Shown here one piece after another: positions 1-64,000 of a stretch of DNA of 64,000 bases (its first letter is position 1; each line of letters starts with the position of its first letter). The DNA lies in NCBI GenBank assembly GCA_902798745.1, contig CADBXM010000002.1:124001-188000 (forward strand), written 5' to 3'. The translations under genes and the position numbers were made by a program. The notes below the pieces were generated by a model. The model saw only the letters and a list, made by a program, of their open reading frames with translations. It was not told where the DNA came from and made no database searches. The DNA is from an uncultured Eubacteriales bacterium (lineage in GTDB: Bacteria > Bacillota > Clostridia > Peptostreptococcales > Anaerovoracaceae).

Positions 1-533
1 GAGACCGGATGGAAGTCGTGAAGCCATTTGCTGCAGCAGAGAGGTCTACCGCATATACCGATGCCTCCGAGCATCTTGGCCTCATCTCTTACTCCAATCT
101 GGCGAAGCTCTATCCTGTTCCTGAAGTAGCCCGCAAGATCCTTCGCGAGTTCTCTGAAGTCAACTCTGCCATCAGCGGAGAAATAGAACACTATCTTTGA
201 GCCGTCTATCATGAACTCCGCATCAATGAGTTTCATTTCGAGTCCATGTTTTCTGATCTTTTCGGCACAGACCTTCATAGCCTCTTCTCTTTTAGCGAGG
301 TTTTCCTTGTACTTTTTAAGGTCATCGTCTGTCGCCTTCCTCTCGACAGGCTTGAGCTCGGCGACGAGCTCGGACTCGTCTATCTCTTTGTTCGCTATGA
401 GGACGTGTCCGAGCTCCGGGCCGCGAGCGGTCCGGGCGATGACCATATCCCCCATCTCAAACTGTATCCCTGCCGGGTCAAAATAGTATGTTTTGCCGGA
501 TTTCATGAATCCGACGCCTACGATCTCTACCAT
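1..533 (-). CDS. ricT: PSP1-domain regulatory protein RicT/YaaT (3' end outside window)
   Basis: Partial gene running off the left edge; 177 codons are visible. The start at 533 follows a good AGGAGG ribosome site. The visible end carries the ICGRPLCC cysteine motif typical of PSP1-domain proteins. In Bacillus this protein (YaaT/RicT) is part of the Fe-S RicA-F-T complex that stimulates RNase Y-dependent mRNA maturation and affects sporulation and competence. It lies directly downstream of holB and tmk, the usual Firmicutes order, and probably shares their transcript. The family assignment is secure; the exact role in this organism is inferred. Confidence 0.9.
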   Translation of the reverse strand, partial: MVEIVGVGFMKSGKTYYFDPAGIQFEMGDMVIARTARGPELGHVLIANKEIDESELVAELKPVERKATDDDLKKYKENLAKREEAMKVCAEKIRKHGLEMKLIDAEFMIDGSKIVFYFSADGRVDFRELAKDLAGYFRNRIELRQIGVRDEAKMLGGIGICGRPLCCSKWLHDFHPV

Positions 534-548
534 ATATGTTGATCCTCC

Positions 549-1274
549 TTACCCTTTCATCTCCAGAAAGAGTCTCTTCAGAGCTTTGTTTTTATCCATG
601 TCTCTCTCTATGTCCGCTCTCACCTTCTCGGCAAGCTCGATCCTTTCCGCATACGCCGCCGGATCGCCGGAAATCATCATGCCTTCTCTTAAAACATCCT
701 CGAGCGCGTCCACAAGAAAGAGCGCGTCTGCCTTACTCTTTACGCATTTATTGGCGGCTTCTCTGAACTCATAAAAGTGTGAGTCGTCTGTCATCAGAGC
801 TGCGGCTTCTCTTATCTCCTCCGAATGCGCAGCTTCTTCCGCGTCTTCTCCCTCAAACCCATAATCGGATATCCTGATCGCCATGCACCTCGACCTGACA
901 GTGCTGAGAAGATGATCCGGGTTTGACGTACCGATCAGCAGCACCACAGATGAGTGCGGTTCCTCGATAGTCTTCAGAAGTTTGTTCTGTACTATCTCAG
1001 ACAGACTGTCAGCGTCCTCTATGATGCCGGCCAGAAAGCTCCCATAGGCTCCCATAGTAAGTCTCTCACTGAAAGCCGAAGCGTCATCCGTCTTATACGA
1101 TGTTTTGCCGCTCATCTCCATGCGGACCGTATCGAGACTGCTGCAGCCAAGGCCCGATACCAGTTCGTCTATAAATCTGCCCCTGGCCTCCCTGCTTCTG
1201 CCTTCGAGTATATAAGCGTGGGCAGCGCTTTCACCGCTTCTGAGATTGTCGACAAGCTCTTTAATGTCTCTCAT
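549..1274 (-). CDS. holB: DNA polymerase III subunit delta'
   Basis: 241-residue clamp-loader subunit that helps load the sliding clamp during replication. It has the AAA+ layout of delta': the region where a Walker A would lie (EGRSREARG) lacks the GKT lysine, as is usual for delta', while TIEEP and the SRC sensor motif (STVRSRC) are present. The start at 1274 (MRDIKEL) is chosen because it begins just after the tmk stop; a longer reading frame would overlap tmk. It is shorter than E. coli HolB (334 residues), as many Firmicutes versions are. Operon with tmk upstream and ricT downstream. Confidence 0.88.
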   Translation of the reverse strand: MRDIKELVDNLRSGESAAHAYILEGRSREARGRFIDELVSGLGCSSLDTVRMEMSGKTSYKTDDASAFSERLTMGAYGSFLAGIIEDADSLSEIVQNKLLKTIEEPHSSVVLLIGTSNPDHLLSTVRSRCMAIRISDYGFEGEDAEEAAHSEEIREAAALMTDDSHFYEFREAANKCVKSKADALFLVDALEDVLREGMMISGDPAAYAERIELAEKVRADIERDMDKNKALKRLFLEMKG

Positions 1275-1278
1275 ACCT

Positions 1279-1902
1279 TTATTCTTTTGCGCAAAGCTTC
1301 TCCAGATGCGCGAAGATCTCACCTTTCATTTCATCGGGAGTTCTTGTGGCATCTATTCTTTTGATCCTTTCAGGATATGCAAGCGCAAGCGCTTTATAGC
1401 CTTCATAAAGTCTGTAGTGAAAGTCTATCTTCTCAAGTTCCAATCTGTCAGGCTCGCCGGTCTGCTTCGCTCTCTCTCTGCCTGCCTCAGGGTCAATGTC
1501 AAGCCAGAAAGTGATGTCTGGTTCAAGACCTCCTGTCGCACTTGCATTTACTTCGGAGACCACATCTCCAAGACCTCGTCCGTATCCCTGATACGCTATG
1601 GACGAATCCGTGAACCTGTCACAGATGACCACCTTGCCCTCGTTTACAGCGGGACGTATGACTTCCGCCACGTGCTGCGCTCTTGACGCAGCGTAAATGA
1701 GCATCTCAGCCACAGGATCCATTTCACCGTTGTTCCTGTCGAGCAGGATGTCCCTTAGTTTTTCGCCGATCGGAGTCCCTCCCGGCTCTCTCGTATGTAC
1801 CACAACAAAGCCTCTTTCTCTAAAGAAGCTTTCAATGTTGCTTATCTGTGTGGATTTGCCTGCACCGTCTCCGCCTTCGAGAGTGATGAAAAGCCCTTTC
1901 AT
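1279..1902 (-). CDS. tmk: Thymidylate kinase
   Basis: 207-residue kinase converting dTMP to dTDP with ATP for DNA synthesis. The N-terminus shows the P-loop GGDGAGKST, then the TREPGG dTMP-binding motif and DRFTDSSIAYQG, all family hallmarks; length is typical. Its ATG overlaps the stop of the small membrane protein upstream (ATGA), so the two are probably translationally coupled. Followed after four bases by holB. Confidence 0.97.
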   Translation of the reverse strand: MKGLFITLEGGDGAGKSTQISNIESFFRERGFVVVHTREPGGTPIGEKLRDILLDRNNGEMDPVAEMLIYAASRAQHVAEVIRPAVNEGKVVICDRFTDSSIAYQGYGRGLGDVVSEVNASATGGLEPDITFWLDIDPEAGRERAKQTGEPDRLELEKIDFHYRLYEGYKALALAYPERIKRIDATRTPDEMKGEIFAHLEKLCAKE

Positions 1903-2030
1903 CTGCGCCTCGCTTCCTTTTCAGCACGGTTCTTCGCCTTTACATACTCGACGACCTGAAAGTACAGAAATGTCGCGAGCGCGACCACAGGCAAAGCTAT
2001 TAATATTATCAGTAAAATCTTAAAAACCAT
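1899..2030 (-). CDS. Small single-pass membrane protein
   Basis: About 43 residues: a hydrophobic segment (roughly residues 4-27) followed by a basic tail ending in EARRR, so an N-out/C-in membrane peptide is plausible. I do not recognise a family. The stop overlaps the tmk start (ATGA), which supports translation. The start at 2030 is preferred over one at 2081 because the longer frame begins inside the end of the upstream transporter gene. No good ribosome site is visible, and a TATAAT box lies only a few bases upstream, so the start or transcript could differ. Confidence 0.55.
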   Translation of the reverse strand: MVFKILLIILIALPVVALATFLYFQVVEYVKAKNRAEKEARRR

Positions 2031-2070
2031 TACATTATATTTTAACACATCTGACCTGAAACTGTCTGCT

Positions 2071-2946
2071 TCAGGAACCATATTTCTGTTTTGTATGGAG
2101 CCATCTGAGAACTGCCATCGCTATGATGATCACATATCCGCAAACGCTGACGCTGTCGGGGATCTCTCCGAACAGCACAAGGCCCCAGATCGACGCGAAT
2201 ACTACCTGCGTGTAGTCAAAAACGGATATATCCTTGGCAGGTGAATAAGTGTAGGCAGCCGTGATGCTTAATTGGCCTCCCATCGCGGCAGTGCCGGTCA
2301 GAATAAGAAGCAGAAACTGTGTCCAGGTCATCGGCTTATAGTCGAATATCATAAACGGCACCGCGATCAGACACGAAAAAGCCGAGAAAAAGAATATTAT
2401 CATCGGTCCTCTTTCACCTTGTCTGCTGAGCTTTCTAACATATGTGTACGCCGTGCCCGCTCCGAACCCGGAGAGAAGTCCCACAAAAGCAGGCAGACTC
2501 GCTATACCGGAAGTAGGTTTGATAACAAGCATCGCTCCCACAAAGGCGAAGAATACCAGCATCCACTCACGCCGCGTCGCTCTTTCCTTAAGTATGAACG
2601 TCGACATAATGATCGCAAAGAACGGTGACATCTTGTTCAGCACGTTGGAGTCCGCCAGACCGATATGGTCTATCGCCCAGAAATTAGCGATAATGCCTAC
2701 GGTGCCGAATACCGATCTCAAAATGAGGTCTTTGAGATTCCCTTCCTTTATGTGAAACTTCTCAGGAGTGCGCGACAATATGACAGCCGCGTAGATCATC
2801 GCGACCAGATTCCGGAAGAACGATTTCTCAATGGCGGGGAGGTCTCCCGACAGCCTCACCAGCACGGTCATCAGCGAGAAGAAGAATGCCGCGGATAATA
2901 TGCATAGTATTCCTTTAATGTGATTGTCGTACTTTTTGAATCCCAT
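2071..2946 (-). CDS. EamA/DMT-family transporter
   Basis: 291-residue integral membrane protein with about ten hydrophobic segments arranged as two five-helix EamA repeats, as in the drug/metabolite transporter superfamily (YdcZ/RhaT/RarD-like). Such proteins export amino acids or metabolites; the substrate cannot be read from sequence. It sits between proA and tmk on the same strand with an 8-base gap from proA, so it may be co-transcribed with proA, but no functional link is evident. Confidence 0.85.
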   Translation of the reverse strand: MGFKKYDNHIKGILCILSAAFFFSLMTVLVRLSGDLPAIEKSFFRNLVAMIYAAVILSRTPEKFHIKEGNLKDLILRSVFGTVGIIANFWAIDHIGLADSNVLNKMSPFFAIIMSTFILKERATRREWMLVFFAFVGAMLVIKPTSGIASLPAFVGLLSGFGAGTAYTYVRKLSRQGERGPMIIFFFSAFSCLIAVPFMIFDYKPMTWTQFLLLILTGTAAMGGQLSITAAYTYSPAKDISVFDYTQVVFASIWGLVLFGEIPDSVSVCGYVIIIAMAVLRWLHTKQKYGS

Positions 2947-2954
2947 TATTAGGT

Positions 2955-4184
2955 CTACCCGAGGTCTTTAAAATGAAAGCTCTTTTTGCCGCTTGCGTAG
3001 TCGCCTACGATATGGCCGTTTCCATAGAGCTTGTATTTATATGTGAGCAGTCCCTCGAGCCCCACCGGGCCTCTGGCGTGGATCTTTCCGGTGCTGATAC
3101 CTACCTCGGCTCCGAATCCGTAGCGGTAACCATCGGCAAACCTTGTCGAACAGTTATAATACACTCCCGCCGAATCCACGTAATCCAGGAAGCGTTCGGC
3201 TGTTTCCATATTTTCGGTAATTATAGCGTCAGTATGATGTGATCCATTCCTGTTGATAAGCGCTATCGCCTCGTCAACGCCGTCGACAGCGCGAAGAGTC
3301 AACTCGTAATTCAGGTACTCTTTGTACTCGCCATCCTGATGAACGGCTATCTCGTGTTTTGCCGCTTCTTTAAATGCCGCGACCAGAGCGTCCTTATCAA
3401 TGTCTTTATGTACCAACACCACCTCTGTAGCGTTGCATGCCGATACATATTGCTCTTTTGCGTCGGCGATTATCTTTGCTGCCTTGCCGAGGTCTGCGTC
3501 TTTGTCCACATAGATAGTGCATATTCCGTCGGCGTGCCCCATTACAGGGATCTTGGTGTTGGACATGATGTACTGAACGAATTCGTTGGACCCTCTCGGT
3601 ATGATCAGGTCTATCGAGTCGTGACATGAAAGAAGCTCGCCCACGCCTTCGCGGCTCTCGACAAGCATCGCGAAGTTCTCCGGGAGGCCTGCTTCGACAC
3701 CCGCCTTATAGATCACATCAAAGAGCTTTTTGTTACTTTCCTTGGCCTCGCTTCCGCCTTTAAGGATCACACAATTTCCACTCTTGATGCATAGCGCGGA
3801 TATCTGGACCAGAGCGTCAGGGCGGGATTCAAATATGACCCCGATCACGCCTATAGGACAGCTGCTCCTTACAAGCTTCAGCCCATCATCAAGCTCACGC
3901 ACCATCTGCTTACGGAACAGAGGATCAGGCATCGATATAAGATCGTTGATCCCCTTCACACAGTCAGCAAGCTTGTGGTCGTCAAAAGTCAACCTCCCCA
4001 AAATAGGAGCCGGAAGACCTTCTCCGTTCTCTCTGTCTTTTTTATTTGCGGCAAAGACAGCTTCTTTATTTTCTTTCAAAGCTTCTCCAATAGCGAAGAG
4101 AGCGCCGTTTCTTACCTCTGCCGGCAGCGATGCCATTCTGAAGCTCTCTGCCTTCATCTCACGTGCTGCTTCCCTGTAGTCCAT
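2955..4184 (-). CDS. proA: Glutamate-5-semialdehyde dehydrogenase (gamma-glutamyl phosphate reductase)
   Basis: 409-residue NADPH-dependent enzyme of proline synthesis, reducing gamma-glutamyl phosphate to glutamate semialdehyde. The aldehyde dehydrogenase catalytic cysteine is in YVSACNATE, and the glycine-rich ILKGGSEA region is present. Length matches the family. The start at 4184 follows GAAAGGTG; an upstream in-frame ATG at 4259 would run through the promoter region and is rejected. Divergent from proB-proC across a 138-base intergenic region, so all three proline genes are together but proA is on the opposite strand. Confidence 0.96.
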   Translation of the reverse strand: MDYREAAREMKAESFRMASLPAEVRNGALFAIGEALKENKEAVFAANKKDRENGEGLPAPILGRLTFDDHKLADCVKGINDLISMPDPLFRKQMVRELDDGLKLVRSSCPIGVIGVIFESRPDALVQISALCIKSGNCVILKGGSEAKESNKKLFDVIYKAGVEAGLPENFAMLVESREGVGELLSCHDSIDLIIPRGSNEFVQYIMSNTKIPVMGHADGICTIYVDKDADLGKAAKIIADAKEQYVSACNATEVVLVHKDIDKDALVAAFKEAAKHEIAVHQDGEYKEYLNYELTLRAVDGVDEAIALINRNGSHHTDAIITENMETAERFLDYVDSAGVYYNCSTRFADGYRYGFGAEVGISTGKIHARGPVGLEGLLTYKYKLYGNGHIVGDYASGKKSFHFKDLG

Positions 4185-4258
4185 TTTTTCACCTTTCTGG
4201 CTCACACAATTCCAAGATTTGTAACCGACTTCATAATATATGATACTAACACAAATCA

Positions 4259-4267
4259 TGGTATAAT
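4259..4267 (+). promoter_or_regulatory. Extended -10 promoter for proB-proC
   Basis: TGGTATAAT is a perfect extended -10 (TG, one base, TATAAT). No good -35 lies 16-18 bases upstream, as is common for extended -10 promoters. The transcript would carry a leader of about 48 bases before proB. No T-box or riboswitch is visible in the proA/proB intergenic region. Confidence 0.55.
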
Positions 4268-4322
4268 GTTCTTTGTATTTTTACGGATCATACATTGCGC
4301 GGTAATAGCTGAAAGGAATCAT

Positions 4323-5135
4323 ATGAGCGCTATCGGAGATGTACTGAACAACAGCAAAAAAGTCGTAGTCAAGATCGGCAGCAATGTGCTTTCCGACGAT
4401 GATGGTTATGTCAACATCGAAAGCATAGGAAACATTGTCGATCAACTCATGAAACTGATAGAAGACAACAAGAAGATCATCATTGTCAGTTCGGGCGCCG
4501 GCGCTTGTGGCGCGGCCACTATAGAAAAATGGGCTCGCCGAAAAGATGTCAATTACCGCCAGGCGTTATGCGCCATCGGCCAGGTCGAATTGATGATGGC
4601 CTACAAGCAGTGTTTTGAAAAATACGGCGTGCATGTGGCACAGATCCTCCTGACTAACGAGGACTTTTCGAACCCCGACCGCACTCTCCATATAAGGAAC
4701 ACGATCCATACCCTCGAGGACGAGAACGTGATCCCTATAATCAACGAAAACGACACCGTCGCCGTGGACGAGATCAAGATCGGTGACAACGACACCCTCT
4801 CGGCTCTGGTCGCGACGCTTTGGGACGCGGACGCTCTCGTTATGCTGAGCAATATCGAAGGGATCTTCACCAAAGACCCGGGCGCTCACAGCGATGCCAC
4901 TATGATCGAAGAAGTATTTGACAGCGAAAAGCTGATGGACAATATCGAGATAAAGGGTACAAGCAGTTTTGGTACAGGCGGGATAGCGACCAAGATCACG
5001 GCCGCAAATATGGTAGGCGAATACTCCATACCGGCCATACTCCTTCACGGCAAGAAAAAGGACATACTCCTCAAAGCGATGTCGGGCGAAGAGAAAGGCA
5101 CCATTTTTTACGGAAAGCAGGCGGTAGTCAAATGA
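4323..5135 (+). CDS. proB: Glutamate 5-kinase (no PUA domain)
   Basis: 270-residue amino-acid kinase that phosphorylates glutamate as the first step of proline synthesis. N-terminal VVVKIGSNVL, the central INENDTVAVDEIKIGDND motif and the GTGGIATKI segment are all characteristic. It is about 100 residues shorter than E. coli ProB because the C-terminal PUA domain is absent, a form known in many bacteria. The start at 4323 is set by GAAAGGAATC just upstream. Its end overlaps proC by four bases (ATGA), indicating coupling. Confidence 0.96.
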   Translation: MSAIGDVLNNSKKVVVKIGSNVLSDDDGYVNIESIGNIVDQLMKLIEDNKKIIIVSSGAGACGAATIEKWARRKDVNYRQALCAIGQVELMMAYKQCFEKYGVHVAQILLTNEDFSNPDRTLHIRNTIHTLEDENVIPIINENDTVAVDEIKIGDNDTLSALVATLWDADALVMLSNIEGIFTKDPGAHSDATMIEEVFDSEKLMDNIEIKGTSSFGTGGIATKITAANMVGEYSIPAILLHGKKKDILLKAMSGEEKGTIFYGKQAVVK

Positions 5136-5935
5136 AGATAGGATTTATCGGAACGGGCAATATGGGCTCGGCCATAATAAGAGCATACAGCACAGTATCC
5201 GAAAAAGACGGTGCGGAGATTCTGGCATACAACAGGACAAGGGCCAAGGCGGAATCGCTCGCTGAGTCTTGCGACATCTCGATAGCCAATGGAATCGAAG
5301 ATATCACCAAGTCTTCGGATATATTGTTCGTTTGTGTTGAGCCTCGCAACTTCGCGGAAGTTATGCCCGAGGTAGCGTCGTTTTTCACGAAGGACAAGAT
5401 CCTCGTTTCGATCGCGGCAGGCATTACTATAGAGACTCTGGAATCATATCTGGGACCTGACGCCAAAGTGATACGAGTCATGCCTAATACCCCAATAATG
5501 CACGGACTCGGCGTGACCGCTATGGTAAGAAATTCCAATGTAAACGACGAAGACTTCGATACAGTCAAAAAAGTCTTTGAATCAGGCGGCATCACAGGCG
5601 AAGTAAGCGAAGACCTCATATCCGCCGTGATCGGTGTAAGCGGAAGCAGCCCTGCATATACTTACATGTACATAGATGCCCTTATACAGGCCGGCATTGA
5701 AAGCGGCCTGGATCCTGAAATGAGCAGGCAGTTCGCGGCGCAGGCCGTAATGGGAGCTGCCCGCATGGTGATGGCATCCGATGATCCGCCGTCAGTGCTA
5801 TGCGACAGAGTCTGCACACCGGGCGGCACCACGATAGAAGCCGTCACCAGCTTAAGAGAAGCCGGCTTTGAAGACATAGTAAAAAGCGGCGCAGAGGCCG
5901 CTGTAAAGCGTTCAATGGAAATGTCAAAAAAATAG
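5132..5935 (+). CDS. proC: Pyrroline-5-carboxylate reductase
   Basis: 267-residue NAD(P)H-dependent enzyme making proline from pyrroline-5-carboxylate. It begins with the Rossmann motif GFIGTGNMGSA, and carries VMPNTP and the C-terminal PGGTTIEAV motif expected in ProC. Usual length. Overlaps the end of proB and is followed at once by a strong terminator, so proB-proC is a two-gene operon. Confidence 0.96.
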   Translation: MKIGFIGTGNMGSAIIRAYSTVSEKDGAEILAYNRTRAKAESLAESCDISIANGIEDITKSSDILFVCVEPRNFAEVMPEVASFFTKDKILVSIAAGITIETLESYLGPDAKVIRVMPNTPIMHGLGVTAMVRNSNVNDEDFDTVKKVFESGGITGEVSEDLISAVIGVSGSSPAYTYMYIDALIQAGIESGLDPEMSRQFAAQAVMGAARMVMASDDPPSVLCDRVCTPGGTTIEAVTSLREAGFEDIVKSGAEAAVKRSMEMSKK

Positions 5936-5936
5936 G

Positions 5937-5963
5937 AAAAGGGCCGAAGCCCTTTTCTTTTTT
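5937..5963 (+). terminator. Intrinsic terminator of proB-proC
   Basis: AAAAGGGC-cgaa-GCCCTTTT stem followed by CTTTTTT, directly after the proC stop. The A-rich left arm also lets it act on the converging transcript that ends at 5973. Confidence 0.9.
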
Positions 5964-5972
5964 ACTCAGGAA

Positions 5973-6881
5973 TCAGTCCCAAAGATTACGTGGATACGCG
6001 CCTTCATCTTTGAGAGCAGCGAACTTCGCCACCACTTCAGGCTTATCCTCTTTGTATGTTACGCCAAACCACTTGTCCGAAGAAGTCAGCACCTCGAACG
6101 TCGCGCTTCCGTCTGCGATCTGATCGTTGACAGGAGTCTGGATGTAGTACTCGCCCTTCATCGGGTTTTCGACCATGATCTTGTCGAGAGCCTTTTCAAA
6201 GCCCTTCTTAAGAACATCCATGTACTCCCTGCCGAATCCCCAAAGGTTCATCGATACAGGAGAGTCAGCAGGAATTACTTCCTTGCTGCCGTCATCGTAA
6301 GTGTCTGTAACTGTGCCATCAGCTTCTTTCTGAAGCTTGAGATGCTCAACTACGTCTGTGAGGAAGCCATTCTCCTGCTTGCAGATACCTCTCGACACTG
6401 TTCCATTCTCGGATAGAGTCTTCTCTACCTCAAAGCCTACCATGCAGTTGTGGGAGGCGTCAGCCTTTGTTGTCAGGAACTCATAGATCTTGCCGAAGCC
6501 TTCCTTGCCGTAATAGTCGTCTGCGTTGATGACTGCGAAAGGAGCATCGATGATATCTCTCGCGGCAAGTACTGCCTGGCCTGTGCCCCAAGGCTTGGTG
6601 CGTCCTTCAGGGAATGTATATCCCTCAGGAAGGTCTGTTCCCTCCTGGAACGCGTAGTACACTTCATACTTTTTGCCGGCGCCGTTTTCTATATGTTCTT
6701 TGAACACTTCCTCAAAGTCGTGCTTGATGATGAAGCACACTCTTCTAAAGCCCGCCTGATACGCGTCATAAAGGCTGAAATCCATGATGATATCGCCCTC
6801 AGCTGTGATCTGATCGAGCTGTTTGTTTCCGCCATACCTGCTGCCCATTCCTGCAGCCATGATTACCAGAATAGGTTCCAT
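5973..6881 (-). CDS. Nucleotidyltransferase family protein (sugar-phosphate NTP transferase type)
   Basis: 302 residues with the signature MAAGMGSRYGG nucleotide-binding start of NTP-transferases (GalU/RmlA fold), followed by VINADDYYG, the metal-binding acidic motif. Proteins of this subgroup are usually annotated only as sugar-phosphate nucleotidyltransferases, and the substrate is unknown. It is shorter than GlmU and lacks a hexapeptide-repeat domain. The gene starts 12 bases after gltX ends, so the two are probably one operon, although their functions are not obviously linked. Confidence 0.8.
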   Translation of the reverse strand: MEPILVIMAAGMGSRYGGNKQLDQITAEGDIIMDFSLYDAYQAGFRRVCFIIKHDFEEVFKEHIENGAGKKYEVYYAFQEGTDLPEGYTFPEGRTKPWGTGQAVLAARDIIDAPFAVINADDYYGKEGFGKIYEFLTTKADASHNCMVGFEVEKTLSENGTVSRGICKQENGFLTDVVEHLKLQKEADGTVTDTYDDGSKEVIPADSPVSMNLWGFGREYMDVLKKGFEKALDKIMVENPMKGEYYIQTPVNDQIADGSATFEVLTSSDKWFGVTYKEDKPEVVAKFAALKDEGAYPRNLWD

Positions 6882-6893
6882 TATTCACTCTCC

Positions 6894-8567
6894 TTATTTG
6901 TTGATCGCTTCCTCGAGGCGGCTTCTTACCGCCTCCTCACCCATTATCTGCTGTATCGCCCATACATCCGGCGACTGAGCGCGGCCCATCAGGGCTATTC
7001 TTATCACCGTGCTCACATGCCCCACATGACCTTTATAGTCATCAGGGTTCTTTTTATAGTCTTTTGGCTTGGCCGCGTAGCCAAGTTCTGTCGCTATTTC
7101 TCTTATTTTATCAAACCATTGACCGTTGTCATCAGAATGATCGTATGAATCGAGATATTTTCTGAGTATCTCACACGCATCGCCCGCGACTTCTGCAGGA
7201 TACTCATCTTCGATCTTAAATGATTCATCGAAGAAATAGCTGATGAAGTCCATTATTTGTCTCGCATACACGAGGTCTGCTCTAGGCCTTGCGTCATGAC
7301 GGCCGAGATCGAGGATCTTTGCCAGATAGTCCATGTCCTTGAATACATAGGCATATTCAGGAGCGAATTCATCAGACCATGCTTTGAGCCACTCAGCGAG
7401 TTCCTTCGCATCTATATGCAGCAAAGTGTTCTTGCTGACGTCGTTGAGCTTGTCGAGGTCGAACAGCGCTCCGCTCGATGACATCTTTTCTGTCGTGAAC
7501 TTGAACTCTTCCGCATCTGCTTCCGGATTCTCGATCCTCCACTCCTCATAATTTGAATTGAGTATGGTCAGAAGATACTCCCTCACCGCTGCCGGGTGAT
7601 AGCCTTCGTTCCTATAGAAATCCAGTGAAAGCTCAGGGTCTTTTCTTTTTGAGAGTTTGCGCTTATTGCCGTCCTCGCCAATCTTCATCAGCTGGGCAGT
7701 ATGGCAATATACTGGAAGATCCCATCCGAGAGCTTCAAAGAGCTCCACGTGGATAGGAAGCGATGGAAGCCACTCTTCCCCTCTTACAACATGAGTCGTT
7801 CTCATGAGGTGGTCATCCACCACATGAGCGAAATGATATGTCGGTATCCCCGTCTGCTTGATGATTATAACATCCTGGAAGTTGTCAGGAACGGAAAGCT
7901 CGCCGCGTATAGCATCCACAACAGTATGGCGCTTCGTTTCTTCAGCAGAAGCGTTAGGCACACCAGCCGACTTCAGTCTTACAACGAAAGGTACTCCGTC
8001 CTTTATCTTCTGCTCCACTTCCGCAGCAAGCGCCTCGTCCTTGTCCCAGTCTCTGTACTTAGACCAGCCCGCGTAGATGCCCGGCGACGTTTTTTCTGCC
8101 TCCTGCTTCTCACGAATGGATGCTATCTCTTCTTCGGTAAGGAAGCACGGATATGCTTTGCCCTCGGCCAGAAGTTTTTTCGCGAAAGACCTGTATATCT
8201 CGCCTCTGTGTGACTGCGTGTAGTCGCCATAGACTCCGACATCTCCATCGGATGTGACGCCCTCGTCAAAGTTTATCCCGAAGAACTTCAGCGAGCCAAT
8301 TATAGTCTCGACCGCGTTCTCCACATATCTCTTATCATCTGTATCCTCTATTCTGAGGAAAAAAACTCCGCCGCTCTGATGAGCCAGTCGCTCATCCACG
8401 AATGCCCCGTAGAGATTACCGAGATGGATGAAGCCTGTCGGTGAAGGACCGAGCCTGGTCACCATGGCTCCCTCAGGTAAGTCTCTGGCAGGATACATCG
8501 CCTCGTACTCATCCGCTGTATGAGGCAGCGACGGATAAATCAATTCACTTAATTCTGCGTAATTCAT
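6894..8567 (-). CDS. gltX: Glutamate--tRNA ligase
   Basis: 557-residue class I aminoacyl-tRNA synthetase attaching glutamate to tRNA. A HIGH-type motif appears in PSPTGFIHLGNLYGA and the KMSKS-type motif as KLSKRKDPE. An extension of about 33 residues precedes the catalytic core and the protein is longer than the usual 460-500 residues, a variant seen in some Clostridia. Sequence alone does not settle whether it charges only tRNA-Glu or also tRNA-Gln. Ribosome site AAAGGAAAT precedes the start. Confidence 0.92.
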   Translation of the reverse strand: MNYAELSELIYPSLPHTADEYEAMYPARDLPEGAMVTRLGPSPTGFIHLGNLYGAFVDERLAHQSGGVFFLRIEDTDDKRYVENAVETIIGSLKFFGINFDEGVTSDGDVGVYGDYTQSHRGEIYRSFAKKLLAEGKAYPCFLTEEEIASIREKQEAEKTSPGIYAGWSKYRDWDKDEALAAEVEQKIKDGVPFVVRLKSAGVPNASAEETKRHTVVDAIRGELSVPDNFQDVIIIKQTGIPTYHFAHVVDDHLMRTTHVVRGEEWLPSLPIHVELFEALGWDLPVYCHTAQLMKIGEDGNKRKLSKRKDPELSLDFYRNEGYHPAAVREYLLTILNSNYEEWRIENPEADAEEFKFTTEKMSSSGALFDLDKLNDVSKNTLLHIDAKELAEWLKAWSDEFAPEYAYVFKDMDYLAKILDLGRHDARPRADLVYARQIMDFISYFFDESFKIEDEYPAEVAGDACEILRKYLDSYDHSDDNGQWFDKIREIATELGYAAKPKDYKKNPDDYKGHVGHVSTVIRIALMGRAQSPDVWAIQQIMGEEAVRSRLEEAINK

Positions 8568-8638
8568 ATATTTCCTTTCATCAGTTTGTTACCAAAAAGA
8601 TGATACACTAATATGCCCTCATTTTCCAGTTACAAGTA

Positions 8639-8667
8639 TTGACTGTAATTATCACCGAGAATATAAT
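8639..8667 (+). promoter_or_regulatory. Promoter for PPi-phosphofructokinase
   Basis: TTGACT, a 17-base spacer, then TATAAT: close to the sigma-A consensus. It lies about 50 bases before the pfp start in the divergent gltX/pfp intergenic region. Confidence 0.82.
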
Positions 8668-8717
8668 TGTGAGGATTTTAAAAATAGTAAAAACAAGAAG
8701 AAAAAGAGGAAAGAAAA

Positions 8718-9959
8718 ATGAAAGGAAACATAGTAATCGGGCAATCAGGCGGACCGACAGCCGTCATCAATTCGAGCCTCGCAGGCGCTATCAAAGCATC
8801 ATGGAAAGAAGGCATCAGAAGGATCTACGGAATGCACCACGGCATCGAGGGACTTCTTCAGGAAGATATAGTAGATATAGAGGACTATATCACCAGCTCT
8901 CACGATCTTTCGCTTCTCAAGCGTACACCGTCTTCCTTCCTCGGAACATGCCGTTATAAACTGCCTCCTATCGAGGGCAACGAAAAGATCTACGAGAAGA
9001 TCTTCGACATACTCGACAAGAAGAACATCGAATTCTTCCTTTACAACGGAGGAAACGATTCAATGGATACTATCAAGCAGCTCGCGGACTACGCGCTTCA
9101 GCACAACAAAAAGCAGAAGTTCGTCGGCATCCCTAAGACCATCGACAACGATCTGCCTATGACAGACCATTGTCCGGGCTACGGCTCAGCTGCTAAGTAC
9201 ATTGCGACTTCGATGAAAGAGATCATCAGAGACAACGAGAGCTACGGCGTATCAAAGCCGACTATCTGCATCGTTGAGATCATGGGCCGCCACGCGGGTT
9301 GGCTCACAGCATCCGCTGCAATGTCGAGAGACATCGACTGCAATGGTCCTGATCTCATCTATCTCCCTGAGGTTCCTTTCGATACAAAGGACTTCATCAA
9401 GAGGATCAAAGTTCTCGCAAAGAACAAGAAGTCTATAGTAGTAGCTGTTTCTGAAGGACTTCAGGACAAGGACGGTAAATTCATCTGCGAACAGGGCACC
9501 GTCAACGATCATGTTGACGCATTCGGTCACAAACAGCTCGCCGGTACAGCCGCCTACCTCGCAAGCGTAGTCAATCAGGAAACAGGGCTCAAGTCGAGAT
9601 ACATAGAGTTCTCATCTCTTCAGAGATGCGCTGCCCATCTGGCATCACGTATCGACTCGGATGAGGCCTACAACGTCGGCTTCCTGGCTGCAAAGGCTGC
9701 CTTCGACGGAAAAAGCGGAGTGATGGTCACCATTCAGGTAGATCAGAGAGAGCCTTACGTTGAGACATATGACCTCTTCGACGTCCACGAAGTAGCCAAC
9801 GTAGAGCGCAAAGTCCCTCTCAACTGGATCATCAACGACGGCACATACGTAAGTGATGAATACCTCGCATATGCAAGGCCGTTCATCATCGGATCCGTAC
9901 AGCCATACACTGCGGCCGGACTTCCGATCCACATCACGATGAACAAGAAAAAGAGATAA
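8718..9959 (+). CDS. pfp: Pyrophosphate-dependent 6-phosphofructokinase
   Basis: 413-residue phosphofructokinase converting fructose-6-phosphate to the 1,6-bisphosphate. GGNDSMDT near residue 110 has Asp at the position that is Gly in ATP enzymes, and PKTIDNDL near residue 140 has Lys after Pro. Both are known markers of pyrophosphate rather than ATP use. MGRHAGW is also present. PPi use saves ATP and is common in fermentative anaerobes. Single-gene unit with its own promoter and downstream hairpin; ribosome site AAGAGGAAAGAAA. Confidence 0.9.
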   Translation: MKGNIVIGQSGGPTAVINSSLAGAIKASWKEGIRRIYGMHHGIEGLLQEDIVDIEDYITSSHDLSLLKRTPSSFLGTCRYKLPPIEGNEKIYEKIFDILDKKNIEFFLYNGGNDSMDTIKQLADYALQHNKKQKFVGIPKTIDNDLPMTDHCPGYGSAAKYIATSMKEIIRDNESYGVSKPTICIVEIMGRHAGWLTASAAMSRDIDCNGPDLIYLPEVPFDTKDFIKRIKVLAKNKKSIVVAVSEGLQDKDGKFICEQGTVNDHVDAFGHKQLAGTAAYLASVVNQETGLKSRYIEFSSLQRCAAHLASRIDSDEAYNVGFLAAKAAFDGKSGVMVTIQVDQREPYVETYDLFDVHEVANVERKVPLNWIINDGTYVSDEYLAYARPFIIGSVQPYTAAGLPIHITMNKKKR

Positions 9960-9987
9960 TAAGACAAAGCTAAAAAGAAGCCAAGCA

Positions 9988-10013
9988 AATACCCGCCACA
10001 ATTGGCGGGTATT
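9988..10013. terminator. Bidirectional hairpin between convergent genes
   Basis: Perfect 10-bp stem AATACCCGCC / GGCGGGTATT with a 6-base loop, between the convergent pfp and CofE-like genes. The T-tract is poor on either strand, so termination strength is uncertain. Confidence 0.65.
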
Positions 10014-10040
10014 ATTATGCATTGATTTGTTGTCGTCAGA

Positions 10041-11243
10041 TTACTTGCCTGTTGTGTAGTTGTCGAAGTAACCCTGGATATATACTACCGGAGTTCCTTT
10101 GTCGCCCGAGCCTGATGTGAGGTCGCAGAGCGAACCGATGAGATCGGTAAGACGCCTTGGTGTGGTTCCCTCTGAAGCCATCTTGCCTACAAGGCTCTCC
10201 TGAGGCTTGTCCGCTATGGCTTTGGAAACAGCCTTTTTCAGATCCTCGCCTGAAAGATCCGCAAAATCGTTATCAGCAAGGTATTTGAGCTTGAGCTCAT
10301 TAGGAGTTCCCTTAAGTCCGTTTGTGTAAAACGGGGATACAACAGGATCGGCGAGTTCCCAGATCTTGCCTACAGGATCCTTGAACGCTCCGTCGCCGTA
10401 AATCATCACCTCAACGTGCTTGCCTGTAGCAGACAGCATATTGGACTGTATTGTATCTACGAGCGGCTGGGCATCTCTTGGGAAGAGCTTTACAGTGCCT
10501 TCCGTGGCCTTGTTGGATCCTAGCAGTCCGTAGTCTTCATTATATCCGCTGCCATTCACAGGAGAATTCAGGATCTCATCCATTCCGTATACGGTAGCGC
10601 CCGCTGCTCTGAGTTTTCTCTTGGTGCGCTCGCGTGTATGGATATCGCAATTGATAACGTTCTTTGTGTAATTGAGGATCTCCTCAGCGTGGTTGGCGAA
10701 GACGATCTCAGCCTCGGCTCCGGCCTCCCTTATAATGTCGCTGTAATAAGCAACGTAATCAACACCGGTAAACTGATGCTTGTTCTCTCCGAATAGTTCT
10801 CTGTACTTTTCAAGAGAGAGGACATCGCTGTATGGGTTGACACCGGAATCATCGATCTGATCCATGGTGAGAAGCGCGTTTCCAACCTCGTCAGATGGGT
10901 AGCTGAGCATAAGCACGATCTTTTTCGCGCCCATTGCCATGCCTCTCAGACAGATGGCGAAACGGTTACGAGACAGTATAGGCCAGACAATACCGATCGT
11001 ATCTCCGCCGAGCTTTGTTTTTACGTCTTCAGCAATATCTTCAACTCTCGCGTAATTGCCCTGGCATCTCGCGACTACGGACTCCGTTATACATATGATG
11101 TCTCTGTCTCTTACTTCAAAACCGTCATCCGACTTCGCCGCCTCGAGTACGCTTTCGGTTACCATTGCCGCAAGATCATCGCCCTCGCGGAATATCGGGC
11201 ATCTTATGCCGCGTGAAACAGTGCCAACTTTTCTCTCACTCAT
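10041..11243 (-). CDS. CofE-like ligase (coenzyme F420-0:L-glutamate ligase family)
   Basis: 400 residues resembling the CofE/F420 gamma-glutamyl ligase fold (GIRCPIFREGDDLAAMV near the N-terminus, DIICITESVVAR). CofE adds glutamate to F420-0 in methanogens and actinobacteria. I see no other F420 gene here and this type of anaerobe is not known to make F420, so the true substrate is probably different. It is last in the nagB-glmM-hexapeptide operon (good GGAGAAAAAC site, 9-base gap), which suggests a link to amino-sugar or cell-wall precursors. The family call is fairly sure; the function is unknown. Confidence 0.72.
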   Translation of the reverse strand: MSERKVGTVSRGIRCPIFREGDDLAAMVTESVLEAAKSDDGFEVRDRDIICITESVVARCQGNYARVEDIAEDVKTKLGGDTIGIVWPILSRNRFAICLRGMAMGAKKIVLMLSYPSDEVGNALLTMDQIDDSGVNPYSDVLSLEKYRELFGENKHQFTGVDYVAYYSDIIREAGAEAEIVFANHAEEILNYTKNVINCDIHTRERTKRKLRAAGATVYGMDEILNSPVNGSGYNEDYGLLGSNKATEGTVKLFPRDAQPLVDTIQSNMLSATGKHVEVMIYGDGAFKDPVGKIWELADPVVSPFYTNGLKGTPNELKLKYLADNDFADLSGEDLKKAVSKAIADKPQESLVGKMASEGTTPRRLTDLIGSLCDLTSGSGDKGTPVVYIQGYFDNYTTGK

Positions 11244-11252
11244 GTTTTTCTC

Positions 11253-11915
11253 CTATTTGTTTTTTGATGCTATAACTCCGTTGTTTTTCCAGATGCTGTT
11301 CTCAGGGATGACTCCTCTGACGCAGGATGTAGGATAAACATTGGAATTGCACCCGATCACCGTACCCGGATTAAGGACTGCGTTGCAACCTACCTCAACG
11401 TGGTCACCAAGCATAGCGCCGAATTTTTTGATGCCTGTCTCGATTTGTTCAGTACCGTTATGGACCACTACCAGTTGCTTGTCCGCCTTCACGTTGGAAG
11501 TGATCGAACCTGCGCCCATATGGCTGTAATGACCGAGTATGGAATCGCCGACGTAATTATAATGAGGAGTCTGCACATGGTCAAATAAAATCACGTTTTT
11601 AAGTTCAACCGAATTGCCTACCACACAATCCGCTCCAACGAGGGCACTGCCTCTAACGAACGCGCAGTGTCTCACCTCAGTGTTTGGGCCGATGATGCAT
11701 GGAGCTCCGAGATATGCGCTCGGGAACACCTTAGCGGTCTTATGGACCCATACATTCTCGTTGACCTCTTCATATTCTTCCGGATCGAGGGTCGGTCCGA
11801 GTTGAAGTATGAATTCCTTTATACCTTTGAGCGCTTCCCATGGATAGGTAAACTGTGAAAGATATTCTTTCGCAAGTGTATGGTCTAAATCATATAAATC
11901 TTTGATAGTATACAT
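11253..11915 (-). CDS. Hexapeptide-repeat (left-handed beta helix) GlmU-C-like protein
   Basis: 220 residues. After about 55 N-terminal residues there is a run of imperfect hexapeptide repeats (for example GAPCIIGP, GADCVVGN, LGDHVEVG, PGTVIGCN), giving the left-handed beta-helix fold of the acetyltransferase half of GlmU. No nucleotidyltransferase domain is attached. Lying just after glmM, it may acetylate glucosamine-1-phosphate or a related sugar as a stand-alone domain; this is an inference from context. Start has a clear AAGGAG site. Confidence 0.78.
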   Translation of the reverse strand: MYTIKDLYDLDHTLAKEYLSQFTYPWEALKGIKEFILQLGPTLDPEEYEEVNENVWVHKTAKVFPSAYLGAPCIIGPNTEVRHCAFVRGSALVGADCVVGNSVELKNVILFDHVQTPHYNYVGDSILGHYSHMGAGSITSNVKADKQLVVVHNGTEQIETGIKKFGAMLGDHVEVGCNAVLNPGTVIGCNSNVYPTSCVRGVIPENSIWKNNGVIASKNK

Positions 11916-11933
11916 AACTTCTCCTTACAGCCC

Positions 11934-13286
11934 CTAATCTTCGATGAGATGTCCCTTTTTGCGGATGACATCTATGATCTGATCGACGTATTTCTCGCAT
12001 TCCTCTTCGGTAGGAGCTTCAGCCATGACTCGGATCACAGGTTCTGTGCCGGATTCTCTGAGGAGTGTGCGTCCCTTATCGCCAAGAGCCTTCTTTGCCG
12101 CCTGATCTGCCGCCAGAACATCAGGATCTGCCATGCAGTCGGCCTTGCTCTTAACTCTTACGTTCTTGAGTACCTGTGGATAGAACACTACAGGAGCAGC
12201 GAGCTCACTCATAGGTTTCTTGCGTGCGAGCATTGCTTCCATCAGCTTGAGAGAAGTGAGGATGCCGTCGCCTGTTGTAGCGTACTTTGTGAAGATGATA
12301 TGGCCGCTCTGCTCTCCGCCTATGCGGTGGCCGTTCTGGACCATATTCTCATATACGTACTTGTCACCCACCTTGGTCTGCTCATACTCGATACCTACTT
12401 CATCGAGGGCTTTGTAAAGTCCGAAGTTGGACATTACGGTCGTCACGACTTTGTTGTTGAGCAGTTTGCCTCTCTCCTTCATGTACAGTCCATAGATATA
12501 GAGGATGTGATCACCTGTTACCACATTGCCCTTCTCATCCACGCAGAGGCAGCGGTCGGCGTCTCCGTCATACGCGAAACCTACATCAAGACCGTTGTCC
12601 ACAACGAACTTTTGCAGATGCTCGATATGAGTGGAACCGCAGTTGGTATTGATGTTATAACCATCCGGATTGTCGTTCATAACGTAGAGCTTAGCTCCGA
12701 GAGCTTCGAATACGCCCTTCGCGATCTGCCATGCAGCTCCGTTAGCCACATCGAGTCCCACCTTGACATCCTTGAATCCAAATTTGCTCATCGAAATAAG
12801 GTATCCGATGTAGCGGTTACGTCCCGAAACGTAGTCGACTGTGCGACCGATATCTTCGCGTTCCGCCATAGGCACTTCCATCTCGCCATCGATATACTGC
12901 TCGATCTTGAGAAGTGTCTCCTCGTCCATCTTCTCGCCATGATTGTTGACGATCTTGATACCGTTGTCGTAATACGGATTATGCGAAGCTGAGATCATGA
13001 TACCGCAGTCAAAATCATCGACTCTTGCGATATATGAGACCGATGGTGTCGTGGTAACATGCATGATATACGCGTCAGCGCCTGATGCCATAAGGCCGGT
13101 GCAGAGTGCGTACTCGAACATGTAGCTTGAGCGCCTTGTATCCTTACCGATAACTACCTTGGCTTTTCGGTCGAGTCTCGCACCGTAATACCAGCCAAGA
13201 AAACGTCCGATCTTGATCGCGTGGTCGAATGTAAGATTCTTGTTAGCTTCGCCACGGAAGCCGTCTGTACCAAAATATTTACCCAT
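11934..13286 (-). CDS. glmM: Phosphoglucosamine mutase
   Basis: 450-residue alpha-D-phosphohexomutase converting glucosamine-6-phosphate to glucosamine-1-phosphate for peptidoglycan precursors. It shows the active serine loop ISASHNP, the metal loop YDGDADRC, the sugar loop GGEQSGH and the C-terminal phosphate loop RESGTEPVIRV. Its ATG shares one base with the nagB stop (TAATG), so translation is coupled. In Bacillus glmM follows cdaA-cdaR and its product binds and inhibits CdaA. Here a divergent gene pair separates them. Confidence 0.96.
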   Translation of the reverse strand: MGKYFGTDGFRGEANKNLTFDHAIKIGRFLGWYYGARLDRKAKVVIGKDTRRSSYMFEYALCTGLMASGADAYIMHVTTTPSVSYIARVDDFDCGIMISASHNPYYDNGIKIVNNHGEKMDEETLLKIEQYIDGEMEVPMAEREDIGRTVDYVSGRNRYIGYLISMSKFGFKDVKVGLDVANGAAWQIAKGVFEALGAKLYVMNDNPDGYNINTNCGSTHIEHLQKFVVDNGLDVGFAYDGDADRCLCVDEKGNVVTGDHILYIYGLYMKERGKLLNNKVVTTVMSNFGLYKALDEVGIEYEQTKVGDKYVYENMVQNGHRIGGEQSGHIIFTKYATTGDGILTSLKLMEAMLARKKPMSELAAPVVFYPQVLKNVRVKSKADCMADPDVLAADQAAKKALGDKGRTLLRESGTEPVIRVMAEAPTEEECEKYVDQIIDVIRKKGHLIED

Positions 13287-14077
13287 TACAGTCTCTCTCT
13301 CCTTTCGATATCGAGGAAGTACTTGTAAGTATCGACTGTTAGCTCACCGCAAGCCTCTTCATCGCATGCGATGATCGCCGCATTGTGCATCTGAAGAGCC
13401 GAGCATGTCCACTTCTGGCTCACTCCGCCCTCTACTACTGCAGCCATGGCTCTTGCCTTGTTATGACCGCTGATGAGTACGAGCACTTCTTTGGAATCAG
13501 TTACTGTACCGATACCAACGGAAAGCGCCTGAGCCGGAACTGCTTCAGGATCGTTTCCGAAGAATCTCGAATTGACGATCCTTGTATCCGTAGTGAGGTC
13601 TCTCAGGCCGGTTCTCGATGACAGAGAAGTGAAAGGCTCATTGAAAGCGAGGTGACCGTCAACGCCGATACCTCCCATAAAGAGATCTATACCGCCATAG
13701 CTCGCGATCTTCTCCTCATAGCGCGCACATTCACCTTCAGGGTCATCAGTCATACCGTTAAGGATATTGATGTTCTCCGCCTTCATGTCTACGAGATGGT
13801 CGAAGAAGTTATCATGCATGAAGTACCAGTAGCTCTGGTCGTGTTCATGAGGAAGTCCAAGGTACTCGTCCATGTTGAATGTGACCACATTGGCAAAAGA
13901 GACTTCGCCTGCTTTGTTCTTGGCGATCAGCTCCTTGTAAACGCCGATCGGGGAAGAACCAGTAGGAAGTCCGAGCACGAAAGGTCTGTCTTCTTTGTGA
14001 GCGTTGATCTTGTCAGCGATGTAATTCGCAGCCCACTTACACATCTTGTCATAATCGTCCTGTATTACTACTCTCAT
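13286..14077 (-). CDS. nagB: Glucosamine-6-phosphate deaminase
   Basis: 263-residue enzyme interconverting glucosamine-6-phosphate and fructose-6-phosphate plus ammonia. [13 protein letters not shown] is the phosphate-binding start; NMDEY and [14 protein letters not shown] carry the catalytic Asp and His. Normal length. First gene of nagB-glmM-hexapeptide-CofE-like. With glmM next to it, it could run toward amino-sugar synthesis or feed amino sugars into glycolysis; no glmS or nagA is in the window. Confidence 0.95.
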
Positions 14078-14161
14078 TTTTTATCTCCTTTTGTTAGATC
14101 GCGCGGGATCTCTCCCTGCGCTGTTTATCCTCCGTATGAAATAGTATCATTCACGATAAGC

Positions 14162-14175
14162 TTCGTAAATACGAA
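14162..14175. promoter_or_regulatory. Inverted repeat over the likely nagB promoter
   Basis: TTCGTA-AA-TACGAA, two perfect 6-base arms, lies between nagB and the toxin-like gene. On the minus strand a weak promoter TTTACG-17-TACTAT overlaps it, so it may be an operator for the nagB operon. The regulator is not identifiable from the sequence. Confidence 0.35.
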
Positions 14176-14188
14176 ACTCCAAATTCCT

Positions 14189-14217
14189 TTGAATTTATAC
14201 TCCTGTGGGAGTATAAT
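14189..14217 (+). promoter_or_regulatory. Promoter with built-in operator for the DUF3990/HTH pair
   Basis: TTGAAT (14189-14194), a 17-base spacer, then TATAAT (14212-14217). A perfect inverted repeat TTATACTCC-tgtg-GGAGTATAA (14195-14216) fills the spacer and most of the -10. A repressor bound there would block RNA polymerase directly. The ATG of the first gene begins at 14225, only 7 bases after the -10, so transcripts should start at or next to the start codon. Confidence 0.75.
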
Positions 14218-14224
14218 ACTACAT

Positions 14225-14887
14225 ATGGGGATAACTATATATCACGGATCGGAACATATAGTAAGAAGGCCTGAATTCGGCTCGGGAAATGTGTATAACG
14301 ATTTCGGGCTGGGATTTTATTGCAGCGAGAGCGCCAGGAGCGCAGCGGAATGGGCTGTACAAAGAGACCGAAACGGTTTTGTTTCTGCTTTCAACATCGA
14401 TACCGACCGTCTAAGGATCATCAATCTCTGCAGTTCCAGATACACACCTCTTCACTGGCTCGCTGTAATGTTCAACTTCCGCGAGTTCGATCTTTCATCC
14501 CTGACCGCGCACAGATCCAGAGAGTATATCAATAAGCATTTCAATGTGGACTTTCAGGATTCTGATTGCATCATTGGCTACAGAGCGGATGATGTTTGTT
14601 TTAAATTCGCCCAAGATTTTATCGACGGTAAATTGTCATATCAAAGTTTAAAATCATATCTGATGGGAAGCGACTCCAACCGCCAGTTTGTCCTCAAGAG
14701 CAACCGTGCTTTTGAGAGTATATCTTTTGCCGGGTATGAACCCGCCCTTTCTGACGCCTATTTTGCCGAAGACTATGCAAGGGAGATCTGCGCGCTCAGA
14801 TCGGTGAAACCATATATTAATAAGAAGGATCTTTATATCGACAGAATTATCGAAGAGGAGATAAGCGCCTATGATACACGCTTATGA
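14225..14887 (+). CDS. DUF3990-family protein, putative ADP-ribosyltransferase-fold toxin
   Basis: 220 residues. ITIYHGSEHIV near the start, NDFGLGFYCSE around residues 25-35 and CIIGYRADDVCFKFA farther on match the DUF3990 family as I remember it. His7 and Tyr32 sit where ADP-ribosyltransferase folds carry their H-Y residues. The family is suspected, not proven, to be a toxin. Its end overlaps the HTH gene by 17 bases, as expected for a toxin-antitoxin pair. No Shine-Dalgarno is present and the promoter sits against the ATG, implying a leaderless mRNA. A longer upstream frame crosses the promoter and nagB and is rejected. Confidence 0.72.
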   Translation: MGITIYHGSEHIVRRPEFGSGNVYNDFGLGFYCSESARSAAEWAVQRDRNGFVSAFNIDTDRLRIINLCSSRYTPLHWLAVMFNFREFDLSSLTAHRSREYINKHFNVDFQDSDCIIGYRADDVCFKFAQDFIDGKLSYQSLKSYLMGSDSNRQFVLKSNRAFESISFAGYEPALSDAYFAEDYAREICALRSVKPYINKKDLYIDRIIEEEISAYDTRL

Positions 14888-15602
14888 TGAAGCGCTTAGA
14901 GAAAACGCCCGTGACACGCTTGGAAGAATGCTGGACTATTCGGTCCACAGTCTTCACATGGATGTCGGTAATATGCTGGCTTTATTTGCTGCTTCGGGAG
15001 CATCTGCCCTTTTCGAAAGAGGCGATATAAGGACTATTGCAGGTATGTCAGGGATCGAGTTGGCATATCATGTACTCGGAAGCTGCGGCATTTCCTACGA
15101 GAGGACTCCTGCAAGGCGTACTCGCACCCTCAGTGGAGAATACCATCTCGGCAGCTGTATTGCGGATATCCAATACAGGCTCTCACTTCCTTTTTCAGAA
15201 ATATTGAAATATTTTCCCTTCCGTGATTTCCTTTCAGAGCATGCGGATTTACGAGCAGATTATCTTTCATCTTTGCCTCTGACCATCAGTTCCGAAGAAA
15301 GAACCATCGGGTTGTTGGAATTCGGCAATAAGTTTACCATCGAAGCTGTTGAAAAATACGTGAAAAAAATGAACGAAGCAAGCGGCAGAAACCCCGGAGC
15401 GCTTCTGAAAGATGCACGCATAAAAAACGGCCTCAGCCAGAGTGCTCTGGCGAAGGTCGCGGACATTCCTCTGAGGACCCTGCAGCAGTATGAACAGGGT
15501 CAAAAGGATATCAGAAAGGCGAGATCCGAATACCTTGTTTCCCTCGCTTCCGTCCTTAACACGGAGCCTTCAAAACTTATTCCTCGTCTTCCTTCTGTTT
15601 GA
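14871..15602 (+). CDS. XRE-type HTH protein, probable antitoxin/autoregulator
   Basis: 243 residues. The C-terminal third (about 178-240) is a helix-turn-helix of the XRE/Cro type: LLKDARIKNGLSQSALAKVA followed by PLRTLQQYEQG. The N-terminal 170 residues are of unknown family and may be the part that neutralises the DUF3990 partner. It overlaps the toxin-like gene by 17 bases and is therefore co-translated. It is the obvious candidate to bind the palindrome at 14195-14216. Its last 26 bases overlap the 3' end of cdaR on the other strand. Confidence 0.68.
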   Translation: MIHAYDEALRENARDTLGRMLDYSVHSLHMDVGNMLALFAASGASALFERGDIRTIAGMSGIELAYHVLGSCGISYERTPARRTRTLSGEYHLGSCIADIQYRLSLPFSEILKYFPFRDFLSEHADLRADYLSSLPLTISSEERTIGLLEFGNKFTIEAVEKYVKKMNEASGRNPGALLKDARIKNGLSQSALAKVADIPLRTLQQYEQGQKDIRKARSEYLVSLASVLNTEPSKLIPRLPSV

Positions 15603-16515
15603 CTGTCAGTTTCATCATCTGTCCCAAAGAGTCGTCTGCAATATATACACCCTCAGGAAGATCATACTCGATTGGGATTTCCTCATCAACATATGTATAA
15701 CTCACATCTATCTCTGTCGAGATCACGCTCGATATCTTATTGACCGCATCCTTCGATCCTTTGATCGTAACAGTGTCCGGAGCGGTGTACGTTCTCTCGT
15801 AGTTGTCCTCAGATTCATCCTTGACCGACATATAAAGCTTCACGGTTTTCGTGTATCCCGCTCTTGCATCAAGAGACACTTCTTTTGGTGTTATTACAAC
15901 ATGTGGGATAGGATTTCCTTCTCTGTCAAGAGCCTGCAGATCCAAGGTGAAACTCTTTAATTTATCAGACAAGTCTTCTCTGTTGAGTACCGCAGCGACC
16001 TTGCTGATCTTATCGAACATATCAGCCGAACAACTTACGTCAGCCATAACACTGCTAAGATCATGGACTATCGGTTCCTCGTCTTCCTCTACGCCCTCGG
16101 CATACACCACTTCTATATCCATGGTCTCGCTTCTGATCCTGGCAACTTCAATATTCGCTGACGTTGCGCTTACAGAAGAAACTTTTGTCCCGGAAGGTCC
16201 GCTGACACTCAGCTCAACGTTGTTTTCTCCCGCAACGCATTCCGATACATCTACGCTCGCCTCAATATCTTCTGCTGATATCAAACTTCCGTCAACTCTC
16301 TTTTGGCTTAGGGTCACCGCTACGTTTTCAAGGCTCGAGCTGCTTACTGCAAGCCCTCTCTCAGCGAGTTCCTTTTCTCCCGAAAAACTGACCGGCACTT
16401 CTGTGTATTTGACCAGAGTCATCGGGTCATAGTTGTACACTACAAAGACCCAGGCAGCAATCGAAACGAGGATCGCTATAACCATATTAATGATTTTACG
16501 GCTGCTATCCGTCAT
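15577..16515 (-). CDS. cdaR: YbbR-domain regulator of diadenylate cyclase
   Basis: 312 residues: one N-terminal membrane helix (about 8-28) followed by YbbR-type extracytoplasmic repeats. YbbR/CdaR proteins are encoded with CdaA and modulate its c-di-AMP synthesis in Bacillus and Listeria. The gene begins one base after cdaA ends. In many Firmicutes glmM comes next; here the following genes are the convergent DUF3990/HTH pair, and the 3' ends overlap by 26 bases with no terminator that I can see. Confidence 0.88.
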   Translation of the reverse strand: MTDSSRKIINMVIAILVSIAAWVFVVYNYDPMTLVKYTEVPVSFSGEKELAERGLAVSSSSLENVAVTLSQKRVDGSLISAEDIEASVDVSECVAGENNVELSVSGPSGTKVSSVSATSANIEVARIRSETMDIEVVYAEGVEEDEEPIVHDLSSVMADVSCSADMFDKISKVAAVLNREDLSDKLKSFTLDLQALDREGNPIPHVVITPKEVSLDARAGYTKTVKLYMSVKDESEDNYERTYTAPDTVTIKGSKDAVNKISSVISTEIDVSYTYVDEEIPIEYDLPEGVYIADDSLGQMMKLTVKQKEDEE

Positions 16516-16516
16516 T

Positions 16517-17347
16517 TCATTTATCTCCCTTCGGTCCGAAAAGTCTTGAGATCAGAGTCTTGTTTTCTTTTGGTTGGATATAAATATCCAGAAGCATCTT
16601 CTCCAAAGACTTTAGGTCGAGGAAACGTTTCAGTATGCCGTTCTGAGCTACACTGATCGCTCCTGTCTCTTCGGAGACGATTATTACGAACGCATCAGAC
16701 ACCTCGCTGATACCAACTCCGGCTCTGTGTCTGGTTCCGAGATTCTTTCCTATATTGGCTCGGCTTGTCAGAGGAAGCACGCAGCTGGCGGCATACACCT
16801 TGTCGCCTCTGATTATCACCGCCCCGTCATGTAGCGGAGATCCTTCGTAGAACAGATTGCCAAGCAACCTAACTGAAATCACAGCATCTACGACTACACC
16901 GGTTTCGATGATGTCGTTGAGCATGGTTTCGCGCTCTATCACCATCAGGGCTCCTGTGCGTGTTGTGCTGAATTCGTCCGTAGCGTCGACTATTACATTG
17001 ACAGTATGATACGCCTCTTCTTTACTGATATTCAGCACCCTGTCGCTGAAAAAACCTCTTCTGCCTATTTGCTCCAGCGCGCGTCTAATCTCAGGCTGGA
17101 ACAGTATGACTATGGCGATGAGGCCAACAGTGATGAGTCTCGTAAGCAGCCAATTGAGAAGGCTCAGATCCAGCAACTCTGACAGCACAAATGCAGCCAC
17201 TATCAAAAGAACGCCTCTGAAAAGCTGCTGAGCTCTGGTCTCTCTGATAAAGTTGAGCAGCTCATAGACGAGGAACGCAACAAGACCGATATCTATTACA
17301 TCGGTCATCTTGATGCTCATAAATATTCCTGTCAGACTTTCAAGCAT
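16517..17347 (-). CDS. cdaA: Diadenylate cyclase CdaA (DisA_N domain)
   Basis: 276-residue membrane enzyme joining two ATP into c-di-AMP, which controls potassium uptake and cell-wall homeostasis. Three N-terminal hydrophobic helices (roughly 15-100) precede the DAC domain, with the signature LHDGAVII near residue 173 and GTRHRAG near residue 206. Length matches CdaA/DacA. It follows the LCP-family gene by 26 bases and is followed by cdaR. A kup-type potassium transporter, a usual c-di-AMP target family, lies at 38.8 kb. Confidence 0.95.
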   Translation of the reverse strand: MLESLTGIFMSIKMTDVIDIGLVAFLVYELLNFIRETRAQQLFRGVLLIVAAFVLSELLDLSLLNWLLTRLITVGLIAIVILFQPEIRRALEQIGRRGFFSDRVLNISKEEAYHTVNVIVDATDEFSTTRTGALMVIERETMLNDIIETGVVVDAVISVRLLGNLFYEGSPLHDGAVIIRGDKVYAASCVLPLTSRANIGKNLGTRHRAGVGISEVSDAFVIIVSEETGAISVAQNGILKRFLDLKSLEKMLLDIYIQPKENKTLISRLFGPKGDK

Positions 17348-17373
17348 TCTTTTACTTCCTTATATATATTGAT

Positions 17374-19101
17374 TTATTCTTCCGGAATATACGCAACGCC
17401 ATCATCATCTTTCGCGAGCGCTTGTCCATTCATGACTGCGTTGATCAGCGACTTCGCGTTGTTTATGCTGTCCGGATCCTGAGTCATTACGTATGCGTAC
17501 CCGGCTGTATACGTATTCAGTGTGCCGTCTCCTCCGACAATAGTGTTTTTATAGATGCTCCACTTTGGGAATTTTGCAAGCTGCATCTTGGCAAGCTTCC
17601 TTATCTCCTTTGAGCTGAAACTCATCTCGAAGTATGGCTTCAGGCTTGTGAGTATCCGGTTGTAGTGTAATATCATTGTGCGGCTGCTGGTGGCTTTCTT
17701 AAACATCGCCTCAAATACAGCCTGCTGATTCTTGATCCTCTGATTGTCTCCGGTAGGGAAAGCTTTTCGCTCTCTGGCAAAAGCAAGAGCTTGCTTGCCG
17801 TTCATGTGATTCATGCCTTCCTTTACAGTCCAGTCCTTCATCTTGACCGGATTGAACTCGTATTCGGAGTAGACGTCCACACCGCCAATGGCATCGATAA
17901 ACTTTTCGACAGTAGTGAAATTGACTTTCACATAGTAGTTGGCATTTATATCCAGCAAATCCTCTTCAGAAAGGATGGTAGTTTCTACGCTGTAAAAACC
18001 TGTATGCGTCAGCTTGTCCATCTCATTGTTGTGATCCGGCATGTAGATCTCATAGTCTCTCGGGATGGATGTCATCAGCATTGTCGCATTCTCAGAATTT
18101 ACGGTAAGCACCATATTGACGTCAGATCTGCCTTGCTCGTCTATCTCACCCCTAACATCCATTCCGGTGATGACCACATTGAAAGGCTCTTTTGTGATGT
18201 CTGCAACCGCCTTGCTGTTATCTACAGACGTCTCTTTCAGGAATGACATGGTGCCCATAGCATATGCGGTTCCAACCCCATAGAAGAACACGAGTAAGAG
18301 GGCAAGGAAGGTCGCAAGTCTCTTTCCCCATTTTTTGATGCTTTTTCTTCTCGTCTGATAGATCAAAAGCAAGCTGATCAGCGCCAATACCACATACAAA
18401 GCGATCAGCATCTCAAATGGCAGGACGTTCATTATGGTCATGGATCCCGCGAATGCTGCAAGCGCAATAGTATATACAACAGTCAGCAACTTATGCCACC
18501 TTGAGAGCGGTTGCTTTCCGGCTCTCTTGTTATGGCCCTTTATATAGTTGCTCTTATATCTTTCGTGTGCTTCCTTGGATGCCTCGCGGAGCTTCTCAAG
18601 TTCTTTTACCGAAGGCATAGGTTTCTGAGCATCTTTCTCCTCTACCAGATCATGGCTGACCCCGTGATTACGGTCATATTCCGCAAAGATGGAATCGTCA
18701 TAGCTGTCTTCGATTTTTGTCTCGATCTTTGGCTCTATTTGCGGTTCGATCTTAGGCTCTTTTTTATGCTCCATTTTTGGCGCGATCTCCTGCCTTCGAT
18801 CGGAATCACTAGCGTGATCGCGCTCATGCACACCAAAACTCCAGGCGCTTTGAGATTCTACAGGCTTTTCTTGGCTATGCTTGCCTGCTTCCTCATAGCG
18901 CTTGAATTCGTCGTATGAGTCAAACGAATCATCGAGCCCTCTCCCGGATCTCTCCTTTACTGAAGATTCCTTTTTAAGCTCCAACGCGTCAAACTCGTCA
19001 AAGATATCAAAGTCGTCTGTCTTTTTCTCTGTCTGTCTTGGAGCCGGATGATCATAGTGAAAATCCAGCAGATCATCCGGATTCCAGTCCTTGTCTGTCA
19101 T
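17374..19101 (-). CDS. LytR-CpsA-Psr family protein with long acidic cytoplasmic tail
   Basis: 575 residues. LCP proteins attach teichoic acids or other polymers to peptidoglycan. Residues 1-205 are charged and low-complexity, with a repeated EPKIEP/ETKIED stretch near 115-125, and would be cytoplasmic. Hydrophobic segments follow at about 207-285. The LCP domain (about 300-490) shows NVVITGMDVRG, SDVNMVLTVN and TSIPRDYEI, including the Arg-Asp pair typical of the active site. The N-terminal tail is much longer than usual. Operon with hpf upstream and cdaA-cdaR downstream. Confidence 0.85.
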   Translation of the reverse strand: MTDKDWNPDDLLDFHYDHPAPRQTEKKTDDFDIFDEFDALELKKESSVKERSGRGLDDSFDSYDEFKRYEEAGKHSQEKPVESQSAWSFGVHERDHASDSDRRQEIAPKMEHKKEPKIEPQIEPKIETKIEDSYDDSIFAEYDRNHGVSHDLVEEKDAQKPMPSVKELEKLREASKEAHERYKSNYIKGHNKRAGKQPLSRWHKLLTVVYTIALAAFAGSMTIMNVLPFEMLIALYVVLALISLLLIYQTRRKSIKKWGKRLATFLALLLVFFYGVGTAYAMGTMSFLKETSVDNSKAVADITKEPFNVVITGMDVRGEIDEQGRSDVNMVLTVNSENATMLMTSIPRDYEIYMPDHNNEMDKLTHTGFYSVETTILSEEDLLDINANYYVKVNFTTVEKFIDAIGGVDVYSEYEFNPVKMKDWTVKEGMNHMNGKQALAFARERKAFPTGDNQRIKNQQAVFEAMFKKATSSRTMILHYNRILTSLKPYFEMSFSSKEIRKLAKMQLAKFPKWSIYKNTIVGGDGTLNTYTAGYAYVMTQDPDSINNAKSLINAVMNGQALAKDDDGVAYIPEE

Positions 19102-19117
19102 GTGTTAATTATCCCGC

Positions 19118-19651
19118 CTATCTGTTAGTTTCGATAAGTCCGTAAGCATTACCCTTTCTCTTATATACAACGCTGACATCGTTTGTATCCATATCAAGGA
19201 ACACGAAGAAATCGTGGCCAAGCATTTCCATCTGGAGAATAGCTTCCTCTGCCACCATAGGTGTCAGCTCCACCTGTTTTCTTCTTACGATGTTCATCTC
19301 TTCTTCGAATTCTTCGTCATCCGGTTCCGGAACGAATTCGAGTTTGAGCGCCTTGTTTTCTTTATATCTTGATTCGAGCTTACCTTTGAGCTTGCTCAGC
19401 TGGTTTTGTAATTTATCTGTAGCCAGATCGACAGCGTCATATATACTGTCATTTGCCATCTCGGCTCTGAGAACCGCCTGCTTGGCGTTGATGGTAGCCT
19501 CGAATTTCGGAGTTTCTCTCTGTTTTGATACAACTACATTGGCTGTAGTGTCCTCATCAAAATATTTCCCTATCTTTTCGAGTTTCTTTTCGATATAGTC
19601 CTCGAGTTTTTCGCTCATCGGATAGTTTTTTGATGATATGTTGATCTTCAT
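19118..19651 (-). CDS. hpf: Long-form ribosome hibernation promoting factor
   Basis: 177 residues: N-terminal HPF/RaiA domain (about 1-100, starting MKINISSKNYPMSEKLEDYI) plus the C-terminal domain (about 120-175; VRRKQVELTPMVAEEAILQMEMLGHDFFVF is typical) that dimerises to make 100S ribosomes in resting cells. Excellent AAGGAGG site. Preceded by a terminator for upstream genes and a plausible own promoter, so it probably heads the hpf-LCP-cdaA-cdaR unit. Confidence 0.95.
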   Translation of the reverse strand: MKINISSKNYPMSEKLEDYIEKKLEKIGKYFDEDTTANVVVSKQRETPKFEATINAKQAVLRAEMANDSIYDAVDLATDKLQNQLSKLKGKLESRYKENKALKLEFVPEPDDEEFEEEMNIVRRKQVELTPMVAEEAILQMEMLGHDFFVFLDMDTNDVSVVYKRKGNAYGLIETNR

Positions 19652-19680
19652 AGTCGTGATCCTCCTTATTCTTTTTTCTT

Positions 19681-19708
19681 ACTATAAATATAGCACATAT
19701 AATAACAA
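19681..19708 (-). promoter_or_regulatory. Candidate hpf promoter
   Basis: On the minus strand TTGTTA (19708-19703), a 16-base spacer, TATAGT (19686-19681), about 35 bases before the hpf start. The -35 overlaps the T-tract of the upstream terminator. Confidence 0.45.
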
Positions 19709-19740
19709 AATTGTGTGCTCCTTTTTGAAGAAGCACACAA
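19703..19740 (-). terminator. Intrinsic terminator after the 80-residue protein gene
   Basis: On the minus strand TTGTGTGCT-12-AGCACACAA (19740-19711), a 9-bp stem followed by TTTTGTTATT. It closes the transcript that includes the HypA/oxidoreductase genes and the structured RNA. Confidence 0.8.
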
Positions 19741-19787
19741 TATATTGTTTTTTATATGACACCATTAACGGTGCTATGACATTGTGA

Positions 19788-20030
19788 TTACCACAGTTTG
19801 TCCACAGCATCAGCAAGCTTCTTGCCCTGCTCTGCAGTGAGCTTGCACCTAAGCTGTCTCTTGACCTCTCCCATAGGGTTTATATAGTCTCTGGCTTTAC
19901 CTTCTTCGATGCGTGCGAGGAGAGCTTTCTTTGCCTCTTCGCTGATCTTTCCGTCATCAGAGATGCCGGCAAGCATAAGCTCGAGTTCTTCCATTGGGAT
20001 ATTCATCGTAGGATCTTGCATTATTGCCAT
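19788..20030 (-). CDS. Small protein of unknown function (80 aa)
   Basis: 80 residues, predicted mostly helical, no membrane segment. It opens with MAIMQDPTMNIPMEELELML and ends DAVDKLW. I do not recognise the family. A strong AGGAGG site 9 bases before the ATG supports translation from 20030; a longer frame would start inside the structured RNA. It lies downstream of that RNA and of the 62-residue gene, and ends just before a terminator, so it is the last gene of the oxidoreductase-HypA transcript. A role with that oxidoreductase is inference from position only. Confidence 0.65.
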   Translation of the reverse strand: MAIMQDPTMNIPMEELELMLAGISDDGKISEEAKKALLARIEEGKARDYINPMGEVKRQLRCKLTAEQGKKLADAVDKLW

Positions 20031-20044
20031 TATGTTTTTCCTCC

Positions 20045-20257
20045 TTGAATATTGCTTATGATCAGTATCGCGGCCACTCGACCTGGTCTTTGACCCCACA
20101 CTTGCCTTTACCCGCTTTGCGGAGGACTTACTTCTAAGATACGCCATGATCACAGCTGCATTCTGCCTGCTGCTTACGTGGGTCCCTTTGCCCGTATCTG
20201 GCCTGGACTTTCAACCACGAACATGGCCGCGTACTTTCACTTATTACGGCCGTCTCT
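20045..20257 (-). ncRNA. Structured RNA between two small genes (unidentified; raiA-type motif possible)
   Basis: The 228-base gap between two small genes folds convincingly on the minus strand. A 5' hairpin (20252-20225) pairs GGCCG/CGGCC with TA/TA and one bulged base. A long-range helix pairs TGATCA and GTATC (20152-20138, 4-base bulge) with GATACTGATCA (20069-20059). It encloses two hairpins with AAA triloops: CCGC-aaa-GCGG (20122-20112) and GGTC-aaa-GACC (20095-20085). No reading frame with a start signal spans it. Its position two genes before hpf recalls the raiA motif, a large Firmicutes RNA often near raiA/hpf; I cannot confirm that consensus. RNase P was considered and rejected. Confidence 0.55.
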
Positions 20258-20258
20258 G

Positions 20259-20447
20259 CTATTTGGCCTTTTTCTTCTCGCTCGCGAGCATCTTTTCGAG
20301 TCTCTCTTTTGCCTTAGGATCATATGATAAAGCATCATCATCGCCGGCAAGGAAAGCCTCGAGATTAGGCAGGCGAATGCCGGCCTTATAGTTCATTTTG
20401 AACAGCTCGACGTTCTTCGCGATTTCGCGCATTTCCTGATTGGTCAT
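20259..20447 (-). CDS. Small protein of unknown function (62 aa)
   Basis: 62 residues, charged and helical, with a lysine-rich C-terminus (SEKKKAK) and no membrane segment. Family not recognised. A textbook AAGGAGG site precedes the ATG. It lies 27 bases after hypA in the same operon and is followed by the structured RNA. Together with the 80-residue protein it may serve the upstream oxidoreductase; nothing in its sequence shows how. Confidence 0.65.
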   Translation of the reverse strand: MTNQEMREIAKNVELFKMNYKAGIRLPNLEAFLAGDDDALSYDPKAKERLEKMLASEKKKAK

Positions 20448-20474
20448 TGTAACCTCCTTAATTAGGTCGTATCA

Positions 20475-20882
20475 CTATGGTCTGTACTCACCCTCGGCAT
20501 CGATCTCTTTCGACTCGTCGGGATCGCTCCCATCATTGTCGTAGACCTCGACCGATTTGATCCTCATCTCATTGCCGCGAATCAGCCATGTATTACCGCT
20601 TCCGCAATGAGGGCATGTCTTTCCATATGCGATCGTACTGTAAGTTATCTTGCAGTCATCACACCAGGTAACAGCAGGTATCTCATTGCAGTAGAGCCTG
20701 GAGCCCTCAAAGACAGGAAACTTCTTTGAATACCAGTTCCAGTAATCATAGAGATATGCTGTAACGATGCCTGAGACTTCACCGAATTCGAGCGTTACGG
20801 ACTTGATTTTATCAACGCCCTGCTCCTTAGCGATCTTATCGACCTCTTTAACTACATAATTTACTAATCCAAGTTCATGCAT
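20475..20882 (-). CDS. hypA: HypA-family nickel/zinc metallochaperone-like protein
   Basis: 135 residues. MHELGLVNYVV at the N-terminus has the His2 and Glu3 of the HypA nickel site, and the CDDC/CPHC pair matches the HypA structural zinc site. HypA helps insert nickel into [NiFe] hydrogenase or urease. No hydrogenase, hypB or other hyp gene is in the window. An extra acidic C-terminal tail of about 20 residues follows. Encoded 13 bases after the large flavin/Fe-S oxidoreductase, so it may act on that complex or elsewhere in the genome. Confidence 0.8.
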   Translation of the reverse strand: MHELGLVNYVVKEVDKIAKEQGVDKIKSVTLEFGEVSGIVTAYLYDYWNWYSKKFPVFEGSRLYCNEIPAVTWCDDCKITYSTIAYGKTCPHCGSGNTWLIRGNEMRIKSVEVYDNDGSDPDESKEIDAEGEYRP

Positions 20883-20895
20883 GATTTAGTCTATC

Positions 20896-23688
20896 CTATT
20901 TGCCTGCAACCTTGTTCTTTACGATGCTTGCGATACGTCCAGGCATGTTCTTGCCCATGCCGAGGAACTTCTTCTCCGCAGGGATCATTCTGGAGTAAAG
21001 GTCTCCATCAGGACGGCGCGACAGATGGATAGCGTCGAACTTGCACTGTACGGTGCACATTCCGCAGCCGATGCACTTGTTAGGATCAACTACGCTGCGT
21101 CCGCACTTGAGGCATCTCTCAGCTTCCTTCTTGATCTGCTCTTCAGTGAACTGCTTGTATTCGTAGCTCATTGTGAGCTTCTTCTTCTCATCGATCTCTC
21201 TGATCTGACGCGCAGGCTTCTTGTAGCTCTCGGCAGGAAGTACGATCTCATCCTTGTCGAGCATTACGAAGTTGCGTGTATTTCTGTGGATCATGAGGTG
21301 CTGTCCCTTATTGACGAATCTGTGGAGAGATACAGCGCCTTCACGTCCCATTGCGAGAGCGTCAACTACGAATTTCTGTCCGCTTACGCTGTCTCCGCCT
21401 GCAAAGATGTCAGGCTCTGCTGTCTGCAGTGTGACAGGGTCTGCAACGATGAGTCCGCGTGGCGAAAGCTCAACCTTTGTGCCCTCGAACAGTTTGCCGT
21501 AGTCTGGCTTCTGGCCGATGGAGAACAGGATAGTCGAGCAAGCCTGCTCTGTAGTCTCATTGTCATCGAACTTAGGATCGAATCTGCCCTCAGCGTTCTT
21601 GACCTGTGTGCACTTATGGAACTTGATTCCTGCAACCTTGCCGTCCTTTGTGACGACTTCTGTCTGGCCCCATCCATCGTGGATGACGATTCCTTCTTCC
21701 TGAAGGAATTCCTGGTCCTCAGCGCCCATTGGCATCTCATCCCAGGACTCGAGGCAGTACAGGTGTACGCTCTTTGCGCCCTGACGGATAGCTGTACGGG
21801 ATACGTCAGCACCGATGTTTCCGCCGCCGATGACTACTACATCACCGGAAAGCTTCTTGGCCTTGCCGAGAGTAACATCCTTGACATAGTCTACGCCGCC
21901 GATAACGCCCTTAGCGTCATCACCAGGGATACCGAGCTTGCCGCAAGCCTGGAGGCCTGTGCCAACGAAGAATCCCTTGAAGCCTTCTTCTCTCAGGGAC
22001 TGGAATGTAACGTCTTTACCTACTTCGACGCCGCATCTGATCTCAACACCCATCTCTTTGAGGATCTCGATCTCAGCGTTAACAACGTCCTTCTCAAGTC
22101 TGAAGTTAGGAATACCGAGTGTCATCATTCCGCCAGGCATAGCCTGCTTCTCGAATACTACAGGCTTGTAGCCCTCGATAGCGAGGAAGTATGCGCAGGA
22201 AAGTCCCGCAGGGCCGGATCCTACGATACCGATCTTCTGTTCGAACGGATCTCTTGTGCAGGATACCATTGGTGGGATGTATTTGTGCTCATCCTCAAGG
22301 TCCTTAGCAGCGATGAAAGCCTTGATATCATCGATAGCAAGAGCATCATCAACTGTTCCTCTTGTACAATCGAGTTCGCAATACTTATGGCAGATAGCTC
22401 CGCATACTGCCGGGAATGGGTTGTCTCTCTTGATCAGTTCAAGAGCGTCTCTGTATTCACCTCTCGAAGCCATATCGATATAACCCTGGATGGAGATGTG
22501 GAGTGGGCATGCAGACTTACATGGCGCAGTACCTGTAGGCCATGTCTGGATGACGCCGTTCTCGTTCTTGTAGTTCCAGTTCCACTTATCTTCAGGCCAG
22601 AAGTTGTTGTCAGGAAGCTCGTGTCTTGGATATTCGATTTCGCCGTGCTTTGTGCAAAGCTTCTGTCCGAGTCTGACAGCGCCTGCAGGGCAAACCTCTA
22701 CGCACTTGCCGCATGCTACGCACTTCTCTGCATCGGATTCAGAAACATAAGCCGAAGCCGACATATTAGGTGTGTTGAAGAGCTGGGATGTTCTCAGAGC
22801 GTTGCAGACACCAACCGCGCAGTTGCAGATCGCGAAGATCTTGTTCTCACCGTCGATGTTTGTAACCTGGTGTACATAGCCCTTGCTTTCAGCTTTCTCG
22901 AGTACTTCGAGTGCTTCTTCATAAGTGATGTCATAGCCCATGCCGGTCTCTTTGCAGTAGTCAGCGAAGTCGCCGAGACCCATGCACCAGTACTGCATGA
23001 TATCTCCGGAACCCTCGCCGCGCTCTGTCTGCTGCTTACGGCAGGAGCACATACCGAGGCCGATCTGGCCTTCATATTTCTTGAGCCAATACGAGATATG
23101 CTCGATATCAAGAGACTCGCACTCTGCAGGGATAGCCTTCTCTACAGGGATAACGTGCATTCCGATACCGCAGCCGCCCTTGCCAACCAGCTGTGTGATG
23201 CCGGCGAGCGGGAGGTATGTCATACGCTCGAAGAAGTCAGCGATTCTTGGAGTCTCAGGCATGATCTGGTCTCTCATTACCATGATCTCTGCCGAACCAG
23301 GTACGAACATGTCGAGTACATAGCGTCTCTCATGCTGAGGGTTCTTTCCGTCTTCGTTCTCATTGTTCCACTCGATGAGACCGTACTGACCAAGAGCCTC
23401 GAGCACTGTTTTAAGATGCTCGTCATCGTATCCTGTGAGCTCTTTCATCTGCGCCCAAGTTTTAGGCTTACGCTTGCCCATCACTAGAGCCGTGTCAAGA
23501 CAATCCTCTGCGATGTCTTTGCCATACCTTCTGACGATATACTGGAAACCGCAGTCAAATCCCCAATACTCAGGAGAATCCTTGGAAGGCTTCTCGAGTC
23601 CGAGGAGGACATCTTTACGGTCAGTGATGATCTTCGTGAGCTTAAAGATCTTCTCGTCGTGGCTCAGCTGTTTAGCCTTTTTTGCCAT
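20896..23688 (-). CDS. Multidomain NAD(P)H/FAD/Fe-S oxidoreductase (GltD/NfnB-like core)
   Basis: 930 residues. Residues 1-310 form an extra N-terminal region with cysteine motifs GMCSC (about 213) and ICNCAVGVC (about 288). Next come a 4Fe-4S motif CVACGKCVEVCP (about 323), a GltD-type Fe-S helical domain (CKSACPLHISIQGYI, CELDCTRG), an FAD site GIVGSGPAGLSCAYF (about 485) and an NAD(P) site VVVIGGGNIGADV (about 620). A C-terminal ferredoxin-like segment CLKCG...CIGCGMCTVQC lies near 865. The core resembles glutamate-synthase small subunit and NfnB, which pass electrons between NAD(P)H and ferredoxin. The partner is unknown. Heads an operon with hypA and two small genes. Confidence 0.8.
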   Translation of the reverse strand: MAKKAKQLSHDEKIFKLTKIITDRKDVLLGLEKPSKDSPEYWGFDCGFQYIVRRYGKDIAEDCLDTALVMGKRKPKTWAQMKELTGYDDEHLKTVLEALGQYGLIEWNNENEDGKNPQHERRYVLDMFVPGSAEIMVMRDQIMPETPRIADFFERMTYLPLAGITQLVGKGGCGIGMHVIPVEKAIPAECESLDIEHISYWLKKYEGQIGLGMCSCRKQQTERGEGSGDIMQYWCMGLGDFADYCKETGMGYDITYEEALEVLEKAESKGYVHQVTNIDGENKIFAICNCAVGVCNALRTSQLFNTPNMSASAYVSESDAEKCVACGKCVEVCPAGAVRLGQKLCTKHGEIEYPRHELPDNNFWPEDKWNWNYKNENGVIQTWPTGTAPCKSACPLHISIQGYIDMASRGEYRDALELIKRDNPFPAVCGAICHKYCELDCTRGTVDDALAIDDIKAFIAAKDLEDEHKYIPPMVSCTRDPFEQKIGIVGSGPAGLSCAYFLAIEGYKPVVFEKQAMPGGMMTLGIPNFRLEKDVVNAEIEILKEMGVEIRCGVEVGKDVTFQSLREEGFKGFFVGTGLQACGKLGIPGDDAKGVIGGVDYVKDVTLGKAKKLSGDVVVIGGGNIGADVSRTAIRQGAKSVHLYCLESWDEMPMGAEDQEFLQEEGIVIHDGWGQTEVVTKDGKVAGIKFHKCTQVKNAEGRFDPKFDDNETTEQACSTILFSIGQKPDYGKLFEGTKVELSPRGLIVADPVTLQTAEPDIFAGGDSVSGQKFVVDALAMGREGAVSLHRFVNKGQHLMIHRNTRNFVMLDKDEIVLPAESYKKPARQIREIDEKKKLTMSYEYKQFTEEQIKKEAERCLKCGRSVVDPNKCIGCGMCTVQCKFDAIHLSRRPDGDLYSRMIPAEKKFLGMGKNMPGRIASIVKNKVAGK

Positions 23689-23726
23689 ACTTTTTCCTCT
23701 CTTTCTCTCTACAATTCAGTTGTTTA

Positions 23727-23744
23727 AATAATACCTTGATTATT
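23727..23744. promoter_or_regulatory. Inverted repeat upstream of the oxidoreductase operon
   Basis: AATAAT-6-ATTATT, an 18-base dyad about 40-55 bases upstream of the oxidoreductase start and just after the TetR gene. A plausible TetR operator, but AT-rich dyads arise by chance. Confidence 0.3.
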
Positions 23745-23780
23745 GTTAAGCCCCTGGATAGGGCGACTTACCTTGATAGT

Positions 23781-24362
23781 TTATTGTTTCACGGTTATTC
23801 CGTCTATCAGGATATCCGCGACCTCTGATAAAGCATCTTTATATGGGATCTTGTTTTTGATCAGGATATCACTCTGGAAGAACTGCTCTATAGTGTGTTG
23901 GAACATCGCTTTTAGGATCGGGAGTGAAACCGGTCTGATCACGCCTTCTCTTATCCCCTTTTCAATTAGGATCTCTACAGCGTCCCAATATTCCTCACGG
24001 CAATTATGCCAGTGTCTGTATACTGACGGATATCTGTCCTTGAGGATATACAACTGGCTCAGATCGTGGCTGACATAGCGTTCAGGCACGCTGCCGATCA
24101 CCTTGCGGAGCTGATCTGTGACCGAAAGAGAACCATCGCTGAGTATTTCTTCCTGTTCTCTGTAAGCCTCGGCAAAGAACCTGTCGAGAGTAGCAGTCAT
24201 GATCGAGCGCTTGGTTCTGAAAACAGTGTAGATGGTCTTTTTGCTCATAGCTAAAGAATGGGCAAGATCATCCATAGTAAATCTTATGCCCTTCTCATCA
24301 AAAAGCTTGGCCGCCTCGTCAAGGATGCGGACTTTGAGCTCGTCTTGTGCGAAATATTCCAT
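23781..24362 (-). CDS. TetR/AcrR-family transcriptional regulator
   Basis: 193 residues with the N-terminal TetR DNA-binding domain: RILDEAAKLFDEKGIRFTMDDLAHSLAMSKKTIYTVFRTK (in sections) has the expected helix-turn-helix spacing ending in YxxF. The C-terminal ligand domain is not assignable to a known inducer. It lies directly upstream of and co-oriented with the oxidoreductase operon, and is its likely regulator. A dyad upstream of its own start (24414-24441) suggests autoregulation. Confidence 0.88.
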   Translation of the reverse strand: MEYFAQDELKVRILDEAAKLFDEKGIRFTMDDLAHSLAMSKKTIYTVFRTKRSIMTATLDRFFAEAYREQEEILSDGSLSVTDQLRKVIGSVPERYVSHDLSQLYILKDRYPSVYRHWHNCREEYWDAVEILIEKGIREGVIRPVSLPILKAMFQHTIEQFFQSDILIKNKIPYKDALSEVADILIDGITVKQ

Positions 24363-24413
24363 CTTTCTCCCTCTCGGAAACAGATGCGCCGAATGCCATT
24401 TACATGAGCAATC

Positions 24414-24441
24414 GGAAACTTGTAAAAACGCTTCCGTTTCC
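24414..24441. promoter_or_regulatory. Nested inverted repeat upstream of the TetR gene
   Basis: GGAAAC (24414-24419) and GTTTCC (24436-24441) flank an inner repeat AAACG-cttc-CGTTT (24426-24439). On the minus strand a weak promoter TTGCAT-17-TTACAA overlaps it. A candidate autoregulatory operator. Confidence 0.35.
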
Positions 24442-24565
24442 TATGCAATGATTGTATCAGAGCCATGCTGATACCGCAAGCAAATCCCATCTTTTTTACA
24501 TATTATTGTTGCATAATTTTTGCTTTGTTTTTCGGGATCGGAAACGCGTCTTGCTGAACACACTA

Positions 24566-24880
24566 TCAATAGTCATTTGGCCAGCCTGTAACCACCGCAT
24601 CGGGGAAGTTTGCGTTCGCGTAAGTCAGCATTTTGTCCCTGCCGCTTATATGCGTTGAATGTACGTTAATGTGCTCTGGATGCATGTCATGGCGTTTCAT
24701 ATATTTAAGCGCGTCAAAGCCCGTAAACAGGCTGTCCCATCCGAGATCATAGTCAAGGCTCACTTCCTCCAAGCAGTCTCTGTATTTATCGAGAAGTGCG
24801 AGAAAACCGGCGTAGTTGTCCGCCGATCTATATCCCTCACCACGAGGCGCTGTTCGCCTGTCATCCAGAAACAATTTCAT
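24566..24880 (-). CDS. Cyclic-phosphate-processing receiver-domain protein
   Basis: 104 residues starting MKLFLDDRRTAPRG, with SLDYDLG near residue 40 and VHSTHISGRDKM toward the end. This matches the small receiver-like family annotated as cyclic-phosphate processing Receiver domain. It has a DD pair and a central Asp but no output domain. The function has been proposed from genome context of RNA-repair genes; direct biochemistry is lacking as far as I know. Start has an AGAGG site and lies 15 bases after the preceding gene, so it is in its operon. Confidence 0.65.
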   Translation of the reverse strand: MKLFLDDRRTAPRGEGYRSADNYAGFLALLDKYRDCLEEVSLDYDLGWDSLFTGFDALKYMKRHDMHPEHINVHSTHISGRDKMLTYANANFPDAVVTGWPNDY

Positions 24881-24895
24881 GCTCGCGCCTCTCTA

Positions 24896-25372
24896 TCACG
24901 CCTCGTGCACCAGCTTACCGTTCATATCTTCAATGTCTATGGCGATCAGCAGAGTGTTCTTTGTATCCTTTTCGATCTCGCCCTCAATATACTCTTCCGA
25001 ACATGGGAACTTCCCGCAGAGCAATCTGCTTATTCTATTTATCGTTTCCTCGTCCTCGATGAGCGTCGCTTTGCCGAACACTATGACGCTCTTTACGTAA
25101 AACGCCCAGTCTCCGTCTTTTTTCACGTCCTGACCGAATACGCAATAAGAAACTTTAGGGTCTCTTCTGACTGCATCGACCCTGTGACCGAACTTCGCTC
25201 CGTGAAAATACAGCCTGCCGTCCTCTTCGTTATAATAATGATTGATCGGCACACCATAAGGATATCCGTCATCGCCCTGAACAGACATGACGCCTCTGTT
25301 CTCGCTTTTCAGCAAGTCAATCATCTCCTCGCGGCTCAAGGCCTGAGGTCTTCTTCTCATCTCTCTGAACAT
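24896..25372 (-). CDS. Pyridoxamine 5'-phosphate oxidase-fold flavoprotein (Nim-like)
   Basis: 158 residues of the split-barrel FMN-binding fold: MRRRPQALSREE at the start, GVMSVQGDDGYPYGVPINHYY, LYFHGAKFGHRVDAV and CFGQDV agree with the nitroimidazole-resistance (Nim)-like group. Most members are not proven resistance genes and are best regarded as flavin- or heme-binding proteins of unknown substrate. Lies between the flavin reductase-rubredoxin and receiver-domain genes on one strand. Confidence 0.82.
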   Translation of the reverse strand: MFREMRRRPQALSREEMIDLLKSENRGVMSVQGDDGYPYGVPINHYYNEEDGRLYFHGAKFGHRVDAVRRDPKVSYCVFGQDVKKDGDWAFYVKSVIVFGKATLIEDEETINRISRLLCGKFPCSEEYIEGEIEKDTKNTLLIAIDIEDMNGKLVHEA

Positions 25373-25417
25373 ATAGTTCCCACCCTTATCTCAAGTTCAA
25401 CTTTTAGCCCAAAAGCG

Positions 25418-26080
25418 TTACTGCACTTTTTCAAAATCGCTCTTTGGATGTTTGCAGAGAGGACATACCCAGTCTTCAGGAAGGTCCTCCCACTTGGTTC
25501 CAGGAGCGATGCCGTTTGCCGGGTCTCCGTCTTTTTCCTTGTATTCGTAACCGCAGATAGTGCAGCGATAAACAGCGCCTTCATCAGCTGCCGGAGCCGC
25601 CTTGCGTTTTGGCTTTATATTGCTCTGGTAATCAGCATATGTGCATGAAGGAGTATCCGCCAGCACTTCCATGTCCTCGATCGTGGCCACGAAGAATGTA
25701 TGGGATCCCAGATCGAATGATTCGCACACCTTACATGACATGTAAGCATTGGTGCCCTTAGTGATATACGGAAGGCCGTTTGCCGCTGTGGCGATATCAG
25801 TAAAGTCGGCGAACTTATCCACATCTCTTCCGGACTGCATGCCGAAATGCTGGAACAGATCGAATTTGGCATCGGTGGAAATGATAGAAATGTTGAAAAC
25901 GCCTGATGCCATTACCAGATCGTGGGTGAGATTGGATTTGTTTATAGCCAGTCCTACCCTATCCGGAGTGTTGGCCACCTGAATCGCCGTGTTGGTAATA
26001 CAAGCATTGAGTTTACCGTCGTGTTCCGTAGAAACCACGAAAAGGCCATACGAAAGTTTATACATTGCTTTTGAATTCAT
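25418..26080 (-). CDS. Flavin reductase-rubredoxin fusion (high molecular weight rubredoxin type)
   Basis: 220 residues. The N-terminal 155 are a flavin reductase-like FMN-binding domain ([23 protein letters not shown]). After a linker a rubredoxin domain follows with two cysteine pairs, [10 protein letters not shown] and WVCPLCKHP, binding one iron. In Moorella such a protein (Hrb) passes electrons from NADH to an oxygen- or NO-reducing flavodiiron protein. No flavodiiron protein is in the window. Start at 26080 fits an AAGGAGG site; a longer frame is not supported. Confidence 0.88.
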
Positions 26081-26173
26081 GATTAACCTCCTTGTCAATT
26101 CAATAAGGTATCGATCGCTTTTTTACAAGGTCCAATATATCACGAAACCAGTTCTCTAACAATGAAAAGCGCG

Positions 26174-26989
26174 TCACGAGACTACCATGTCGCCAGCAGC
26201 GGCATATGCCAGAAAGTCCACACACGATGCGCCTTTATGCTTCCGTCCTTCGGGATCGATCCAAGAGCTCTTAAGCAGACCGGCGATCTCGTCGATGGTG
26301 GCACCTGTGGTGAAAATATCATCGACCAGCAGTATTCTTGCGCCGGATATCTTCTCCATTTTCCTTTCCCGGACGATGAACGCCCCCGCTATATTTGCCT
26401 TTCTTTCTTCAGGGCCAAGCCCCTTCATCGGTTTAGTGCTTTTGCTTCGGATCAGTAGTTCGGATTCGCATCTGACACCGGCTCTCTTCGCGAAGCTCTC
26501 CGCCATTATGGCCGCATGATTGTATCCGCGCTTTTTCCTCTTTTCCGCATAGACCGGCACGGGTACCACCATGTCATACATGCCGGCAAGTTCATCAGGA
26601 CTGCATTCGGAAATCATGCGGTCGTAAAGGATCTCGCCTAATATGTCCCCTATGTCGCTCCTCGAGCCGTATTTGAACGCGAAGATGACCGCCCTCTCCA
26701 CACTTCCGTAATGCGCGCAGGCATAGCCTTTGTTGAATGCGCGCGTACGATTTCCCGTTCCTGATTCCCTGCACGAAAAACACAACGGTCCTAAATCGTT
26801 ATCTGATAGCGGTCTATCGCACTTCTCGCAGCGCCGCCCAGTGTTCCATCCCGCTGCTGCCATGCAGTCATTGCAGAGTCCATATGTGCGGCTCGCATCG
26901 GTGATCTTGCCGCAGCTGATACAGTAAAGCCCCGGCGGATAAATGAGATCTAAAGCCGCGGCTCCTGCTTTTCTTATCCAATTTGTCAT
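26174..26989 (-). CDS. comFC: ComF-family phosphoribosyltransferase-fold protein
   Basis: 271 residues. The N-terminus has a zinc-finger-like region with four CxxC pairs (CISCG, CNDC, CEKC, CFSC). The C-terminal part is a phosphoribosyltransferase domain with VVPVPVYAEKRKKRGYN and the PRPP-binding ILLVDDIFTTGATIDE. ComFC is needed for uptake or processing of transforming DNA in Bacillus and other bacteria. It lies 50 bases after recD2, another DNA-processing gene. Confidence 0.88.
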   Translation of the reverse strand: MTNWIRKAGAAALDLIYPPGLYCISCGKITDASRTYGLCNDCMAAAGWNTGRRCEKCDRPLSDNDLGPLCFSCRESGTGNRTRAFNKGYACAHYGSVERAVIFAFKYGSRSDIGDILGEILYDRMISECSPDELAGMYDMVVPVPVYAEKRKKRGYNHAAIMAESFAKRAGVRCESELLIRSKSTKPMKGLGPEERKANIAGAFIVRERKMEKISGARILLVDDIFTTGATIDEIAGLLKSSWIDPEGRKHKGASCVDFLAYAAAGDMVVS

Positions 26990-27039
26990 TCCAACACCCT
27001 TTTGTTTTCTGTCCCGGTCTGGTTGCTATCTGTCCCGTA

Positions 27040-29271
27040 TTACGAAGAAAACGGATCCGCATCGAGCAGGATAAGTCTCTCTTTAAGTCCCGTATATCGC
27101 TCATCCGCGCGGTTGTTGTCTATCATGGAGCGGAGGCGTCTCGGATCTCCGACTATCAGCACGAGCCTCTTGCCTCTGGTGACTGCGGTGTACAGAAGAT
27201 TCCGGGTCATCAGCATAGGCGGGAAGCTGTACATCGGTATTATGACCACCGGAAACTCTGAGCCCTGGCTCTTGTGCACCGTGATCGCGTAGGCAAGATC
27301 AAGTTCTTCGAGCATCTCCCCTTCGTAGTCGATTATGCGGTCGTCCATCCTCACGGTCATGGTCCTGTCTTTGGCATTCACGGCCTCTATAACGCCCATG
27401 TCTCCGTTAAACACGCCTTCTCCTTCGGCTGTGAAAAAATCTGTACGCCACTCGGCTCCGTAGTTGTTCCTGAGTTGCATAACTTTATCGCCCTCGCGAA
27501 ACGTTATCTGTCCGACTTTCAGCTCAGCTTTTTCCTCTGCAGGAGGATTCAGCACTTCTTGTAGCATCGAGTTGAGACTCGGTGCCCCAAGCATGCCGCG
27601 CTTGGTCGGTGTAAGCACCTGTATATCGTCTGAGGATTCCACGAAGCCAAATGCACTCTCTACCCTGCCACCGACAAACTCCTTTATTGTGCCGGCTATG
27701 TCGTTTTCATTCGTTCTCGTGATTATATAGAAATCGTTTCCTATCTCTTTATCCGGATATTCACCGCTGTTTATGAGATGCGACCCGGTAACTATACCGC
27801 TACCCGACGCCTGCCGGAATATCTCTTTGAGACGTATTGTCGGTATGACCTCCGAAGCGATCATGTCGCGCAGCACATTTCCGGCTCCTACTGAAGGGAG
27901 CTGGTCGGCATCACCTGTAAAGATGAGCCTCGTTCCCGGCTTCACTGCCTTAAGGAGACCATCCATCAGCATCAGATCTATCATCGATGCTTCATCTATT
28001 ATCACCACATCCTGTTCGAGCGGGTTATCTTCATTCCTGCCGAAATTAAGTGTGTCCTCTTCATCAGACCAAACGAATTCGAGAAGGCGGTGTATCGTCA
28101 TGGCGGGCTTTCCGGTCGCTTCCTCCATCCTTTTCGCGGCGCGCCCTGTCGGAGCAGCAAGCGCGAAGCTTAGGCCGGCAAATTCAAATATCCTTACAAG
28201 AGAATTGATAATGGTGGTCTTGCCCGTGCCGGGGCCTCCCGTGATCAGAGTTATGTTGTTTTCAAGGCATGTCTCAACTGCCTTTTCCTGCTCAGCCGAA
28301 AGCTCTACCCCTTCATCATTTGATCCTGAAACCGTCTGTGCTGTTGCATAAAGAGCATTATCCTTATCCATCGGTATTTGAACAGCTGAAGCTTGGGTAA
28401 GAGTTTTGAGAGCATGGGCAACTCTCTGCTCGGCGTGATAATACCCATAGAGGTATATCACCTGCACACCATCGAACGAGTCTTCCTCGAGCTCGCCCGC
28501 GAATATCATGTCGCGGAGTGATTCCCTTACTTCATCTATCATCACGTCAAGGAAGGTCGCGCATCGCTCCGCAAGGAGCGATTCAGGCACCAGTGTGCTG
28601 CCGGATGCGGCCCACTGCTTCAGCATGAAGCGGATGCCGCTTTCGATGCGCACGCTGCTTCCCGGCCCGATCCCGAGCCGCGCGGCTATATTATCCGCCA
28701 TGTTGAAATTGATCCCGCGAATATCGTCTGCAAGCGTGTAAGGATTCTCCTTCACCACTGAAAGCGACTCCTTGCCGTACATCCTGTAAACCCTTACGGC
28801 TTCGCTCATCCCTATCCCGAGTTCTCTGAGTTCGATCGCTACATTGGCAAATTCCCTCGATTCGCCAAAAGACTCCGTTATCTTAGCAAGGGTCTTCGCG
28901 CCTATCCCGCTTATCCCGAGTAATTTCTCAGGCGACTCCTCTATTACGCTAAGAGCCTCATCGCCAAATGTATCCACTATCTGCCTTGCCGTTACGGGCC
29001 CGATACCCCTCACATTGCCGGCAGCCAGGAATTCATAGATCGCGTCCGCCCCTTCAGGCAGCAGTTCCTCGTGATCGGTAAAGCTGAACTGTTCGCCGTA
29101 TCTTGGATGGATGGTGAATCTCCCTTCCAGTCTGTACCTTGCCCCCGTTTTAGGCTCAGCAAAAGAACCGGCTATACGGAACGAGCTTTCTTCTGTATCG
29201 AAGATCGCTACGGTATAGCCGTTCTCAGGATTATTGAATATTATCTTCCCGAGTTTGCCTTCCTGTGTCAT
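27040..29271 (-). CDS. recD2: ATP-dependent DNA helicase RecD2
   Basis: 743 residues. N-terminal OB-like and helix-hairpin-helix segments (GNVRGIGPVTARQIVD, LLGISGIGAKTLAK) distinguish RecD2 from the RecD of RecBCD. The SF1 helicase core has Walker A TGGPGTGKTT near residue 345, Walker B VVIIDEASM, and the C-terminal AITVHKSQGSEFP motif. It unwinds DNA 5' to 3' and aids fork progression and repair. Begins just after yhaM ends, so they are in one operon. Confidence 0.94.
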   Translation of the reverse strand: MTQEGKLGKIIFNNPENGYTVAIFDTEESSFRIAGSFAEPKTGARYRLEGRFTIHPRYGEQFSFTDHEELLPEGADAIYEFLAAGNVRGIGPVTARQIVDTFGDEALSVIEESPEKLLGISGIGAKTLAKITESFGESREFANVAIELRELGIGMSEAVRVYRMYGKESLSVVKENPYTLADDIRGINFNMADNIAARLGIGPGSSVRIESGIRFMLKQWAASGSTLVPESLLAERCATFLDVMIDEVRESLRDMIFAGELEEDSFDGVQVIYLYGYYHAEQRVAHALKTLTQASAVQIPMDKDNALYATAQTVSGSNDEGVELSAEQEKAVETCLENNITLITGGPGTGKTTIINSLVRIFEFAGLSFALAAPTGRAAKRMEEATGKPAMTIHRLLEFVWSDEEDTLNFGRNEDNPLEQDVVIIDEASMIDLMLMDGLLKAVKPGTRLIFTGDADQLPSVGAGNVLRDMIASEVIPTIRLKEIFRQASGSGIVTGSHLINSGEYPDKEIGNDFYIITRTNENDIAGTIKEFVGGRVESAFGFVESSDDIQVLTPTKRGMLGAPSLNSMLQEVLNPPAEEKAELKVGQITFREGDKVMQLRNNYGAEWRTDFFTAEGEGVFNGDMGVIEAVNAKDRTMTVRMDDRIIDYEGEMLEELDLAYAITVHKSQGSEFPVVIIPMYSFPPMLMTRNLLYTAVTRGKRLVLIVGDPRRLRSMIDNNRADERYTGLKERLILLDADPFSS

Positions 29272-29275
29272 TTAG

Positions 29276-30244
29276 TCATTTGAATGTTCTTTTATACAGT
29301 TTGCGGTTGTCGAGCGTGAACACTCTCTCGCTGAATCCTCCCGGCTCGGTAAACCTCAGCGCGTCTTCCATGTCAAACATCTTGGCGTCTACCATGTCGA
29401 GGTAATGAAGCATCTCTGCCTCCGGGAAGAGCGGCTTCTTAGGACTTCCGAATTCAGGTTCGTAATGATGCGTAAGCGACATGTGCTGAAGAAGCAGGCA
29501 CTTTTCCGCATCGATCCCAAGTGCTTCGCAGCGTTCTCCTATCGCCTCGACTCCCATTACAAGATGCCCGAGCATCTTGCCCTTCAGAGTGTATTCAGGT
29601 ACCACCCCGTTCTCGTCTGAGGCGAGTTCGTTCAGCTTTTCTATGTCATGGAGGGCGACTCCTGCGAGCAGCAGATCTCTGTCTAGATATGTATAGACCT
29701 CGCAAGCGAGCTCACCCATCATCATCATACGCTTCACGTGGTACAAAAGTCCTGCGTACTCTGCATGGTGATTGCTCATAGCCGCAGGGTAGTACATCAA
29801 GCGTTCCCTCTCACCCTCGTAAAACGAAAGGCAAAGTTCCTTGAGCTCCTCATCGGCAAATGACTCTATCTTGCCAACTATATAGTCATACATTACCTTA
29901 GGCTCTTCGGGAGCGGCTTTGTAGAGGTCGCCTCTTTCGTAGCTTCCTTCCGGTGCGCGGCCTTTGATGTTATCAATAATCAGCTGGTTCTGACCTTTGT
30001 AATCCTTACATCTTCCTATGATCGATATCACCATGCCCGGCTCTATCTTCGAATAAGCTTTGACCTCATCGGGAGTCAGGCTCCATTTCACCGCCTGGAT
30101 ATCCCCGCTCGCGTCACCGAGAGTCATGTAAAGATGCTTCTTGCCGTTGTTGCCGTCGCGGATATCCGCGTTCCTGACCAGATACCTGTCCTCTATGCGG
30201 TTCCCTTCGTCCGGCTTCAGATCCTTGATAAAATAGGGTTTCAT
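29276..30244 (-). CDS. yhaM: YhaM-type 3'-5' exoribonuclease (OB-fold plus HD domain)
   Basis: 322 residues. An OB-fold nucleic-acid-binding domain (about 15-95, with DIQAVKWSLTPDE) precedes an HD phosphohydrolase domain with HHAEYAGLLYHV and the paired GVALHDIEKL. This architecture is that of YhaM/CBF1, a 3'-5' exoribonuclease. The start at 30244 has AAGGAG 11 bases upstream, slightly long; an in-frame ATG at 30283 has no better signal. Upstream of recD2 and divergent from nadE. Confidence 0.87.
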   Translation of the reverse strand: MKPYFIKDLKPDEGNRIEDRYLVRNADIRDGNNGKKHLYMTLGDASGDIQAVKWSLTPDEVKAYSKIEPGMVISIIGRCKDYKGQNQLIIDNIKGRAPEGSYERGDLYKAAPEEPKVMYDYIVGKIESFADEELKELCLSFYEGERERLMYYPAAMSNHHAEYAGLLYHVKRMMMMGELACEVYTYLDRDLLLAGVALHDIEKLNELASDENGVVPEYTLKGKMLGHLVMGVEAIGERCEALGIDAEKCLLLQHMSLTHHYEPEFGSPKKPLFPEAEMLHYLDMVDAKMFDMEDALRFTEPGGFSERVFTLDNRKLYKRTFK

Positions 30245-30370
30245 TATAACTGTTTCTCCTTGTTCTACATGCCGAAGCGACATGTCGTTTTACCATTCCA
30301 TTGTAACATATGCTACAATTATGAAGTGATGATTAATTGAACAAACGGCTTACTGATTTGGAGGAGTATT

Positions 30371-31126
30371 ATGGGATTCGACGCTAAGAAAGCAGTAGAA
30401 GCTACGACAGAATGGATAAGAGCGTGGTTTGAGAAAAACGGCCCGGGTTGCAACGCGATCGTCGGAATAAGCGGCGGCAAGGACAGCTCCATCGCGGCGG
30501 CACTTTGCGTCAACGCTTTGGGCAAAGACCGTGTCGTAGGCGTACTGATGCCAAATGGCGAACAATCGGATATAGACATGGCTAAACTGCTTGTAGACCA
30601 TCTTGGAATAGAGCACTATGTCATCAACATCAAAGCCGCGTACGACGGACTGGTTGAGGAAATAGGCCGTAAAGGGATCGAGCTCTCTAAAGATTCCATC
30701 ATCAACCTGCCTCCGAGGCTAAGGATGTCTACCCTCTATGCGGTAGGCCAGAGCCGCAACGGCAGAGTCGTCAATACATGCAATCTTTCGGAAGACTGGG
30801 TCGGCTATTCGACGCGCTACGGAGACTCCGTCGGCGACTTCAGTCCTATGTCATGCTTCACAACAGCTGAGATAAGGGCAATGGGAAGAGAACTCGGTGT
30901 TCCTTCTGTTCTAATCGAAAAAGTTCCTTCAGATGGTCTTTCCGGAATGAGTGATGAAGACAAGCTGGGTTTCACCTACGAGGTGCTCGACAGATACATA
31001 CGCACCGGCGAGATCGATGACCCTGCGACAAAAGAACGTATCGACAGCCTTCATAAGAAGAATTTATTCAAGCTCAGATTTATGGATTGCTTCAAATATG
31101 AAGGCGTTGAGGTCAAGGCAGAATAG
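30371..31126 (+). CDS. nadE: NH3-dependent NAD+ synthetase
   Basis: 251 residues. Catalyses the last step of NAD synthesis, amidating deamido-NAD with ammonia and ATP. The PP-loop SGGKDSSIAAAL is at about residues 34-45. There is no N-terminal nitrilase domain, so glutamine cannot be used directly. A GGAGGAG site precedes the start and an extended -10 (TGCTACAAT at 30311-30319) lies upstream. Single-gene unit. Confidence 0.95.
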   Translation: MGFDAKKAVEATTEWIRAWFEKNGPGCNAIVGISGGKDSSIAAALCVNALGKDRVVGVLMPNGEQSDIDMAKLLVDHLGIEHYVINIKAAYDGLVEEIGRKGIELSKDSIINLPPRLRMSTLYAVGQSRNGRVVNTCNLSEDWVGYSTRYGDSVGDFSPMSCFTTAEIRAMGRELGVPSVLIEKVPSDGLSGMSDEDKLGFTYEVLDRYIRTGEIDDPATKERIDSLHKKNLFKLRFMDCFKYEGVEVKAE

Positions 31127-31175
31127 CCTCCAAACAAACCGGAAAAAATTTTTACAAAAAATATTAATTCCTACC

Positions 31176-31207
31176 TTGACAATAGGAAATGAGGGTGCTA
31201 CTATAAT
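31176..31207 (+). promoter_or_regulatory. Strong promoter in the nadE/membrane-protein gap
   Basis: TTGACA (31176-31181), then 17 bases to TACTAT (31199-31204), which overlaps a perfect TATAAT (31202-31207, 20-base spacing). Transcription should start near 31211. A perfect palindrome GTTAGTT-tt-AACTAAC (31221-31236) lies just after the start and could be an operator or the RNA's first hairpin. Confidence 0.72.
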
Positions 31208-31242
31208 GGCGAAGTAGATGGTTAGTTTTAACTAACTACGCC

Positions 31243-31291
31243 ATAATACTTTCATCCCTCTTTTACCGAAGGAGCATGGCCTCCGTAGGTC
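31243..31291 (+). repeat. 49-base direct repeat, copy 1
   Basis: 47 of 49 bases match copy 2 at 31392-31440. Inside the probable small RNA; contains the GGAG/CTCC hairpin with loop CATGGC. Confidence 0.85.
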
Positions 31292-31347
31292 AATGGTCTC
31301 TTCTTTACGGCAACGCCGATATGATCTAAGAGACCATTACAATATCT

Positions 31348-31385
31348 ACAAAACAAAGTGCCGCGTAAGCGGCTTTTTGTTTTGT
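31348..31385 (+). terminator. Strong intrinsic terminator of the small RNA
   Basis: ACAAAACAAA / TTTGTTTTGT outer stem enclosing GCCGC-gtaa-GCGGC, with a T-rich 3' arm. It separates the two copies of the 49-base repeat. Confidence 0.88.
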
Positions 31386-31391
31386 TCATTA

Positions 31392-31440
31392 ATAATACTT
31401 TCATCCCTCTTTTACCGAAGGAGCACAGCCTCCGTAGGTC
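31392..31440 (+). repeat. 49-base direct repeat, copy 2
   Basis: Starts 149 bases after copy 1. The two changes (TG to CA) are in the apical loop of the GGAG/CTCC hairpin, leaving the stem intact. It ends 40 bases before the membrane protein start and is not followed by the second hairpin or a terminator. Confidence 0.85.
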
Positions 31441-31480
31441 GATTGAATTTCCCGCGCCTAAAGATTATTATTAATTCGTT

Positions 31481-32215
31481 ATGAAGAAGATCCACGAGAA
31501 TCCAATCACACATAAAGTTGCCGCATTCATTTGCGGGCTTTGCCTTATGCTGATCCTTTTGATCACTTCCCTTCAGGCAGTCTGCTACTGGATACCAAAC
31601 TGGTGGCGCAACGAATACGCCAAGTACGATACACCTCAGTATGTGAACGGTGAGATGTCTCTCGACGACGCTGTGCATGTGACGGAGGATATGCTTGAGT
31701 ACTGCATCGGCAGGCTCGACACCCTGGATGATACCGAAGCGACGATCGATGGAGTAACGCAGCCGTTCTTTACGAATCGTGAGAAATCTCATCTTTACGA
31801 CTGCAGAGTTCTTTTTCAAAAAGGGATCCGCGCCCGTGTGATTGCTGCTGTTCTGCTCATCGGACTCGTGTTTTATATCTTCGCGCATTATAAAAAAAGA
31901 GAGGCATCCACGCTCTTAGCTCGTGGATACCTCATATCTCTTGCCTTCGTTGCGGCTCTCTCAGTCATCATAGGAATAATGTGCATGATCGACTTCACAT
32001 GGGTCTTCACCGAATTCCATCACATATTCTTTGATAACGACCTATGGATACTATATCCGGATAAAGACAACCTGATCAACATAATGCAGGAGGTCGTCTT
32101 CTTCGATGCCGCAAAATGGATCGCAGGCATATGGCTCGCAGTCTGCGCGGCTCTCGCCTTGATTTCTGTTTTCATAATCAAGAACGGCGATGGAACAAAG
32201 TCTGAAACTCTCTAG
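31481..32215 (+). CDS. TIGR01906/DUF1461-type integral membrane protein
   Basis: 244 residues. Four hydrophobic segments (about 15-35, 125-145, 160-180 and 215-235) flank an outside loop of about 85 residues with a conserved-looking NGEMSLDDAVHVTEDMLEYC stretch. This agrees with the TIGR01906/DUF1461 family of Firmicutes membrane proteins of unknown function. No Shine-Dalgarno is evident before the ATG; copy 2 of the 49-base repeat lies immediately upstream. Its stop overlaps that of the converging small gene by a shared CTAG. Confidence 0.7.
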   Translation: MKKIHENPITHKVAAFICGLCLMLILLITSLQAVCYWIPNWWRNEYAKYDTPQYVNGEMSLDDAVHVTEDMLEYCIGRLDTLDDTEATIDGVTQPFFTNREKSHLYDCRVLFQKGIRARVIAAVLLIGLVFYIFAHYKKREASTLLARGYLISLAFVAALSVIIGIMCMIDFTWVFTEFHHIFFDNDLWILYPDKDNLINIMQEVVFFDAAKWIAGIWLAVCAALALISVFIIKNGDGTKSETL

Positions 32216-32427
32216 AGAAGCGCGTTGATCTCCTCTTCGATCTTTCTTGCCTGATCTTCAGGTACAAGGCCTTTGCTTACTACGAGATCGAACACTTCGC
32301 CGCAGCTCTTCTTACCCATCAGCTTAGCTGCCGGATTTTTCGCGATCGATGGAGCATACTTTTCAAGGATCGCTTTGTATTGAGGATTACCGAATACGTC
32401 TTTTACTTTTAATTCTCTGAATGTCAT
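32212..32427 (-). CDS. Small protein of unknown function (71 aa)
   Basis: 71 residues, helical, no membrane segment, with a single cysteine in KKSCGEVFDL. Family not recognised. AAGGAGG precedes the ATG, so it is very likely translated. It converges on the membrane protein gene with a 4-base overlap of stop codons. It is cut off from the upstream 56-residue gene by a terminator at 32507-32541, so it should have its own promoter in 32430-32500. Confidence 0.6.
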   Translation of the reverse strand: MTFRELKVKDVFGNPQYKAILEKYAPSIAKNPAAKLMGKKSCGEVFDLVVSKGLVPEDQARKIEEEINALL

Positions 32428-32506
32428 GTCAGTTACCTCCTTGGCGACGTTAATAACAGTGAATTATTTGCCTATTATTTTACCATTTTCTTATATTGTA
32501 TGATAC

Positions 32507-32541
32507 AAAAACTGCCGCCCGCGGGCGACAGTTTTCTTTTT
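32507..32541 (-). terminator. Near-palindromic terminator
   Basis: AAAACTG-c-CGCCCG/CGGGCG-a-CAGTTTT with T-runs on both sides; on the minus strand it follows the 56-residue membrane protein gene and ends the 2-hydroxyacyl-CoA dehydratase transcript. Confidence 0.85.
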
Positions 32542-32573
32542 GGTATTGTACGGTTTTGTTCTTGACAGTCTCT

Positions 32574-32744
32574 TTACAGATGCTGATTTCTTGGGATCCT
32601 GTCATACCACTTGAGAAGCAGTGGCTCGATTGAGGATGTCAGCTTCATATCGAGATTGAAGAAGTAAACCGTGAATGTGACTACGAAGAATGCGAGTCCT
32701 CCGGTCAGCACATACAGCAGTGCCTTTAAGCATTTCTTTTTCAT
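32574..32744 (-). CDS. Small membrane protein (56 aa)
   Basis: 56 residues starting MKKKCLKALLYVLTGG, with one transmembrane helix (about 6-29) and a short polar C-terminus ending NQHL. The GGAGG site 8 bases upstream of the ATG is excellent, and the gene sits 42 bases after the second dehydratase subunit on the same strand, before a terminator. It is probably the last gene of that operon. Family and role unknown. Confidence 0.6.
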   Translation of the reverse strand: MKKKCLKALLYVLTGGLAFFVVTFTVYFFNLDMKLTSSIEPLLLKWYDRIPRNQHL

Positions 32745-32786
32745 TATGGTTCCTCCGTTTTGACGAATTGTATCTACGATTCTATT

Positions 32787-34385
32787 TTACCACGAATTCT
32801 CATCGTCGAGTATCTCGAGAGTAGGATCGAGCGGTTCTTCCTGCATAACTGTTCTCATGAACTGGTTGACCTGGTCTCTTACGCCCTGTCTTGATACAAC
32901 ACGAGGGTCAAAGAGCTGGTGGTCTACCCACATCAGAGGAACACCGAGATCTCTCGCTCTGTCCTCAAAGAGTCCATGCATACCATCGAGAGCCTTACAT
33001 GTGATGTGCTCCCAAAGGATGATCATGTCTGCATTGAACTGCTCAACGAATTCGAAGAGGTCGTCGAGGAGTACTTTGTATCCGCCGTGTGTACGGTTAC
33101 GCATGATCATTTCCTCAGTCAGCATAGCCATATCGTAGTAAGCTTGCTCTCTGTTCTCAGGAGTATCGGTCTCCGCGATCATCTCAGTGTTGATGCATGA
33201 AAGCATGTCTGTCAGAGGCACGATGCCCCAGCAGTTGAGCAGCCATACGAGGAAGTCCATATAGTAGTGCGACTGAACGCCCCATACGATAGCTCTGTGT
33301 CTGTACTCAGGAGCTGCCATTTTGCGCTTCTTGTAAGCCTTCTCAGCGAGCTTTGTGATGCGCTTATCAGCTACTTCGAATTCAGGGACTTTACCGCAGA
33401 TAGCCATGTAGTTGGTCTCTGTGTAAAGTGCGAGATTGCCGCCGAACACCTGTGGATAATCCGTCTTGTTCATGTCGAGCCATTCATTACGCGCCTTTGT
33501 AGCGACATTGACTCTGCGTGCACACTCGAAGTAGTAATCCCAGTCCCACTTGTGGCCTGTGTTCTCTTCGATAAACTTGATCGCTCTTCTGACTTCCTCA
33601 GCAGCGTAGTCCTGTACGTCATCCTCTTTATGACGGAGAGGAGCAGGCAGCTGGAATACAGGAATGCCGTCTTCTCTCTCGAGCTTTCTCGAGAGAACTC
33701 CGTTGGACAGAAGCGAACCATCGCATGTGGTGTTGCACTGGATAGCGCAGGCACCGAGGATAGGAGCATCGTCATCGATAGAAGTACCGGCCTCAGCAGC
33801 AGGCATCGGGCACACGTCTCCAGGGAGTCCGTATTCCTGAACTACGTCGAGATAGTGCTCAACAGCATGCTGGTTGAGAAGTACAGGGACGTATGTGGAA
33901 GGAGTCTCACGGGATGTGCACTTCAGATCAGGGAATCCCATCATAACTGCTGTCATCTCGTTCTCGTCAACGAGTACGTTGATTTTGGAGAACTCCTCGT
34001 CGTTACCGACTCTGCGGTCACCGCGTGCCAGGTTGCCGAGCAGTTTCGCTACGTCGATGATGATAAGATCCTGCTCTTCATGAGCGATCCTGAGGTATTC
34101 GCCTCTGAGACCCTGAGTGAATCTGTCTACCATCATTGGAACTGCCAGGTAGTTGGCCATCCAGCGGTATCTGAAGAAGAATTTGATGTTGCGCGGCACT
34201 ACCATGAATTTACCGAGTGTGAACAGGATGCCCAGCCATCTGGTGTAATCATAGAGTGTGTCTCCGACGCCACGCCATTCTCTTCTCTTACGGACTTTGC
34301 CGTGCGGCTTATAAAGATCGCCGTATCTGGTATCACCCTTGATCTTCTCAGGGTTTACCATTGTCTTAAATTTCTTGCTTGCCAT
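32787..34385 (-). CDS. 2-hydroxyacyl-CoA dehydratase family subunit (532 aa)
   Basis: 532 residues of the HgdB/FldB/BcrC-like superfamily, whose paired subunits hold [4Fe-4S] clusters and remove water from 2-hydroxyacyl-CoAs, or reduce benzoyl-CoA. Conserved-looking cysteines occur in GACAIQCNTTCDGSL and DMLSCINTEM. It is longer than a typical 400-residue subunit, with about 110 extra N-terminal residues. Together with the 397-residue subunit 2 bases upstream it would form a heterodimer. No activator (HgdC type) or CoA-transferase is in the window, so the substrate is unknown. Confidence 0.82.
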   Translation of the reverse strand: MASKKFKTMVNPEKIKGDTRYGDLYKPHGKVRKRREWRGVGDTLYDYTRWLGILFTLGKFMVVPRNIKFFFRYRWMANYLAVPMMVDRFTQGLRGEYLRIAHEEQDLIIIDVAKLLGNLARGDRRVGNDEEFSKINVLVDENEMTAVMMGFPDLKCTSRETPSTYVPVLLNQHAVEHYLDVVQEYGLPGDVCPMPAAEAGTSIDDDAPILGACAIQCNTTCDGSLLSNGVLSRKLEREDGIPVFQLPAPLRHKEDDVQDYAAEEVRRAIKFIEENTGHKWDWDYYFECARRVNVATKARNEWLDMNKTDYPQVFGGNLALYTETNYMAICGKVPEFEVADKRITKLAEKAYKKRKMAAPEYRHRAIVWGVQSHYYMDFLVWLLNCWGIVPLTDMLSCINTEMIAETDTPENREQAYYDMAMLTEEMIMRNRTHGGYKVLLDDLFEFVEQFNADMIILWEHITCKALDGMHGLFEDRARDLGVPLMWVDHQLFDPRVVSRQGVRDQVNQFMRTVMQEEPLDPTLEILDDENSW

Positions 34386-34387
34386 CT

Positions 34388-35581
34388 CTAGCCCTCCTTC
34401 TGGATCTTCTTGATGTCGATACTCTCAATGAAGGCCTGTACACGGGTCCTCATCTGTCCGGAGGTACCGATTGCGTATGGTCTGTCAACAGCGAGCACAG
34501 GATAGCCAAATTCCTCTCTGAGGATGTGTGATCCCATCATTCTCTCATAAGCCCATGGGTCGCAGAACTTCATCTGTTGATAGATGATTCCGTCTGCCTT
34601 GTACTCCTTGGCGATCTCGGCGACGTATTCGCGACGTCCGTCCATCGTCGGAGTATCCATGTAACGAGGGCACTCGCCTCTGTACATGTAGGCCCTGCAT
34701 ACCTGAGTCAGAGCGTCCTCATCATCATTGAGGTAAATAGGGTCTCTGCCAGGGAGTGACCCATAGCAGAATCTGTCAGCGCATACGAATGCGCCGCTGT
34801 CCTCAACGATCTTGATGAAGTCTGTGTCGTCGACCTCGGAGCCTACGACTTCAACTCTTGCCTTGAACCATGGCTTTTCATCCGGTTCTCTCTTCTTGAG
34901 TTCCTCGAGAGTCTCCTCGAGCTTATCCATGATGAGATGCTTAGGAGCAACATACGACGCCAGACAGATCACGTTGTACTCGTAACCTGTGATGGTAGGC
35001 TCGTCGAGCTTTCTGAAGTCTCCGATAGCTCTCAGGAGTTCGCAGACTTTGTTGTGCTGATCGACAGCCTTGCGGATCGCGGCGTCAGATGTGTCGATGC
35101 CGTAATTCTCAGCAAGCGGCTTGAGAATGTGGTTCTGACACTGGACTACGTAGAGATCAAGACCATTGTAGTCGGCCTTCATAGGGATCTCCATATAATC
35201 GAAGAAGAATCCCGGTTTGTCCTTACCCATCGCCTGAAGAACGTCCATGTTCTCGACGCAGCGGTTAAGCATGGTGCAACCGTCAGGTGTGACGCAAGCG
35301 TCAAGATAGTTGTAGCCTCCTTCGAGCGCTCTCTCGAGAATGGCTCTCGAATACTCGCAGAGGAAGCTTGTTAAATAATAAGTTCCTACATCAATCGAAC
35401 CGGTGCGCGGTGCGCGGAGTCTTGATGAAAAGATTCCCGGAAGATTGAGCAGAGGTTCAGGCACGTTTTCGCACATATAGCCTATGCACTTCATGCCTTC
35501 CTTCTGAGCCTGCTGAACAAGCTCGTTGTTAGCTTCCTGCAGCAGGTCTTCGAAGTAGATAAGATGTTTAAGGTCTTTCAT
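34388..35581 (-). CDS. 2-hydroxyacyl-CoA dehydratase family subunit (397 aa)
   Basis: 397 residues, the second member of the dehydratase superfamily pair. Cysteines in CIGYMCENVPE, CVTPDGCTML, CPRYMDTP and the region YQQMKFCDPWAYE near the C-terminus fit the HgdB/BcrB type cluster ligands. It is first in the operon, behind a promoter at 35668-35697 and a leader with two dyads. Both subunits together suggest amino-acid fermentation by the 2-hydroxyacyl-CoA route or an aromatic reductase; the sequence cannot separate these. Confidence 0.82.
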   Translation of the reverse strand: MKDLKHLIYFEDLLQEANNELVQQAQKEGMKCIGYMCENVPEPLLNLPGIFSSRLRAPRTGSIDVGTYYLTSFLCEYSRAILERALEGGYNYLDACVTPDGCTMLNRCVENMDVLQAMGKDKPGFFFDYMEIPMKADYNGLDLYVVQCQNHILKPLAENYGIDTSDAAIRKAVDQHNKVCELLRAIGDFRKLDEPTITGYEYNVICLASYVAPKHLIMDKLEETLEELKKREPDEKPWFKARVEVVGSEVDDTDFIKIVEDSGAFVCADRFCYGSLPGRDPIYLNDDEDALTQVCRAYMYRGECPRYMDTPTMDGRREYVAEIAKEYKADGIIYQQMKFCDPWAYERMMGSHILREEFGYPVLAVDRPYAIGTSGQMRTRVQAFIESIDIKKIQKEG

Positions 35582-35609
35582 TATTTATATCTCCTCTTAC
35601 CTCTCTCTC

Positions 35610-35653
35610 GGCGGCTTTCTGTGTGCCGCCCGAGCATACTTTCCAATATGCTC
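35610..35653 (-). promoter_or_regulatory. Two dyads in the leader of the dehydratase operon
   Basis: GAGCATA/TATGCTC (35632-35653, 8-base spacer) just after the probable start, then GGCGGC/GCCGCC (35610-35630, 9-base loop). Either an operator plus a hairpin or a paired RNA structure in the mRNA leader. Confidence 0.45.
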
Positions 35654-35667
35654 ACACTATCGGAAAT

Positions 35668-35697
35668 ATTTTATCATGCAAAGGCTAAAGTAGACAA
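35668..35697 (-). promoter_or_regulatory. Promoter of the dehydratase operon
   Basis: On the minus strand TTGTCT (35697-35692), an 18-base spacer and TAAAAT (35673-35668). Confidence 0.6.
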
Positions 35698-35764
35698 TAG
35701 ACAATAGAAACGAAACATAAAAAAACAGTTTCCACAAGTACCGCTTCTACAAACTTTTCCCCTC

Positions 35765-35793
35765 TTGACACATACCCCCACGAGGTATATATT
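35765..35793 (+). promoter_or_regulatory. Copper-responsive promoter of csoR-copA
   Basis: TTGACA (35765-35770), a 17-base spacer and TATATT (35788-35793). The first CsoR box occupies the spacer exactly, so CsoR binding would exclude polymerase. Confidence 0.85.
35772..35788. promoter_or_regulatory. CsoR operator 1
   Basis: ATACCCCCACGAGGTAT: the GC-rich centre flanked by ATACC/GGTAT arms typical of CsoR/copper boxes (consensus close to TACCCnnnnnGGGTA). Confidence 0.8.
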
Positions 35794-35804
35794 CGAGTGG
35801 TAAC

Positions 35805-35821
35805 ATACCCATAGGGGGTAT
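35805..35821. promoter_or_regulatory. CsoR operator 2
   Basis: ATACCCATAGGGGGTAT, a near-perfect CsoR box downstream of the start of transcription and 23 bases before the csoR ATG. Two boxes 33 bases (about three DNA turns) apart allow cooperative binding. Confidence 0.82.
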
Positions 35822-35843
35822 ATAGTTTGGAACGAGGTAAATT

Positions 35844-36173
35844 ATGACAGATACTAAGGCATCTACAAAAGATAACAACTGCTGTGCCTGCAGTGAAAAG
35901 CGCAAGGAGCGCAGTCCTGAAGAATACAAGGATCTCATCAACAGGCTCAGCCGTATCGAAGGTCAGGTGCGTGGCATCAAAGCAATGGTGGAACGCGGAG
36001 CCTACTGTCCGGACATCCTGATACAGACATCGGCAGTCAATTCCGCGCTGAACAGTTTCAGCAAAGTGTTGCTTTCGAATCACATCCGCACCTGTGTCAG
36101 GAATGATATAAAGGAAGGAAACGATGAAGTCGTCGAAGAACTCGTCACGACTCTTCAGAAGATGATGAAATAA
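35844..36173 (+). CDS. csoR: Copper-sensing repressor CsoR
   Basis: 109 residues, all-helical DUF156 family. The copper-binding Cys-His-Cys set is visible: Cys in GAYCPDIL, His in SNHIR and Cys in RTCVR. The RLSRIEGQVRGI motif is the family signature. Cu(I) binding releases it from DNA. An extra cysteine-rich N-terminus (NNCCACSEK) may also bind metal. First gene of a copper operon, separated from copA by 2 bases, with its boxes just upstream. Confidence 0.93.
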   Translation: MTDTKASTKDNNCCACSEKRKERSPEEYKDLINRLSRIEGQVRGIKAMVERGAYCPDILIQTSAVNSALNSFSKVLLSNHIRTCVRNDIKEGNDEVVEELVTTLQKMMK

Positions 36174-36175
36174 AG

Positions 36176-38746
36176 ATGGAACAATACACAGTAACGGGAA
36201 TGAGCTGCGCTGCGTGTCAGGCGCGGGTCGAAAAGGCTGTTTCAAAAGTCGAGGGAGTCGATTCATGCTCGGTCAGCCTTCTTACAAATTCGATGGGAGT
36301 CGAAGGAAACGCTTCTCCTGAAGACATAATACGCGCCGTCACAGACGCCGGCTACGGAGCCAGGCTCAAGGCGGAAAAAGCCGCGGGCAACAGCGACGCG
36401 AGCAGTTTTGCCGCGGATGAAGCTGCTCTCGAAGACAGAGAGACACCCGCTCTCAAGAGACGTCTCATTTATTCGCTCGCCTTTCTCATCGTCCTAATGT
36501 ATTTCTCCATGGGTCACATGATGTGGGGCTGGCCGCTCCCTGCTTTCTTCGAAGGTAACCACATCGCGATGGGTCTCGTACAGATGATCCTTGCGGCGAT
36601 TGTGATGGTCATCAATCAGAAATTCTTCATCAGCGGATTCAAAGGGCTTATACATGGAGCTCCAAACATGGATACGCTGGTCGCAATGGGAAGCGCCGCT
36701 TCTTTCTGTTGGAGCACATATGTACTCTTCGCCATGACTGGCGCGCAGCTTGCCGGTGACAGCGAAGCAGTCATGTCCTTCATGCATGACTTGTACTTCG
36801 AATCTGCCGCTATGATCCTTGCTCTGATCACTGTCGGGAAGATGCTCGAAGCTCATTCCAAAGGGAAGACCACAGACGCACTAAAAAGCCTAATGAAACT
36901 GGCACCTCAGACAGCGGTCGTTGAAAAGGACGGTATCGAAACAGAAGTTGCTGTATCACAGGTCAGTGTTGGTGATATATTCCTGGTCCGGCCGGGTGAA
37001 AACATACCTGTCGACGGTATCATCCTGGAGGGAAATGCCGCAGTCAATGAAGCCGCTCTCACAGGCGAGTCCATACCTGTAGATAAGGAACCGGGCGATA
37101 ATGTATCCGCAGCCACTGCAAATCAGTCGGGCTTCATACGCTGCAGAGCGACCAGAGTCGGCGAAGACACCACTCTTGCTCAGATAATACGTATGGTGAG
37201 CGACGCGGCGGCAACAAAGGCTCCCATATCCAGGATCGCAGACCGCGTTGCCGCAGTATTTGTGCCTGTAGTGATAGGCATCGCTCTTGTGACTATGATC
37301 ATCTGGCTGGTCGTCGGAAGGGATACGGGATTCGCCCTTGCCAGAGCTATCTCGGTACTCGTCATCAGCTGTCCTTGCGCCCTCGGTCTTGCAACACCGG
37401 TCGCCATAATGGTAGGAAGCGGCGTGGGAGCTAGGAGCGGAATACTATTCAAGACAGCTTCAGCGCTTGAAGAGACAGGTCGCATAGAGATCGCGGCACT
37501 GGATAAAACAGGCACCATCACAGGTGGAGATCCCAAAGTGACCGACGTGTTCACCTGCCGCGGGGTGCCAAAAGATGAACTTCTCACAGTGGCAGCAGCT
37601 GTCGAGTCAAGATCCTCCCACCCTCTCGCGAAAGCGATCTCGGAATACATAGGCAGCACCACACTCAGGATAAGCGACTATACCGAAGTCCCGGGGAGCG
37701 GAGTCAAAGCGTTCACGTGGGACGGCTCATCGGCTGTAAGCATAGCCGGAGGAAACGCGGGATTTATGAAAGAAAACGGCATAGCCGGTGAAGACATCGA
37801 TCGCCTTTTGAAGGAGACGGCCGAATTTGCGGCTGCCGGAAAAACATCCGTGCTCTTCGAAAAAGGAGGCAAGCTGCTCGGGTTGGTAGCTCTTGCTGAT
37901 TCGGTGAGAGAAGACAGCGTTGACGCAATAAGGCAGTTCAGAGAGCTCGGGATCAGGACCGTAATGCTGACGGGTGACAGAAAAAAGGCGGCCAACGCGA
38001 TCGCAGAAGAAGTAGGCGTTGACGAGGTCATTGCAGAAGTGATGCCTGACGGCAAGGAGGAAGTTATCCGCAGCCTTATGCAGCAGGGACGTACCGCAAT
38101 GATCGGCGATGGTATCAATGACGCCCCTGCCCTTACCAGAGCTAACGTGGGAATAGCCATTGGTGCCGGAACGGATGTCGCTCTCGATGCAGCCGATGTG
38201 GTGCTTCTGAACAGCAAGCTTTCAGACGCTGTCAAAGCAGTAAGGCTCGGGCGCAAAGTCCTCAAAAACATCCATGAAAACCTGTTCTGGGCTTTCTTCT
38301 ACAACGCGCTTTGTATACCCGTGGCTGCCGGAGCCTTCATAAAACTGTTCGGATGGGTCCTTAATCCAATGCTGGCAGCAGCTGCTATGAGCCTTTCGAG
38401 TTTCTGCGTTGTCACCAACGCTCTGAGACTCAATCTATTCGATTCCGGAGATAGCAGGCACTCCAATAATGATAAGACTGCAGTCGCCGAGACTGGAGCG
38501 GCTGACAAAGTTATTAATGAAAGAGAGGAAAAACAAATGCAGAAAACAATGAAGATCGAAGGTATGATGTGCCCACACTGTGAAGCCACCGTCAAAAAGA
38601 CTCTTGAAGCTATCGACGGAGTTGAGACCGCGGATGTGAGCCATGAGGCCGGTACAGCTGTAGTATCTATGTCGACAGAGATCGCTGATGCCGTACTCAA
38701 AGAGGCAGTGGAAGTAAAAGATTATAAAGTCATCGGGATAGAATAA
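36176..38746 (+). CDS. copA: Copper-exporting P1B-type ATPase with fused C-terminal CopZ-like domain
   Basis: 856 residues. An N-terminal heavy-metal domain (SCAACQ, Cys11 and Cys14) is followed by transmembrane helices, the CPC metal site (399-401, SCPCALGLATP), the phosphorylated Asp443 in DKTGTITGG, and GDGIND near residue 644. After a hydrophilic linker (about 757-787) a second heavy-metal domain forms the last 69 residues (MMCPHCEATV). That piece begins with an in-frame ATG at 38537 preceded by a good AGAGG site 8 bases away, so free CopZ-like chaperone may also be made. Confidence 0.95.
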   Translation: MEQYTVTGMSCAACQARVEKAVSKVEGVDSCSVSLLTNSMGVEGNASPEDIIRAVTDAGYGARLKAEKAAGNSDASSFAADEAALEDRETPALKRRLIYSLAFLIVLMYFSMGHMMWGWPLPAFFEGNHIAMGLVQMILAAIVMVINQKFFISGFKGLIHGAPNMDTLVAMGSAASFCWSTYVLFAMTGAQLAGDSEAVMSFMHDLYFESAAMILALITVGKMLEAHSKGKTTDALKSLMKLAPQTAVVEKDGIETEVAVSQVSVGDIFLVRPGENIPVDGIILEGNAAVNEAALTGESIPVDKEPGDNVSAATANQSGFIRCRATRVGEDTTLAQIIRMVSDAAATKAPISRIADRVAAVFVPVVIGIALVTMIIWLVVGRDTGFALARAISVLVISCPCALGLATPVAIMVGSGVGARSGILFKTASALEETGRIEIAALDKTGTITGGDPKVTDVFTCRGVPKDELLTVAAAVESRSSHPLAKAISEYIGSTTLRISDYTEVPGSGVKAFTWDGSSAVSIAGGNAGFMKENGIAGEDIDRLLKETAEFAAAGKTSVLFEKGGKLLGLVALADSVREDSVDAIRQFRELGIRTVMLTGDRKKAANAIAEEVGVDEVIAEVMPDGKEEVIRSLMQQGRTAMIGDGINDAPALTRANVGIAIGAGTDVALDAADVVLLNSKLSDAVKAVRLGRKVLKNIHENLFWAFFYNALCIPVAAGAFIKLFGWVLNPMLAAAAMSLSSFCVVTNALRLNLFDSGDSRHSNNDKTAVAETGAADKVINEREEKQMQKTMKIEGMMCPHCEATVKKTLEAIDGVETADVSHEAGTAVVSMSTEIADAVLKEAVEVKDYKVIGIE
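38537..38746 (+). CDS. copZ: Possible internally initiated CopZ-like copper chaperone
   Basis: Within and in frame with copA: ATG at residue 788, AGAGG plus 8-base spacing upstream, giving 69 residues with the MxCxxC copper site (MMCPHC) and the ferredoxin-like fold pattern of CopZ. Separate copZ genes usually accompany copA; none is seen here. Internal initiation is an inference from the ribosome site and the domain boundary. Confidence 0.45.
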   Translation: MQKTMKIEGMMCPHCEATVKKTLEAIDGVETADVSHEAGTAVVSMSTEIADAVLKEAVEVKDYKVIGIE

Positions 38747-38757
38747 TTAAAAAAATA

Positions 38758-38786
38758 TTAACAAAACCTGTCCCTTGTGTTATACT
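38758..38786 (+). promoter_or_regulatory. Promoter for kup
   Basis: TTAACA, a 17-base spacer, TATACT (each one mismatch from consensus), 60 bases before the kup start. Confidence 0.78.
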
Positions 38787-38845
38787 TCCGTCTATCCGTT
38801 TTGGATATTTTTCGGTGTTTCATACATTTCGGAGGGATTTGAATC

Positions 38846-40855
38846 ATGTTGGAAACCGGTGAATCACAACACAAAAAGAATGTAAGCGCGGCAATGTTCC
38901 TTGTTACCATAGGTATCGTATATGGTGATATCGGAACCTCGCCTATGTATGTTATGAAATCTATCCTCGAAGGCAACGGAGGTATCTCCCATGTTGACGA
39001 GGATTTTATCATTGGTTCTCTATCGCTCGTGATCTGGACCATTACTTTGCTTACGACTGTGAAGCACGTCCTCATCGCTCTCAGAGCCGACAACCATGGT
39101 GAAGGCGGTATATTCGCGCTCTACAGCCTCGTAAAGAACTGTGGCGCATGGCTGATCGTTCCTACGATGATAGGTGGCTGCACAATGCTGGCTGATGGAG
39201 TCCTCACTCCGGCTGTAACGGTAACAACTGCCGTCGAAGGTCTCAGGAGTATCGATATCATGAATAAGTTCCTGGGAAGCGGTCAGGTCGTGGTATTGGT
39301 CATCACCATCACTATCATCAGCGTGCTCTTCTTTATACAACGAAGCGGCACGAGTCTGATTGGAAAGATGTTCGGGCCGGTAATGATGGTCTGGTTCCTG
39401 TTCCTGGGCATTACAGGCATTTGGCTGTCTCTTGGAGATCTCAGCCTGCTCAAGGCCTTGAACCCACTCTACGCAATCAAAGTACTCTTCAGTCCCGGCA
39501 ATAAAGCAGGCATCATGATACTCGGAAGCGTCTTCCTTTGTACGACAGGAGCGGAGGCACTCTATACAGATATGGGCCATGTCGGCAAAGAGAACATCCT
39601 CGTAAGCTGGCCGTTTGTAAAGATCTGCCTGATCCTCAACTACATGGGTCAGTGCTCTTGGATAATTGCACATAAAGGCAATGCCGAGCTGGCTCAGATC
39701 CACGATCTGAACCCGTTCTATATGATGTTGCCTGAAGGACTCAGACCTGTATCAGTAGTTCTCAGTGCTCTCGCTGCGATCATCGCCAGCCAGGCTCTTA
39801 TCAGTGGAAGCTATACGCTCGTTCATGAAGCAGCTGTCCTCGACCTAATGCCTCATCTGAACGTGCACTACCCTTCAGATACTAAAGGTCAGATATACAT
39901 CCCAGCGATCAATAATACGCTTTGGGTGCTGTGCATCGGAGTGGTCCTGTATTTCAGAAGCGGCTCGCGAATGGAGAACGCATACGGTCTGGCTATCACG
40001 ATCAGCATGCTTATGATGACGGTGCTCTTCATCGTTTACATCGGAAAGCTTCATCACCACATACCGGGAGCGATATTATTCGGACTTGTGTTCGGATCGA
40101 TCGAAGGCGTCTTCTTCATTTCCAGCCTTGGTAAATTCGCGGTAGGCGGCTATGTAGCGATCATAATATCCGCAGCCATCCTGTATGTGATGATCTGCTG
40201 GTATCGCGGAACACAGATCGAACGCATGCAGCTGATACAGCTGAATATGAGAGATTATATGGATGCCATAAAGGGTCTTCAGAATGACGAATCCATCCCT
40301 ATGCTGGCAAACAATCTGGTTTACCTCGCCAAGGACGATGACTTTGAGTCTGTCGACAGAGACATTCTCTACTCTATACTCGACAGAGATCCTAAACGCG
40401 CCGATGCGTACTGGTTCATCAGTATCAACTCGACTGATCAGCCATATCAGGCTGACTATGAGGTGGAAACATTCGGTACCGATTACCTGTTCAGGATCAA
40501 TCTCAACCTCGGATACAAGGTAAAGCAACGAGTAAATCTTTATCTAAGGCAGATAGTTCAAGATCTCAGAGCATCAGGCGAACTTCCTGCGCAGAACAAG
40601 CAGCACTCTATCTACGGTCCTTCTGAGATCGGTTCGTTCAAGTTCTGCATGATAAGAAAACTGCTGCCTCTCGAGGGCGACATGGCGCCTCTGGACAGCT
40701 TCCTGATAAGAACGAAATATGCTATAAGAAGGATCGCGGGAAGCCCTGTGAGATGGTTCGGACTTCAGACTTCCAACGTTATGATCGAGTATGTGCCGAT
40801 GTTCCTTCCTAGAAGAGAACACGCTGAAACTCTTACTCGAATCGAACACAAATAA
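38846..40855 (+). CDS. kup: KUP/HAK-family potassium transporter
   Basis: 669 residues. The N-terminal part (about 15-440) has about 12 membrane helices; YGDIGTSPMYV is the KUP signature and EGGIFALYSL follows. The C-terminal 220 residues are cytoplasmic. It imports K+ with protons. Potassium importers are common targets of c-di-AMP, and this genome makes c-di-AMP through CdaA (16.5 kb), but no c-di-AMP riboswitch is visible in the short leader. Its ribosome site is GGAGGG. Closed by a strong terminator. Confidence 0.94.
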   Translation: MLETGESQHKKNVSAAMFLVTIGIVYGDIGTSPMYVMKSILEGNGGISHVDEDFIIGSLSLVIWTITLLTTVKHVLIALRADNHGEGGIFALYSLVKNCGAWLIVPTMIGGCTMLADGVLTPAVTVTTAVEGLRSIDIMNKFLGSGQVVVLVITITIISVLFFIQRSGTSLIGKMFGPVMMVWFLFLGITGIWLSLGDLSLLKALNPLYAIKVLFSPGNKAGIMILGSVFLCTTGAEALYTDMGHVGKENILVSWPFVKICLILNYMGQCSWIIAHKGNAELAQIHDLNPFYMMLPEGLRPVSVVLSALAAIIASQALISGSYTLVHEAAVLDLMPHLNVHYPSDTKGQIYIPAINNTLWVLCIGVVLYFRSGSRMENAYGLAITISMLMMTVLFIVYIGKLHHHIPGAILFGLVFGSIEGVFFISSLGKFAVGGYVAIIISAAILYVMICWYRGTQIERMQLIQLNMRDYMDAIKGLQNDESIPMLANNLVYLAKDDDFESVDRDILYSILDRDPKRADAYWFISINSTDQPYQADYEVETFGTDYLFRINLNLGYKVKQRVNLYLRQIVQDLRASGELPAQNKQHSIYGPSEIGSFKFCMIRKLLPLEGDMAPLDSFLIRTKYAIRRIAGSPVRWFGLQTSNVMIEYVPMFLPRREHAETLTRIEHK

Positions 40856-40873
40856 CAGAACAATATACAAGAG

Positions 40874-40907
40874 AAAGACCGGGGAGTCCTTCCCCGGTCT
40901 TTTGTTC
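40874..40907. terminator. Bidirectional terminator after kup
   Basis: AAAGACCGGGG-agtcctt-CCCCGGTCTTT, 11-bp stem followed by TGTT, between the convergent kup and BaiN-like genes. Confidence 0.88.
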
Positions 40908-42052
40908 TATACGCTATAGTTCTTGCGAATGTCATCTGCCGCGGCACATGCCGTCGACCAGCACATCTGCAGATTATATCCTCCTGTGATGCCGTCCGCG
41001 TCGATCGCTTCACCTATGACATAAATACCATCCACCCGCTTCATCCGCATAGTGTGCATATCGAGTTCTTCAAGAGAGACTCCGCCCGCAGTCACCATGC
41101 CGCGTGAGTCTACTGATCTAACGGTAAAGTCGTCATGAACAAGCAGAGACGCAAGCACGGTTGTCTTTATATCACCCGACTCACCCCTGGCCCTGTCCTG
41201 AAGGACACGCTGCATCCGTTTAGGTAGGTCCTGAAGATCTTTGTTGTAACTCAGGCTTATCTTTCCACCTGATTCAGCATAGCCCGATATATTGAGGATC
41301 GCAGGCCCCGACAACCCGTCATGCGTGAAGAGAACATCACCGGTCATACTAACTGCCTTGCCCTTGCAAATGCAGGCTGCGTCACTGCTAAGTACTGTTG
41401 CGGTCACATCCTTGATAGAGATGCCTGCAAGATCGGCATACGGGTAGTCTTCAATGTACACAGGCGCCAGCGCAGACCTTGGTTCTGTGATCTCTGCCCC
41501 GATTCCTTTCAGGATCTTAAACATCGATCCGTCAGAACCGGTCTCCGGATATGTGATACCACCGGTCGCGATCACAACATTCCTTGCGCCGAGAGTTTCG
41601 CCGTTTTCAAGAGTTACATCAAAGTGGTCTTCCTCATTGCTAAGTCCGCTGACTTTTGCTCCGGTCCTTATCTGCCAACCGTTTCTTTCAGCTGCTTCGT
41701 GAAAAGCATCAAGGATATCCCTTGCTCTCATGGATGCCGGGAAGATTCGCCCGTTCTCATCTGTCAGCTTCACTCCGTGATCCTCAAGCCACTTCATCAG
41801 ATCGGCATTACTATGCCTGTAAAGGCACTTCCTGAGCAACGGCCCTTTGTCACCATATGCAAAAAGGAAGTCCTTTATCGATCCGCCATGAGTGATGTTG
41901 CACCTACCTCCCCCGCTCATCAGAAGCTTGCTCCCAATGCAAGACGAGCCCTCGAGGATGATCCCCCGAGCGCCGTCAAGTTCGATATTGGCTGCCAGCA
42001 TCAATCCCGATGCACCACCGCCTATTATTACATTGTCAAATGATTTGGTCAT
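40907..42052 (-). CDS. BaiN/HI0933-family flavoprotein
   Basis: 381 residues. N-terminal FAD site VIIGGGASGLMLAANIE, then GSKLLMSGGGRCNITHG, a block specific to the HI0933/BaiN (YhiN) family, and the C-terminal GEAIDADGITGGYNLQMCWSTA. Some members act on bile-acid intermediates (BaiN), others on unknown substrates or on aminoacetone. No bai genes are nearby, so no bile-acid role can be claimed. It follows the PTS IIC-like gene by 17 bases. Confidence 0.86.
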   Translation of the reverse strand: MTKSFDNVIIGGGASGLMLAANIELDGARGIILEGSSCIGSKLLMSGGGRCNITHGGSIKDFLFAYGDKGPLLRKCLYRHSNADLMKWLEDHGVKLTDENGRIFPASMRARDILDAFHEAAERNGWQIRTGAKVSGLSNEEDHFDVTLENGETLGARNVVIATGGITYPETGSDGSMFKILKGIGAEITEPRSALAPVYIEDYPYADLAGISIKDVTATVLSSDAACICKGKAVSMTGDVLFTHDGLSGPAILNISGYAESGGKISLSYNKDLQDLPKRMQRVLQDRARGESGDIKTTVLASLLVHDDFTVRSVDSRGMVTAGGVSLEELDMHTMRMKRVDGIYVIGEAIDADGITGGYNLQMCWSTACAAADDIRKNYSV

Positions 42053-42069
42053 CTATTATCACTCAATCG

Positions 42070-43176
42070 CTACAGCGTGAGGTCACCATCTTTGACCCAA
42101 CCGAGTTTTCTGCATCCCGCATTGATCAGCGGCGCCAAAACAGCCGGGAGTACGAAACATATCAGTATCAGTCCGAGCCAGTCCATACCTGTTATGGCTT
42201 CCTTAGCTCCATTGGCTATGTCAGCCACCCAGCCTGAGTAAACGCCGATCTGGCCTACCAGTCCGCATGTGCCCATACCGCTGGATACAGGGGCTCCATT
42301 CATCTGCATTTTGAATACGCAGGTCGCGATCGGTCCTGTGATTGCGGCAGTCAGCGTAGGCGCTATCCAGATCTTAGGATTCTTTACGATATTACCCATC
42401 TGGAGCATCGATGTGCCTATGCCTTGTGAGACCAGGCCGCCCCACTTGTTCTCTTTAAACGACATCACGGCAAAGCCCACCATCTGAGCGCAGCATCCTG
42501 CGACAGCAGCTCCACCGGCAAGTCCCGTAAGGCCAAGCGCAGCACATATAGCGGCGGACGATATCGGGAGAGTAAGAGCCATTCCGACAATTACTGATAC
42601 GATGATGCCCATCATGAAAGGCTTCAATTCAGTAGCCCACATTACGAGATTGCCTACTTTCATTGCCGCTGCTCCGAGCGCAGGCGCCCACCATGCGGAT
42701 AGCGCGACTCCGATCCCTATGGTCACCAAAGGTGTCACGAGTATGTCGACTTTTGTTTCTCCTGCGACAGCTTTACCGAACTCAGCTGCGATTATGGCTA
42801 CCACCAGGACTGCAAGCGGCCCGCCTGCTCCGCCAAGCCCATTTGCAGCAAATCCGACTGTTGCCAGACTGAATAACACCAGCGGTGGCGCTTTTAGAGC
42901 ATATCCGATAGCAACTGCCATAGCCGGACCGGTCATCGCCATTGCAAGCCCTCCAACAGTATATGGGATCTGCGCCTCCCCCGACTTCATGATCCAGATA
43001 GGATCAGTCAGGAACCCGATGTTAAACTGTGTTCCCAGAGTGTTGATGATCGTACCGATCAGCAGTGAACAGAACAGACCTTGCGCCATTGCAGAGAGCG
43101 CATCGATGCCATATCTCTTGCCGCTTATCTCGATATTCTTTCTCTTTAGAAATGCTTTGAATGATTCCTTTGTCAT
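42070..43176 (-). CDS. PTS IIC-like membrane transporter (PTS_EIIC_2 family)
   Basis: 368 residues, highly hydrophobic with about nine membrane helices and many Gly/Ala-rich segments. The sequence resembles the stand-alone PTS_EIIC_2-type IIC proteins of Firmicutes. No IIA, IIB, HPr or EI gene is near, so whether it takes part in phosphotransfer is unknown. An AGAGGAATC site supports the start. Co-oriented with the downstream flavoprotein. Confidence 0.72.
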   Translation of the reverse strand: MTKESFKAFLKRKNIEISGKRYGIDALSAMAQGLFCSLLIGTIINTLGTQFNIGFLTDPIWIMKSGEAQIPYTVGGLAMAMTGPAMAVAIGYALKAPPLVLFSLATVGFAANGLGGAGGPLAVLVVAIIAAEFGKAVAGETKVDILVTPLVTIGIGVALSAWWAPALGAAAMKVGNLVMWATELKPFMMGIIVSVIVGMALTLPISSAAICAALGLTGLAGGAAVAGCCAQMVGFAVMSFKENKWGGLVSQGIGTSMLQMGNIVKNPKIWIAPTLTAAITGPIATCVFKMQMNGAPVSSGMGTCGLVGQIGVYSGWVADIANGAKEAITGMDWLGLILICFVLPAVLAPLINAGCRKLGWVKDGDLTL

Positions 43177-43253
43177 TTTGATTCCTCTTAGATATAATTA
43201 GTTAAAGATTACTTCGTTATTGTATCACATCAATACACAAAAGGGGTCACTAA

Positions 43254-44411
43254 ATGAGTCGCGTAGAACGTTCCCAGGCTAAAGAAGAAAAGCAAATGAA
43301 GCAGGCAGAAACAGCAAGCAAGCAGGCTGCCGCTAAAAGAAAAAAGAAGAAAGGCAAGGGCCTGTGGCTGCTTGTACTAATACTTGCGATAGCCGTTGGA
43401 TGCGGTGGCTGGTATACTATGGGGCTCGCTGCCGTAGAACCGGGTAACGAGGATCCTGTTGTCGTCGAGATCCCGGAAGGGACCGGTGCATCCGGCGTAG
43501 TATATGAGCTAGACGCAGCGGGACTGGTCAAGAACCTCCTATGCGCCAGGATCAACGCAAAGATCGGAGGCCATCATCCAAAGGCCAATACTTATGTGCT
43601 GAATCGATCCATGAATTTAGCTCAGATCATGGATGTAATAGACAGAGGCGACTTCGAATACATCTCCAAGGAATCGATCGAAGTCAAGGACGGTGCCAGA
43701 CTTCTCCAGGTAGCCGAGGCGGTATCCGAACAGCTTCCGTTTACCGCTGATGAGATCGTTGAAAAATGGTCTGACAAAGCATATCTGAATGAACTCATAG
43801 ACAAGTACTGGTTCCTGACAAACGATATACTCGATAAGGATGTTATGTACCCTCTCGAAGGATACCTATATGCGGATACCTATATACTATCTGCCGATAG
43901 TGCATCGATCGAAGAGTTTACCGAGATGTGCCTCGACAGAATGGATGAGGAGCTTACAGCCAGAAAGGATGAAATCCAGAAATCCGGTCTCTCTGTTCAC
44001 AAGCTGCTGACTCTGACATCTATCGTCACCAAAGAAGCGAGAGCCGAAGACCAGGCCAGAGTCGCCGGCGTATTCATGAACAGGATGGATGAAGGTATGT
44101 CGCTCGGATCTGATGTAACGGTATGCTACATATACAACGAGGATAGAGTGGAACTAAAGCAGAGCCAACTCGACAGCGAGAATCCTTACAACACTCGTAA
44201 GTTCACCGGTCTCCCTCCTGGGCCAATTTGCCAGGTGATAGGCGACGCAATGGATGCTGTGCTCAATTATGAGAAGTCCGACGACCTCTTCTTCTTCGCT
44301 GATGAAGACGGCGTTGTCCACTACTATAAAAATAACGCCGACTTTGAACAGGGCATCGAAGACGAAGGCCTGTTGAAAGACGACGATTCAGAAGAGCAAG
44401 AGGATCAATAG
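43254..44411 (+). CDS. mltG: Endolytic murein transglycosylase MltG
   Basis: 385 residues. A basic, lysine-rich cytoplasmic tail (about 1-36) precedes one membrane helix (about 37-57). The YceG domain then shows MYPLEGYLYADTY, the catalytic region LTSIVTKEAR with the active Glu, and FTGLPPGPICQ. MltG cleaves nascent glycan strands and may terminate peptidoglycan chains. The acidic C-terminus (DDSEEQEDQ) is unusual but short. The 3' end is 7 bases from the converging deacetylase gene. Confidence 0.93.
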   Translation: MSRVERSQAKEEKQMKQAETASKQAAAKRKKKKGKGLWLLVLILAIAVGCGGWYTMGLAAVEPGNEDPVVVEIPEGTGASGVVYELDAAGLVKNLLCARINAKIGGHHPKANTYVLNRSMNLAQIMDVIDRGDFEYISKESIEVKDGARLLQVAEAVSEQLPFTADEIVEKWSDKAYLNELIDKYWFLTNDILDKDVMYPLEGYLYADTYILSADSASIEEFTEMCLDRMDEELTARKDEIQKSGLSVHKLLTLTSIVTKEARAEDQARVAGVFMNRMDEGMSLGSDVTVCYIYNEDRVELKQSQLDSENPYNTRKFTGLPPGPICQVIGDAMDAVLNYEKSDDLFFFADEDGVVHYYKNNADFEQGIEDEGLLKDDDSEEQEDQ

Positions 44412-44418
44412 ATCCTTC

Positions 44419-45378
44419 TTACTTCAGCACAGTACTGCTTTCATAAAACATAGGCAGGAATATATAGCCCTCGCCCTGTAGATACTCGATCATCTCAGGC
44501 AGGGCTTTTTGAGTGTCCTTGCTCCACTCGTGGCAGAGTATGACCATGACATCCTGATCCTTGGCGGCTTCCTTTATCTGCTTCATTATTATCTTAGGCG
44601 ATGTATTGCCCTTGCCCCAGCTGTCACCGGAATCCACGGTCCAATCGGCCCAGCCGTAACCGCCTTTTCTGAGGGCGGTCTCTATGTCCCCAAGGCTCTT
44701 GCCCGCTGTGGCTCTTCCACCTGGGAATCTGACGATCTTCGGATCATATCCATCGGAAGCCTTCACGGTGAAGTCCTCCTGTTTTTTCATATCCTTCATA
44801 AACGCGTTCGCGTTCTTATAGATCCCGCCTTTATCGTAGTCATGGGAATAGGTGTGATTTCCTATCGTATGACCATATCTCAGGTATTCGGGATACATCG
44901 AAGCAGCCGAAAGCTCTGCCTTGTCGGGCAGTCTGTCTCCATTGGCCGTAGTGAGGAAGAATGTCGCTTTGACATCATATTTATTCAGTATTTTAAGGAT
45001 GGTATTGCCCCTGTAATACGGACCGTCGTCAAAAGTAAGGTAGCAGATCTTAGCCTTGTTTCTACCTGCCTTGATATCCTTTTCAAGCTGCGCTGCGGAT
45101 GCGAAGACCTCTTTTCGGGTCTCGGCGATGGCATCATCGTCGAACTCCATCTGAGCCTTTTCCTCAATGTGCTTGTCCCTTAATTCCTGCTCCGCCTCAA
45201 GCTCCGCTCTCACTTTATCCAGTGCTGCGCTTTGCTTCTTGTACTCCTTGACTGTCTTCCCGACGTGAGTCAGGATGAACAGTGCGGATCCTACGACAGC
45301 GAGCATCAGGATCAGGGCAAGTATCAATAAAATGTTCCCGCCGCGGCCTTGTCGACTTTGTCCTTTAGTCTCTCCCAT
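44419..45378 (-). CDS. Membrane-anchored polysaccharide deacetylase (PgdA/NodB domain)
   Basis: 319 residues. A membrane helix (about 16-38) is followed by a coiled-coil-like segment (about 40-95) and a NodB domain: LTFDDGPYY gives the Asp-Asp pair, GNHTYSHDY the metal-binding histidines, RFPGG the third motif and LCHEWS the last. Such enzymes deacetylate peptidoglycan GlcNAc and give lysozyme resistance. The start overlaps the preceding membrane protein gene by 55 bases, so translation may be coupled. Confidence 0.9.
   Translation of the reverse strand: MGETKGQSRQGRGGNILLILALILMLAVVGSALFILTHVGKTVKEYKKQSAALDKVRAELEAEQELRDKHIEEKAQMEFDDDAIAETRKEVFASAAQLEKDIKAGRNKAKICYLTFDDGPYYRGNTILKILNKYDVKATFFLTTANGDRLPDKAELSAASMYPEYLRYGHTIGNHTYSHDYDKGGIYKNANAFMKDMKKQEDFTVKASDGYDPKIVRFPGGRATAGKSLGDIETALRKGGYGWADWTVDSGDSWGKGNTSPKIIMKQIKEAAKDQDVMVILCHEWSKDTQKALPEMIEYLQGEGYIFLPMFYESSTVLK
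44473..44510 (+). terminator. Candidate terminator of mltG inside the converging gene
   Basis: GCCCTG (44473-44478) and CAGGGC (44500-44505) with a 21-base loop, followed by TTTTT. It lies within the last codons of the deacetylase gene, the only place a plus-strand terminator could be, as the gap is 7 bases. The large loop weakens it. Confidence 0.35.
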
Positions 45379-45968
45379 GACGCTTTAAGCTCCTCTACGC
45401 TGTCATAATCTCCAAGCTCTTCTATATCCTTCTCCAGGAGAGCGTTCTCCTTTTGAGTGAGCTCCAGTTCTTTCTGTGTTTCCTTTATTTCATCAGGCAT
45501 CTTCTTTACATGAGCCGCAAATCTGAAGTATCCGATCTCAATTATGAAAATGATAAAGAGCACCCCTACTATTCTGAGGAATCTCGAAAACTTCTTTCTG
45601 TCTGCGATCTTGACGTTTTTTACATCATGCACGGCAAGCCTGCCGGCTCTGGCAGCGCTTCCTGTGAGATCCTTGGCCTTGCCAAAGACTGCAGCCGCGT
45701 CGATCTTCCTAGGATCCTCGTTCTCAGTTTCAAAACGCTCACTGTCACGATGGACGACTCTAGTCTCGCGCTCATCAATTTCAGCTCCGGCAATACGTGT
45801 GCTCCTGTCATCAGGCTCCCCTATCCAGGTGTGTCGCTTCACGACACGCGTGCTGCCATCGTCCTTACTCGCATTATAAATCCGCGTCTCCTCAGGGGCG
45901 CGGATCTCTGCGGCTTTCTCAGCCTCTTTTATTCTGGTTTTTTTAAGATCTTCTCTTTGCTCTGACAT
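45324..45968 (-). CDS. Single-pass membrane protein with coiled coil (divisome-like, unassigned)
   Basis: 214 residues. A charged cytoplasmic region (about 1-132) contains several TRI/TRV-spaced segments (ETRIYN, STRVVK, STRIAG, ETRVVH). A membrane helix (about 135-155) follows, then a coiled coil (about 160-214, QKELELTQKENALLEKDIEEL). The layout recalls DivIC/FtsL-type proteins but with a far longer N-terminus; no family is recognised. Threonines in the repeated motif could be kinase targets, which is speculation. The start at 45968 has only a distant AAAGGA. Overlaps the deacetylase gene by 55 bases. Confidence 0.6.
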   Translation of the reverse strand: MSEQREDLKKTRIKEAEKAAEIRAPEETRIYNASKDDGSTRVVKRHTWIGEPDDRSTRIAGAEIDERETRVVHRDSERFETENEDPRKIDAAAVFGKAKDLTGSAARAGRLAVHDVKNVKIADRKKFSRFLRIVGVLFIIFIIEIGYFRFAAHVKKMPDEIKETQKELELTQKENALLEKDIEELGDYDSVEELKASWERLKDKVDKAAAGTFY

Positions 45969-46017
45969 TGCAGGCCGGAATTCCTTTGCACAACATATTG
46001 TGTCAGACAGTCTTTTT

Positions 46018-46521
46018 TTACCCTGTCTGCACACTAAGTATTGTACATTTCTCTCCTTCGTATTGCAATCTAAAAGAGATATCTTTTGTACCTTTCAGGA
46101 GTTCTCCCACGAAGGCTCTGTCACCCTCCCACATCGACAGCGAGAGAAGCTTTTCCTTCGGTATCCAGGCGAGTTCTCCTTCATCGCATACAGGTGGTTT
46201 ATATGTACCTGTCTCGCTGAAATGTTTTGCTGCCTCTTCATCCTCCGGTATAAAGTCAGAAGACGAATACAGGTACATATCTTCATCGTCCCAGGTATCC
46301 GATCTGAATTCGATCACACCATGAAACACAAACGACCGAAGCCTGAGCCCTGTCTCCTCAAGCACTTCTCTCTGGTTGCACTCGTCGGAGCTCTCTCCTT
46401 CTTCTATCTTGCCGCCAATACCAAGCCACTTTCCCTCGTTGGGATCGTCGGGCTTTCGATTCCTGTACAGCATCAGATAACATCCATTATTCTCTATGTA
46501 ACAAAGAGTAGTCTTCTTCAT
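46018..46521 (-). CDS. Nudix hydrolase (MutT/8-oxo-dGTP type)
   Basis: 167 residues. A complete Nudix box is visible: GGKIEEGES followed by REVLEETGL, matching Gx5Ex7REUxEExGU. The N-terminus (TTLCYIENNGCYLMLYR) resembles MTH1/YtkD-like proteins that hydrolyse oxidised purine nucleotides. The exact substrate is not deducible. It precedes the coiled-coil protein gene on the same strand. Confidence 0.87.
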   Translation of the reverse strand: MKKTTLCYIENNGCYLMLYRNRKPDDPNEGKWLGIGGKIEEGESSDECNQREVLEETGLRLRSFVFHGVIEFRSDTWDDEDMYLYSSSDFIPEDEEAAKHFSETGTYKPPVCDEGELAWIPKEKLLSLSMWEGDRAFVGELLKGTKDISFRLQYEGEKCTILSVQTG

Positions 46522-46607
46522 AAAGAAATACTATCACAGAGCAAAGCGTCTTTCTATGATGCGCTACCTGTCCCCGCAGCATTTTTAACAAAATAATAAC
46601 AATTTTG

Positions 46608-46636
46608 TTGTGTGGCAAATACAAATATCGTATAAT
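46608..46636 (+). promoter_or_regulatory. Promoter for the SDR gene
   Basis: TTGTGT, a 17-base spacer, TATAAT, about 55 bases before the SDR start. Confidence 0.7.
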
Positions 46637-46690
46637 CATTTCAGATAATGCTATTTTTTTAACAATACAATTATCTATAGGAGGAGAAAA

Positions 46691-47431
46691 ATGGGTAAAC
46701 TTGACGGTAAAGTTGCAATTATTACAGGTTCCACATCAGGTATGGGCCGCGATACTGCTTATCTTTTCGCAAAAGAAGGCGCAAAAGTCGTTGTTACAGG
46801 ACGTAACGAAGAGCGCGCTAAGGCAGTCGTTGACAAAATCAAGGCTGAGGGCGGCGAAGCTATCTATGTTATCGCTGATACAAGCGATCTGAATTCGCCA
46901 CAGAAGATCTTTGACGCAACGATAGAAGCATATGGTACTGTTGATGTTCTCTTCAACAACGCCGGCATGATCAGCATGCAGCCGATCACAGACCTCAGCG
47001 TTGAAGAGTTCACACAGGTAATGAACGTTAACGTCACATCCGCATTCATTCTGTCGAAGCTCTGCGCACCGATCATGAAGGAAAAAGGCGAAGGACATAT
47101 CATCAATACATCTTCAGTAGCTGGTTGTGCTGCTCACTGGGGCCCTATCGCTTACTGCACAAGCAAGCACGCTATGAACGGTCTCACAAAGGCTATGGCT
47201 CTGGAGCTCGGACCTGAGATCCATGTAAACGGAATTCAGCCGGGAGCTATCATGACAGCTATGTTCGATGAGGCCGGCGGACCTGTTCTTGATTTCATGA
47301 CAAGCCGCTCACCTCTTGGCCGTGTAGGTCAGGGCAGCGAGATCGCAACAGTTGCGCTGTTCCTCGCTACAAGCGATTCCTCGTTCGTAGACGGACAGCT
47401 TCTCCGTGTTGACGGCGGTGTTGATTGCTAA
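46691..47431 (+). CDS. Short-chain dehydrogenase/reductase
   Basis: 246 residues of the classical SDR family: TGSTSGMG cofactor motif at about 12-19, NNAG near 90, catalytic Ser in NTSSVAG, and YCTSK for the Tyr-Lys pair. The cofactor loop VVVTGRNEER has an Arg that favours NADP(H). FabG, hydroxysteroid or sugar-alcohol roles all share this frame; the substrate is unknown. Strong AGGAGG site, its own promoter and terminator: a single-gene unit that looks well expressed. Confidence 0.88.
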   Translation: MGKLDGKVAIITGSTSGMGRDTAYLFAKEGAKVVVTGRNEERAKAVVDKIKAEGGEAIYVIADTSDLNSPQKIFDATIEAYGTVDVLFNNAGMISMQPITDLSVEEFTQVMNVNVTSAFILSKLCAPIMKEKGEGHIINTSSVAGCAAHWGPIAYCTSKHAMNGLTKAMALELGPEIHVNGIQPGAIMTAMFDEAGGPVLDFMTSRSPLGRVGQGSEIATVALFLATSDSSFVDGQLLRVDGGVDC

Positions 47432-47462
47432 TCAGTGTCTAAAAGCTTAATGCTTGAAGTAA

Positions 47463-47500
47463 ACCGGTCCTGAGATAAAGCTCTCGGGACCGGCTTTTTG
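47463..47500 (+). terminator. Terminator after the SDR gene
   Basis: ACCGGTCC and GAG pairing with CTC and GGGACCGG, followed by CTTTTTG. Confidence 0.87.
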
Positions 47501-47610
47501 ATGTAGGACACCGCGCCACTTCTCAGAAAGCTGTCATGTTACAGTAAAAAATGGTAAAATGACTCTGTATGAAAATGATTCGTTAATTACTCAATCGGAG
47601 GATATGCTAA

Positions 47611-48090
47611 ATGAAAACTTTTACTATCGAAATGACAGACGGCGGCGTAATGAAGGGTGAACTATATGAAGACATCGCCCCTAAAACAGTCGCCAACTTT
47701 GAGAAACTGGCCAACGAGGGATTTTACGACGGTCTCATCTTTCACAGGGTGATCCCGGGATTCATGATCCAGGGTGGATGCCCTAAAGGAAACGGAACAG
47801 GTGGTCCGGGCTACACAATAGAGGGCGAATTCACAAGAAACGGCTTCCAAAATGATCTAAAACACGAGAGAGGAGTTTTGTCTATGGCTCGTGCTATGGA
47901 TCCAAACTCCGCCGGATCGCAGTTCTTCATCATGACAACTACCTCCCCTCACCTTGATGGACAGTACGCATCGTTCGGCAGAGTGACAGAGGGAATGGAA
48001 ACAGCCGATAAGAGCGCAAACGCCAAGCGCAATATGATGGACAAGCCACTCATCGATCAGAAGATTAAGTGTATCAGAGTAGAAGGCTGA
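47611..48090 (+). CDS. ppiB: Peptidyl-prolyl cis-trans isomerase (cyclophilin)
   Basis: 159 residues, cytosolic cyclophilin without signal sequence. [21 protein letters not shown] and the [12 protein letters not shown] region are the cyclophilin hallmarks, including the catalytic Arg. An extended -10 (TGGTAAAAT, 47552-47560) lies upstream. A second cyclophilin, a lipoprotein, is encoded at 59.2 kb. Confidence 0.95.
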
Positions 48091-48101
48091 TAATTACAAA
48101 A

Positions 48102-49322
48102 ATGGAAAAAGAAAAGCAAGGTTCAAGTAAAGAATTGCAGGCAAAGCTGTTCGACATGGTATCCACGGGTGTCACTGACAGTCCGCTGAACCAGGCATAT
48201 GATATCATCAGCACTGTCGCGCTTTTAGTCAATCTGGCAGCCACCTTTGCTGCAACCTTTGACAATGTTGAGGCAGCATACGGCAATATTCTGAAGATCG
48301 TGGAAGCGGTCACCGTATTTTTCTTTGCCATAGACTATGTGCTCAGGCTGATCACCGCTTCGCAGCAATATCCCGGATGCTCTGAAGGCACAGCGATGCG
48401 CAAGTATGTAACTTCAGGCTACGGCATCATCGACCTCCTATCCTTCCTCCCATACTATCTGCCGGCATTCTTCCCATCGGGAGTAGCGGTATTCAGGATG
48501 TTCAGGGTAATAAGGATCTTCAGACTGTTCAGGATCAACGCGTACTCAGATTCACTGACCCTTATCGGGAGAGTCCTCAAAAACAAGAAAAATCAGATAC
48601 TCGCATCTGTATTTATCATATGCATGCTGATACTCGCATCCAGTCTCTGCATGTACAGTGTGGAACACGAGGCACAGCCTGATGTATACAAAAACGCCTT
48701 CTCGGCGATTTGGTGGGCCACATCGACCTTGCTGACGGTCGGCTACGGTGATATTTACCCGATAACGTTCATGGGACAAGCCTTGGGAATCGTGATCACA
48801 TTCCTCGGTGTGGGCCTTGTAGCCATTCCAACGGGTATCATTTCCGCTGGATTCATCGAAGAGTATCAGAACGTCAAGAGGATCGAAGACTTCGAGAAGC
48901 AGGAAGCTATACACTTTATTGAAGTCGTGGTCAAAGGCAAAGACAAGTGGGTCGGGAAGACCGTAAAAGAAGTCGGTTTGCCAAGCGGTACCATTGTCGC
49001 GATCATACAGAGAGGCGAAGAGACTATAGTACCTCGCGGTGATGTAGTCATCGAGCCGGGCGATAAGCTGATAATATGCTCCGGAGCGGCATCCAAAGAT
49101 ATGCTTGAAGATATCAAGGAAATCATTCTCAAGAAGAACCACGGTTGGAATGGTCTTAAGATAAAAAACATCGATATCTCTCGTCAGGATTTCATCATTC
49201 TGATCGACAGACATGGAAAGATGCTGATCCCTACAGGCGACTTGGTGCTCCACGAGGGAGACAAACTGCTTATTTATTCCAAAGAAAATATCAGCAGATA
49301 CACTCACGATCCTATATTCTGA
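48102..49322 (+). CDS. Voltage-gated-type potassium channel with TrkA-C regulatory domains
   Basis: 406 residues. Six membrane helices (about 30-245), including an arginine-patterned S4 (FRMFRVIRIFRLFR) and a pore with the selectivity filter TVGYGDIYP. The cytoplasmic C-terminus has two TrkA-C/RCK-C-like segments (about 280-325 and 350-400; VKEVGLPSGTIVAII, RHGKMLIPTGDLVL), which in related channels bind ligands such as c-di-AMP. Start at 48102 is chosen because a longer frame would overlap ppiB; the ribosome site is weak. Confidence 0.87.
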   Translation: MEKEKQGSSKELQAKLFDMVSTGVTDSPLNQAYDIISTVALLVNLAATFAATFDNVEAAYGNILKIVEAVTVFFFAIDYVLRLITASQQYPGCSEGTAMRKYVTSGYGIIDLLSFLPYYLPAFFPSGVAVFRMFRVIRIFRLFRINAYSDSLTLIGRVLKNKKNQILASVFIICMLILASSLCMYSVEHEAQPDVYKNAFSAIWWATSTLLTVGYGDIYPITFMGQALGIVITFLGVGLVAIPTGIISAGFIEEYQNVKRIEDFEKQEAIHFIEVVVKGKDKWVGKTVKEVGLPSGTIVAIIQRGEETIVPRGDVVIEPGDKLIICSGAASKDMLEDIKEIILKKNHGWNGLKIKNIDISRQDFIILIDRHGKMLIPTGDLVLHEGDKLLIYSKENISRYTHDPIF

Positions 49323-49341
49323 TGATCAGAAAAAAACAGCC

Positions 49342-50022
49342 ATGAATGACAAACGCATCAGAAATATTCCGGCACTTTCGGAAGCGGATATGGAAAAGCT
49401 CGCTGAGAGTCGCGTGCTCATTGCGGGCTGCGGCGGACTCGGAGGTAATGTAACAGAGCATTTCGCAAGACTCGGGGTCGGTCATCTCATCGTTGTTGAC
49501 GGTGATGATTTCGAGGAATCGAATCTCAACCGCCAGATACTTTGCTTATCGGACAACATCGGTCAAAGCAAGGCCGCAGCAGCGGCAAGCAGGGTAAAAC
49601 TGATCGATCCGGATATCGAAGTCCGTGCGGTAAATGAATATATCACAAAAGAAAACGCGGCTGCTCTTATGGCAGACGCGGATATAGTTATAGACGCGCT
49701 TGACAGTATCTCGGCGCGATTGATGCTCGAAGATGCCGCTGTGGAAGCGGGCCTTTACATAGTCCATGGTGGAATAAACGGTTGGGAGATGCAGGCTATG
49801 CTGGTGCCGCCGGGTTCCGGGCTTATGCACAGCCTATATGAAGGCCTAGAGGAAGATGCTATCAAAACATCGCTTGCGATGACTCCTGCAGCATGCGCAT
49901 CGATCCAGGTGTCGCTTGCTGTCAGCCACATATGCGGCCGTAGTCCTGAACTCGAAGGCAAACTCATAACAGGTTCTCTTCGTGATATGCATTTCGATGT
50001 ACTCGATATGGGCCTCGAATAA
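49342..50022 (+). CDS. ThiF/MoeB/HesA-family adenylating enzyme
   Basis: 226 residues. ATP site LIAGCGGLGG (about 27-35), the Arg finger in ESNLNRQIL and DALDS near residue 125 mark the E1-like fold that adenylates the C-terminal GlyGly of MoaD/ThiS proteins. It lacks the CxxC zinc pairs of MoeB, as do the HesA-like versions found with aldehyde oxidoreductases. The MoaD-like protein at 52.9 kb is a likely substrate. No clear Shine-Dalgarno; it starts 19 bases after the channel gene. Confidence 0.85.
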   Translation: MNDKRIRNIPALSEADMEKLAESRVLIAGCGGLGGNVTEHFARLGVGHLIVVDGDDFEESNLNRQILCLSDNIGQSKAAAAASRVKLIDPDIEVRAVNEYITKENAAALMADADIVIDALDSISARLMLEDAAVEAGLYIVHGGINGWEMQAMLVPPGSGLMHSLYEGLEEDAIKTSLAMTPAACASIQVSLAVSHICGRSPELEGKLITGSLRDMHFDVLDMGLE

Positions 50023-50046
50023 GAACACTGATAAATTATATTTATA

Positions 50047-51510
50047 TCAATGCCCCTTATCAGGGCATTTTTCATTTGCAAGCATATCATTTATGCGCTT
50101 GAAGCAGCGACTGCCCTGGCATTTCCCCAGGCCGGCACCTGTGCGACGCTTTACAGCCTCGATATCATTCGCCCCCCTCTCGATCGCCTGCCTTATTTCA
50201 GCCTTGGTGACATCCATGCAGAAACAGATCACATCCCCGTATTCAGGGTCTCTGCTGATGATCTCGGCCCGCTCTTCCGGGCTCAGATCTCTCGCTCTTA
50301 TTATCGGATCCCTGTGCGGATCGAAGCCTTCGTTAAGGTCAGTTCGGCCGACTATTTCCGCTGCTCTGTCCGCAACGATACGCCCAAGCTCATCGGCAAT
50401 GGTCATTCCGGGAGTCCTTATGCCAAAGAGGCTCAGCATCCCGTTCTCTTCTAAAATGCTCACATCACTTATCTTTTCATCACTTCTGATAAACTCACCA
50501 TCCTGCATAGAGACATAGTAAGGTCTGGGTCTTAAAGATCCAAATGTCCTTATTCTCTTTGACAGGTCGAGTCCCGGTACTATCTCATCGCAAAGATCCT
50601 CCAGGTTCCTGATGCCGTCATCTTCTGTCCTGAAGCTGTGATCGACCATCTCATCATCAGGCAATTGCCTTCTGGTTGGGCCAAGCAGAAGGCTGCCATC
50701 TACTGTAGGAACTATCGTGAGTCCTTTGCCATCCTCAGTCTCGTGGAATACTATATGTTCCACACATCTGCCGGTATCTCCCGGTGACGGCCTGTCAAGG
50801 ATCATATAATCCGCTGCTTTTGGAAAAATACGCGCGAGTGGCTTTTCTGTCATCTCTCTCACTCTGTCAGCATAAAGACCGGCGGCATTGATGACAACCT
50901 TTGCATTCCAAGCTTCGCAAGATGTGCTTACGACAAAGCCACCACTCGTCTTGACGCCCTCCTCCGGCTCTTCTCTTCTAATATCGGTGACAGCGTTGTT
51001 GAATACAAATTTTGCTCCGTTGTTTCTCGCGTTCTCGTAAGCCGCTATGCACAGATCCCAAGGATCTACTGTGCCGGTGCTTTCAGAATAAAGAGCTGAT
51101 GTGATCCCTTTGGCGAGCATCGGCTCGATAGCTTCAGCTTCGTAGCCGCTGAGAAGTTTGATCCCCGGCACGCCATTCTCTTTCCCCTGTTTATATTTTT
51201 TTCGTATGACAGAATCGGCCTCAGGCCCATAGCCCACCATAATAGATCCCGGTCGTGAAAAAGCAACTCCAAGATCTGAGCAAAGACGATCAAATTCTCT
51301 GTTTGCCTTTACACACAGTTTACTCTTGAGAGTCCCGGGCTTGTTATCATAGCCTGGATAGATTATCCCGGTATTTGCTCTGGAAATACCGCGGCAAACA
51401 TCGCCCTCCTGCTCGAGCACCGTAACATCAATATTGTAGCGCATAAGATTTCTGGCTGTGAAGCAGCCAAGTAATCCGGCACCGATTATGACCACATCTG
51501 TCTTTACCAT
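50047..51510 (-). CDS. FAD-dependent dehydrogenase with C-terminal BFD-like [2Fe-2S] domain (GlpA/LhgO type)
   Basis: 487 residues. DAO-fold FAD site (VVIIGAGLLGCFTARNL), GIIYPGYDNKPGTL and the C-terminal RTPGMTIADELG. The last 75 residues form a BFD-like iron-sulfur domain with cysteines in VICFCMDV and GLGKCQGSRCFKRI. This layout is shared with anaerobic glycerol-3-phosphate dehydrogenase GlpA and 2-hydroxyglutarate oxidases. It usually comes with a second flavoprotein and a DUF1667 protein; here the second one is divergent at 51.6 kb. Confidence 0.83.
   Translation of the reverse strand: MVKTDVVIIGAGLLGCFTARNLMRYNIDVTVLEQEGDVCRGISRANTGIIYPGYDNKPGTLKSKLCVKANREFDRLCSDLGVAFSRPGSIMVGYGPEADSVIRKKYKQGKENGVPGIKLLSGYEAEAIEPMLAKGITSALYSESTGTVDPWDLCIAAYENARNNGAKFVFNNAVTDIRREEPEEGVKTSGGFVVSTSCEAWNAKVVINAAGLYADRVREMTEKPLARIFPKAADYMILDRPSPGDTGRCVEHIVFHETEDGKGLTIVPTVDGSLLLGPTRRQLPDDEMVDHSFRTEDDGIRNLEDLCDEIVPGLDLSKRIRTFGSLRPRPYYVSMQDGEFIRSDEKISDVSILEENGMLSLFGIRTPGMTIADELGRIVADRAAEIVGRTDLNEGFDPHRDPIIRARDLSPEERAEIISRDPEYGDVICFCMDVTKAEIRQAIERGANDIEAVKRRTGAGLGKCQGSRCFKRINDMLANEKCPDKGH
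50050..50078 (+). terminator. ThiF-gene terminator embedded in the converging gene
   Basis: ATGCCC-cttatca-GGGCAT followed by TTTTCATTTG. The stem is formed by the last seven codons of the GlpA/LhgO-type gene, so the same bases code on one strand and terminate on the other. Confidence 0.75.
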
Positions 51511-51533
51511 AATGATCAGCTCTCCTCTTACAT

Positions 51534-51556
51534 ATTATACCGAAAAGCACTATACT
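51534..51556. promoter_or_regulatory. Face-to-face -10 boxes of divergent flavoprotein genes
   Basis: Minus-strand TATAAT (51539-51534) and plus-strand TATACT (51551-51556), 11 bases apart, serve the genes ending at 50047 and starting at 51616. The -35 elements are weak, so regulation by one shared factor is likely but not shown. Confidence 0.4.
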
Positions 51557-51615
51557 TTTCTTGAGTGAGTCTGCACATTTATCCTGTGGATGATCACTGC
51601 AAACGGAGAGTATAT

Positions 51616-52560
51616 ATGACTTCTGTAAAGAGATATAAAACTGAAATATTGGTGATCGGTTGCGGAGCAGCCGGCATGGCATGCGCCTCAGCGGCGGCGG
51701 AGACAGGAGCATCTGTTATCGCAGCAGATGAAAGGAAAACGTCGGGAGGAGTGCTCCCTCAGTGCGTTCACAAAGGCTTTGGTCTCGGTAGATATGGTAA
51801 GGAAATGACCGGACCGGAATACAACGAAGAAGAATATCGTCATTTTGAAAACTCCGGGGCTGTCTACATGCCGGGAAGCCGTGTGCTCTCGATTTCTTCG
51901 GAAGGAGATGCCGGTAAAGCTCTGCTCTCTCATCCCGGCGGCATATGCGAGGTGTATTTCATGGAATGTGTCCTGGCAACCGGCTGTCTGGAGAGATCGA
52001 TATGGTCGCTCGGATTGGCGGGGACAAGGCCTCTTGGAGTATATACTGCCGGAGAGGCGCAGGAGATGATAGAACTCGGAGGCTACGATATCGGAGACCG
52101 CATATTCATACTCGGCAGCGGTGACATAGGCCAGATTATGGCTCGTAGATTCAGACAGCTTGGAAAGACGGTCATATGCATGGCCGAGATAAAAGACCAT
52201 CTCGGCGGTATGAAACGAAATCAGGAGGAATGCATAAAGGCTTACGATATCCCTGTCATGCTCAGGACTACAATAACAGAAATACACGGCTATCCCCACC
52301 TCACCGGGGTCACCGTGCATCACATTGATACAGATGAATATGAATATATCGAATGTGAGACTCTGATCAGCTCACTTGGGCTTATTCCCGACAAGTCGCT
52401 TGCCGATGGCCTCATGATCACCGATGCAAACGGAAACAAAGCTTATCCTGAGTGGCTCCATTTCTGCGGCAATGCCGACTACGTGCATGACATAACAGAC
52501 AGCGCTTCATCACAAGGCGAAAAGCTCGGGCGCATGCTCGCTAATAAACTACATCAATAG
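51616..52560 (+). CDS. NAD(P)/FAD-dependent oxidoreductase (partner of GlpA-type dehydrogenase)
   Basis: 314 residues. FAD site ILVIGCGAAGMACASAA, then VLPQCVHKGFGLG, and a second dinucleotide site RIFILGSGDIGQIMA. This resembles the COG0446 flavoprotein normally co-encoded with the GlpA/LhgO-type dehydrogenase, probably passing electrons from it. Here it is transcribed divergently from that gene. Start at 51616 has GGAGAG; a longer frame lacks one. Its last 20 bases overlap the end of the ferredoxin gene on the other strand. Confidence 0.8.
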   Translation: MTSVKRYKTEILVIGCGAAGMACASAAAETGASVIAADERKTSGGVLPQCVHKGFGLGRYGKEMTGPEYNEEEYRHFENSGAVYMPGSRVLSISSEGDAGKALLSHPGGICEVYFMECVLATGCLERSIWSLGLAGTRPLGVYTAGEAQEMIELGGYDIGDRIFILGSGDIGQIMARRFRQLGKTVICMAEIKDHLGGMKRNQEECIKAYDIPVMLRTTITEIHGYPHLTGVTVHHIDTDEYEYIECETLISSLGLIPDKSLADGLMITDANGNKAYPEWLHFCGNADYVHDITDSASSQGEKLGRMLANKLHQ

Positions 52561-52918
52561 CCTTCTTAGGGCACTTTGATGCGCAGAAGCCACATCTGAA
52601 ACACTTGCTCTCATCGATCCTGAATGGCTTCTTAACTTCTCCGTAAGGAGCTTCAGCGGGGCAGTTACGCTTGCAAAGTGTGCATCCTATACACTTTTCT
52701 TCGTCTATTATTACGCTGATTATCTCGCGATGGCCGGGAGCAGGGCTTATCGCTCCATTAGGACATATCTGCTCGCACTGGCCGCATCCCAAACACTTTT
52801 CAGCGTCTATAGTATATTTCTTCTTTTTCCAGTCAGCCGGCTGAGGCACATTGAAAAGGCATTCATACGCGCACGCACCGCATCCGACGCAAAGTTCGTT
52901 ATCTATTATGTACGCCAT
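52541..52918 (-). CDS. Ferredoxin-type protein with four [4Fe-4S] motifs
   Basis: 125 residues with four CxxCxxCxxxC motifs: CVGCGACAYEC, CLGCGQCEQIC, CIGCTLCKRNC and CFRCGFCASKC. It could hold four [4Fe-4S] clusters, making it a polyferredoxin-like electron wire and the probable electron acceptor of the aldehyde oxidoreductase encoded two genes upstream. It follows the MoaD-like gene by one base and is last in the operon. Confidence 0.92.
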   Translation of the reverse strand: MAYIIDNELCVGCGACAYECLFNVPQPADWKKKKYTIDAEKCLGCGQCEQICPNGAISPAPGHREIISVIIDEEKCIGCTLCKRNCPAEAPYGEVKKPFRIDESKCFRCGFCASKCPKKAIDVVY

Positions 52919-52919
52919 A

Positions 52920-53207
52920 TCAGCCTCCTGATGCAGGTGACATCAGCCAGATCTCATCACCGTCCGACAGCTTTTGTCTCTTTCTCGGGCATCGCTTTCC
53001 GTTTATATAAACGATCGCGTCGCTGAAAGATATGACATCGGGACGCTCGAGTGAAGGGTCGTCCTTGAGCCGTTCTTCATAGATCGTGGTGATCTCCTCA
53101 TTTACAAAACCGAATATATCTCCCAGCTTGTCGGCGGATACCTCCGACGCCGCGAGTCCTGTGTCGACTCTGAGAACGCCAAACAGTTTAACAGTCACTT
53201 TAGCCAT
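52920..53207 (-). CDS. MoaD/ThiS-family sulfur carrier protein
   Basis: 95 residues ending in MSPASGG; the C-terminal Gly-Gly is the site of adenylation and thiocarboxylation. A ubiquitin-like fold is expected. In tungsten/molybdenum aldehyde oxidoreductase clusters such MoaD paralogs serve pterin cofactor synthesis. It overlaps the oxidoreductase gene by 8 bases. The ThiF/HesA protein at 49.3 kb is its likely activator. Confidence 0.87.
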   Translation of the reverse strand: MAKVTVKLFGVLRVDTGLAASEVSADKLGDIFGFVNEEITTIYEERLKDDPSLERPDVISFSDAIVYINGKRCPRKRQKLSDGDEIWLMSPASGG

Positions 53208-55137
53208 CTGTTCTCGCCTCCCTCACGACACTTTCATAGTAATCTTTGTCCATTTTCACTCCGAAACGTTTCAGAGTCTTATATTTCGGGATACCATCTA
53301 CCCAGCCTCTGGCTTTATAGTAATCCTTTTTCAGCCTTTCAAGCGGCACTTTAGTCCTTGGGTCGTTAGGATCCTGCTGCACATCGGTAAGCCTTTTAGG
53401 AAGCTTGTCGGCACCAGCCTTCTGCCCAAGTATTATATTGGCCATCCTCTCCATATTGTAGCCATGCGAACCTACTGTAAGAAGTGTGCCGAGGGTTGCG
53501 TGGAAATCGCATACATGATTAAGCGCCATACTGTGTGGGATGAGCGGTATGTTGATTTGCGCAAGTCTAGTAAACTTATTCAGCACGTTGACTGCTGGCC
53601 CGACATAAGGGAAAGCTGCGAGTATCGCCCTCGTAAGCAGCCAGTTTGGCTTTTCCACCAAGAATCCCGGAAATACCGCATAACTGGTGAACATACATGA
53701 GCCGCAAGCGGATATGGCTTCCATCAGATTCTGGAACATGATGGTGATCGATGCTTTTCCGCGTGGAGTGAGTGAATCCACATCGAGACCGAGACCTTCA
53801 AGCACGACCATGTAGCCCGCGTTGAGGTGGCATCCCCCGCGGTTTGCTGTCGCATAGCCAAGTCCCTGGCCAACAGCGCGCCTAGGTTCGTATGCCGCAA
53901 GTTCCATGCCCTTGGCATGAATGGCAAATTCCTTACCGCCGAACTTTTCGCTCATGCGCTTTGTTCCATTGGCAAGATCATCGCCCACCCCCTCGCGGTG
54001 AGCTATCTTTTCGATAATCTCTGAGATATTGTCAGTCTTACCGAACTCGAGCCCGGAATCCCAAAGGCCTTTTTCGTTGAGCTCCATGGCAAACGCGATA
54101 GACCCCGCAGCGGAGATCGTATCCATGCCAAACTCATCGAGCTCGTAATTCCATTTGAGGATATTTTCTATATTATCGTTCAGGATATTCGGTCCAAGCA
54201 GACCTAGCACTTCAAGCTCGGGCCCTTTTACGGTCTTGCCATCGACTTTCACCGCTCTTCCGCATCGAATGACACATGTTGTACATGCCGAATTAGAGAC
54301 GAGGTGGTGCGCCGTCAGTTCTTCGCCCGATACTGATTCGAAGCCATCAAAACGCCCTGCGCTGAAATTTTTCGTAGCGAGTATGCCGTGAGCCTGCATC
54401 GCGGAAACGAGTCCTGCAGTCCCCATCTTAGGAAGCTGCCTTCCTGTGAGAGGATGGGTCATAAGAGTTTTTACCCATTTGCGGTTGAACTTTTTGAGTT
54501 TTTCCGGCTTGGCTACTTCGACGGTCTTCACGCCTTTTACGGTAACAGCTTTGAGATTCTTGTCTCCGAATACAGCTCCTACACCGCCTCTTCCCGATGT
54601 GCGCTCACCACTGAAAACGCATGAATAAAGCACCTTATTCTCTCCCGCAGGGCCTATGACCAGTTTGTCTGTGTCCTTTGGCAGTTTTTCCTGAGCCTCG
54701 GTCACTTTGAGTCCCCAGATGTCCTTTGCGCTTTTGAACTGTACACTGTCCGCGGTTATTTCCACGGTGGTAGGCTCTTTGGCTTTGCCTGTTATTATGA
54801 GCGCGTCATAGCCCGCCCTTTTCAGAGACAAGCCAAAATCACCGCCGCAGTTAGACGATGTCACTATATTGGTAAGCGGTGAGATAGTGGATATATTGAA
54901 CCTCGATGTGTTGGGACAACCGGAGCCTGTGAGCGGCCCGGTCGTCACAACAAGCCAATTGTCTTCATCGAATGCTTTCATTCCCGGACGTACGTGTTGG
55001 AACAGTATGTCCGATGCCATTATCTTACCGCCTATAGTGCGCTTTCTGTCTTCGTCGGTCCATGGAAACAGTCTGTGATTCTGTTCTGTGAGGTCGATCC
55101 TAAGGACCTTCCCCATGTACCCCTTTAGATTTGACAT
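53200..55137 (-). CDS. aor: Aldehyde:ferredoxin oxidoreductase family (tungsten/molybdenum bis-pterin)
   Basis: 645 residues. The start GYMGKVLRIDLTEQ is characteristic, and CTTCVIRC near residue 285 supplies CxxCxxxC cluster ligands; ACGSCMFTSYAVF lies near residue 480. AOR enzymes oxidise aldehydes to acids with ferredoxin as acceptor, or reduce acids to aldehydes. Substrate specificity is not readable. The gene begins 18 bases after the glycyl radical enzyme and is followed by MoaD and ferredoxin genes, so the radical enzyme's product is the best candidate substrate. Confidence 0.93.
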   Translation of the reverse strand: MSNLKGYMGKVLRIDLTEQNHRLFPWTDEDRKRTIGGKIMASDILFQHVRPGMKAFDEDNWLVVTTGPLTGSGCPNTSRFNISTISPLTNIVTSSNCGGDFGLSLKRAGYDALIITGKAKEPTTVEITADSVQFKSAKDIWGLKVTEAQEKLPKDTDKLVIGPAGENKVLYSCVFSGERTSGRGGVGAVFGDKNLKAVTVKGVKTVEVAKPEKLKKFNRKWVKTLMTHPLTGRQLPKMGTAGLVSAMQAHGILATKNFSAGRFDGFESVSGEELTAHHLVSNSACTTCVIRCGRAVKVDGKTVKGPELEVLGLLGPNILNDNIENILKWNYELDEFGMDTISAAGSIAFAMELNEKGLWDSGLEFGKTDNISEIIEKIAHREGVGDDLANGTKRMSEKFGGKEFAIHAKGMELAAYEPRRAVGQGLGYATANRGGCHLNAGYMVVLEGLGLDVDSLTPRGKASITIMFQNLMEAISACGSCMFTSYAVFPGFLVEKPNWLLTRAILAAFPYVGPAVNVLNKFTRLAQINIPLIPHSMALNHVCDFHATLGTLLTVGSHGYNMERMANIILGQKAGADKLPKRLTDVQQDPNDPRTKVPLERLKKDYYKARGWVDGIPKYKTLKRFGVKMDKDYYESVVREARTDG

Positions 55138-55155
55138 AGTGCTTCTTTTTATTGT

Positions 55156-58128
55156 TTACATTCCGTAATCCGCACGATTAACGAGTTCGAGCTGCAGTTC
55201 TCTGTTGAGCTGTGTGAAGTACGCGTTGTAACCCGAGATACGTACCATAAGGTCTTTGTATTCATCAGGCCTTGCCATTGCAGCGCGCATCGTTTCCGAC
55301 GAAACGACGTTGAACTGCATCTGCATTCCGCCGAGATCCGCATATGCCTTGGCGTAATCCTTCACGTGCTCAACTGTCTGCCAATGTTTATCCTTAGGCG
55401 ATGGATTTACCTTTACATTGAAAGCGATGTTGTTATTCATGCTCTCAGGATCGAGCCTTGTTACGTCGCGGATGTTATCGAGTAAGCTCTTCGAAGCGTT
55501 CGCTTCAGGTGTGAGTCCCGGAGTGAACGGCTGGTACGCAAGACGGCCCGATGGAAGAGCTCCTGTGAGCGATCCGAACGCTACGTGGTTGGACATCGAC
55601 CAGAATCCTGTGGTGTAGTGCCCGCCGCGGAAGTTCAGATGTGACCAGAAGCAGTCCTTCATAAACTTCGTGACTTTATTGGCCATCTCGACAGCCTCAT
55701 CGTTGCCCGATCCGAAGCGTGAAGTCTCTGTGAGGATGACGCTCCTCATCGCTTCATAGCCCTCGAAGTTGTTCTTTACGCCTTCGATCAGCTCAGCGAA
55801 GCTGTATTTCTTGCGGTCAAATACGAGTTCCTTGATAGCCATGAGCGAATCTACTATATCCGCAAGACCGATACATGCGGTTCCGGATGAATTATACTTA
55901 GCTCCGCCCTTTGTGCAGTCAACACCCTTTTCGATACAGTTGTCGATCATAGCGCTCATGAGTGGTGTAGGACGAAGCACTGCATGGGCCTCGCCTAGAT
56001 AATTGTTGTACTGGCATGTGAGGTCGGCCAGGCATTCAAGCTGTTTGAAAAATGCCTCGAGGAATTCGTCGAACGTCTTGAAGTCAGCGGCTTCCCCTGT
56101 CTTTGGCCCGAGGTGCCATCTCATAAGCGGATGGTAGCCGTTATAAAGGGCCATCTCGAGAGCTGCCACCATATTGAACATCATGCAATTGGTATGTCCT
56201 ATATGCTTACCTGAGATCGTAGGCTCCACGCATCCGGTCGCCGACCAGTCGCGGAGATCTTCAAGCTCATAATTATGCTCGACGAGCGAAGCCATTACCG
56301 TCTCGTCACTGTGGATCGATGGTGTCGATGTAGTATGTACGTTTACCTCGCACAGACGGCGGAGATACGCCTCGCTGTTCTTCTTGTGGTTGTATCTCGC
56401 GTTGACGTTAGGGTCCCTCATACCGAGGATCTCGGTAACCTTGAGGAAGACATATGTCATGTCATTGACCGCGTCTTCTCCCTCAGGTGTGATTCCTCCG
56501 AGAGTGATAGCCTGATCGGACGAGCTTCCGCCGAACAGGTAGTTGCCGATATCCGGCACCATAGGAACGTGATCCTGGCAGCGCAGATAGAAGCATCCAA
56601 GAAGCTCTATCACATGCTTTATATAAGCGTCGCGTTCTTCCTTTGTTTTGATCTTGGCCATATCCGCCTCGAAGATCGGCTGTAGCCACTGATCCATACG
56701 TCCGAGGGAGAATCCGGCGTTGGTGCTCTCCATATGCACGCCGATCCAGTGTACCCAAATAGCGTGGACTGCCTCGTCCATATTGCGCGCAGGGAATTCA
56801 GGCGAGTGCTCTACCGCATCTGCGATCACTTTCAGTTCACGGCGTCTCTCAGGATCCTTCTCAGCTCTCATTTCCTTGCGAGCCTGCTTCGCGAGGTTGT
56901 GAGCGTATGCGATCATTCCCTCGTAGCAGAGTATCATCGCTTCGAGTTCATTCTTCTTTTCTTCTGAGTTGCCCGGCTTTGCCAGCTCCGCTTTGACCTC
57001 TTCGATTATGCCCGAAAGACCAAGTCTCAGTAGCTTTGGATAATCGAGAATAGTGTGCGATAGCGCTACCGTCTTCCACATGAAGCAGGCAGCCCAGCGC
57101 TCGTCGAGCTGCTGGCAAACAGGTTCATTGTATTTGTCACGTACGTATTCTCTGAACGAGCGCTTCACCCAATAAGGGAAGACGTCTTTGTTCAGAACGT
57201 CTATCTCCCACTTCTTTAGTGGCTCATACGGCTGTATCATTCGCTCGCTGACGGTGAGAAGTTCGCCCCAGAGAAGCGCGCCCACTCCATCAGGATAGAT
57301 AGGCACTCCTATCTCTTTTGTTGTGGTAGTGCCGGCGAGCAGGTCACCCTCGCGGATGATCGGCTGCTTATGCTCCATAAGATATTTGAAAACATGGCCC
57401 TGGCGAAGTTCAGGTACCCATGGTGTACCGTCTTTCTTCGTCTCAAAGCCGTTTTCCCTGTGCCATTCAGTAACGAGCTGTGCTCTCTCTACGCAGACTG
57501 CCGGTCGGTAACTGAGATGCCTGTCAAGATAATCGGCAAGCCTCGGATAATCATCGCGGCTGTAAGTGGAAAGATACTGGTCGTCTCTTATGTATTTGAC
57601 GCCTGGATCGGCATTCTCTTCCTTGAGGAATTCAAGCGGCGGACGTACGCGCTCTGCGTCCGGATCGTCTGCCATCGCTCTTCCCGTCTCGGCTCTCTCT
57701 TCGATCTGCTCGTGCATCTGCTTTACCTGCTTGTCCTTCATAAGAACTGAGATCATCAGATTGAAGAGCTCGAGATAAGCCATGTTTCCGCTGCTCGCCA
57801 TCTTGTTCTTGAGCATCAAATTGAGCACTTCGTTAGGAGGAAGTGTTGCAAGTTCTGCCAGCACGCTGACGTCCTGAAGTATCAGCTTGGTGTCCACGCC
57901 CTCTACATTGCTTTTGACTTTCGCCTTGCCGTCTTTGAACCAGATACTTTGGGCAACGCTGCCATCCTCCGTAGTAAGACCGATGGAGAAATTTGTCCAC
58001 CCGTCTTTGTTTTTCAGGTAGTCTTGATTCTTCTTTACTTTCGTGAATTCAAAAGCGAAGAAATGAAGTACTGCATTTGCCAGCCTGTTCGCCGCAACGC
58101 CAATCGCCTCGTCCTTCTGAATCTTCAT
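55156..58128 (-). CDS. Glycyl radical enzyme with N-terminal SCP2-like domain
   Basis: 990 residues. Residues about 8-115 look like an SCP2 sterol-carrier domain (GWTNFSIGLTTEDGS, TKLILQDVSVLAELATL, then KMASSGNMAYLELF). The PFL-like barrel follows from about 150, with catalytic Cys633 and Glu635 in SATGCVEP. The Gly radical site RISGYNAY has its glycine at 966. C-x-E is the pattern of dehydratase, lyase and decarboxylase members, not pyruvate formate-lyase, which has adjacent cysteines. Known members are about 780-900 residues, so the extra domain is notable. Start at 58128 has GGAGGGG; the activase is directly upstream. Confidence 0.88.
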   Translation of the reverse strand: MKIQKDEAIGVAANRLANAVLHFFAFEFTKVKKNQDYLKNKDGWTNFSIGLTTEDGSVAQSIWFKDGKAKVKSNVEGVDTKLILQDVSVLAELATLPPNEVLNLMLKNKMASSGNMAYLELFNLMISVLMKDKQVKQMHEQIEERAETGRAMADDPDAERVRPPLEFLKEENADPGVKYIRDDQYLSTYSRDDYPRLADYLDRHLSYRPAVCVERAQLVTEWHRENGFETKKDGTPWVPELRQGHVFKYLMEHKQPIIREGDLLAGTTTTKEIGVPIYPDGVGALLWGELLTVSERMIQPYEPLKKWEIDVLNKDVFPYWVKRSFREYVRDKYNEPVCQQLDERWAACFMWKTVALSHTILDYPKLLRLGLSGIIEEVKAELAKPGNSEEKKNELEAMILCYEGMIAYAHNLAKQARKEMRAEKDPERRRELKVIADAVEHSPEFPARNMDEAVHAIWVHWIGVHMESTNAGFSLGRMDQWLQPIFEADMAKIKTKEERDAYIKHVIELLGCFYLRCQDHVPMVPDIGNYLFGGSSSDQAITLGGITPEGEDAVNDMTYVFLKVTEILGMRDPNVNARYNHKKNSEAYLRRLCEVNVHTTSTPSIHSDETVMASLVEHNYELEDLRDWSATGCVEPTISGKHIGHTNCMMFNMVAALEMALYNGYHPLMRWHLGPKTGEAADFKTFDEFLEAFFKQLECLADLTCQYNNYLGEAHAVLRPTPLMSAMIDNCIEKGVDCTKGGAKYNSSGTACIGLADIVDSLMAIKELVFDRKKYSFAELIEGVKNNFEGYEAMRSVILTETSRFGSGNDEAVEMANKVTKFMKDCFWSHLNFRGGHYTTGFWSMSNHVAFGSLTGALPSGRLAYQPFTPGLTPEANASKSLLDNIRDVTRLDPESMNNNIAFNVKVNPSPKDKHWQTVEHVKDYAKAYADLGGMQMQFNVVSSETMRAAMARPDEYKDLMVRISGYNAYFTQLNRELQLELVNRADYGM

Positions 58129-58139
58129 CTTGTCCCCTC

Positions 58140-59054
58140 CTATATACACTCAATATTTCTATCTGTAAAAATGCTTTTGCAATGTTCTATCTTTTCCTTG
58201 GACTGCCAATGATCGAGGCCTTGGAGTTCTTTGTCGATCTCCAATCCCAGTTTGGCGGTCTTTTTGTACCATGTCGGATTGTATGGCAGAAGCTCTGTCT
58301 CCGTCACTCCGAGCTTGTTATAAAACCCAGCTATTGCCGTGAGGTTCTCATCCGTGTCGGTGATGTCGGGTATGAGGGGTGTCCTCGGCAATATGGAGAA
58401 TCCCATCTCTTTTGAGTCGCTGAGCAAGAGCTCAAAATTCTTGAGAATCAACTCGTTTGTCACTCCGCAGTATTTCTTATGAGCCTCCGAGGCGAATATC
58501 TTTATGTCCATATAAATGCTTGAAATATATGGCAACAGGTATTCTTTGATCTTCTCATAATTGAAGCAGCCACAGGTCTCAAGATGTACATGTATGCCTT
58601 GCTCAACCAATGCCTTCGCGAGCGCTCCTACCCATTCCGGGAACAACGTGGCCTCGCCGCCTGTCAGCGTCACTCCGCCTCCCGATACATCATAGAATGG
58701 TTTGTCTCTGACGCACTTTTCAACGATATCTTCTATCTCGTATTCCTTGCCCACTCTCTGAAGAGCCTTTGGAGGGCATGTCTCTGTGCATTTGAAACAG
58801 AGTGTGCAGCGGCTGCGGTCTACTATGCCTTCTCTTTTCGGTGAAGCTGCGCCTTCAGGGCATGTCTTCTCGCAGGTGCCGCATCCTATGCAGTCATCCA
58901 GCGATACCGAGAGCTCCGATTCTGTCCTTTTGCTCTCAGGGTTATGGCACCATATGCAGCTGAGCGGACAGCCCTTGAAGAATATCGCTGTGCGTATTCC
59001 GGGCCCGTCATCAAGTGAGTTTCCCTTTAGTTCGAGCACTAACGGTGCTTTCAT
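58140..59054 (-). CDS. Glycyl radical enzyme activase (radical SAM)
   Basis: 304 residues. DDGPGIRTAIFFKGCPLSCIWCHNPE includes, in separate parts, the radical SAM CxxxCxxC triad (GCPLSCIWC). A two-cluster ferredoxin insert follows, CIGCGTCEKTC and CTLCFKCTETC, and then GGGVTLTGGE for SAM binding. It abstracts hydrogen from the glycine of its partner to make the radical. The insert is typical of activases for non-PFL enzymes. Start at 59054 has AAAGGGG; it ends 11 bases before its partner gene. Confidence 0.93.
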   Translation of the reverse strand: MKAPLVLELKGNSLDDGPGIRTAIFFKGCPLSCIWCHNPESKRTESELSVSLDDCIGCGTCEKTCPEGAASPKREGIVDRSRCTLCFKCTETCPPKALQRVGKEYEIEDIVEKCVRDKPFYDVSGGGVTLTGGEATLFPEWVGALAKALVEQGIHVHLETCGCFNYEKIKEYLLPYISSIYMDIKIFASEAHKKYCGVTNELILKNFELLLSDSKEMGFSILPRTPLIPDITDTDENLTAIAGFYNKLGVTETELLPYNPTWYKKTAKLGLEIDKELQGLDHWQSKEKIEHCKSIFTDRNIECI

Positions 59055-59080
59055 CTCTAATCTTCCCCTTTGCAGAAACA

Positions 59081-59111
59081 AAAAACTGTCACCTACATTA
59101 TAACAGTTTTT
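59081..59111 (-). promoter_or_regulatory. Promoter and operator-like dyad of the glycyl radical/AOR operon
   Basis: AAAAACTGT (59081-59089) and ACAGTTTTT (59103-59111), perfect 9-base arms 13 apart. On the minus strand an extended -10 TGTTATAAT (59105-59097) starts in the upstream arm and ends in the spacer, so a dimeric regulator bound here would cover the promoter. The same arms could form a weak A/T-rich terminator hairpin, but the upstream gene already has a better one. Confidence 0.55.
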
Positions 59112-59145
59112 GTCGGAAAATTAGTAATAGTAGTGCCTGTTGCAC

Positions 59146-59177
59146 AAAAAAAGAACGCTTTCACGAGGAAAGCGTCC
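59146..59177 (-). terminator. Terminator of the cyclophilin lipoprotein gene
   Basis: On the minus strand GACGCTTTC-ctcgt-GAAAGCGTTC followed by TTTTTTTG. Confidence 0.9.
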
Positions 59178-59195
59178 TGTACCTATCGTTCAATA

Positions 59196-59852
59196 TCAAT
59201 CTATTATCGTGATTTTTGTGATCACAGGCTGAGCCTCAGGTGGTATGGTGCCGTTGTTGTCTGTAGGCTCTGCGTCAGCGGCGATCTTGTCAGCTACCTC
59301 CTGCCCCTCGGTCACATGTCCGAAAGCCGCGTATTCTCCGTCAAGGAATTCGGAGTCGGCTACTGTGATGAAGAACTGAGAGCTTGCGCTGTCAGGATCT
59401 TGAGATCTTGCCATCGAGATAACGCCTTTTTTATGAGATATATTGTTCTCGATGCCATTGGAAGCGAACTCGCCGACGACATTCTTATCCGAACCACCCA
59501 TTCCCGTTCCTTCAGGGTCGCCGCCCTGTATCATGAATCCGTCCATGATGCGGTGGAGTGTGAGTCCATCATAGAAGCCTGCGTTTGCAAGATCCATGAA
59601 GTTCTGAACGGTCAGTGGAGCTTCATCTCCATCGAGCTCCAGTTTGATCGTTCCGTAGTCTTGGATCTCGATCTCGGCATGGTGAATGCCTATTCCCGGA
59701 GCCTTCTCCTTCGCCTCTACAGTATTCTCCATATCGCTGAAGTCATCAGGCTCTTCTGAATCGCCACCACAAGCTGTCAGCATTGCCATAGATACCATTG
59801 CAATCAGCATTATCAGCAAAAAACTTTTGATCTGTTTCTTCAATCTGTTCAC
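59196..59852 (-). CDS. Cyclophilin-type peptidyl-prolyl isomerase lipoprotein
   Basis: 218 residues. Signal peptide with lipobox LTAC, the lipidated Cys at position 28, then a short acidic linker and a cyclophilin domain (TLHRIMDGFMIQGG, SSQFFITV, FGHVTEG). It would fold exported proteins at the outer face of the membrane. Single gene with a strong terminator; it faces the same way as the glycyl radical operon downstream. Confidence 0.93.
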   Translation of the reverse strand: MNRLKKQIKSFLLIMLIAMVSMAMLTACGGDSEEPDDFSDMENTVEAKEKAPGIGIHHAEIEIQDYGTIKLELDGDEAPLTVQNFMDLANAGFYDGLTLHRIMDGFMIQGGDPEGTGMGGSDKNVVGEFASNGIENNISHKKGVISMARSQDPDSASSQFFITVADSEFLDGEYAAFGHVTEGQEVADKIAADAEPTDNNGTIPPEAQPVITKITIID

Positions 59853-59909
59853 CTATTTCCTCTCTGGTTATTATATTATGCGGTTTGTTGCTATATCCCG
59901 CTGTTTGGT

Positions 59910-60260
59910 TTATTTAAGTGTCTCTTCCCATTCGGCCTGCTTGAAACCTACAAGCACTTTGTCACCCGCTACCGCGATTGGTCTCTTTACCAGAAGCCCG
60001 TCGCTGGCGAGGAGTTTGAACATCTCATCTTCACTCATGCTTGGTAGTTTATCCTTGAGCTGCATGTCTCTGTATAACATACCGCTCGTATTGAAGAATC
60101 TCTTCAGCGGCAGCCCGCTCGCGGCGTGCCACTCGCGAAGTTCTTCCTCGCTCGGTTTGTCTTCCTTTATGTCTCTGTATGTGTATTCGATCCCATTATC
60201 TTCGAGCCACTTTACGGCCTTCTTGCATGTACTGCATCTTGGGTAACATACTGCCAGCAT
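59910..60260 (-). CDS. Spx/ArsC-family protein (thioredoxin fold)
   Basis: 116 residues. CxxC motif at Cys9-Cys12 (RCSTCKKA), YRDIKEDKPS, and KRPIAVAGDKVLVGF near the C-terminus fit the Spx/MgsR/YffB group more than true arsenate reductases. Such proteins are either redox-sensing RNA polymerase partners or reductases of unknown substrate. No ars genes nearby. It lies just after the decayed yjiH-like gene on the same strand. Confidence 0.85.
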   Translation of the reverse strand: MLAVCYPRCSTCKKAVKWLEDNGIEYTYRDIKEDKPSEEELREWHAASGLPLKRFFNTSGMLYRDMQLKDKLPSMSEDEMFKLLASDGLLVKRPIAVAGDKVLVGFKQAEWEETLK

Positions 60261-60276
60261 TTCAGTTTCCTCCTTG

Positions 60277-60757
60277 TCAGAATATCAGGTGGGCGACCGG
60301 GCATATTATGAGTATGCTTATGATCGTCCTTTCTATGAATATCACAAAAAGCTCAGCCAGATTTATCGGCAGCTTCGATCCGAGGATCAATCCACCTACC
60401 TCATCGAGGAAGAGCACTTGCGTAACGGATATTACAGCTACGATGAAGCGCGTTATCTCAGGGGCATCTGAAGCGGAGATCAGCACCGAAGGGGTGAACA
60501 TGTCAGCGAAGCCGACTATCATCGTGGCTGAAGCCTCCGCGGCGTCAGGGACATCGAGCAGTTCGAACAGCGGCTGAAACAGTCAGCACCAAGCAGCAAA
60601 GCAATGGAAGCAAACTGCCGATCGACGTACTGATCACGTCAGCCAGCAGTTTGACTTGGATAGTCCATGTCCCATTTACGCGTATGGGCACCATGAAAAG
60701 CAATATTCCCGTGATCGAAGGGATAATGAATAATAGTTTCTTTTTAGTCTCGTTCAT
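60277..60757 (-). pseudogene. Decayed YjiH-like nucleoside-recognition membrane protein
   Basis: Two fragments in different frames. The first (60757-60545) gives a YjiH-type N-terminus (LLFIIPSITGILLFMVPIRVNG) that runs to a stop soon after LVLTVSAAV. The second frame, readable from about 60567 down to 60277, gives a YjiH-type C-terminus: LLDVPDAAEASATMIVGFADMF and LDEVGGLILGSKLPINLAEL. Together they hold about 150 residues, against roughly 400-450 in the Clostridia family as I recall it. So the middle was deleted and the join shifted the frame. Whether either piece is still translated is unknown. Confidence 0.68.
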
Positions 60758-60768
60758 TAAGGACGAAT

Positions 60769-61494
60769 CTACTGATCGTTTTCATCAAAGACATCGTTCT
60801 CCGGCAATTTGTCAAGATACTCTTCCAGCACAATGCCTTTCTCGGTGATCTCCTGCGCTACTTCCGGGCTTCCGACATATCGAATATGCCAAGGCTCGTA
60901 AGAGTATCCGGTGATTTCTTCTTTGCCTTCCAGAAATCTGAGAATGAATCCATGCTCAGCTAACTTTGCGTGTATAGCATCCCATATCTCAGGATACTGA
61001 ACGAGATCCTCGTTCTCATAGACTTCCTTGCCGTCAATCACGAAATACAAGTCGAGTGCGAGCCCGGTATGATGCTCGGAGAAGCCCGGCACAGCGACAT
61101 ACTTCTTCACATAATCTTCGCCGTATTTCTCCGTGAAGTCATCCCATATCTGTTGCTGAGCAGCAACGCTGCGGTATGCAGAGTCAAGTTCGAGCACTAC
61201 TTTCCTGTCAGCGAGCTCCTTTTCGACATCTTCTTTGAGCTTCAGATAAGCCTCATACGCAGCAGCCTCAGTCTGCACTTCATCCCCTACTGAATTGGTG
61301 GTAGTCGATAACGTGAGTTCTTCCTCCCATGTGTCCGGGAGTTTATTCTCTTTGTTGACAAGCACCAGATAATCGATAGAGGACTGCTCCTCAACTGCTT
61401 CTTCGCCGCTTCCCGCGCTCTGTCCGCCGCATGCAGTGAACACCAACGCAAATAGCAGGAGCGCTGTTATCAGGGATAAACTCTTTTTGATCAT
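60769..61494 (-). CDS. VanY-type D-alanyl-D-alanine carboxypeptidase lipoprotein
   Basis: 241 residues. Lipobox FTAC with Cys22. The zinc peptidase motifs are complete: SEHHTGLALD (SxHxxGxAxD) and EPWHIRYVG (ExxWHxRY type). LDSAYRSVAAQQQIW is the conserved upstream motif. It trims the terminal D-Ala of peptidoglycan stem peptides at the outer membrane face. No vancomycin-resistance genes are nearby, so this is a housekeeping-type enzyme. Confidence 0.92.
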   Translation of the reverse strand: MIKKSLSLITALLLFALVFTACGGQSAGSGEEAVEEQSSIDYLVLVNKENKLPDTWEEELTLSTTTNSVGDEVQTEAAAYEAYLKLKEDVEKELADRKVVLELDSAYRSVAAQQQIWDDFTEKYGEDYVKKYVAVPGFSEHHTGLALDLYFVIDGKEVYENEDLVQYPEIWDAIHAKLAEHGFILRFLEGKEEITGYSYEPWHIRYVGSPEVAQEITEKGIVLEEYLDKLPENDVFDENDQ

Positions 61495-61534
61495 TACTAA
61501 GATCTCCTTTGTAAATTATGATTTCGGCAGTTTA

Positions 61535-62074
61535 TCAGTAGTTCTCTTCGTGGACCTCAAAGTAAGCCTGAGGATGAGCGCAAACAGGGCAGATATCAGG
61601 AGCCTTGGTGCCTACCATGATGTGTCCGCAGTTGCGGCACTCCCACACCTTGACCTCGCTCTTCTCAAAGACCGCAGCTGTCTCTACGTTCTTAAGAAGC
61701 GCGCGATAACGCTCTTCGTGATGCTTTTCGATCTCAGCTACCATGCGGAACTTTTCCGCGAGTTCATGGAAACCCTCTTCATCCGCAGTCTTCGCGAAGC
61801 CTTCGTACATGTCTGTCCATTCGTAGTTCTCTCCATCGGCCGCTGCCGCGAGATTCTGAGCAGTATCGCCAATGCCTTCAAGCTCTTTGAACCACATCTT
61901 AGCGTGTTCTTTCTCGTTATCAGCGGTCTTGAGGAACAGCGCCGCTATCTGTTCAAAGCCTTCCTTCTTTGCCTTGGAAGCAAAGTATGTGTATTTGTTT
62001 CTAGCTTGAGACTCACCTGCAAATGCCGCCTCAAGGTTTTTTTCTGTCTGTGTTCCTGTGTATTTGTTAGCCAT
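61535..62074 (-). CDS. rbr: Rubrerythrin
   Basis: 179 residues. A ferritin-like diiron domain (about 1-135; [35 protein letters not shown]) precedes a rubredoxin domain (WECRNCGHI and [12 protein letters not shown]). It reduces hydrogen peroxide in anaerobes. Start at 62074 fits GGAGAAACAATC; an upstream in-frame ATG is inside a hairpin. It follows the aconitase X genes on the same strand. Confidence 0.95.
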
Positions 62075-62094
62075 GATTGTTTCTCCATTTTTTG

Positions 62095-62131
62095 TCCCGG
62101 CAGAAAACGAATCCATCATTTCCTGCCGGGA
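62095..62131 (-). other. Stem-loop in the rubrerythrin leader
   Basis: TCCCGGCAG / CTGCCGGGA, a perfect 9-bp stem with a 19-base loop, ending about 10 bases before the rubrerythrin ribosome site. It has no T-tract on the minus strand, so it is not a normal terminator; it may protect or process the mRNA between acnX and rbr. Confidence 0.6.
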
Positions 62132-62167
62132 TCGTCATTACTAATACGAATATGTTTCCGATTTTCT

Positions 62168-62626
62168 TTAGAATGGATCGGAAACGAGCACTTTGCCGTC
62201 TTCCTGGATGATGATGTTCATGCCGTCTTTGACATATTCAAGGAACTCATCACCTAGCGAATCGATAACAGGCATCTTGCTCTTCGGATCATCCAGCCAC
62301 ACGTCCGCAAGTACCGCGCCTGCCGCCGCGAGCGAATCTATAGGATTTGAGAAGAGCATGCACGCAGGCTGTCTTCCCATGGCACACGCGCAATAAAGCA
62401 CGAGCCCTCCCGTTGTGGAGCCAATGGTCTGAGGAAGGCATACCGCCTTGCCTGCCATCTTCTTGCCGTAAAGATCAGGATTGTTCTGATCGCCACATGT
62501 CGCTGTCTTGTCACCAAACTGCAGCGCTTTCTGGAAGGAAGCGAGCGTATTGAGACCACCGTGGGAAACCACAGCTTCAGCAGTTACCCTGCCGGGTGCA
62601 ACTACCCTGCCCTGAAAAGTCTTCAT
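62168..62626 (-). CDS. Aconitase X swivel domain protein (DUF126, small subunit)
   Basis: 152 residues. GRVVAPGRVTAEAVV at the start and KAVCLPQTIGSTTGG, with the Ser of GST, are the DUF126 signature; this is the swivel domain of aconitase X enzymes. In this organism it is a separate subunit, as in archaeal phosphomevalonate dehydratase, while many bacterial AcnX proteins are fused. It starts one base after the catalytic subunit gene ends. Confidence 0.9.
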   Translation of the reverse strand: MKTFQGRVVAPGRVTAEAVVSHGGLNTLASFQKALQFGDKTATCGDQNNPDLYGKKMAGKAVCLPQTIGSTTGGLVLYCACAMGRQPACMLFSNPIDSLAAAGAVLADVWLDDPKSKMPVIDSLGDEFLEYVKDGMNIIIQEDGKVLVSDPF

Positions 62627-62627
62627 T

Positions 62628-63923
62628 CTATTTGCCTCCTTTCCTGTTTGCAGTGATCTGCTCTAATATCTCGTCATCTGTGTAATAACGAGCCGATGTA
62701 TAAGTTCTGAGCTTGTTGCTCGATGTTATTACAGGCATCTTCTCGCTGAGAGGATTGTTCATATACATCAGTGGGCAGATATACGAAGTGATGACACCCG
62801 TAGCCTTGAGCCTATCCGCGTAATCGGTCTTACCGAATGCTTCGAGCACGTCAGGCGCAGCTGTGAATACCGTAGGAACGGATACCTTCGTTGCACCGCT
62901 CTTCGCGAGGCCCTTCTCGACCTTATCTGTCCAGTCCTTGAGCTGCTGAAGGCTCATATGTGGGCAACCCATGAAGCAGAGTTTTGGCTTCGCGTCGGCG
63001 TTCTTCCAGATGACCGGATACTCTTTGTAGACTCTTTCAAGTTCAGCATCGTCGATCACATATACCTTCGCGTCTTCCTTGATGAGCTTTTTGCCTTCCT
63101 TAACGGCTTCAGGCGTGAGATTCTCCACGTGATAGAGACCGACTGCTCCGTTTGATGCTGTAGCAGCTCCGAAGTCCTTGAGGTATGTGCAGGCTTCGTC
63201 ATCAAGCTTCTTGCCGATCCACTTATCAAGGCCCTTGATATATGGTACGTCCTCCATCACCTTCATGCCGATGGCAGAACCAAGCAGCTGGGCTTCAGGT
63301 TTCTTCTTTGTCTTTATCTCGATGATCCAGTCAGCTTTACGGCCCTCATCTGTGAGAAGACCGAATTTAGGCACATAACCGATGACAGATCCCATCAGGT
63401 CAATGATGCCGGAATTCCTGTTGCACCTTGCGCCGAGCACCGAGTTGGCATACACGACCGCTGATGACTCAGACCAGCTGAGAACCTCGCCGAAGCCAGG
63501 CTTATTGCCGACTTCGTCCATGTAGCATGTGCATGTGAACGCGTTGTCCGAAAGGAGCCCAAGATCCGCAAGCTGCTTCTCGTAGTCGTCCTGACGGCTG
63601 TACATAAACAGCTTGAATACGATGTCCTGAGCGATATTGGTCGGCACATTACTGTCGAGAGGCTTAGGGTCTACCGTGAACTTCTGGCCCGAAGGCGCGC
63701 CTGCCTCGAGCAGCTTGTCCATCAGTTCATAGACAGGTCCGAGAGCCTTGAGGCCGAACGATGTTACGAGATGGTTGTACTTGCTGCTGATAGGCACCAT
63801 TTCGGTGGCTCCGAAGAGCTCTCCGTATCTGACGAGCGACTCCATGACTTTGGCAAGTGTTTCACCTTTGGAGCCTTCGAGGATGGCCTTTTGCTCGTCC
63901 GTCAGCTTTAATTTGTAATCCAT
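62628..63923 (-). CDS. Aconitase X catalytic domain protein (DUF521, large subunit)
   Basis: 431 residues of the DUF521/AcnX catalytic family. It opens LTDEQKAILEGSKGETLAKVMESLVRYGE in pieces; MVPISSKYNHLVTSFG, GARCNRNSG and CFMGCPHMS supply conserved residues and cysteines for an Fe-S cluster. Known functions are cis-3-hydroxyproline dehydratase in bacteria and phosphomevalonate dehydratase in archaea; neither can be assigned here. Ribosome site GAAGGGAG. First gene of acnX large-small, probably continuing into rbr. Confidence 0.9.
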   Translation of the reverse strand: MDYKLKLTDEQKAILEGSKGETLAKVMESLVRYGELFGATEMVPISSKYNHLVTSFGLKALGPVYELMDKLLEAGAPSGQKFTVDPKPLDSNVPTNIAQDIVFKLFMYSRQDDYEKQLADLGLLSDNAFTCTCYMDEVGNKPGFGEVLSWSESSAVVYANSVLGARCNRNSGIIDLMGSVIGYVPKFGLLTDEGRKADWIIEIKTKKKPEAQLLGSAIGMKVMEDVPYIKGLDKWIGKKLDDEACTYLKDFGAATASNGAVGLYHVENLTPEAVKEGKKLIKEDAKVYVIDDAELERVYKEYPVIWKNADAKPKLCFMGCPHMSLQQLKDWTDKVEKGLAKSGATKVSVPTVFTAAPDVLEAFGKTDYADRLKATGVITSYICPLMYMNNPLSEKMPVITSSNKLRTYTSARYYTDDEILEQITANRKGGK

Positions 63924-64000
63924 GGTCTTTCATCTCCCTTCTTTAATATGTGATATATCGGGAGCGAAGCTCAAACTAGCCCGCTGCCGGTTGTTATTGA

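Follow-up and report, generated by a model that had tools for sequence, protein, structure and literature searches.

What reaction would call for a glycyl radical enzyme (GRE) fused to a sterol carrier protein 2 (SCP2) domain and an aldehyde:ferredoxin oxidoreductase (AOR) to be encoded side by side in one operon? The question is raised by a locus of an uncultured Eubacteriales bacterium, found within a 64,000-nucleotide stretch of DNA (hereafter “the window”). As a preliminary description of this DNA had proposed, five genes follow each other with gaps or overlaps of 1–18 bases; all five lie on the minus strand, the coordinates are confirmed, and the junctions read from the sequence are +11, +18, −8, and +1 bases. 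In transcriptional order, these genes encode a radical SAM activase of GRE (304 residues, 58140..59054), the GRE itself (990 residues, 55156..58128, with its ATG at 58128 and its stop codon ending at 55156), an AorB-like AOR (645 residues, 53200..55137), an AorD-like MoaD/ThiS-type protein with a C-terminal GG (52920..53207), and an AorA-like ferredoxin with four [4Fe-4S] motifs (52541..52918). Pfam matches are found across the operon (Radical_SAM; PFL-like and Gly_radical; AFOR_N and AFOR_C; ThiS; Fer4 in four stretches). The identical five-gene order is present at a relative locus (L002), whose GRE and AOR are 94 and 91% identical to those of the window, and given this recurrence the order is more than chance. 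We infer that the operon is a late-assembled coupling of an uncharacterised lipid-domain GRE eliminase to a tungsten-type AOR module. It hints at an oxygen-free route for the breakdown of fatty compounds in an uncultivated gut bacterium.

Upstream of the activase gene, a terminator-like stem of 11 pairs occupies positions 59178–59152, but since 8 such stems were found in the region vs. 5.6 ± 2.1 in shuffled sequences, it is weak by count. A TATAAT was also spotted there by eye (59102–59097); a consensus promoter scan returned no promoter at this site, and a conserved operator was rejected because the inverted repeat flanking the TATAAT is missing from L002. No aldehyde dehydrogenase or microcompartment family was detected among the nearby ORFs scanned, and it is over this range that the absence of such genes, claimed earlier, holds.

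The activase matches the Pfam families Radical_SAM and Fer4, carries two extra [4Fe-4S] motifs, and exceeds the cut-off of the NCBIfam subfamily TIGR02494 (264.9 vs. 174.35), although it falls below the cut-off of every GRE-activase equivalog among the NCBIfam matches listed. Its presumptive target had been called a radical enzyme from the outset, an identity now confirmed by invariant glycyl and thiyl motifs, by Pfam scores over the cut-off, and by a predicted GRE barrel fold when compared with 1r8w and others. In the numbering used here, which comes from a 991-residue translation starting one codon before the ATG, the predicted thiyl-radical residue is Cys634 (56230..56232, minus strand), within a GCVEPT sequence that lines up with the 1r8w motif GCVEP, and the predicted glycyl radical residue is Gly967 (55231..55233, minus strand), within RISGYNAYF. 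Neither varies among 45 of 45 homologues, nor do the presumed base Glu636 and His359 (H164 position), for which we assume the usual catalytic roles. Because this Cys, Glu, His, and Gly set is invariant, the enzyme likely catalyses an elimination giving a carbonyl compound. The predicted model is structurally nearest to the glycerol/propanediol dehydratases. The 1r8w residues that we take to be glycerol-binding are nonetheless altered (D447 to N or G, H281 mostly to A, S282 to G, Y339 mostly to D), as is Y640 (to W). The GRE therefore lacks the conserved glycerol-binding residues of these dehydratases, and its head group may not be glycerol.

None of the curated equivalog cut-offs is reached by the GRE, whether for trans-4-hydroxy-L-proline dehydratase (NF043068, 437.6 bits vs. 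1100), for choline trimethylamine-lyase (TIGR04394, 399.4 vs. 1050), or for the arylacetate decarboxylases (indoleacetate/4-hydroxyphenylacetate; NF033718, 274.9 vs. 1100; NF033715, 206.2 vs. 1150). In a tree obtained by a “quick” search without bootstraps, it belongs to a clade apart from the sampled hydroxyproline dehydratase (HYPD), CutC, and indoleacetate decarboxylase (IAD) rows, and this clade is present in five phyla, going by record titles. On sub-cut-off scores and separate clade, the arylacetate decarboxylases and the known eliminase equivalogs were rejected as its identity. The preliminary description would have been undone by a GRE lying inside a characterised clade such as that of the arylacetate decarboxylases; with its eliminase Cys/Glu/His set, its nearest fold, and its own clade, the enzyme lies elsewhere. 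An assignment to the decarboxylases or C–C bond enzymes (arylacetate or benzylsuccinate type) is highly improbable, even though the GRE belongs to the same superfamily and matches the two decarboxylase models in part.

What sets this GRE apart is its N-terminal domain (57682..58074, minus strand, about residues 20–150). The window protein alone gives no Pfam match to SCP2 (PF02036). However, 24 of 41 N-terminal stretches, the window's included, match it at E ≤ 1 (best 1.6e-5), and Foldseek pairs the predicted domain with SCP2 structures at a probability of 1.00, the top matches being UbiJ-SCP2, SCP2, and the SCP2 domain of an alkylsulfatase. The N-terminal part is therefore, as modelled, a predicted SCP2 (lipid-binding) fold, and the fusion proposed earlier stands on homologue matches and predicted structure rather than on the Pfam result of the window protein. 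Among the best 80 of 159 matches, a choice that favours long ones, 78 begin within the first 50 residues, and in the remaining two the start coincides with, or is close to, the end of a contig. A GRE with a built-in lipid-binding domain is apparently undescribed; to our knowledge, the known eliminase-type GREs act on small polar molecules.

How might such an enzyme work? The activase would install the radical on Gly967. The SCP2 domain would hold an amphipathic substrate by its hydrophobic part, leaving its polar head, possibly a glycerol ether or a 1,2-diol, to the barrel. The Cys634 thiyl radical would then abstract a hydrogen atom while Glu636 accepts the proton of the hydroxyl, and the adjoining C–O bond would break with His359 as the acid, yielding an aldehyde. 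Finally, the AOR would oxidise this aldehyde to an acid and pass the electrons to the four-cluster ferredoxin, which may conserve energy. We consider the chances of this four-step model with a lipid-tailed substrate to be about even. A bolder version, in which the GRE is an anaerobic ether-lipid lyase cleaving the C–O bonds of alkylglycerols or archaeol-type lipids, the aldehyde going to AOR and ferredoxin reduction in this lineage, is decidedly unlikely; if true, membrane ether lipids would become an energy source in the rumen, in digesters, and in sediments. Also unlikely is a GRE substrate that is small and hydrophilic (a diol or an amino alcohol), in which case the SCP2 domain would only tether the enzyme to the membrane or a partner. 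The core fold and catalytic residues do resemble those of small-substrate enzymes, and the N-terminal stretch is more variable, with a mean column identity of 39% (41 rows) vs. 62% for the full-length GRE (45 rows). Against this stand the altered glycerol-holding positions and the early start of nearly all of the best 80 matches.

As for the second enzyme, the best-scoring solved structure for the window AOR is 1aor, to which the four Fe-S Cys, the Glu, and the His positions align, their roles being assumed here. The MoaD-like protein passes the ThiS cut-off (24.1 bits vs. 22.5) and stays below that of TIGR01687 (30.7 of 49.5 bits). The ferredoxin is 62% identical to ferredoxin-alcohol dehydrogenase fusion proteins at two other loci (L156, Pfam-scanned, and L157) and is the counterpart of their N-terminal part; the window lacks the alcohol dehydrogenase part and has the GRE upstream. 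Such a fusion in the nearest AOR relatives amounts to another aldehyde-handling partner of the AOR module. It also lends something to the idea that the AOR runs in reverse, making aldehyde from acid with ferredoxin, the GRE being on a separate branch, as does the ability of AORs to reduce non-activated acids (PMC9295118). With the alcohol dehydrogenase part missing, however, none of the scanned genes alongside is left to consume the aldehyde, and this reversal is very unlikely.

The flanking genes were also considered. An FAD/NAD(P) oxidoreductase (Pyr_redox_2; 51565..52560, plus strand) converges on the operon, followed outward by an FAD-dependent oxidoreductase (DAO and BFD [2Fe-2S] by Pfam; 50047..51510, minus strand) and a ThiF/MoeB-like activating enzyme (ThiF match; 49342..50022, plus strand). 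The first two have homologues (44 and 51% identical) near the AOR of L164, in a genome (G280) that is not among the six with an SCP2 match, and probably belong to the AOR neighbourhood. ThiF homologues occur near the AORs of L160, L161, and L164, making the ThiF/MoeB-like enzyme a possible partner of the MoaD-like protein. The DAO gene resembles glycerol-3-phosphate oxidases (174 of 460 bits) and GlpA (121.5 of 552.8 bits), but since homologues of all three genes lie near the AOR of L164, they were dropped as evidence for a glycerol substrate. Elsewhere in the source genome, a second AOR is adjoined by a protein that by eye looks TupA-like, an indirect pointer to a bis-pterin tungsten cofactor.

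How general is the pairing? An AOR lies within the fetched flanks (up to 8 kb, often ended by contig ends) at 13 of the best 80 GRE loci, requires at least five state changes on the 45-row GRE tree, and comes from two distant AOR subfamilies, although eight of these loci (L017–L024) look like one lineage. Within this sample, the five-gene set in the same order is confined to the window and L002, with a different order in L015. In five relatives (L003–L007; GRE 85%, GltX 84–87%), the fetched flanks show GRE and activase and no AOR, and the genomes contain no window-type AOR. AFOR_N is absent from 4 of 34 GRE genomes examined (G205, G207, G209, and G212, completeness not stated; the 34 include loci picked after AOR presence was known), which suggests that the GRE can do without AOR. 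The co-occurrence anticipated by the preliminary description is therefore mixed, and its two-step pathway is supported in part: the eliminase residues, nearest folds, clade, and recurrent AOR agree with it, and the five-gene set is not general. The link to AOR exists but is a loose one, and AOR is optional across the GRE family. Elsewhere the GRE adjoins other carbonyl enzymes, which favours the proposed mechanism: an aldo/keto reductase in L004 (and, by clustering, L007) and SDR-type dehydrogenases in several sediment-type bacteria. Against it, several loci have neighbours fitting no carbonyl pathway. MlaE permease, FGGY kinase, phosphatase-like, and AMP-binding genes near L020 were discarded as evidence, as they sit among genes such as FliS and Maf in closely related loci; so was a steroid reading from a 3Beta_HSD match, the Epimerase model scoring higher.

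The looseness of the link gives some room to the view that the AOR module serves in general to detoxify or interconvert aldehydes and landed downstream of the GRE by chance, sharing its promoter and not its pathway. Of the 290 family genomes that lack an SCP2 match, 24 do carry window-type AORs, with MoaD-like and ferredoxin genes adjoining most of those examined, and the closest GRE relatives besides L002 lack the module. Yet the association recurs in separate lineages and with two AOR subfamilies, and a rough chance model gives about 0.5 expected vs. 6 observed among 32 de-duplicated genomes, a sample partly picked knowing the answer. We consider this view rather unlikely. Within the family, window-type AORs are found in 3 of 6 genomes with an SCP2 match vs. 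the 24 of 290 others (p 0.011), or in 2 of 5 when the window and its sibling are merged (p 0.063). On a quick AOR tree, likewise without bootstraps, the window clade (7 rows, support 98) comes entirely from GRE genomes, compared with a sister clade in which 15 of 17 rows do not; GRE genomes were sampled on purpose, so the exclusivity of the seven rows depends on what was sampled from the family and the class, and long branches may meet near the second subfamily. GRE and AOR identities correlate at 0.75 over nine genomes (4 of 5000 permutations as high) and at 0.63 (79 of 5000) once two near-duplicates are removed, species relatedness being ignored in both cases. In the L051 genome, GRE and AOR are 81 and 82% identical to those of the window, vs. 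42% for the best, partial GltX match. This suggests that both crossed lineages, with the caveats that GltX is a weak control, that the match may be another GltX type, and that the L008 and L051 genomes are MAGs, in which contamination is possible.

The lack of any described pathway with this gene set, claimed at the start, agrees with the literature searched: no SCP2-fused GRE with AOR was found (most subscription journals lying outside the coverage), “glycyl radical” is not among the AOR matches listed, the ether-lipid matches listed hold nothing on a GRE, and neither “aldehyde ferredoxin” nor “ether” occurs in the available part of a gut GRE review. The operon provides a defined pair of enzymes, and a class of products, for testing, and its parts can be set beside known systems. 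Compared with the B12-independent glycerol/1,2-propanediol dehydratases (1r8w, 5i2g, 9rco), the window GRE adds an SCP2 domain, alters D447, H281, S282, Y339, and Y640, and is separated in the tree from a row (L184) taken as glycerol dehydratase-like by motif alone. With choline trimethylamine-lyase CutC, which releases an aldehyde, it shares the fold, the GCVEP motif, and a Thr at the T502 position (44 of 45), but it has His where CutC has Asp (D216), and both tree and NCBIfam cut-off place it outside. The alkylsulfatases SdsA1 and Pisa1, and UbiJ, also have an SCP2 fold that is joined to, or assists, an enzyme with hydrophobic substrates, whose catalytic domain is unrelated to GRE. Another comparison is with the YbiW/PflD GREs (8id7 and 8id0, among the structural matches of the GRE model), none of which, as far as we know, carries an SCP2 domain. 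Unlike the proposed lipid-tailed substrate, theirs is a soluble sugar phosphate; they cleave 1,5-anhydro-sugar phosphates and so show ether C–O bonds to be within the reach of GRE chemistry (PMC12441222). The window AOR is closer to 1aor (381 bits) than to 8c0z (279 bits), which we take to be the Aromatoleum enzyme. No AorC (FAD subunit) is established in the window, where the FAD/NAD(P) oxidoreductase adjoins on the other strand. In the AorABC(DE) system of Aromatoleum aromaticum, AorA is a four-cluster ferredoxin and AorB a W-binding AOR, accompanied by MoaD-like factors (PMC6365974, PMC10413684); ferredoxin, AOR, and MoaD-like protein are thus common to both, and to these the window operon adds a GRE and its activase.

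The window carries on its minus strand a compact operon in which an activase (59054-58140), a glycyl radical enzyme of 990 aa (GRE, 58128-55156), an aldehyde:ferredoxin oxidoreductase (AOR, 55137-53200), a MoaD-like protein (53207-52920) and a ferredoxin (52918-52541) follow each other with junctions of +11, +18, -8 and +1 bases. Pfam agrees with each assignment, and the five-gene operon of the preliminary description is confirmed by coordinates, junctions and domains. GRE residue numbers follow a 991-residue translation that begins one codon 5′ of the ATG; subtracting 1 gives the protein position. Lying 5′ of the activase are a terminator-like stem (59178-59152), weak by count against shuffled sequences, and a TATAAT (59102-59097) spotted by eye and absent from the promoter scan's list. 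The latter is flanked by an inverted repeat, AAAACTGT/ACAGTTTT (59082-59110), which is not conserved in L002, the closest sibling locus (GRE 94% identical).

The window GRE by itself gives no SCP2 match in a domain scan. Among 41 GRE N-terminal stretches scanned singly, 24 match PF02036 with E<=1, the lowest value being 1.6e-5, and two match the alkylsulfatase C-terminal domain, while a profile of all 41 finds PDB SCP2 chains weakly (E 0.07). The predicted N-terminal domain (pLDDT 86.0) matches the UbiJ-SCP2, SCP2 and alkylsulfatase SCP2 domains in structure with a probability of 1.00. An SCP2 fold is thus established at the level of prediction, and the domain may bind lipids.

One scan of genome contigs yielded 159 relatives of the GRE, of which the best 80, with 46-94% identity, were retained. 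By record titles, GRE rows belong to Bacillota, Thermodesulfobacteriota, Myxococcota, Spirochaetota and Chloroflexota, and the isolate names of these best 80 of 159 indicate gut and rumen, sludge, groundwater and sediment. The SCP2 part occurs in 6 of the 296 genomes sampled from the window's own family: the source genome, four congeners and G253. Loci L061 and L063 have two tandem SCP2-GRE genes, separated in L061 by an activase.

How tightly is AOR bound to this enzyme? It lies inside the fetched flanks at 13 of the best 80 of 159 loci (L002, L015, L017-L025, L044 and L045): L002 has the same five-gene set as the window, L015 has the order GRE, ferredoxin, AOR, MoaD, and in L018-L024 AOR is transcribed divergently, with a ferredoxin match. 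Mapped on a GRE tree with 45 rows of the GRE family, which leaves out L044 and some of L017-L024, this proximity needs 5 changes. An AOR tree built without L017, L021 and L023 places the AORs of L018-L020, L022, L024, L025 and L045, and the GRE-adjacent one of L044, in a second, distant subfamily (support 100). Speaking against a tight link, L003-L007 (GRE 85% identical) have no AOR in the fetched flanks, nor was an AOR resembling the window's (window-type) found elsewhere in their genomes; GRE genomes G205, G207, G209 and G212 have no match to AFOR_N, the N-terminal AOR domain. Of 34 GRE genomes, partly picked with the answer known, 30 have an AFOR_N of any kind; for the order as sampled the figure is 67 of 148, source genome included. 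AOR is optional across the GRE family.

The AOR module also exists by itself. Of 296 family genomes, 27 carry window-type AOR (at least 46% identical), and 24 of these gave no SCP2 match; among 196 class genomes it is found in the source genome and G661, and among 19 GRE genomes (the source genome and those of L002-L016, L044, L051 and L064) in 9. In the AOR tree, the window's enzyme falls within a 7-row clade (98) drawn entirely from GRE genomes; in its sister clade, 15 of 17 rows are from genomes that gave no SCP2 match, and the remaining two are L142 and L119. In the nearest relatives (genomes of L008 and L051), AOR and MoaD are followed by a fusion of a four-Fer4 ferredoxin with an iron-type alcohol dehydrogenase, identified by scan at AOR locus L156 and by clustering at L157. 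A similar fusion is present in G280 (scanned) and at L162 and L163 (clustering), and the two parts look like separate proteins at L165 and several others. Close to AOR are also two MoeA, an ABC transporter and ThiF (L164), or a MogA-like gene (L160). The ferredoxin of the window shares 62% identity with the L156 and L157 fusion proteins; the dehydrogenase part is absent, and GRE and activase stand upstream of the module. We infer that the module's aldehyde source changed. Elsewhere in the source genome, contig C12 (L225:1046-3019) encodes a second, distant AOR of 657 aa beside a protein judged by eye to be TupA-like (tungstate-binding), which suggests tungsten use.

The L008 and L051 genomes, labelled Lachnospiraceae, encode an AOR 82% and a GRE 80-81% identical to the window's, whereas the best match to its GltX, a weak control, covers part of the protein at 42% in L051 and is a fragment in L008, and may be to another GltX type. 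By these sequence comparisons GRE and AOR both look horizontally shared with these lineages, though both are metagenome-assembled genomes and contamination is possible.

At other loci, GRE has carbonyl enzymes of other kinds next to it. Directly 3′ of GRE, L004 (scanned) and L007 (clustering) encode an aldo/keto reductase with an Fe-S domain. An extended and a classical SDR adjoin GRE elsewhere, fused in L026 and L032 and encoded individually in L029-L031 and L034, as identified by scan for L026 and one of L029 and by clustering for the others. A TetR-type regulator family is near GRE at 31 of the best 80 of 159 loci (clustering, one scanned). The neighbours in L016, L051, L064 and others are unrelated to carbonyl chemistry. 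L033 has an HGD-D and BadF/BcrA-type ATPase pair 3′ of GRE; the window itself has a 2-hydroxyglutaryl-CoA dehydratase D-component protein pair (32787-35581). It also holds a cluster of a 930-aa flavin/Fe-S oxidoreductase, a TetR-type regulator and a flavin reductase-rubredoxin fusion (20896-26098), and Aconitase X (62168-63923; Pfam match 62628-63923), which the small neighbour at 62168-62626 may partner.

The earlier proposal that the GRE makes an aldehyde which AOR oxidises is plausible, with partial support: the enzyme class, an SCP2 domain that may bind lipids and the recurrent association with AOR point towards an aldehyde of lipid origin that would be oxidised to an acid, AOR being optional across the family. 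A literature search, with most subscription journals outside its reach, found no description of a GRE joined to SCP2 or of a GRE-AOR operon; an Asgard archaeon paper, in the portions available, mentions both enzymes separately. For ether C-O cleavage by a GRE, YbiW/PflD is a precedent (PMC12441222). In Aromatoleum, AorA is a four-cluster ferredoxin, AorB the W-dependent AOR, and AorD/E are MoaD-like factors (PMC6365974, PMC10413684); the window's ferredoxin, AOR and MoaD-like protein resemble these parts.
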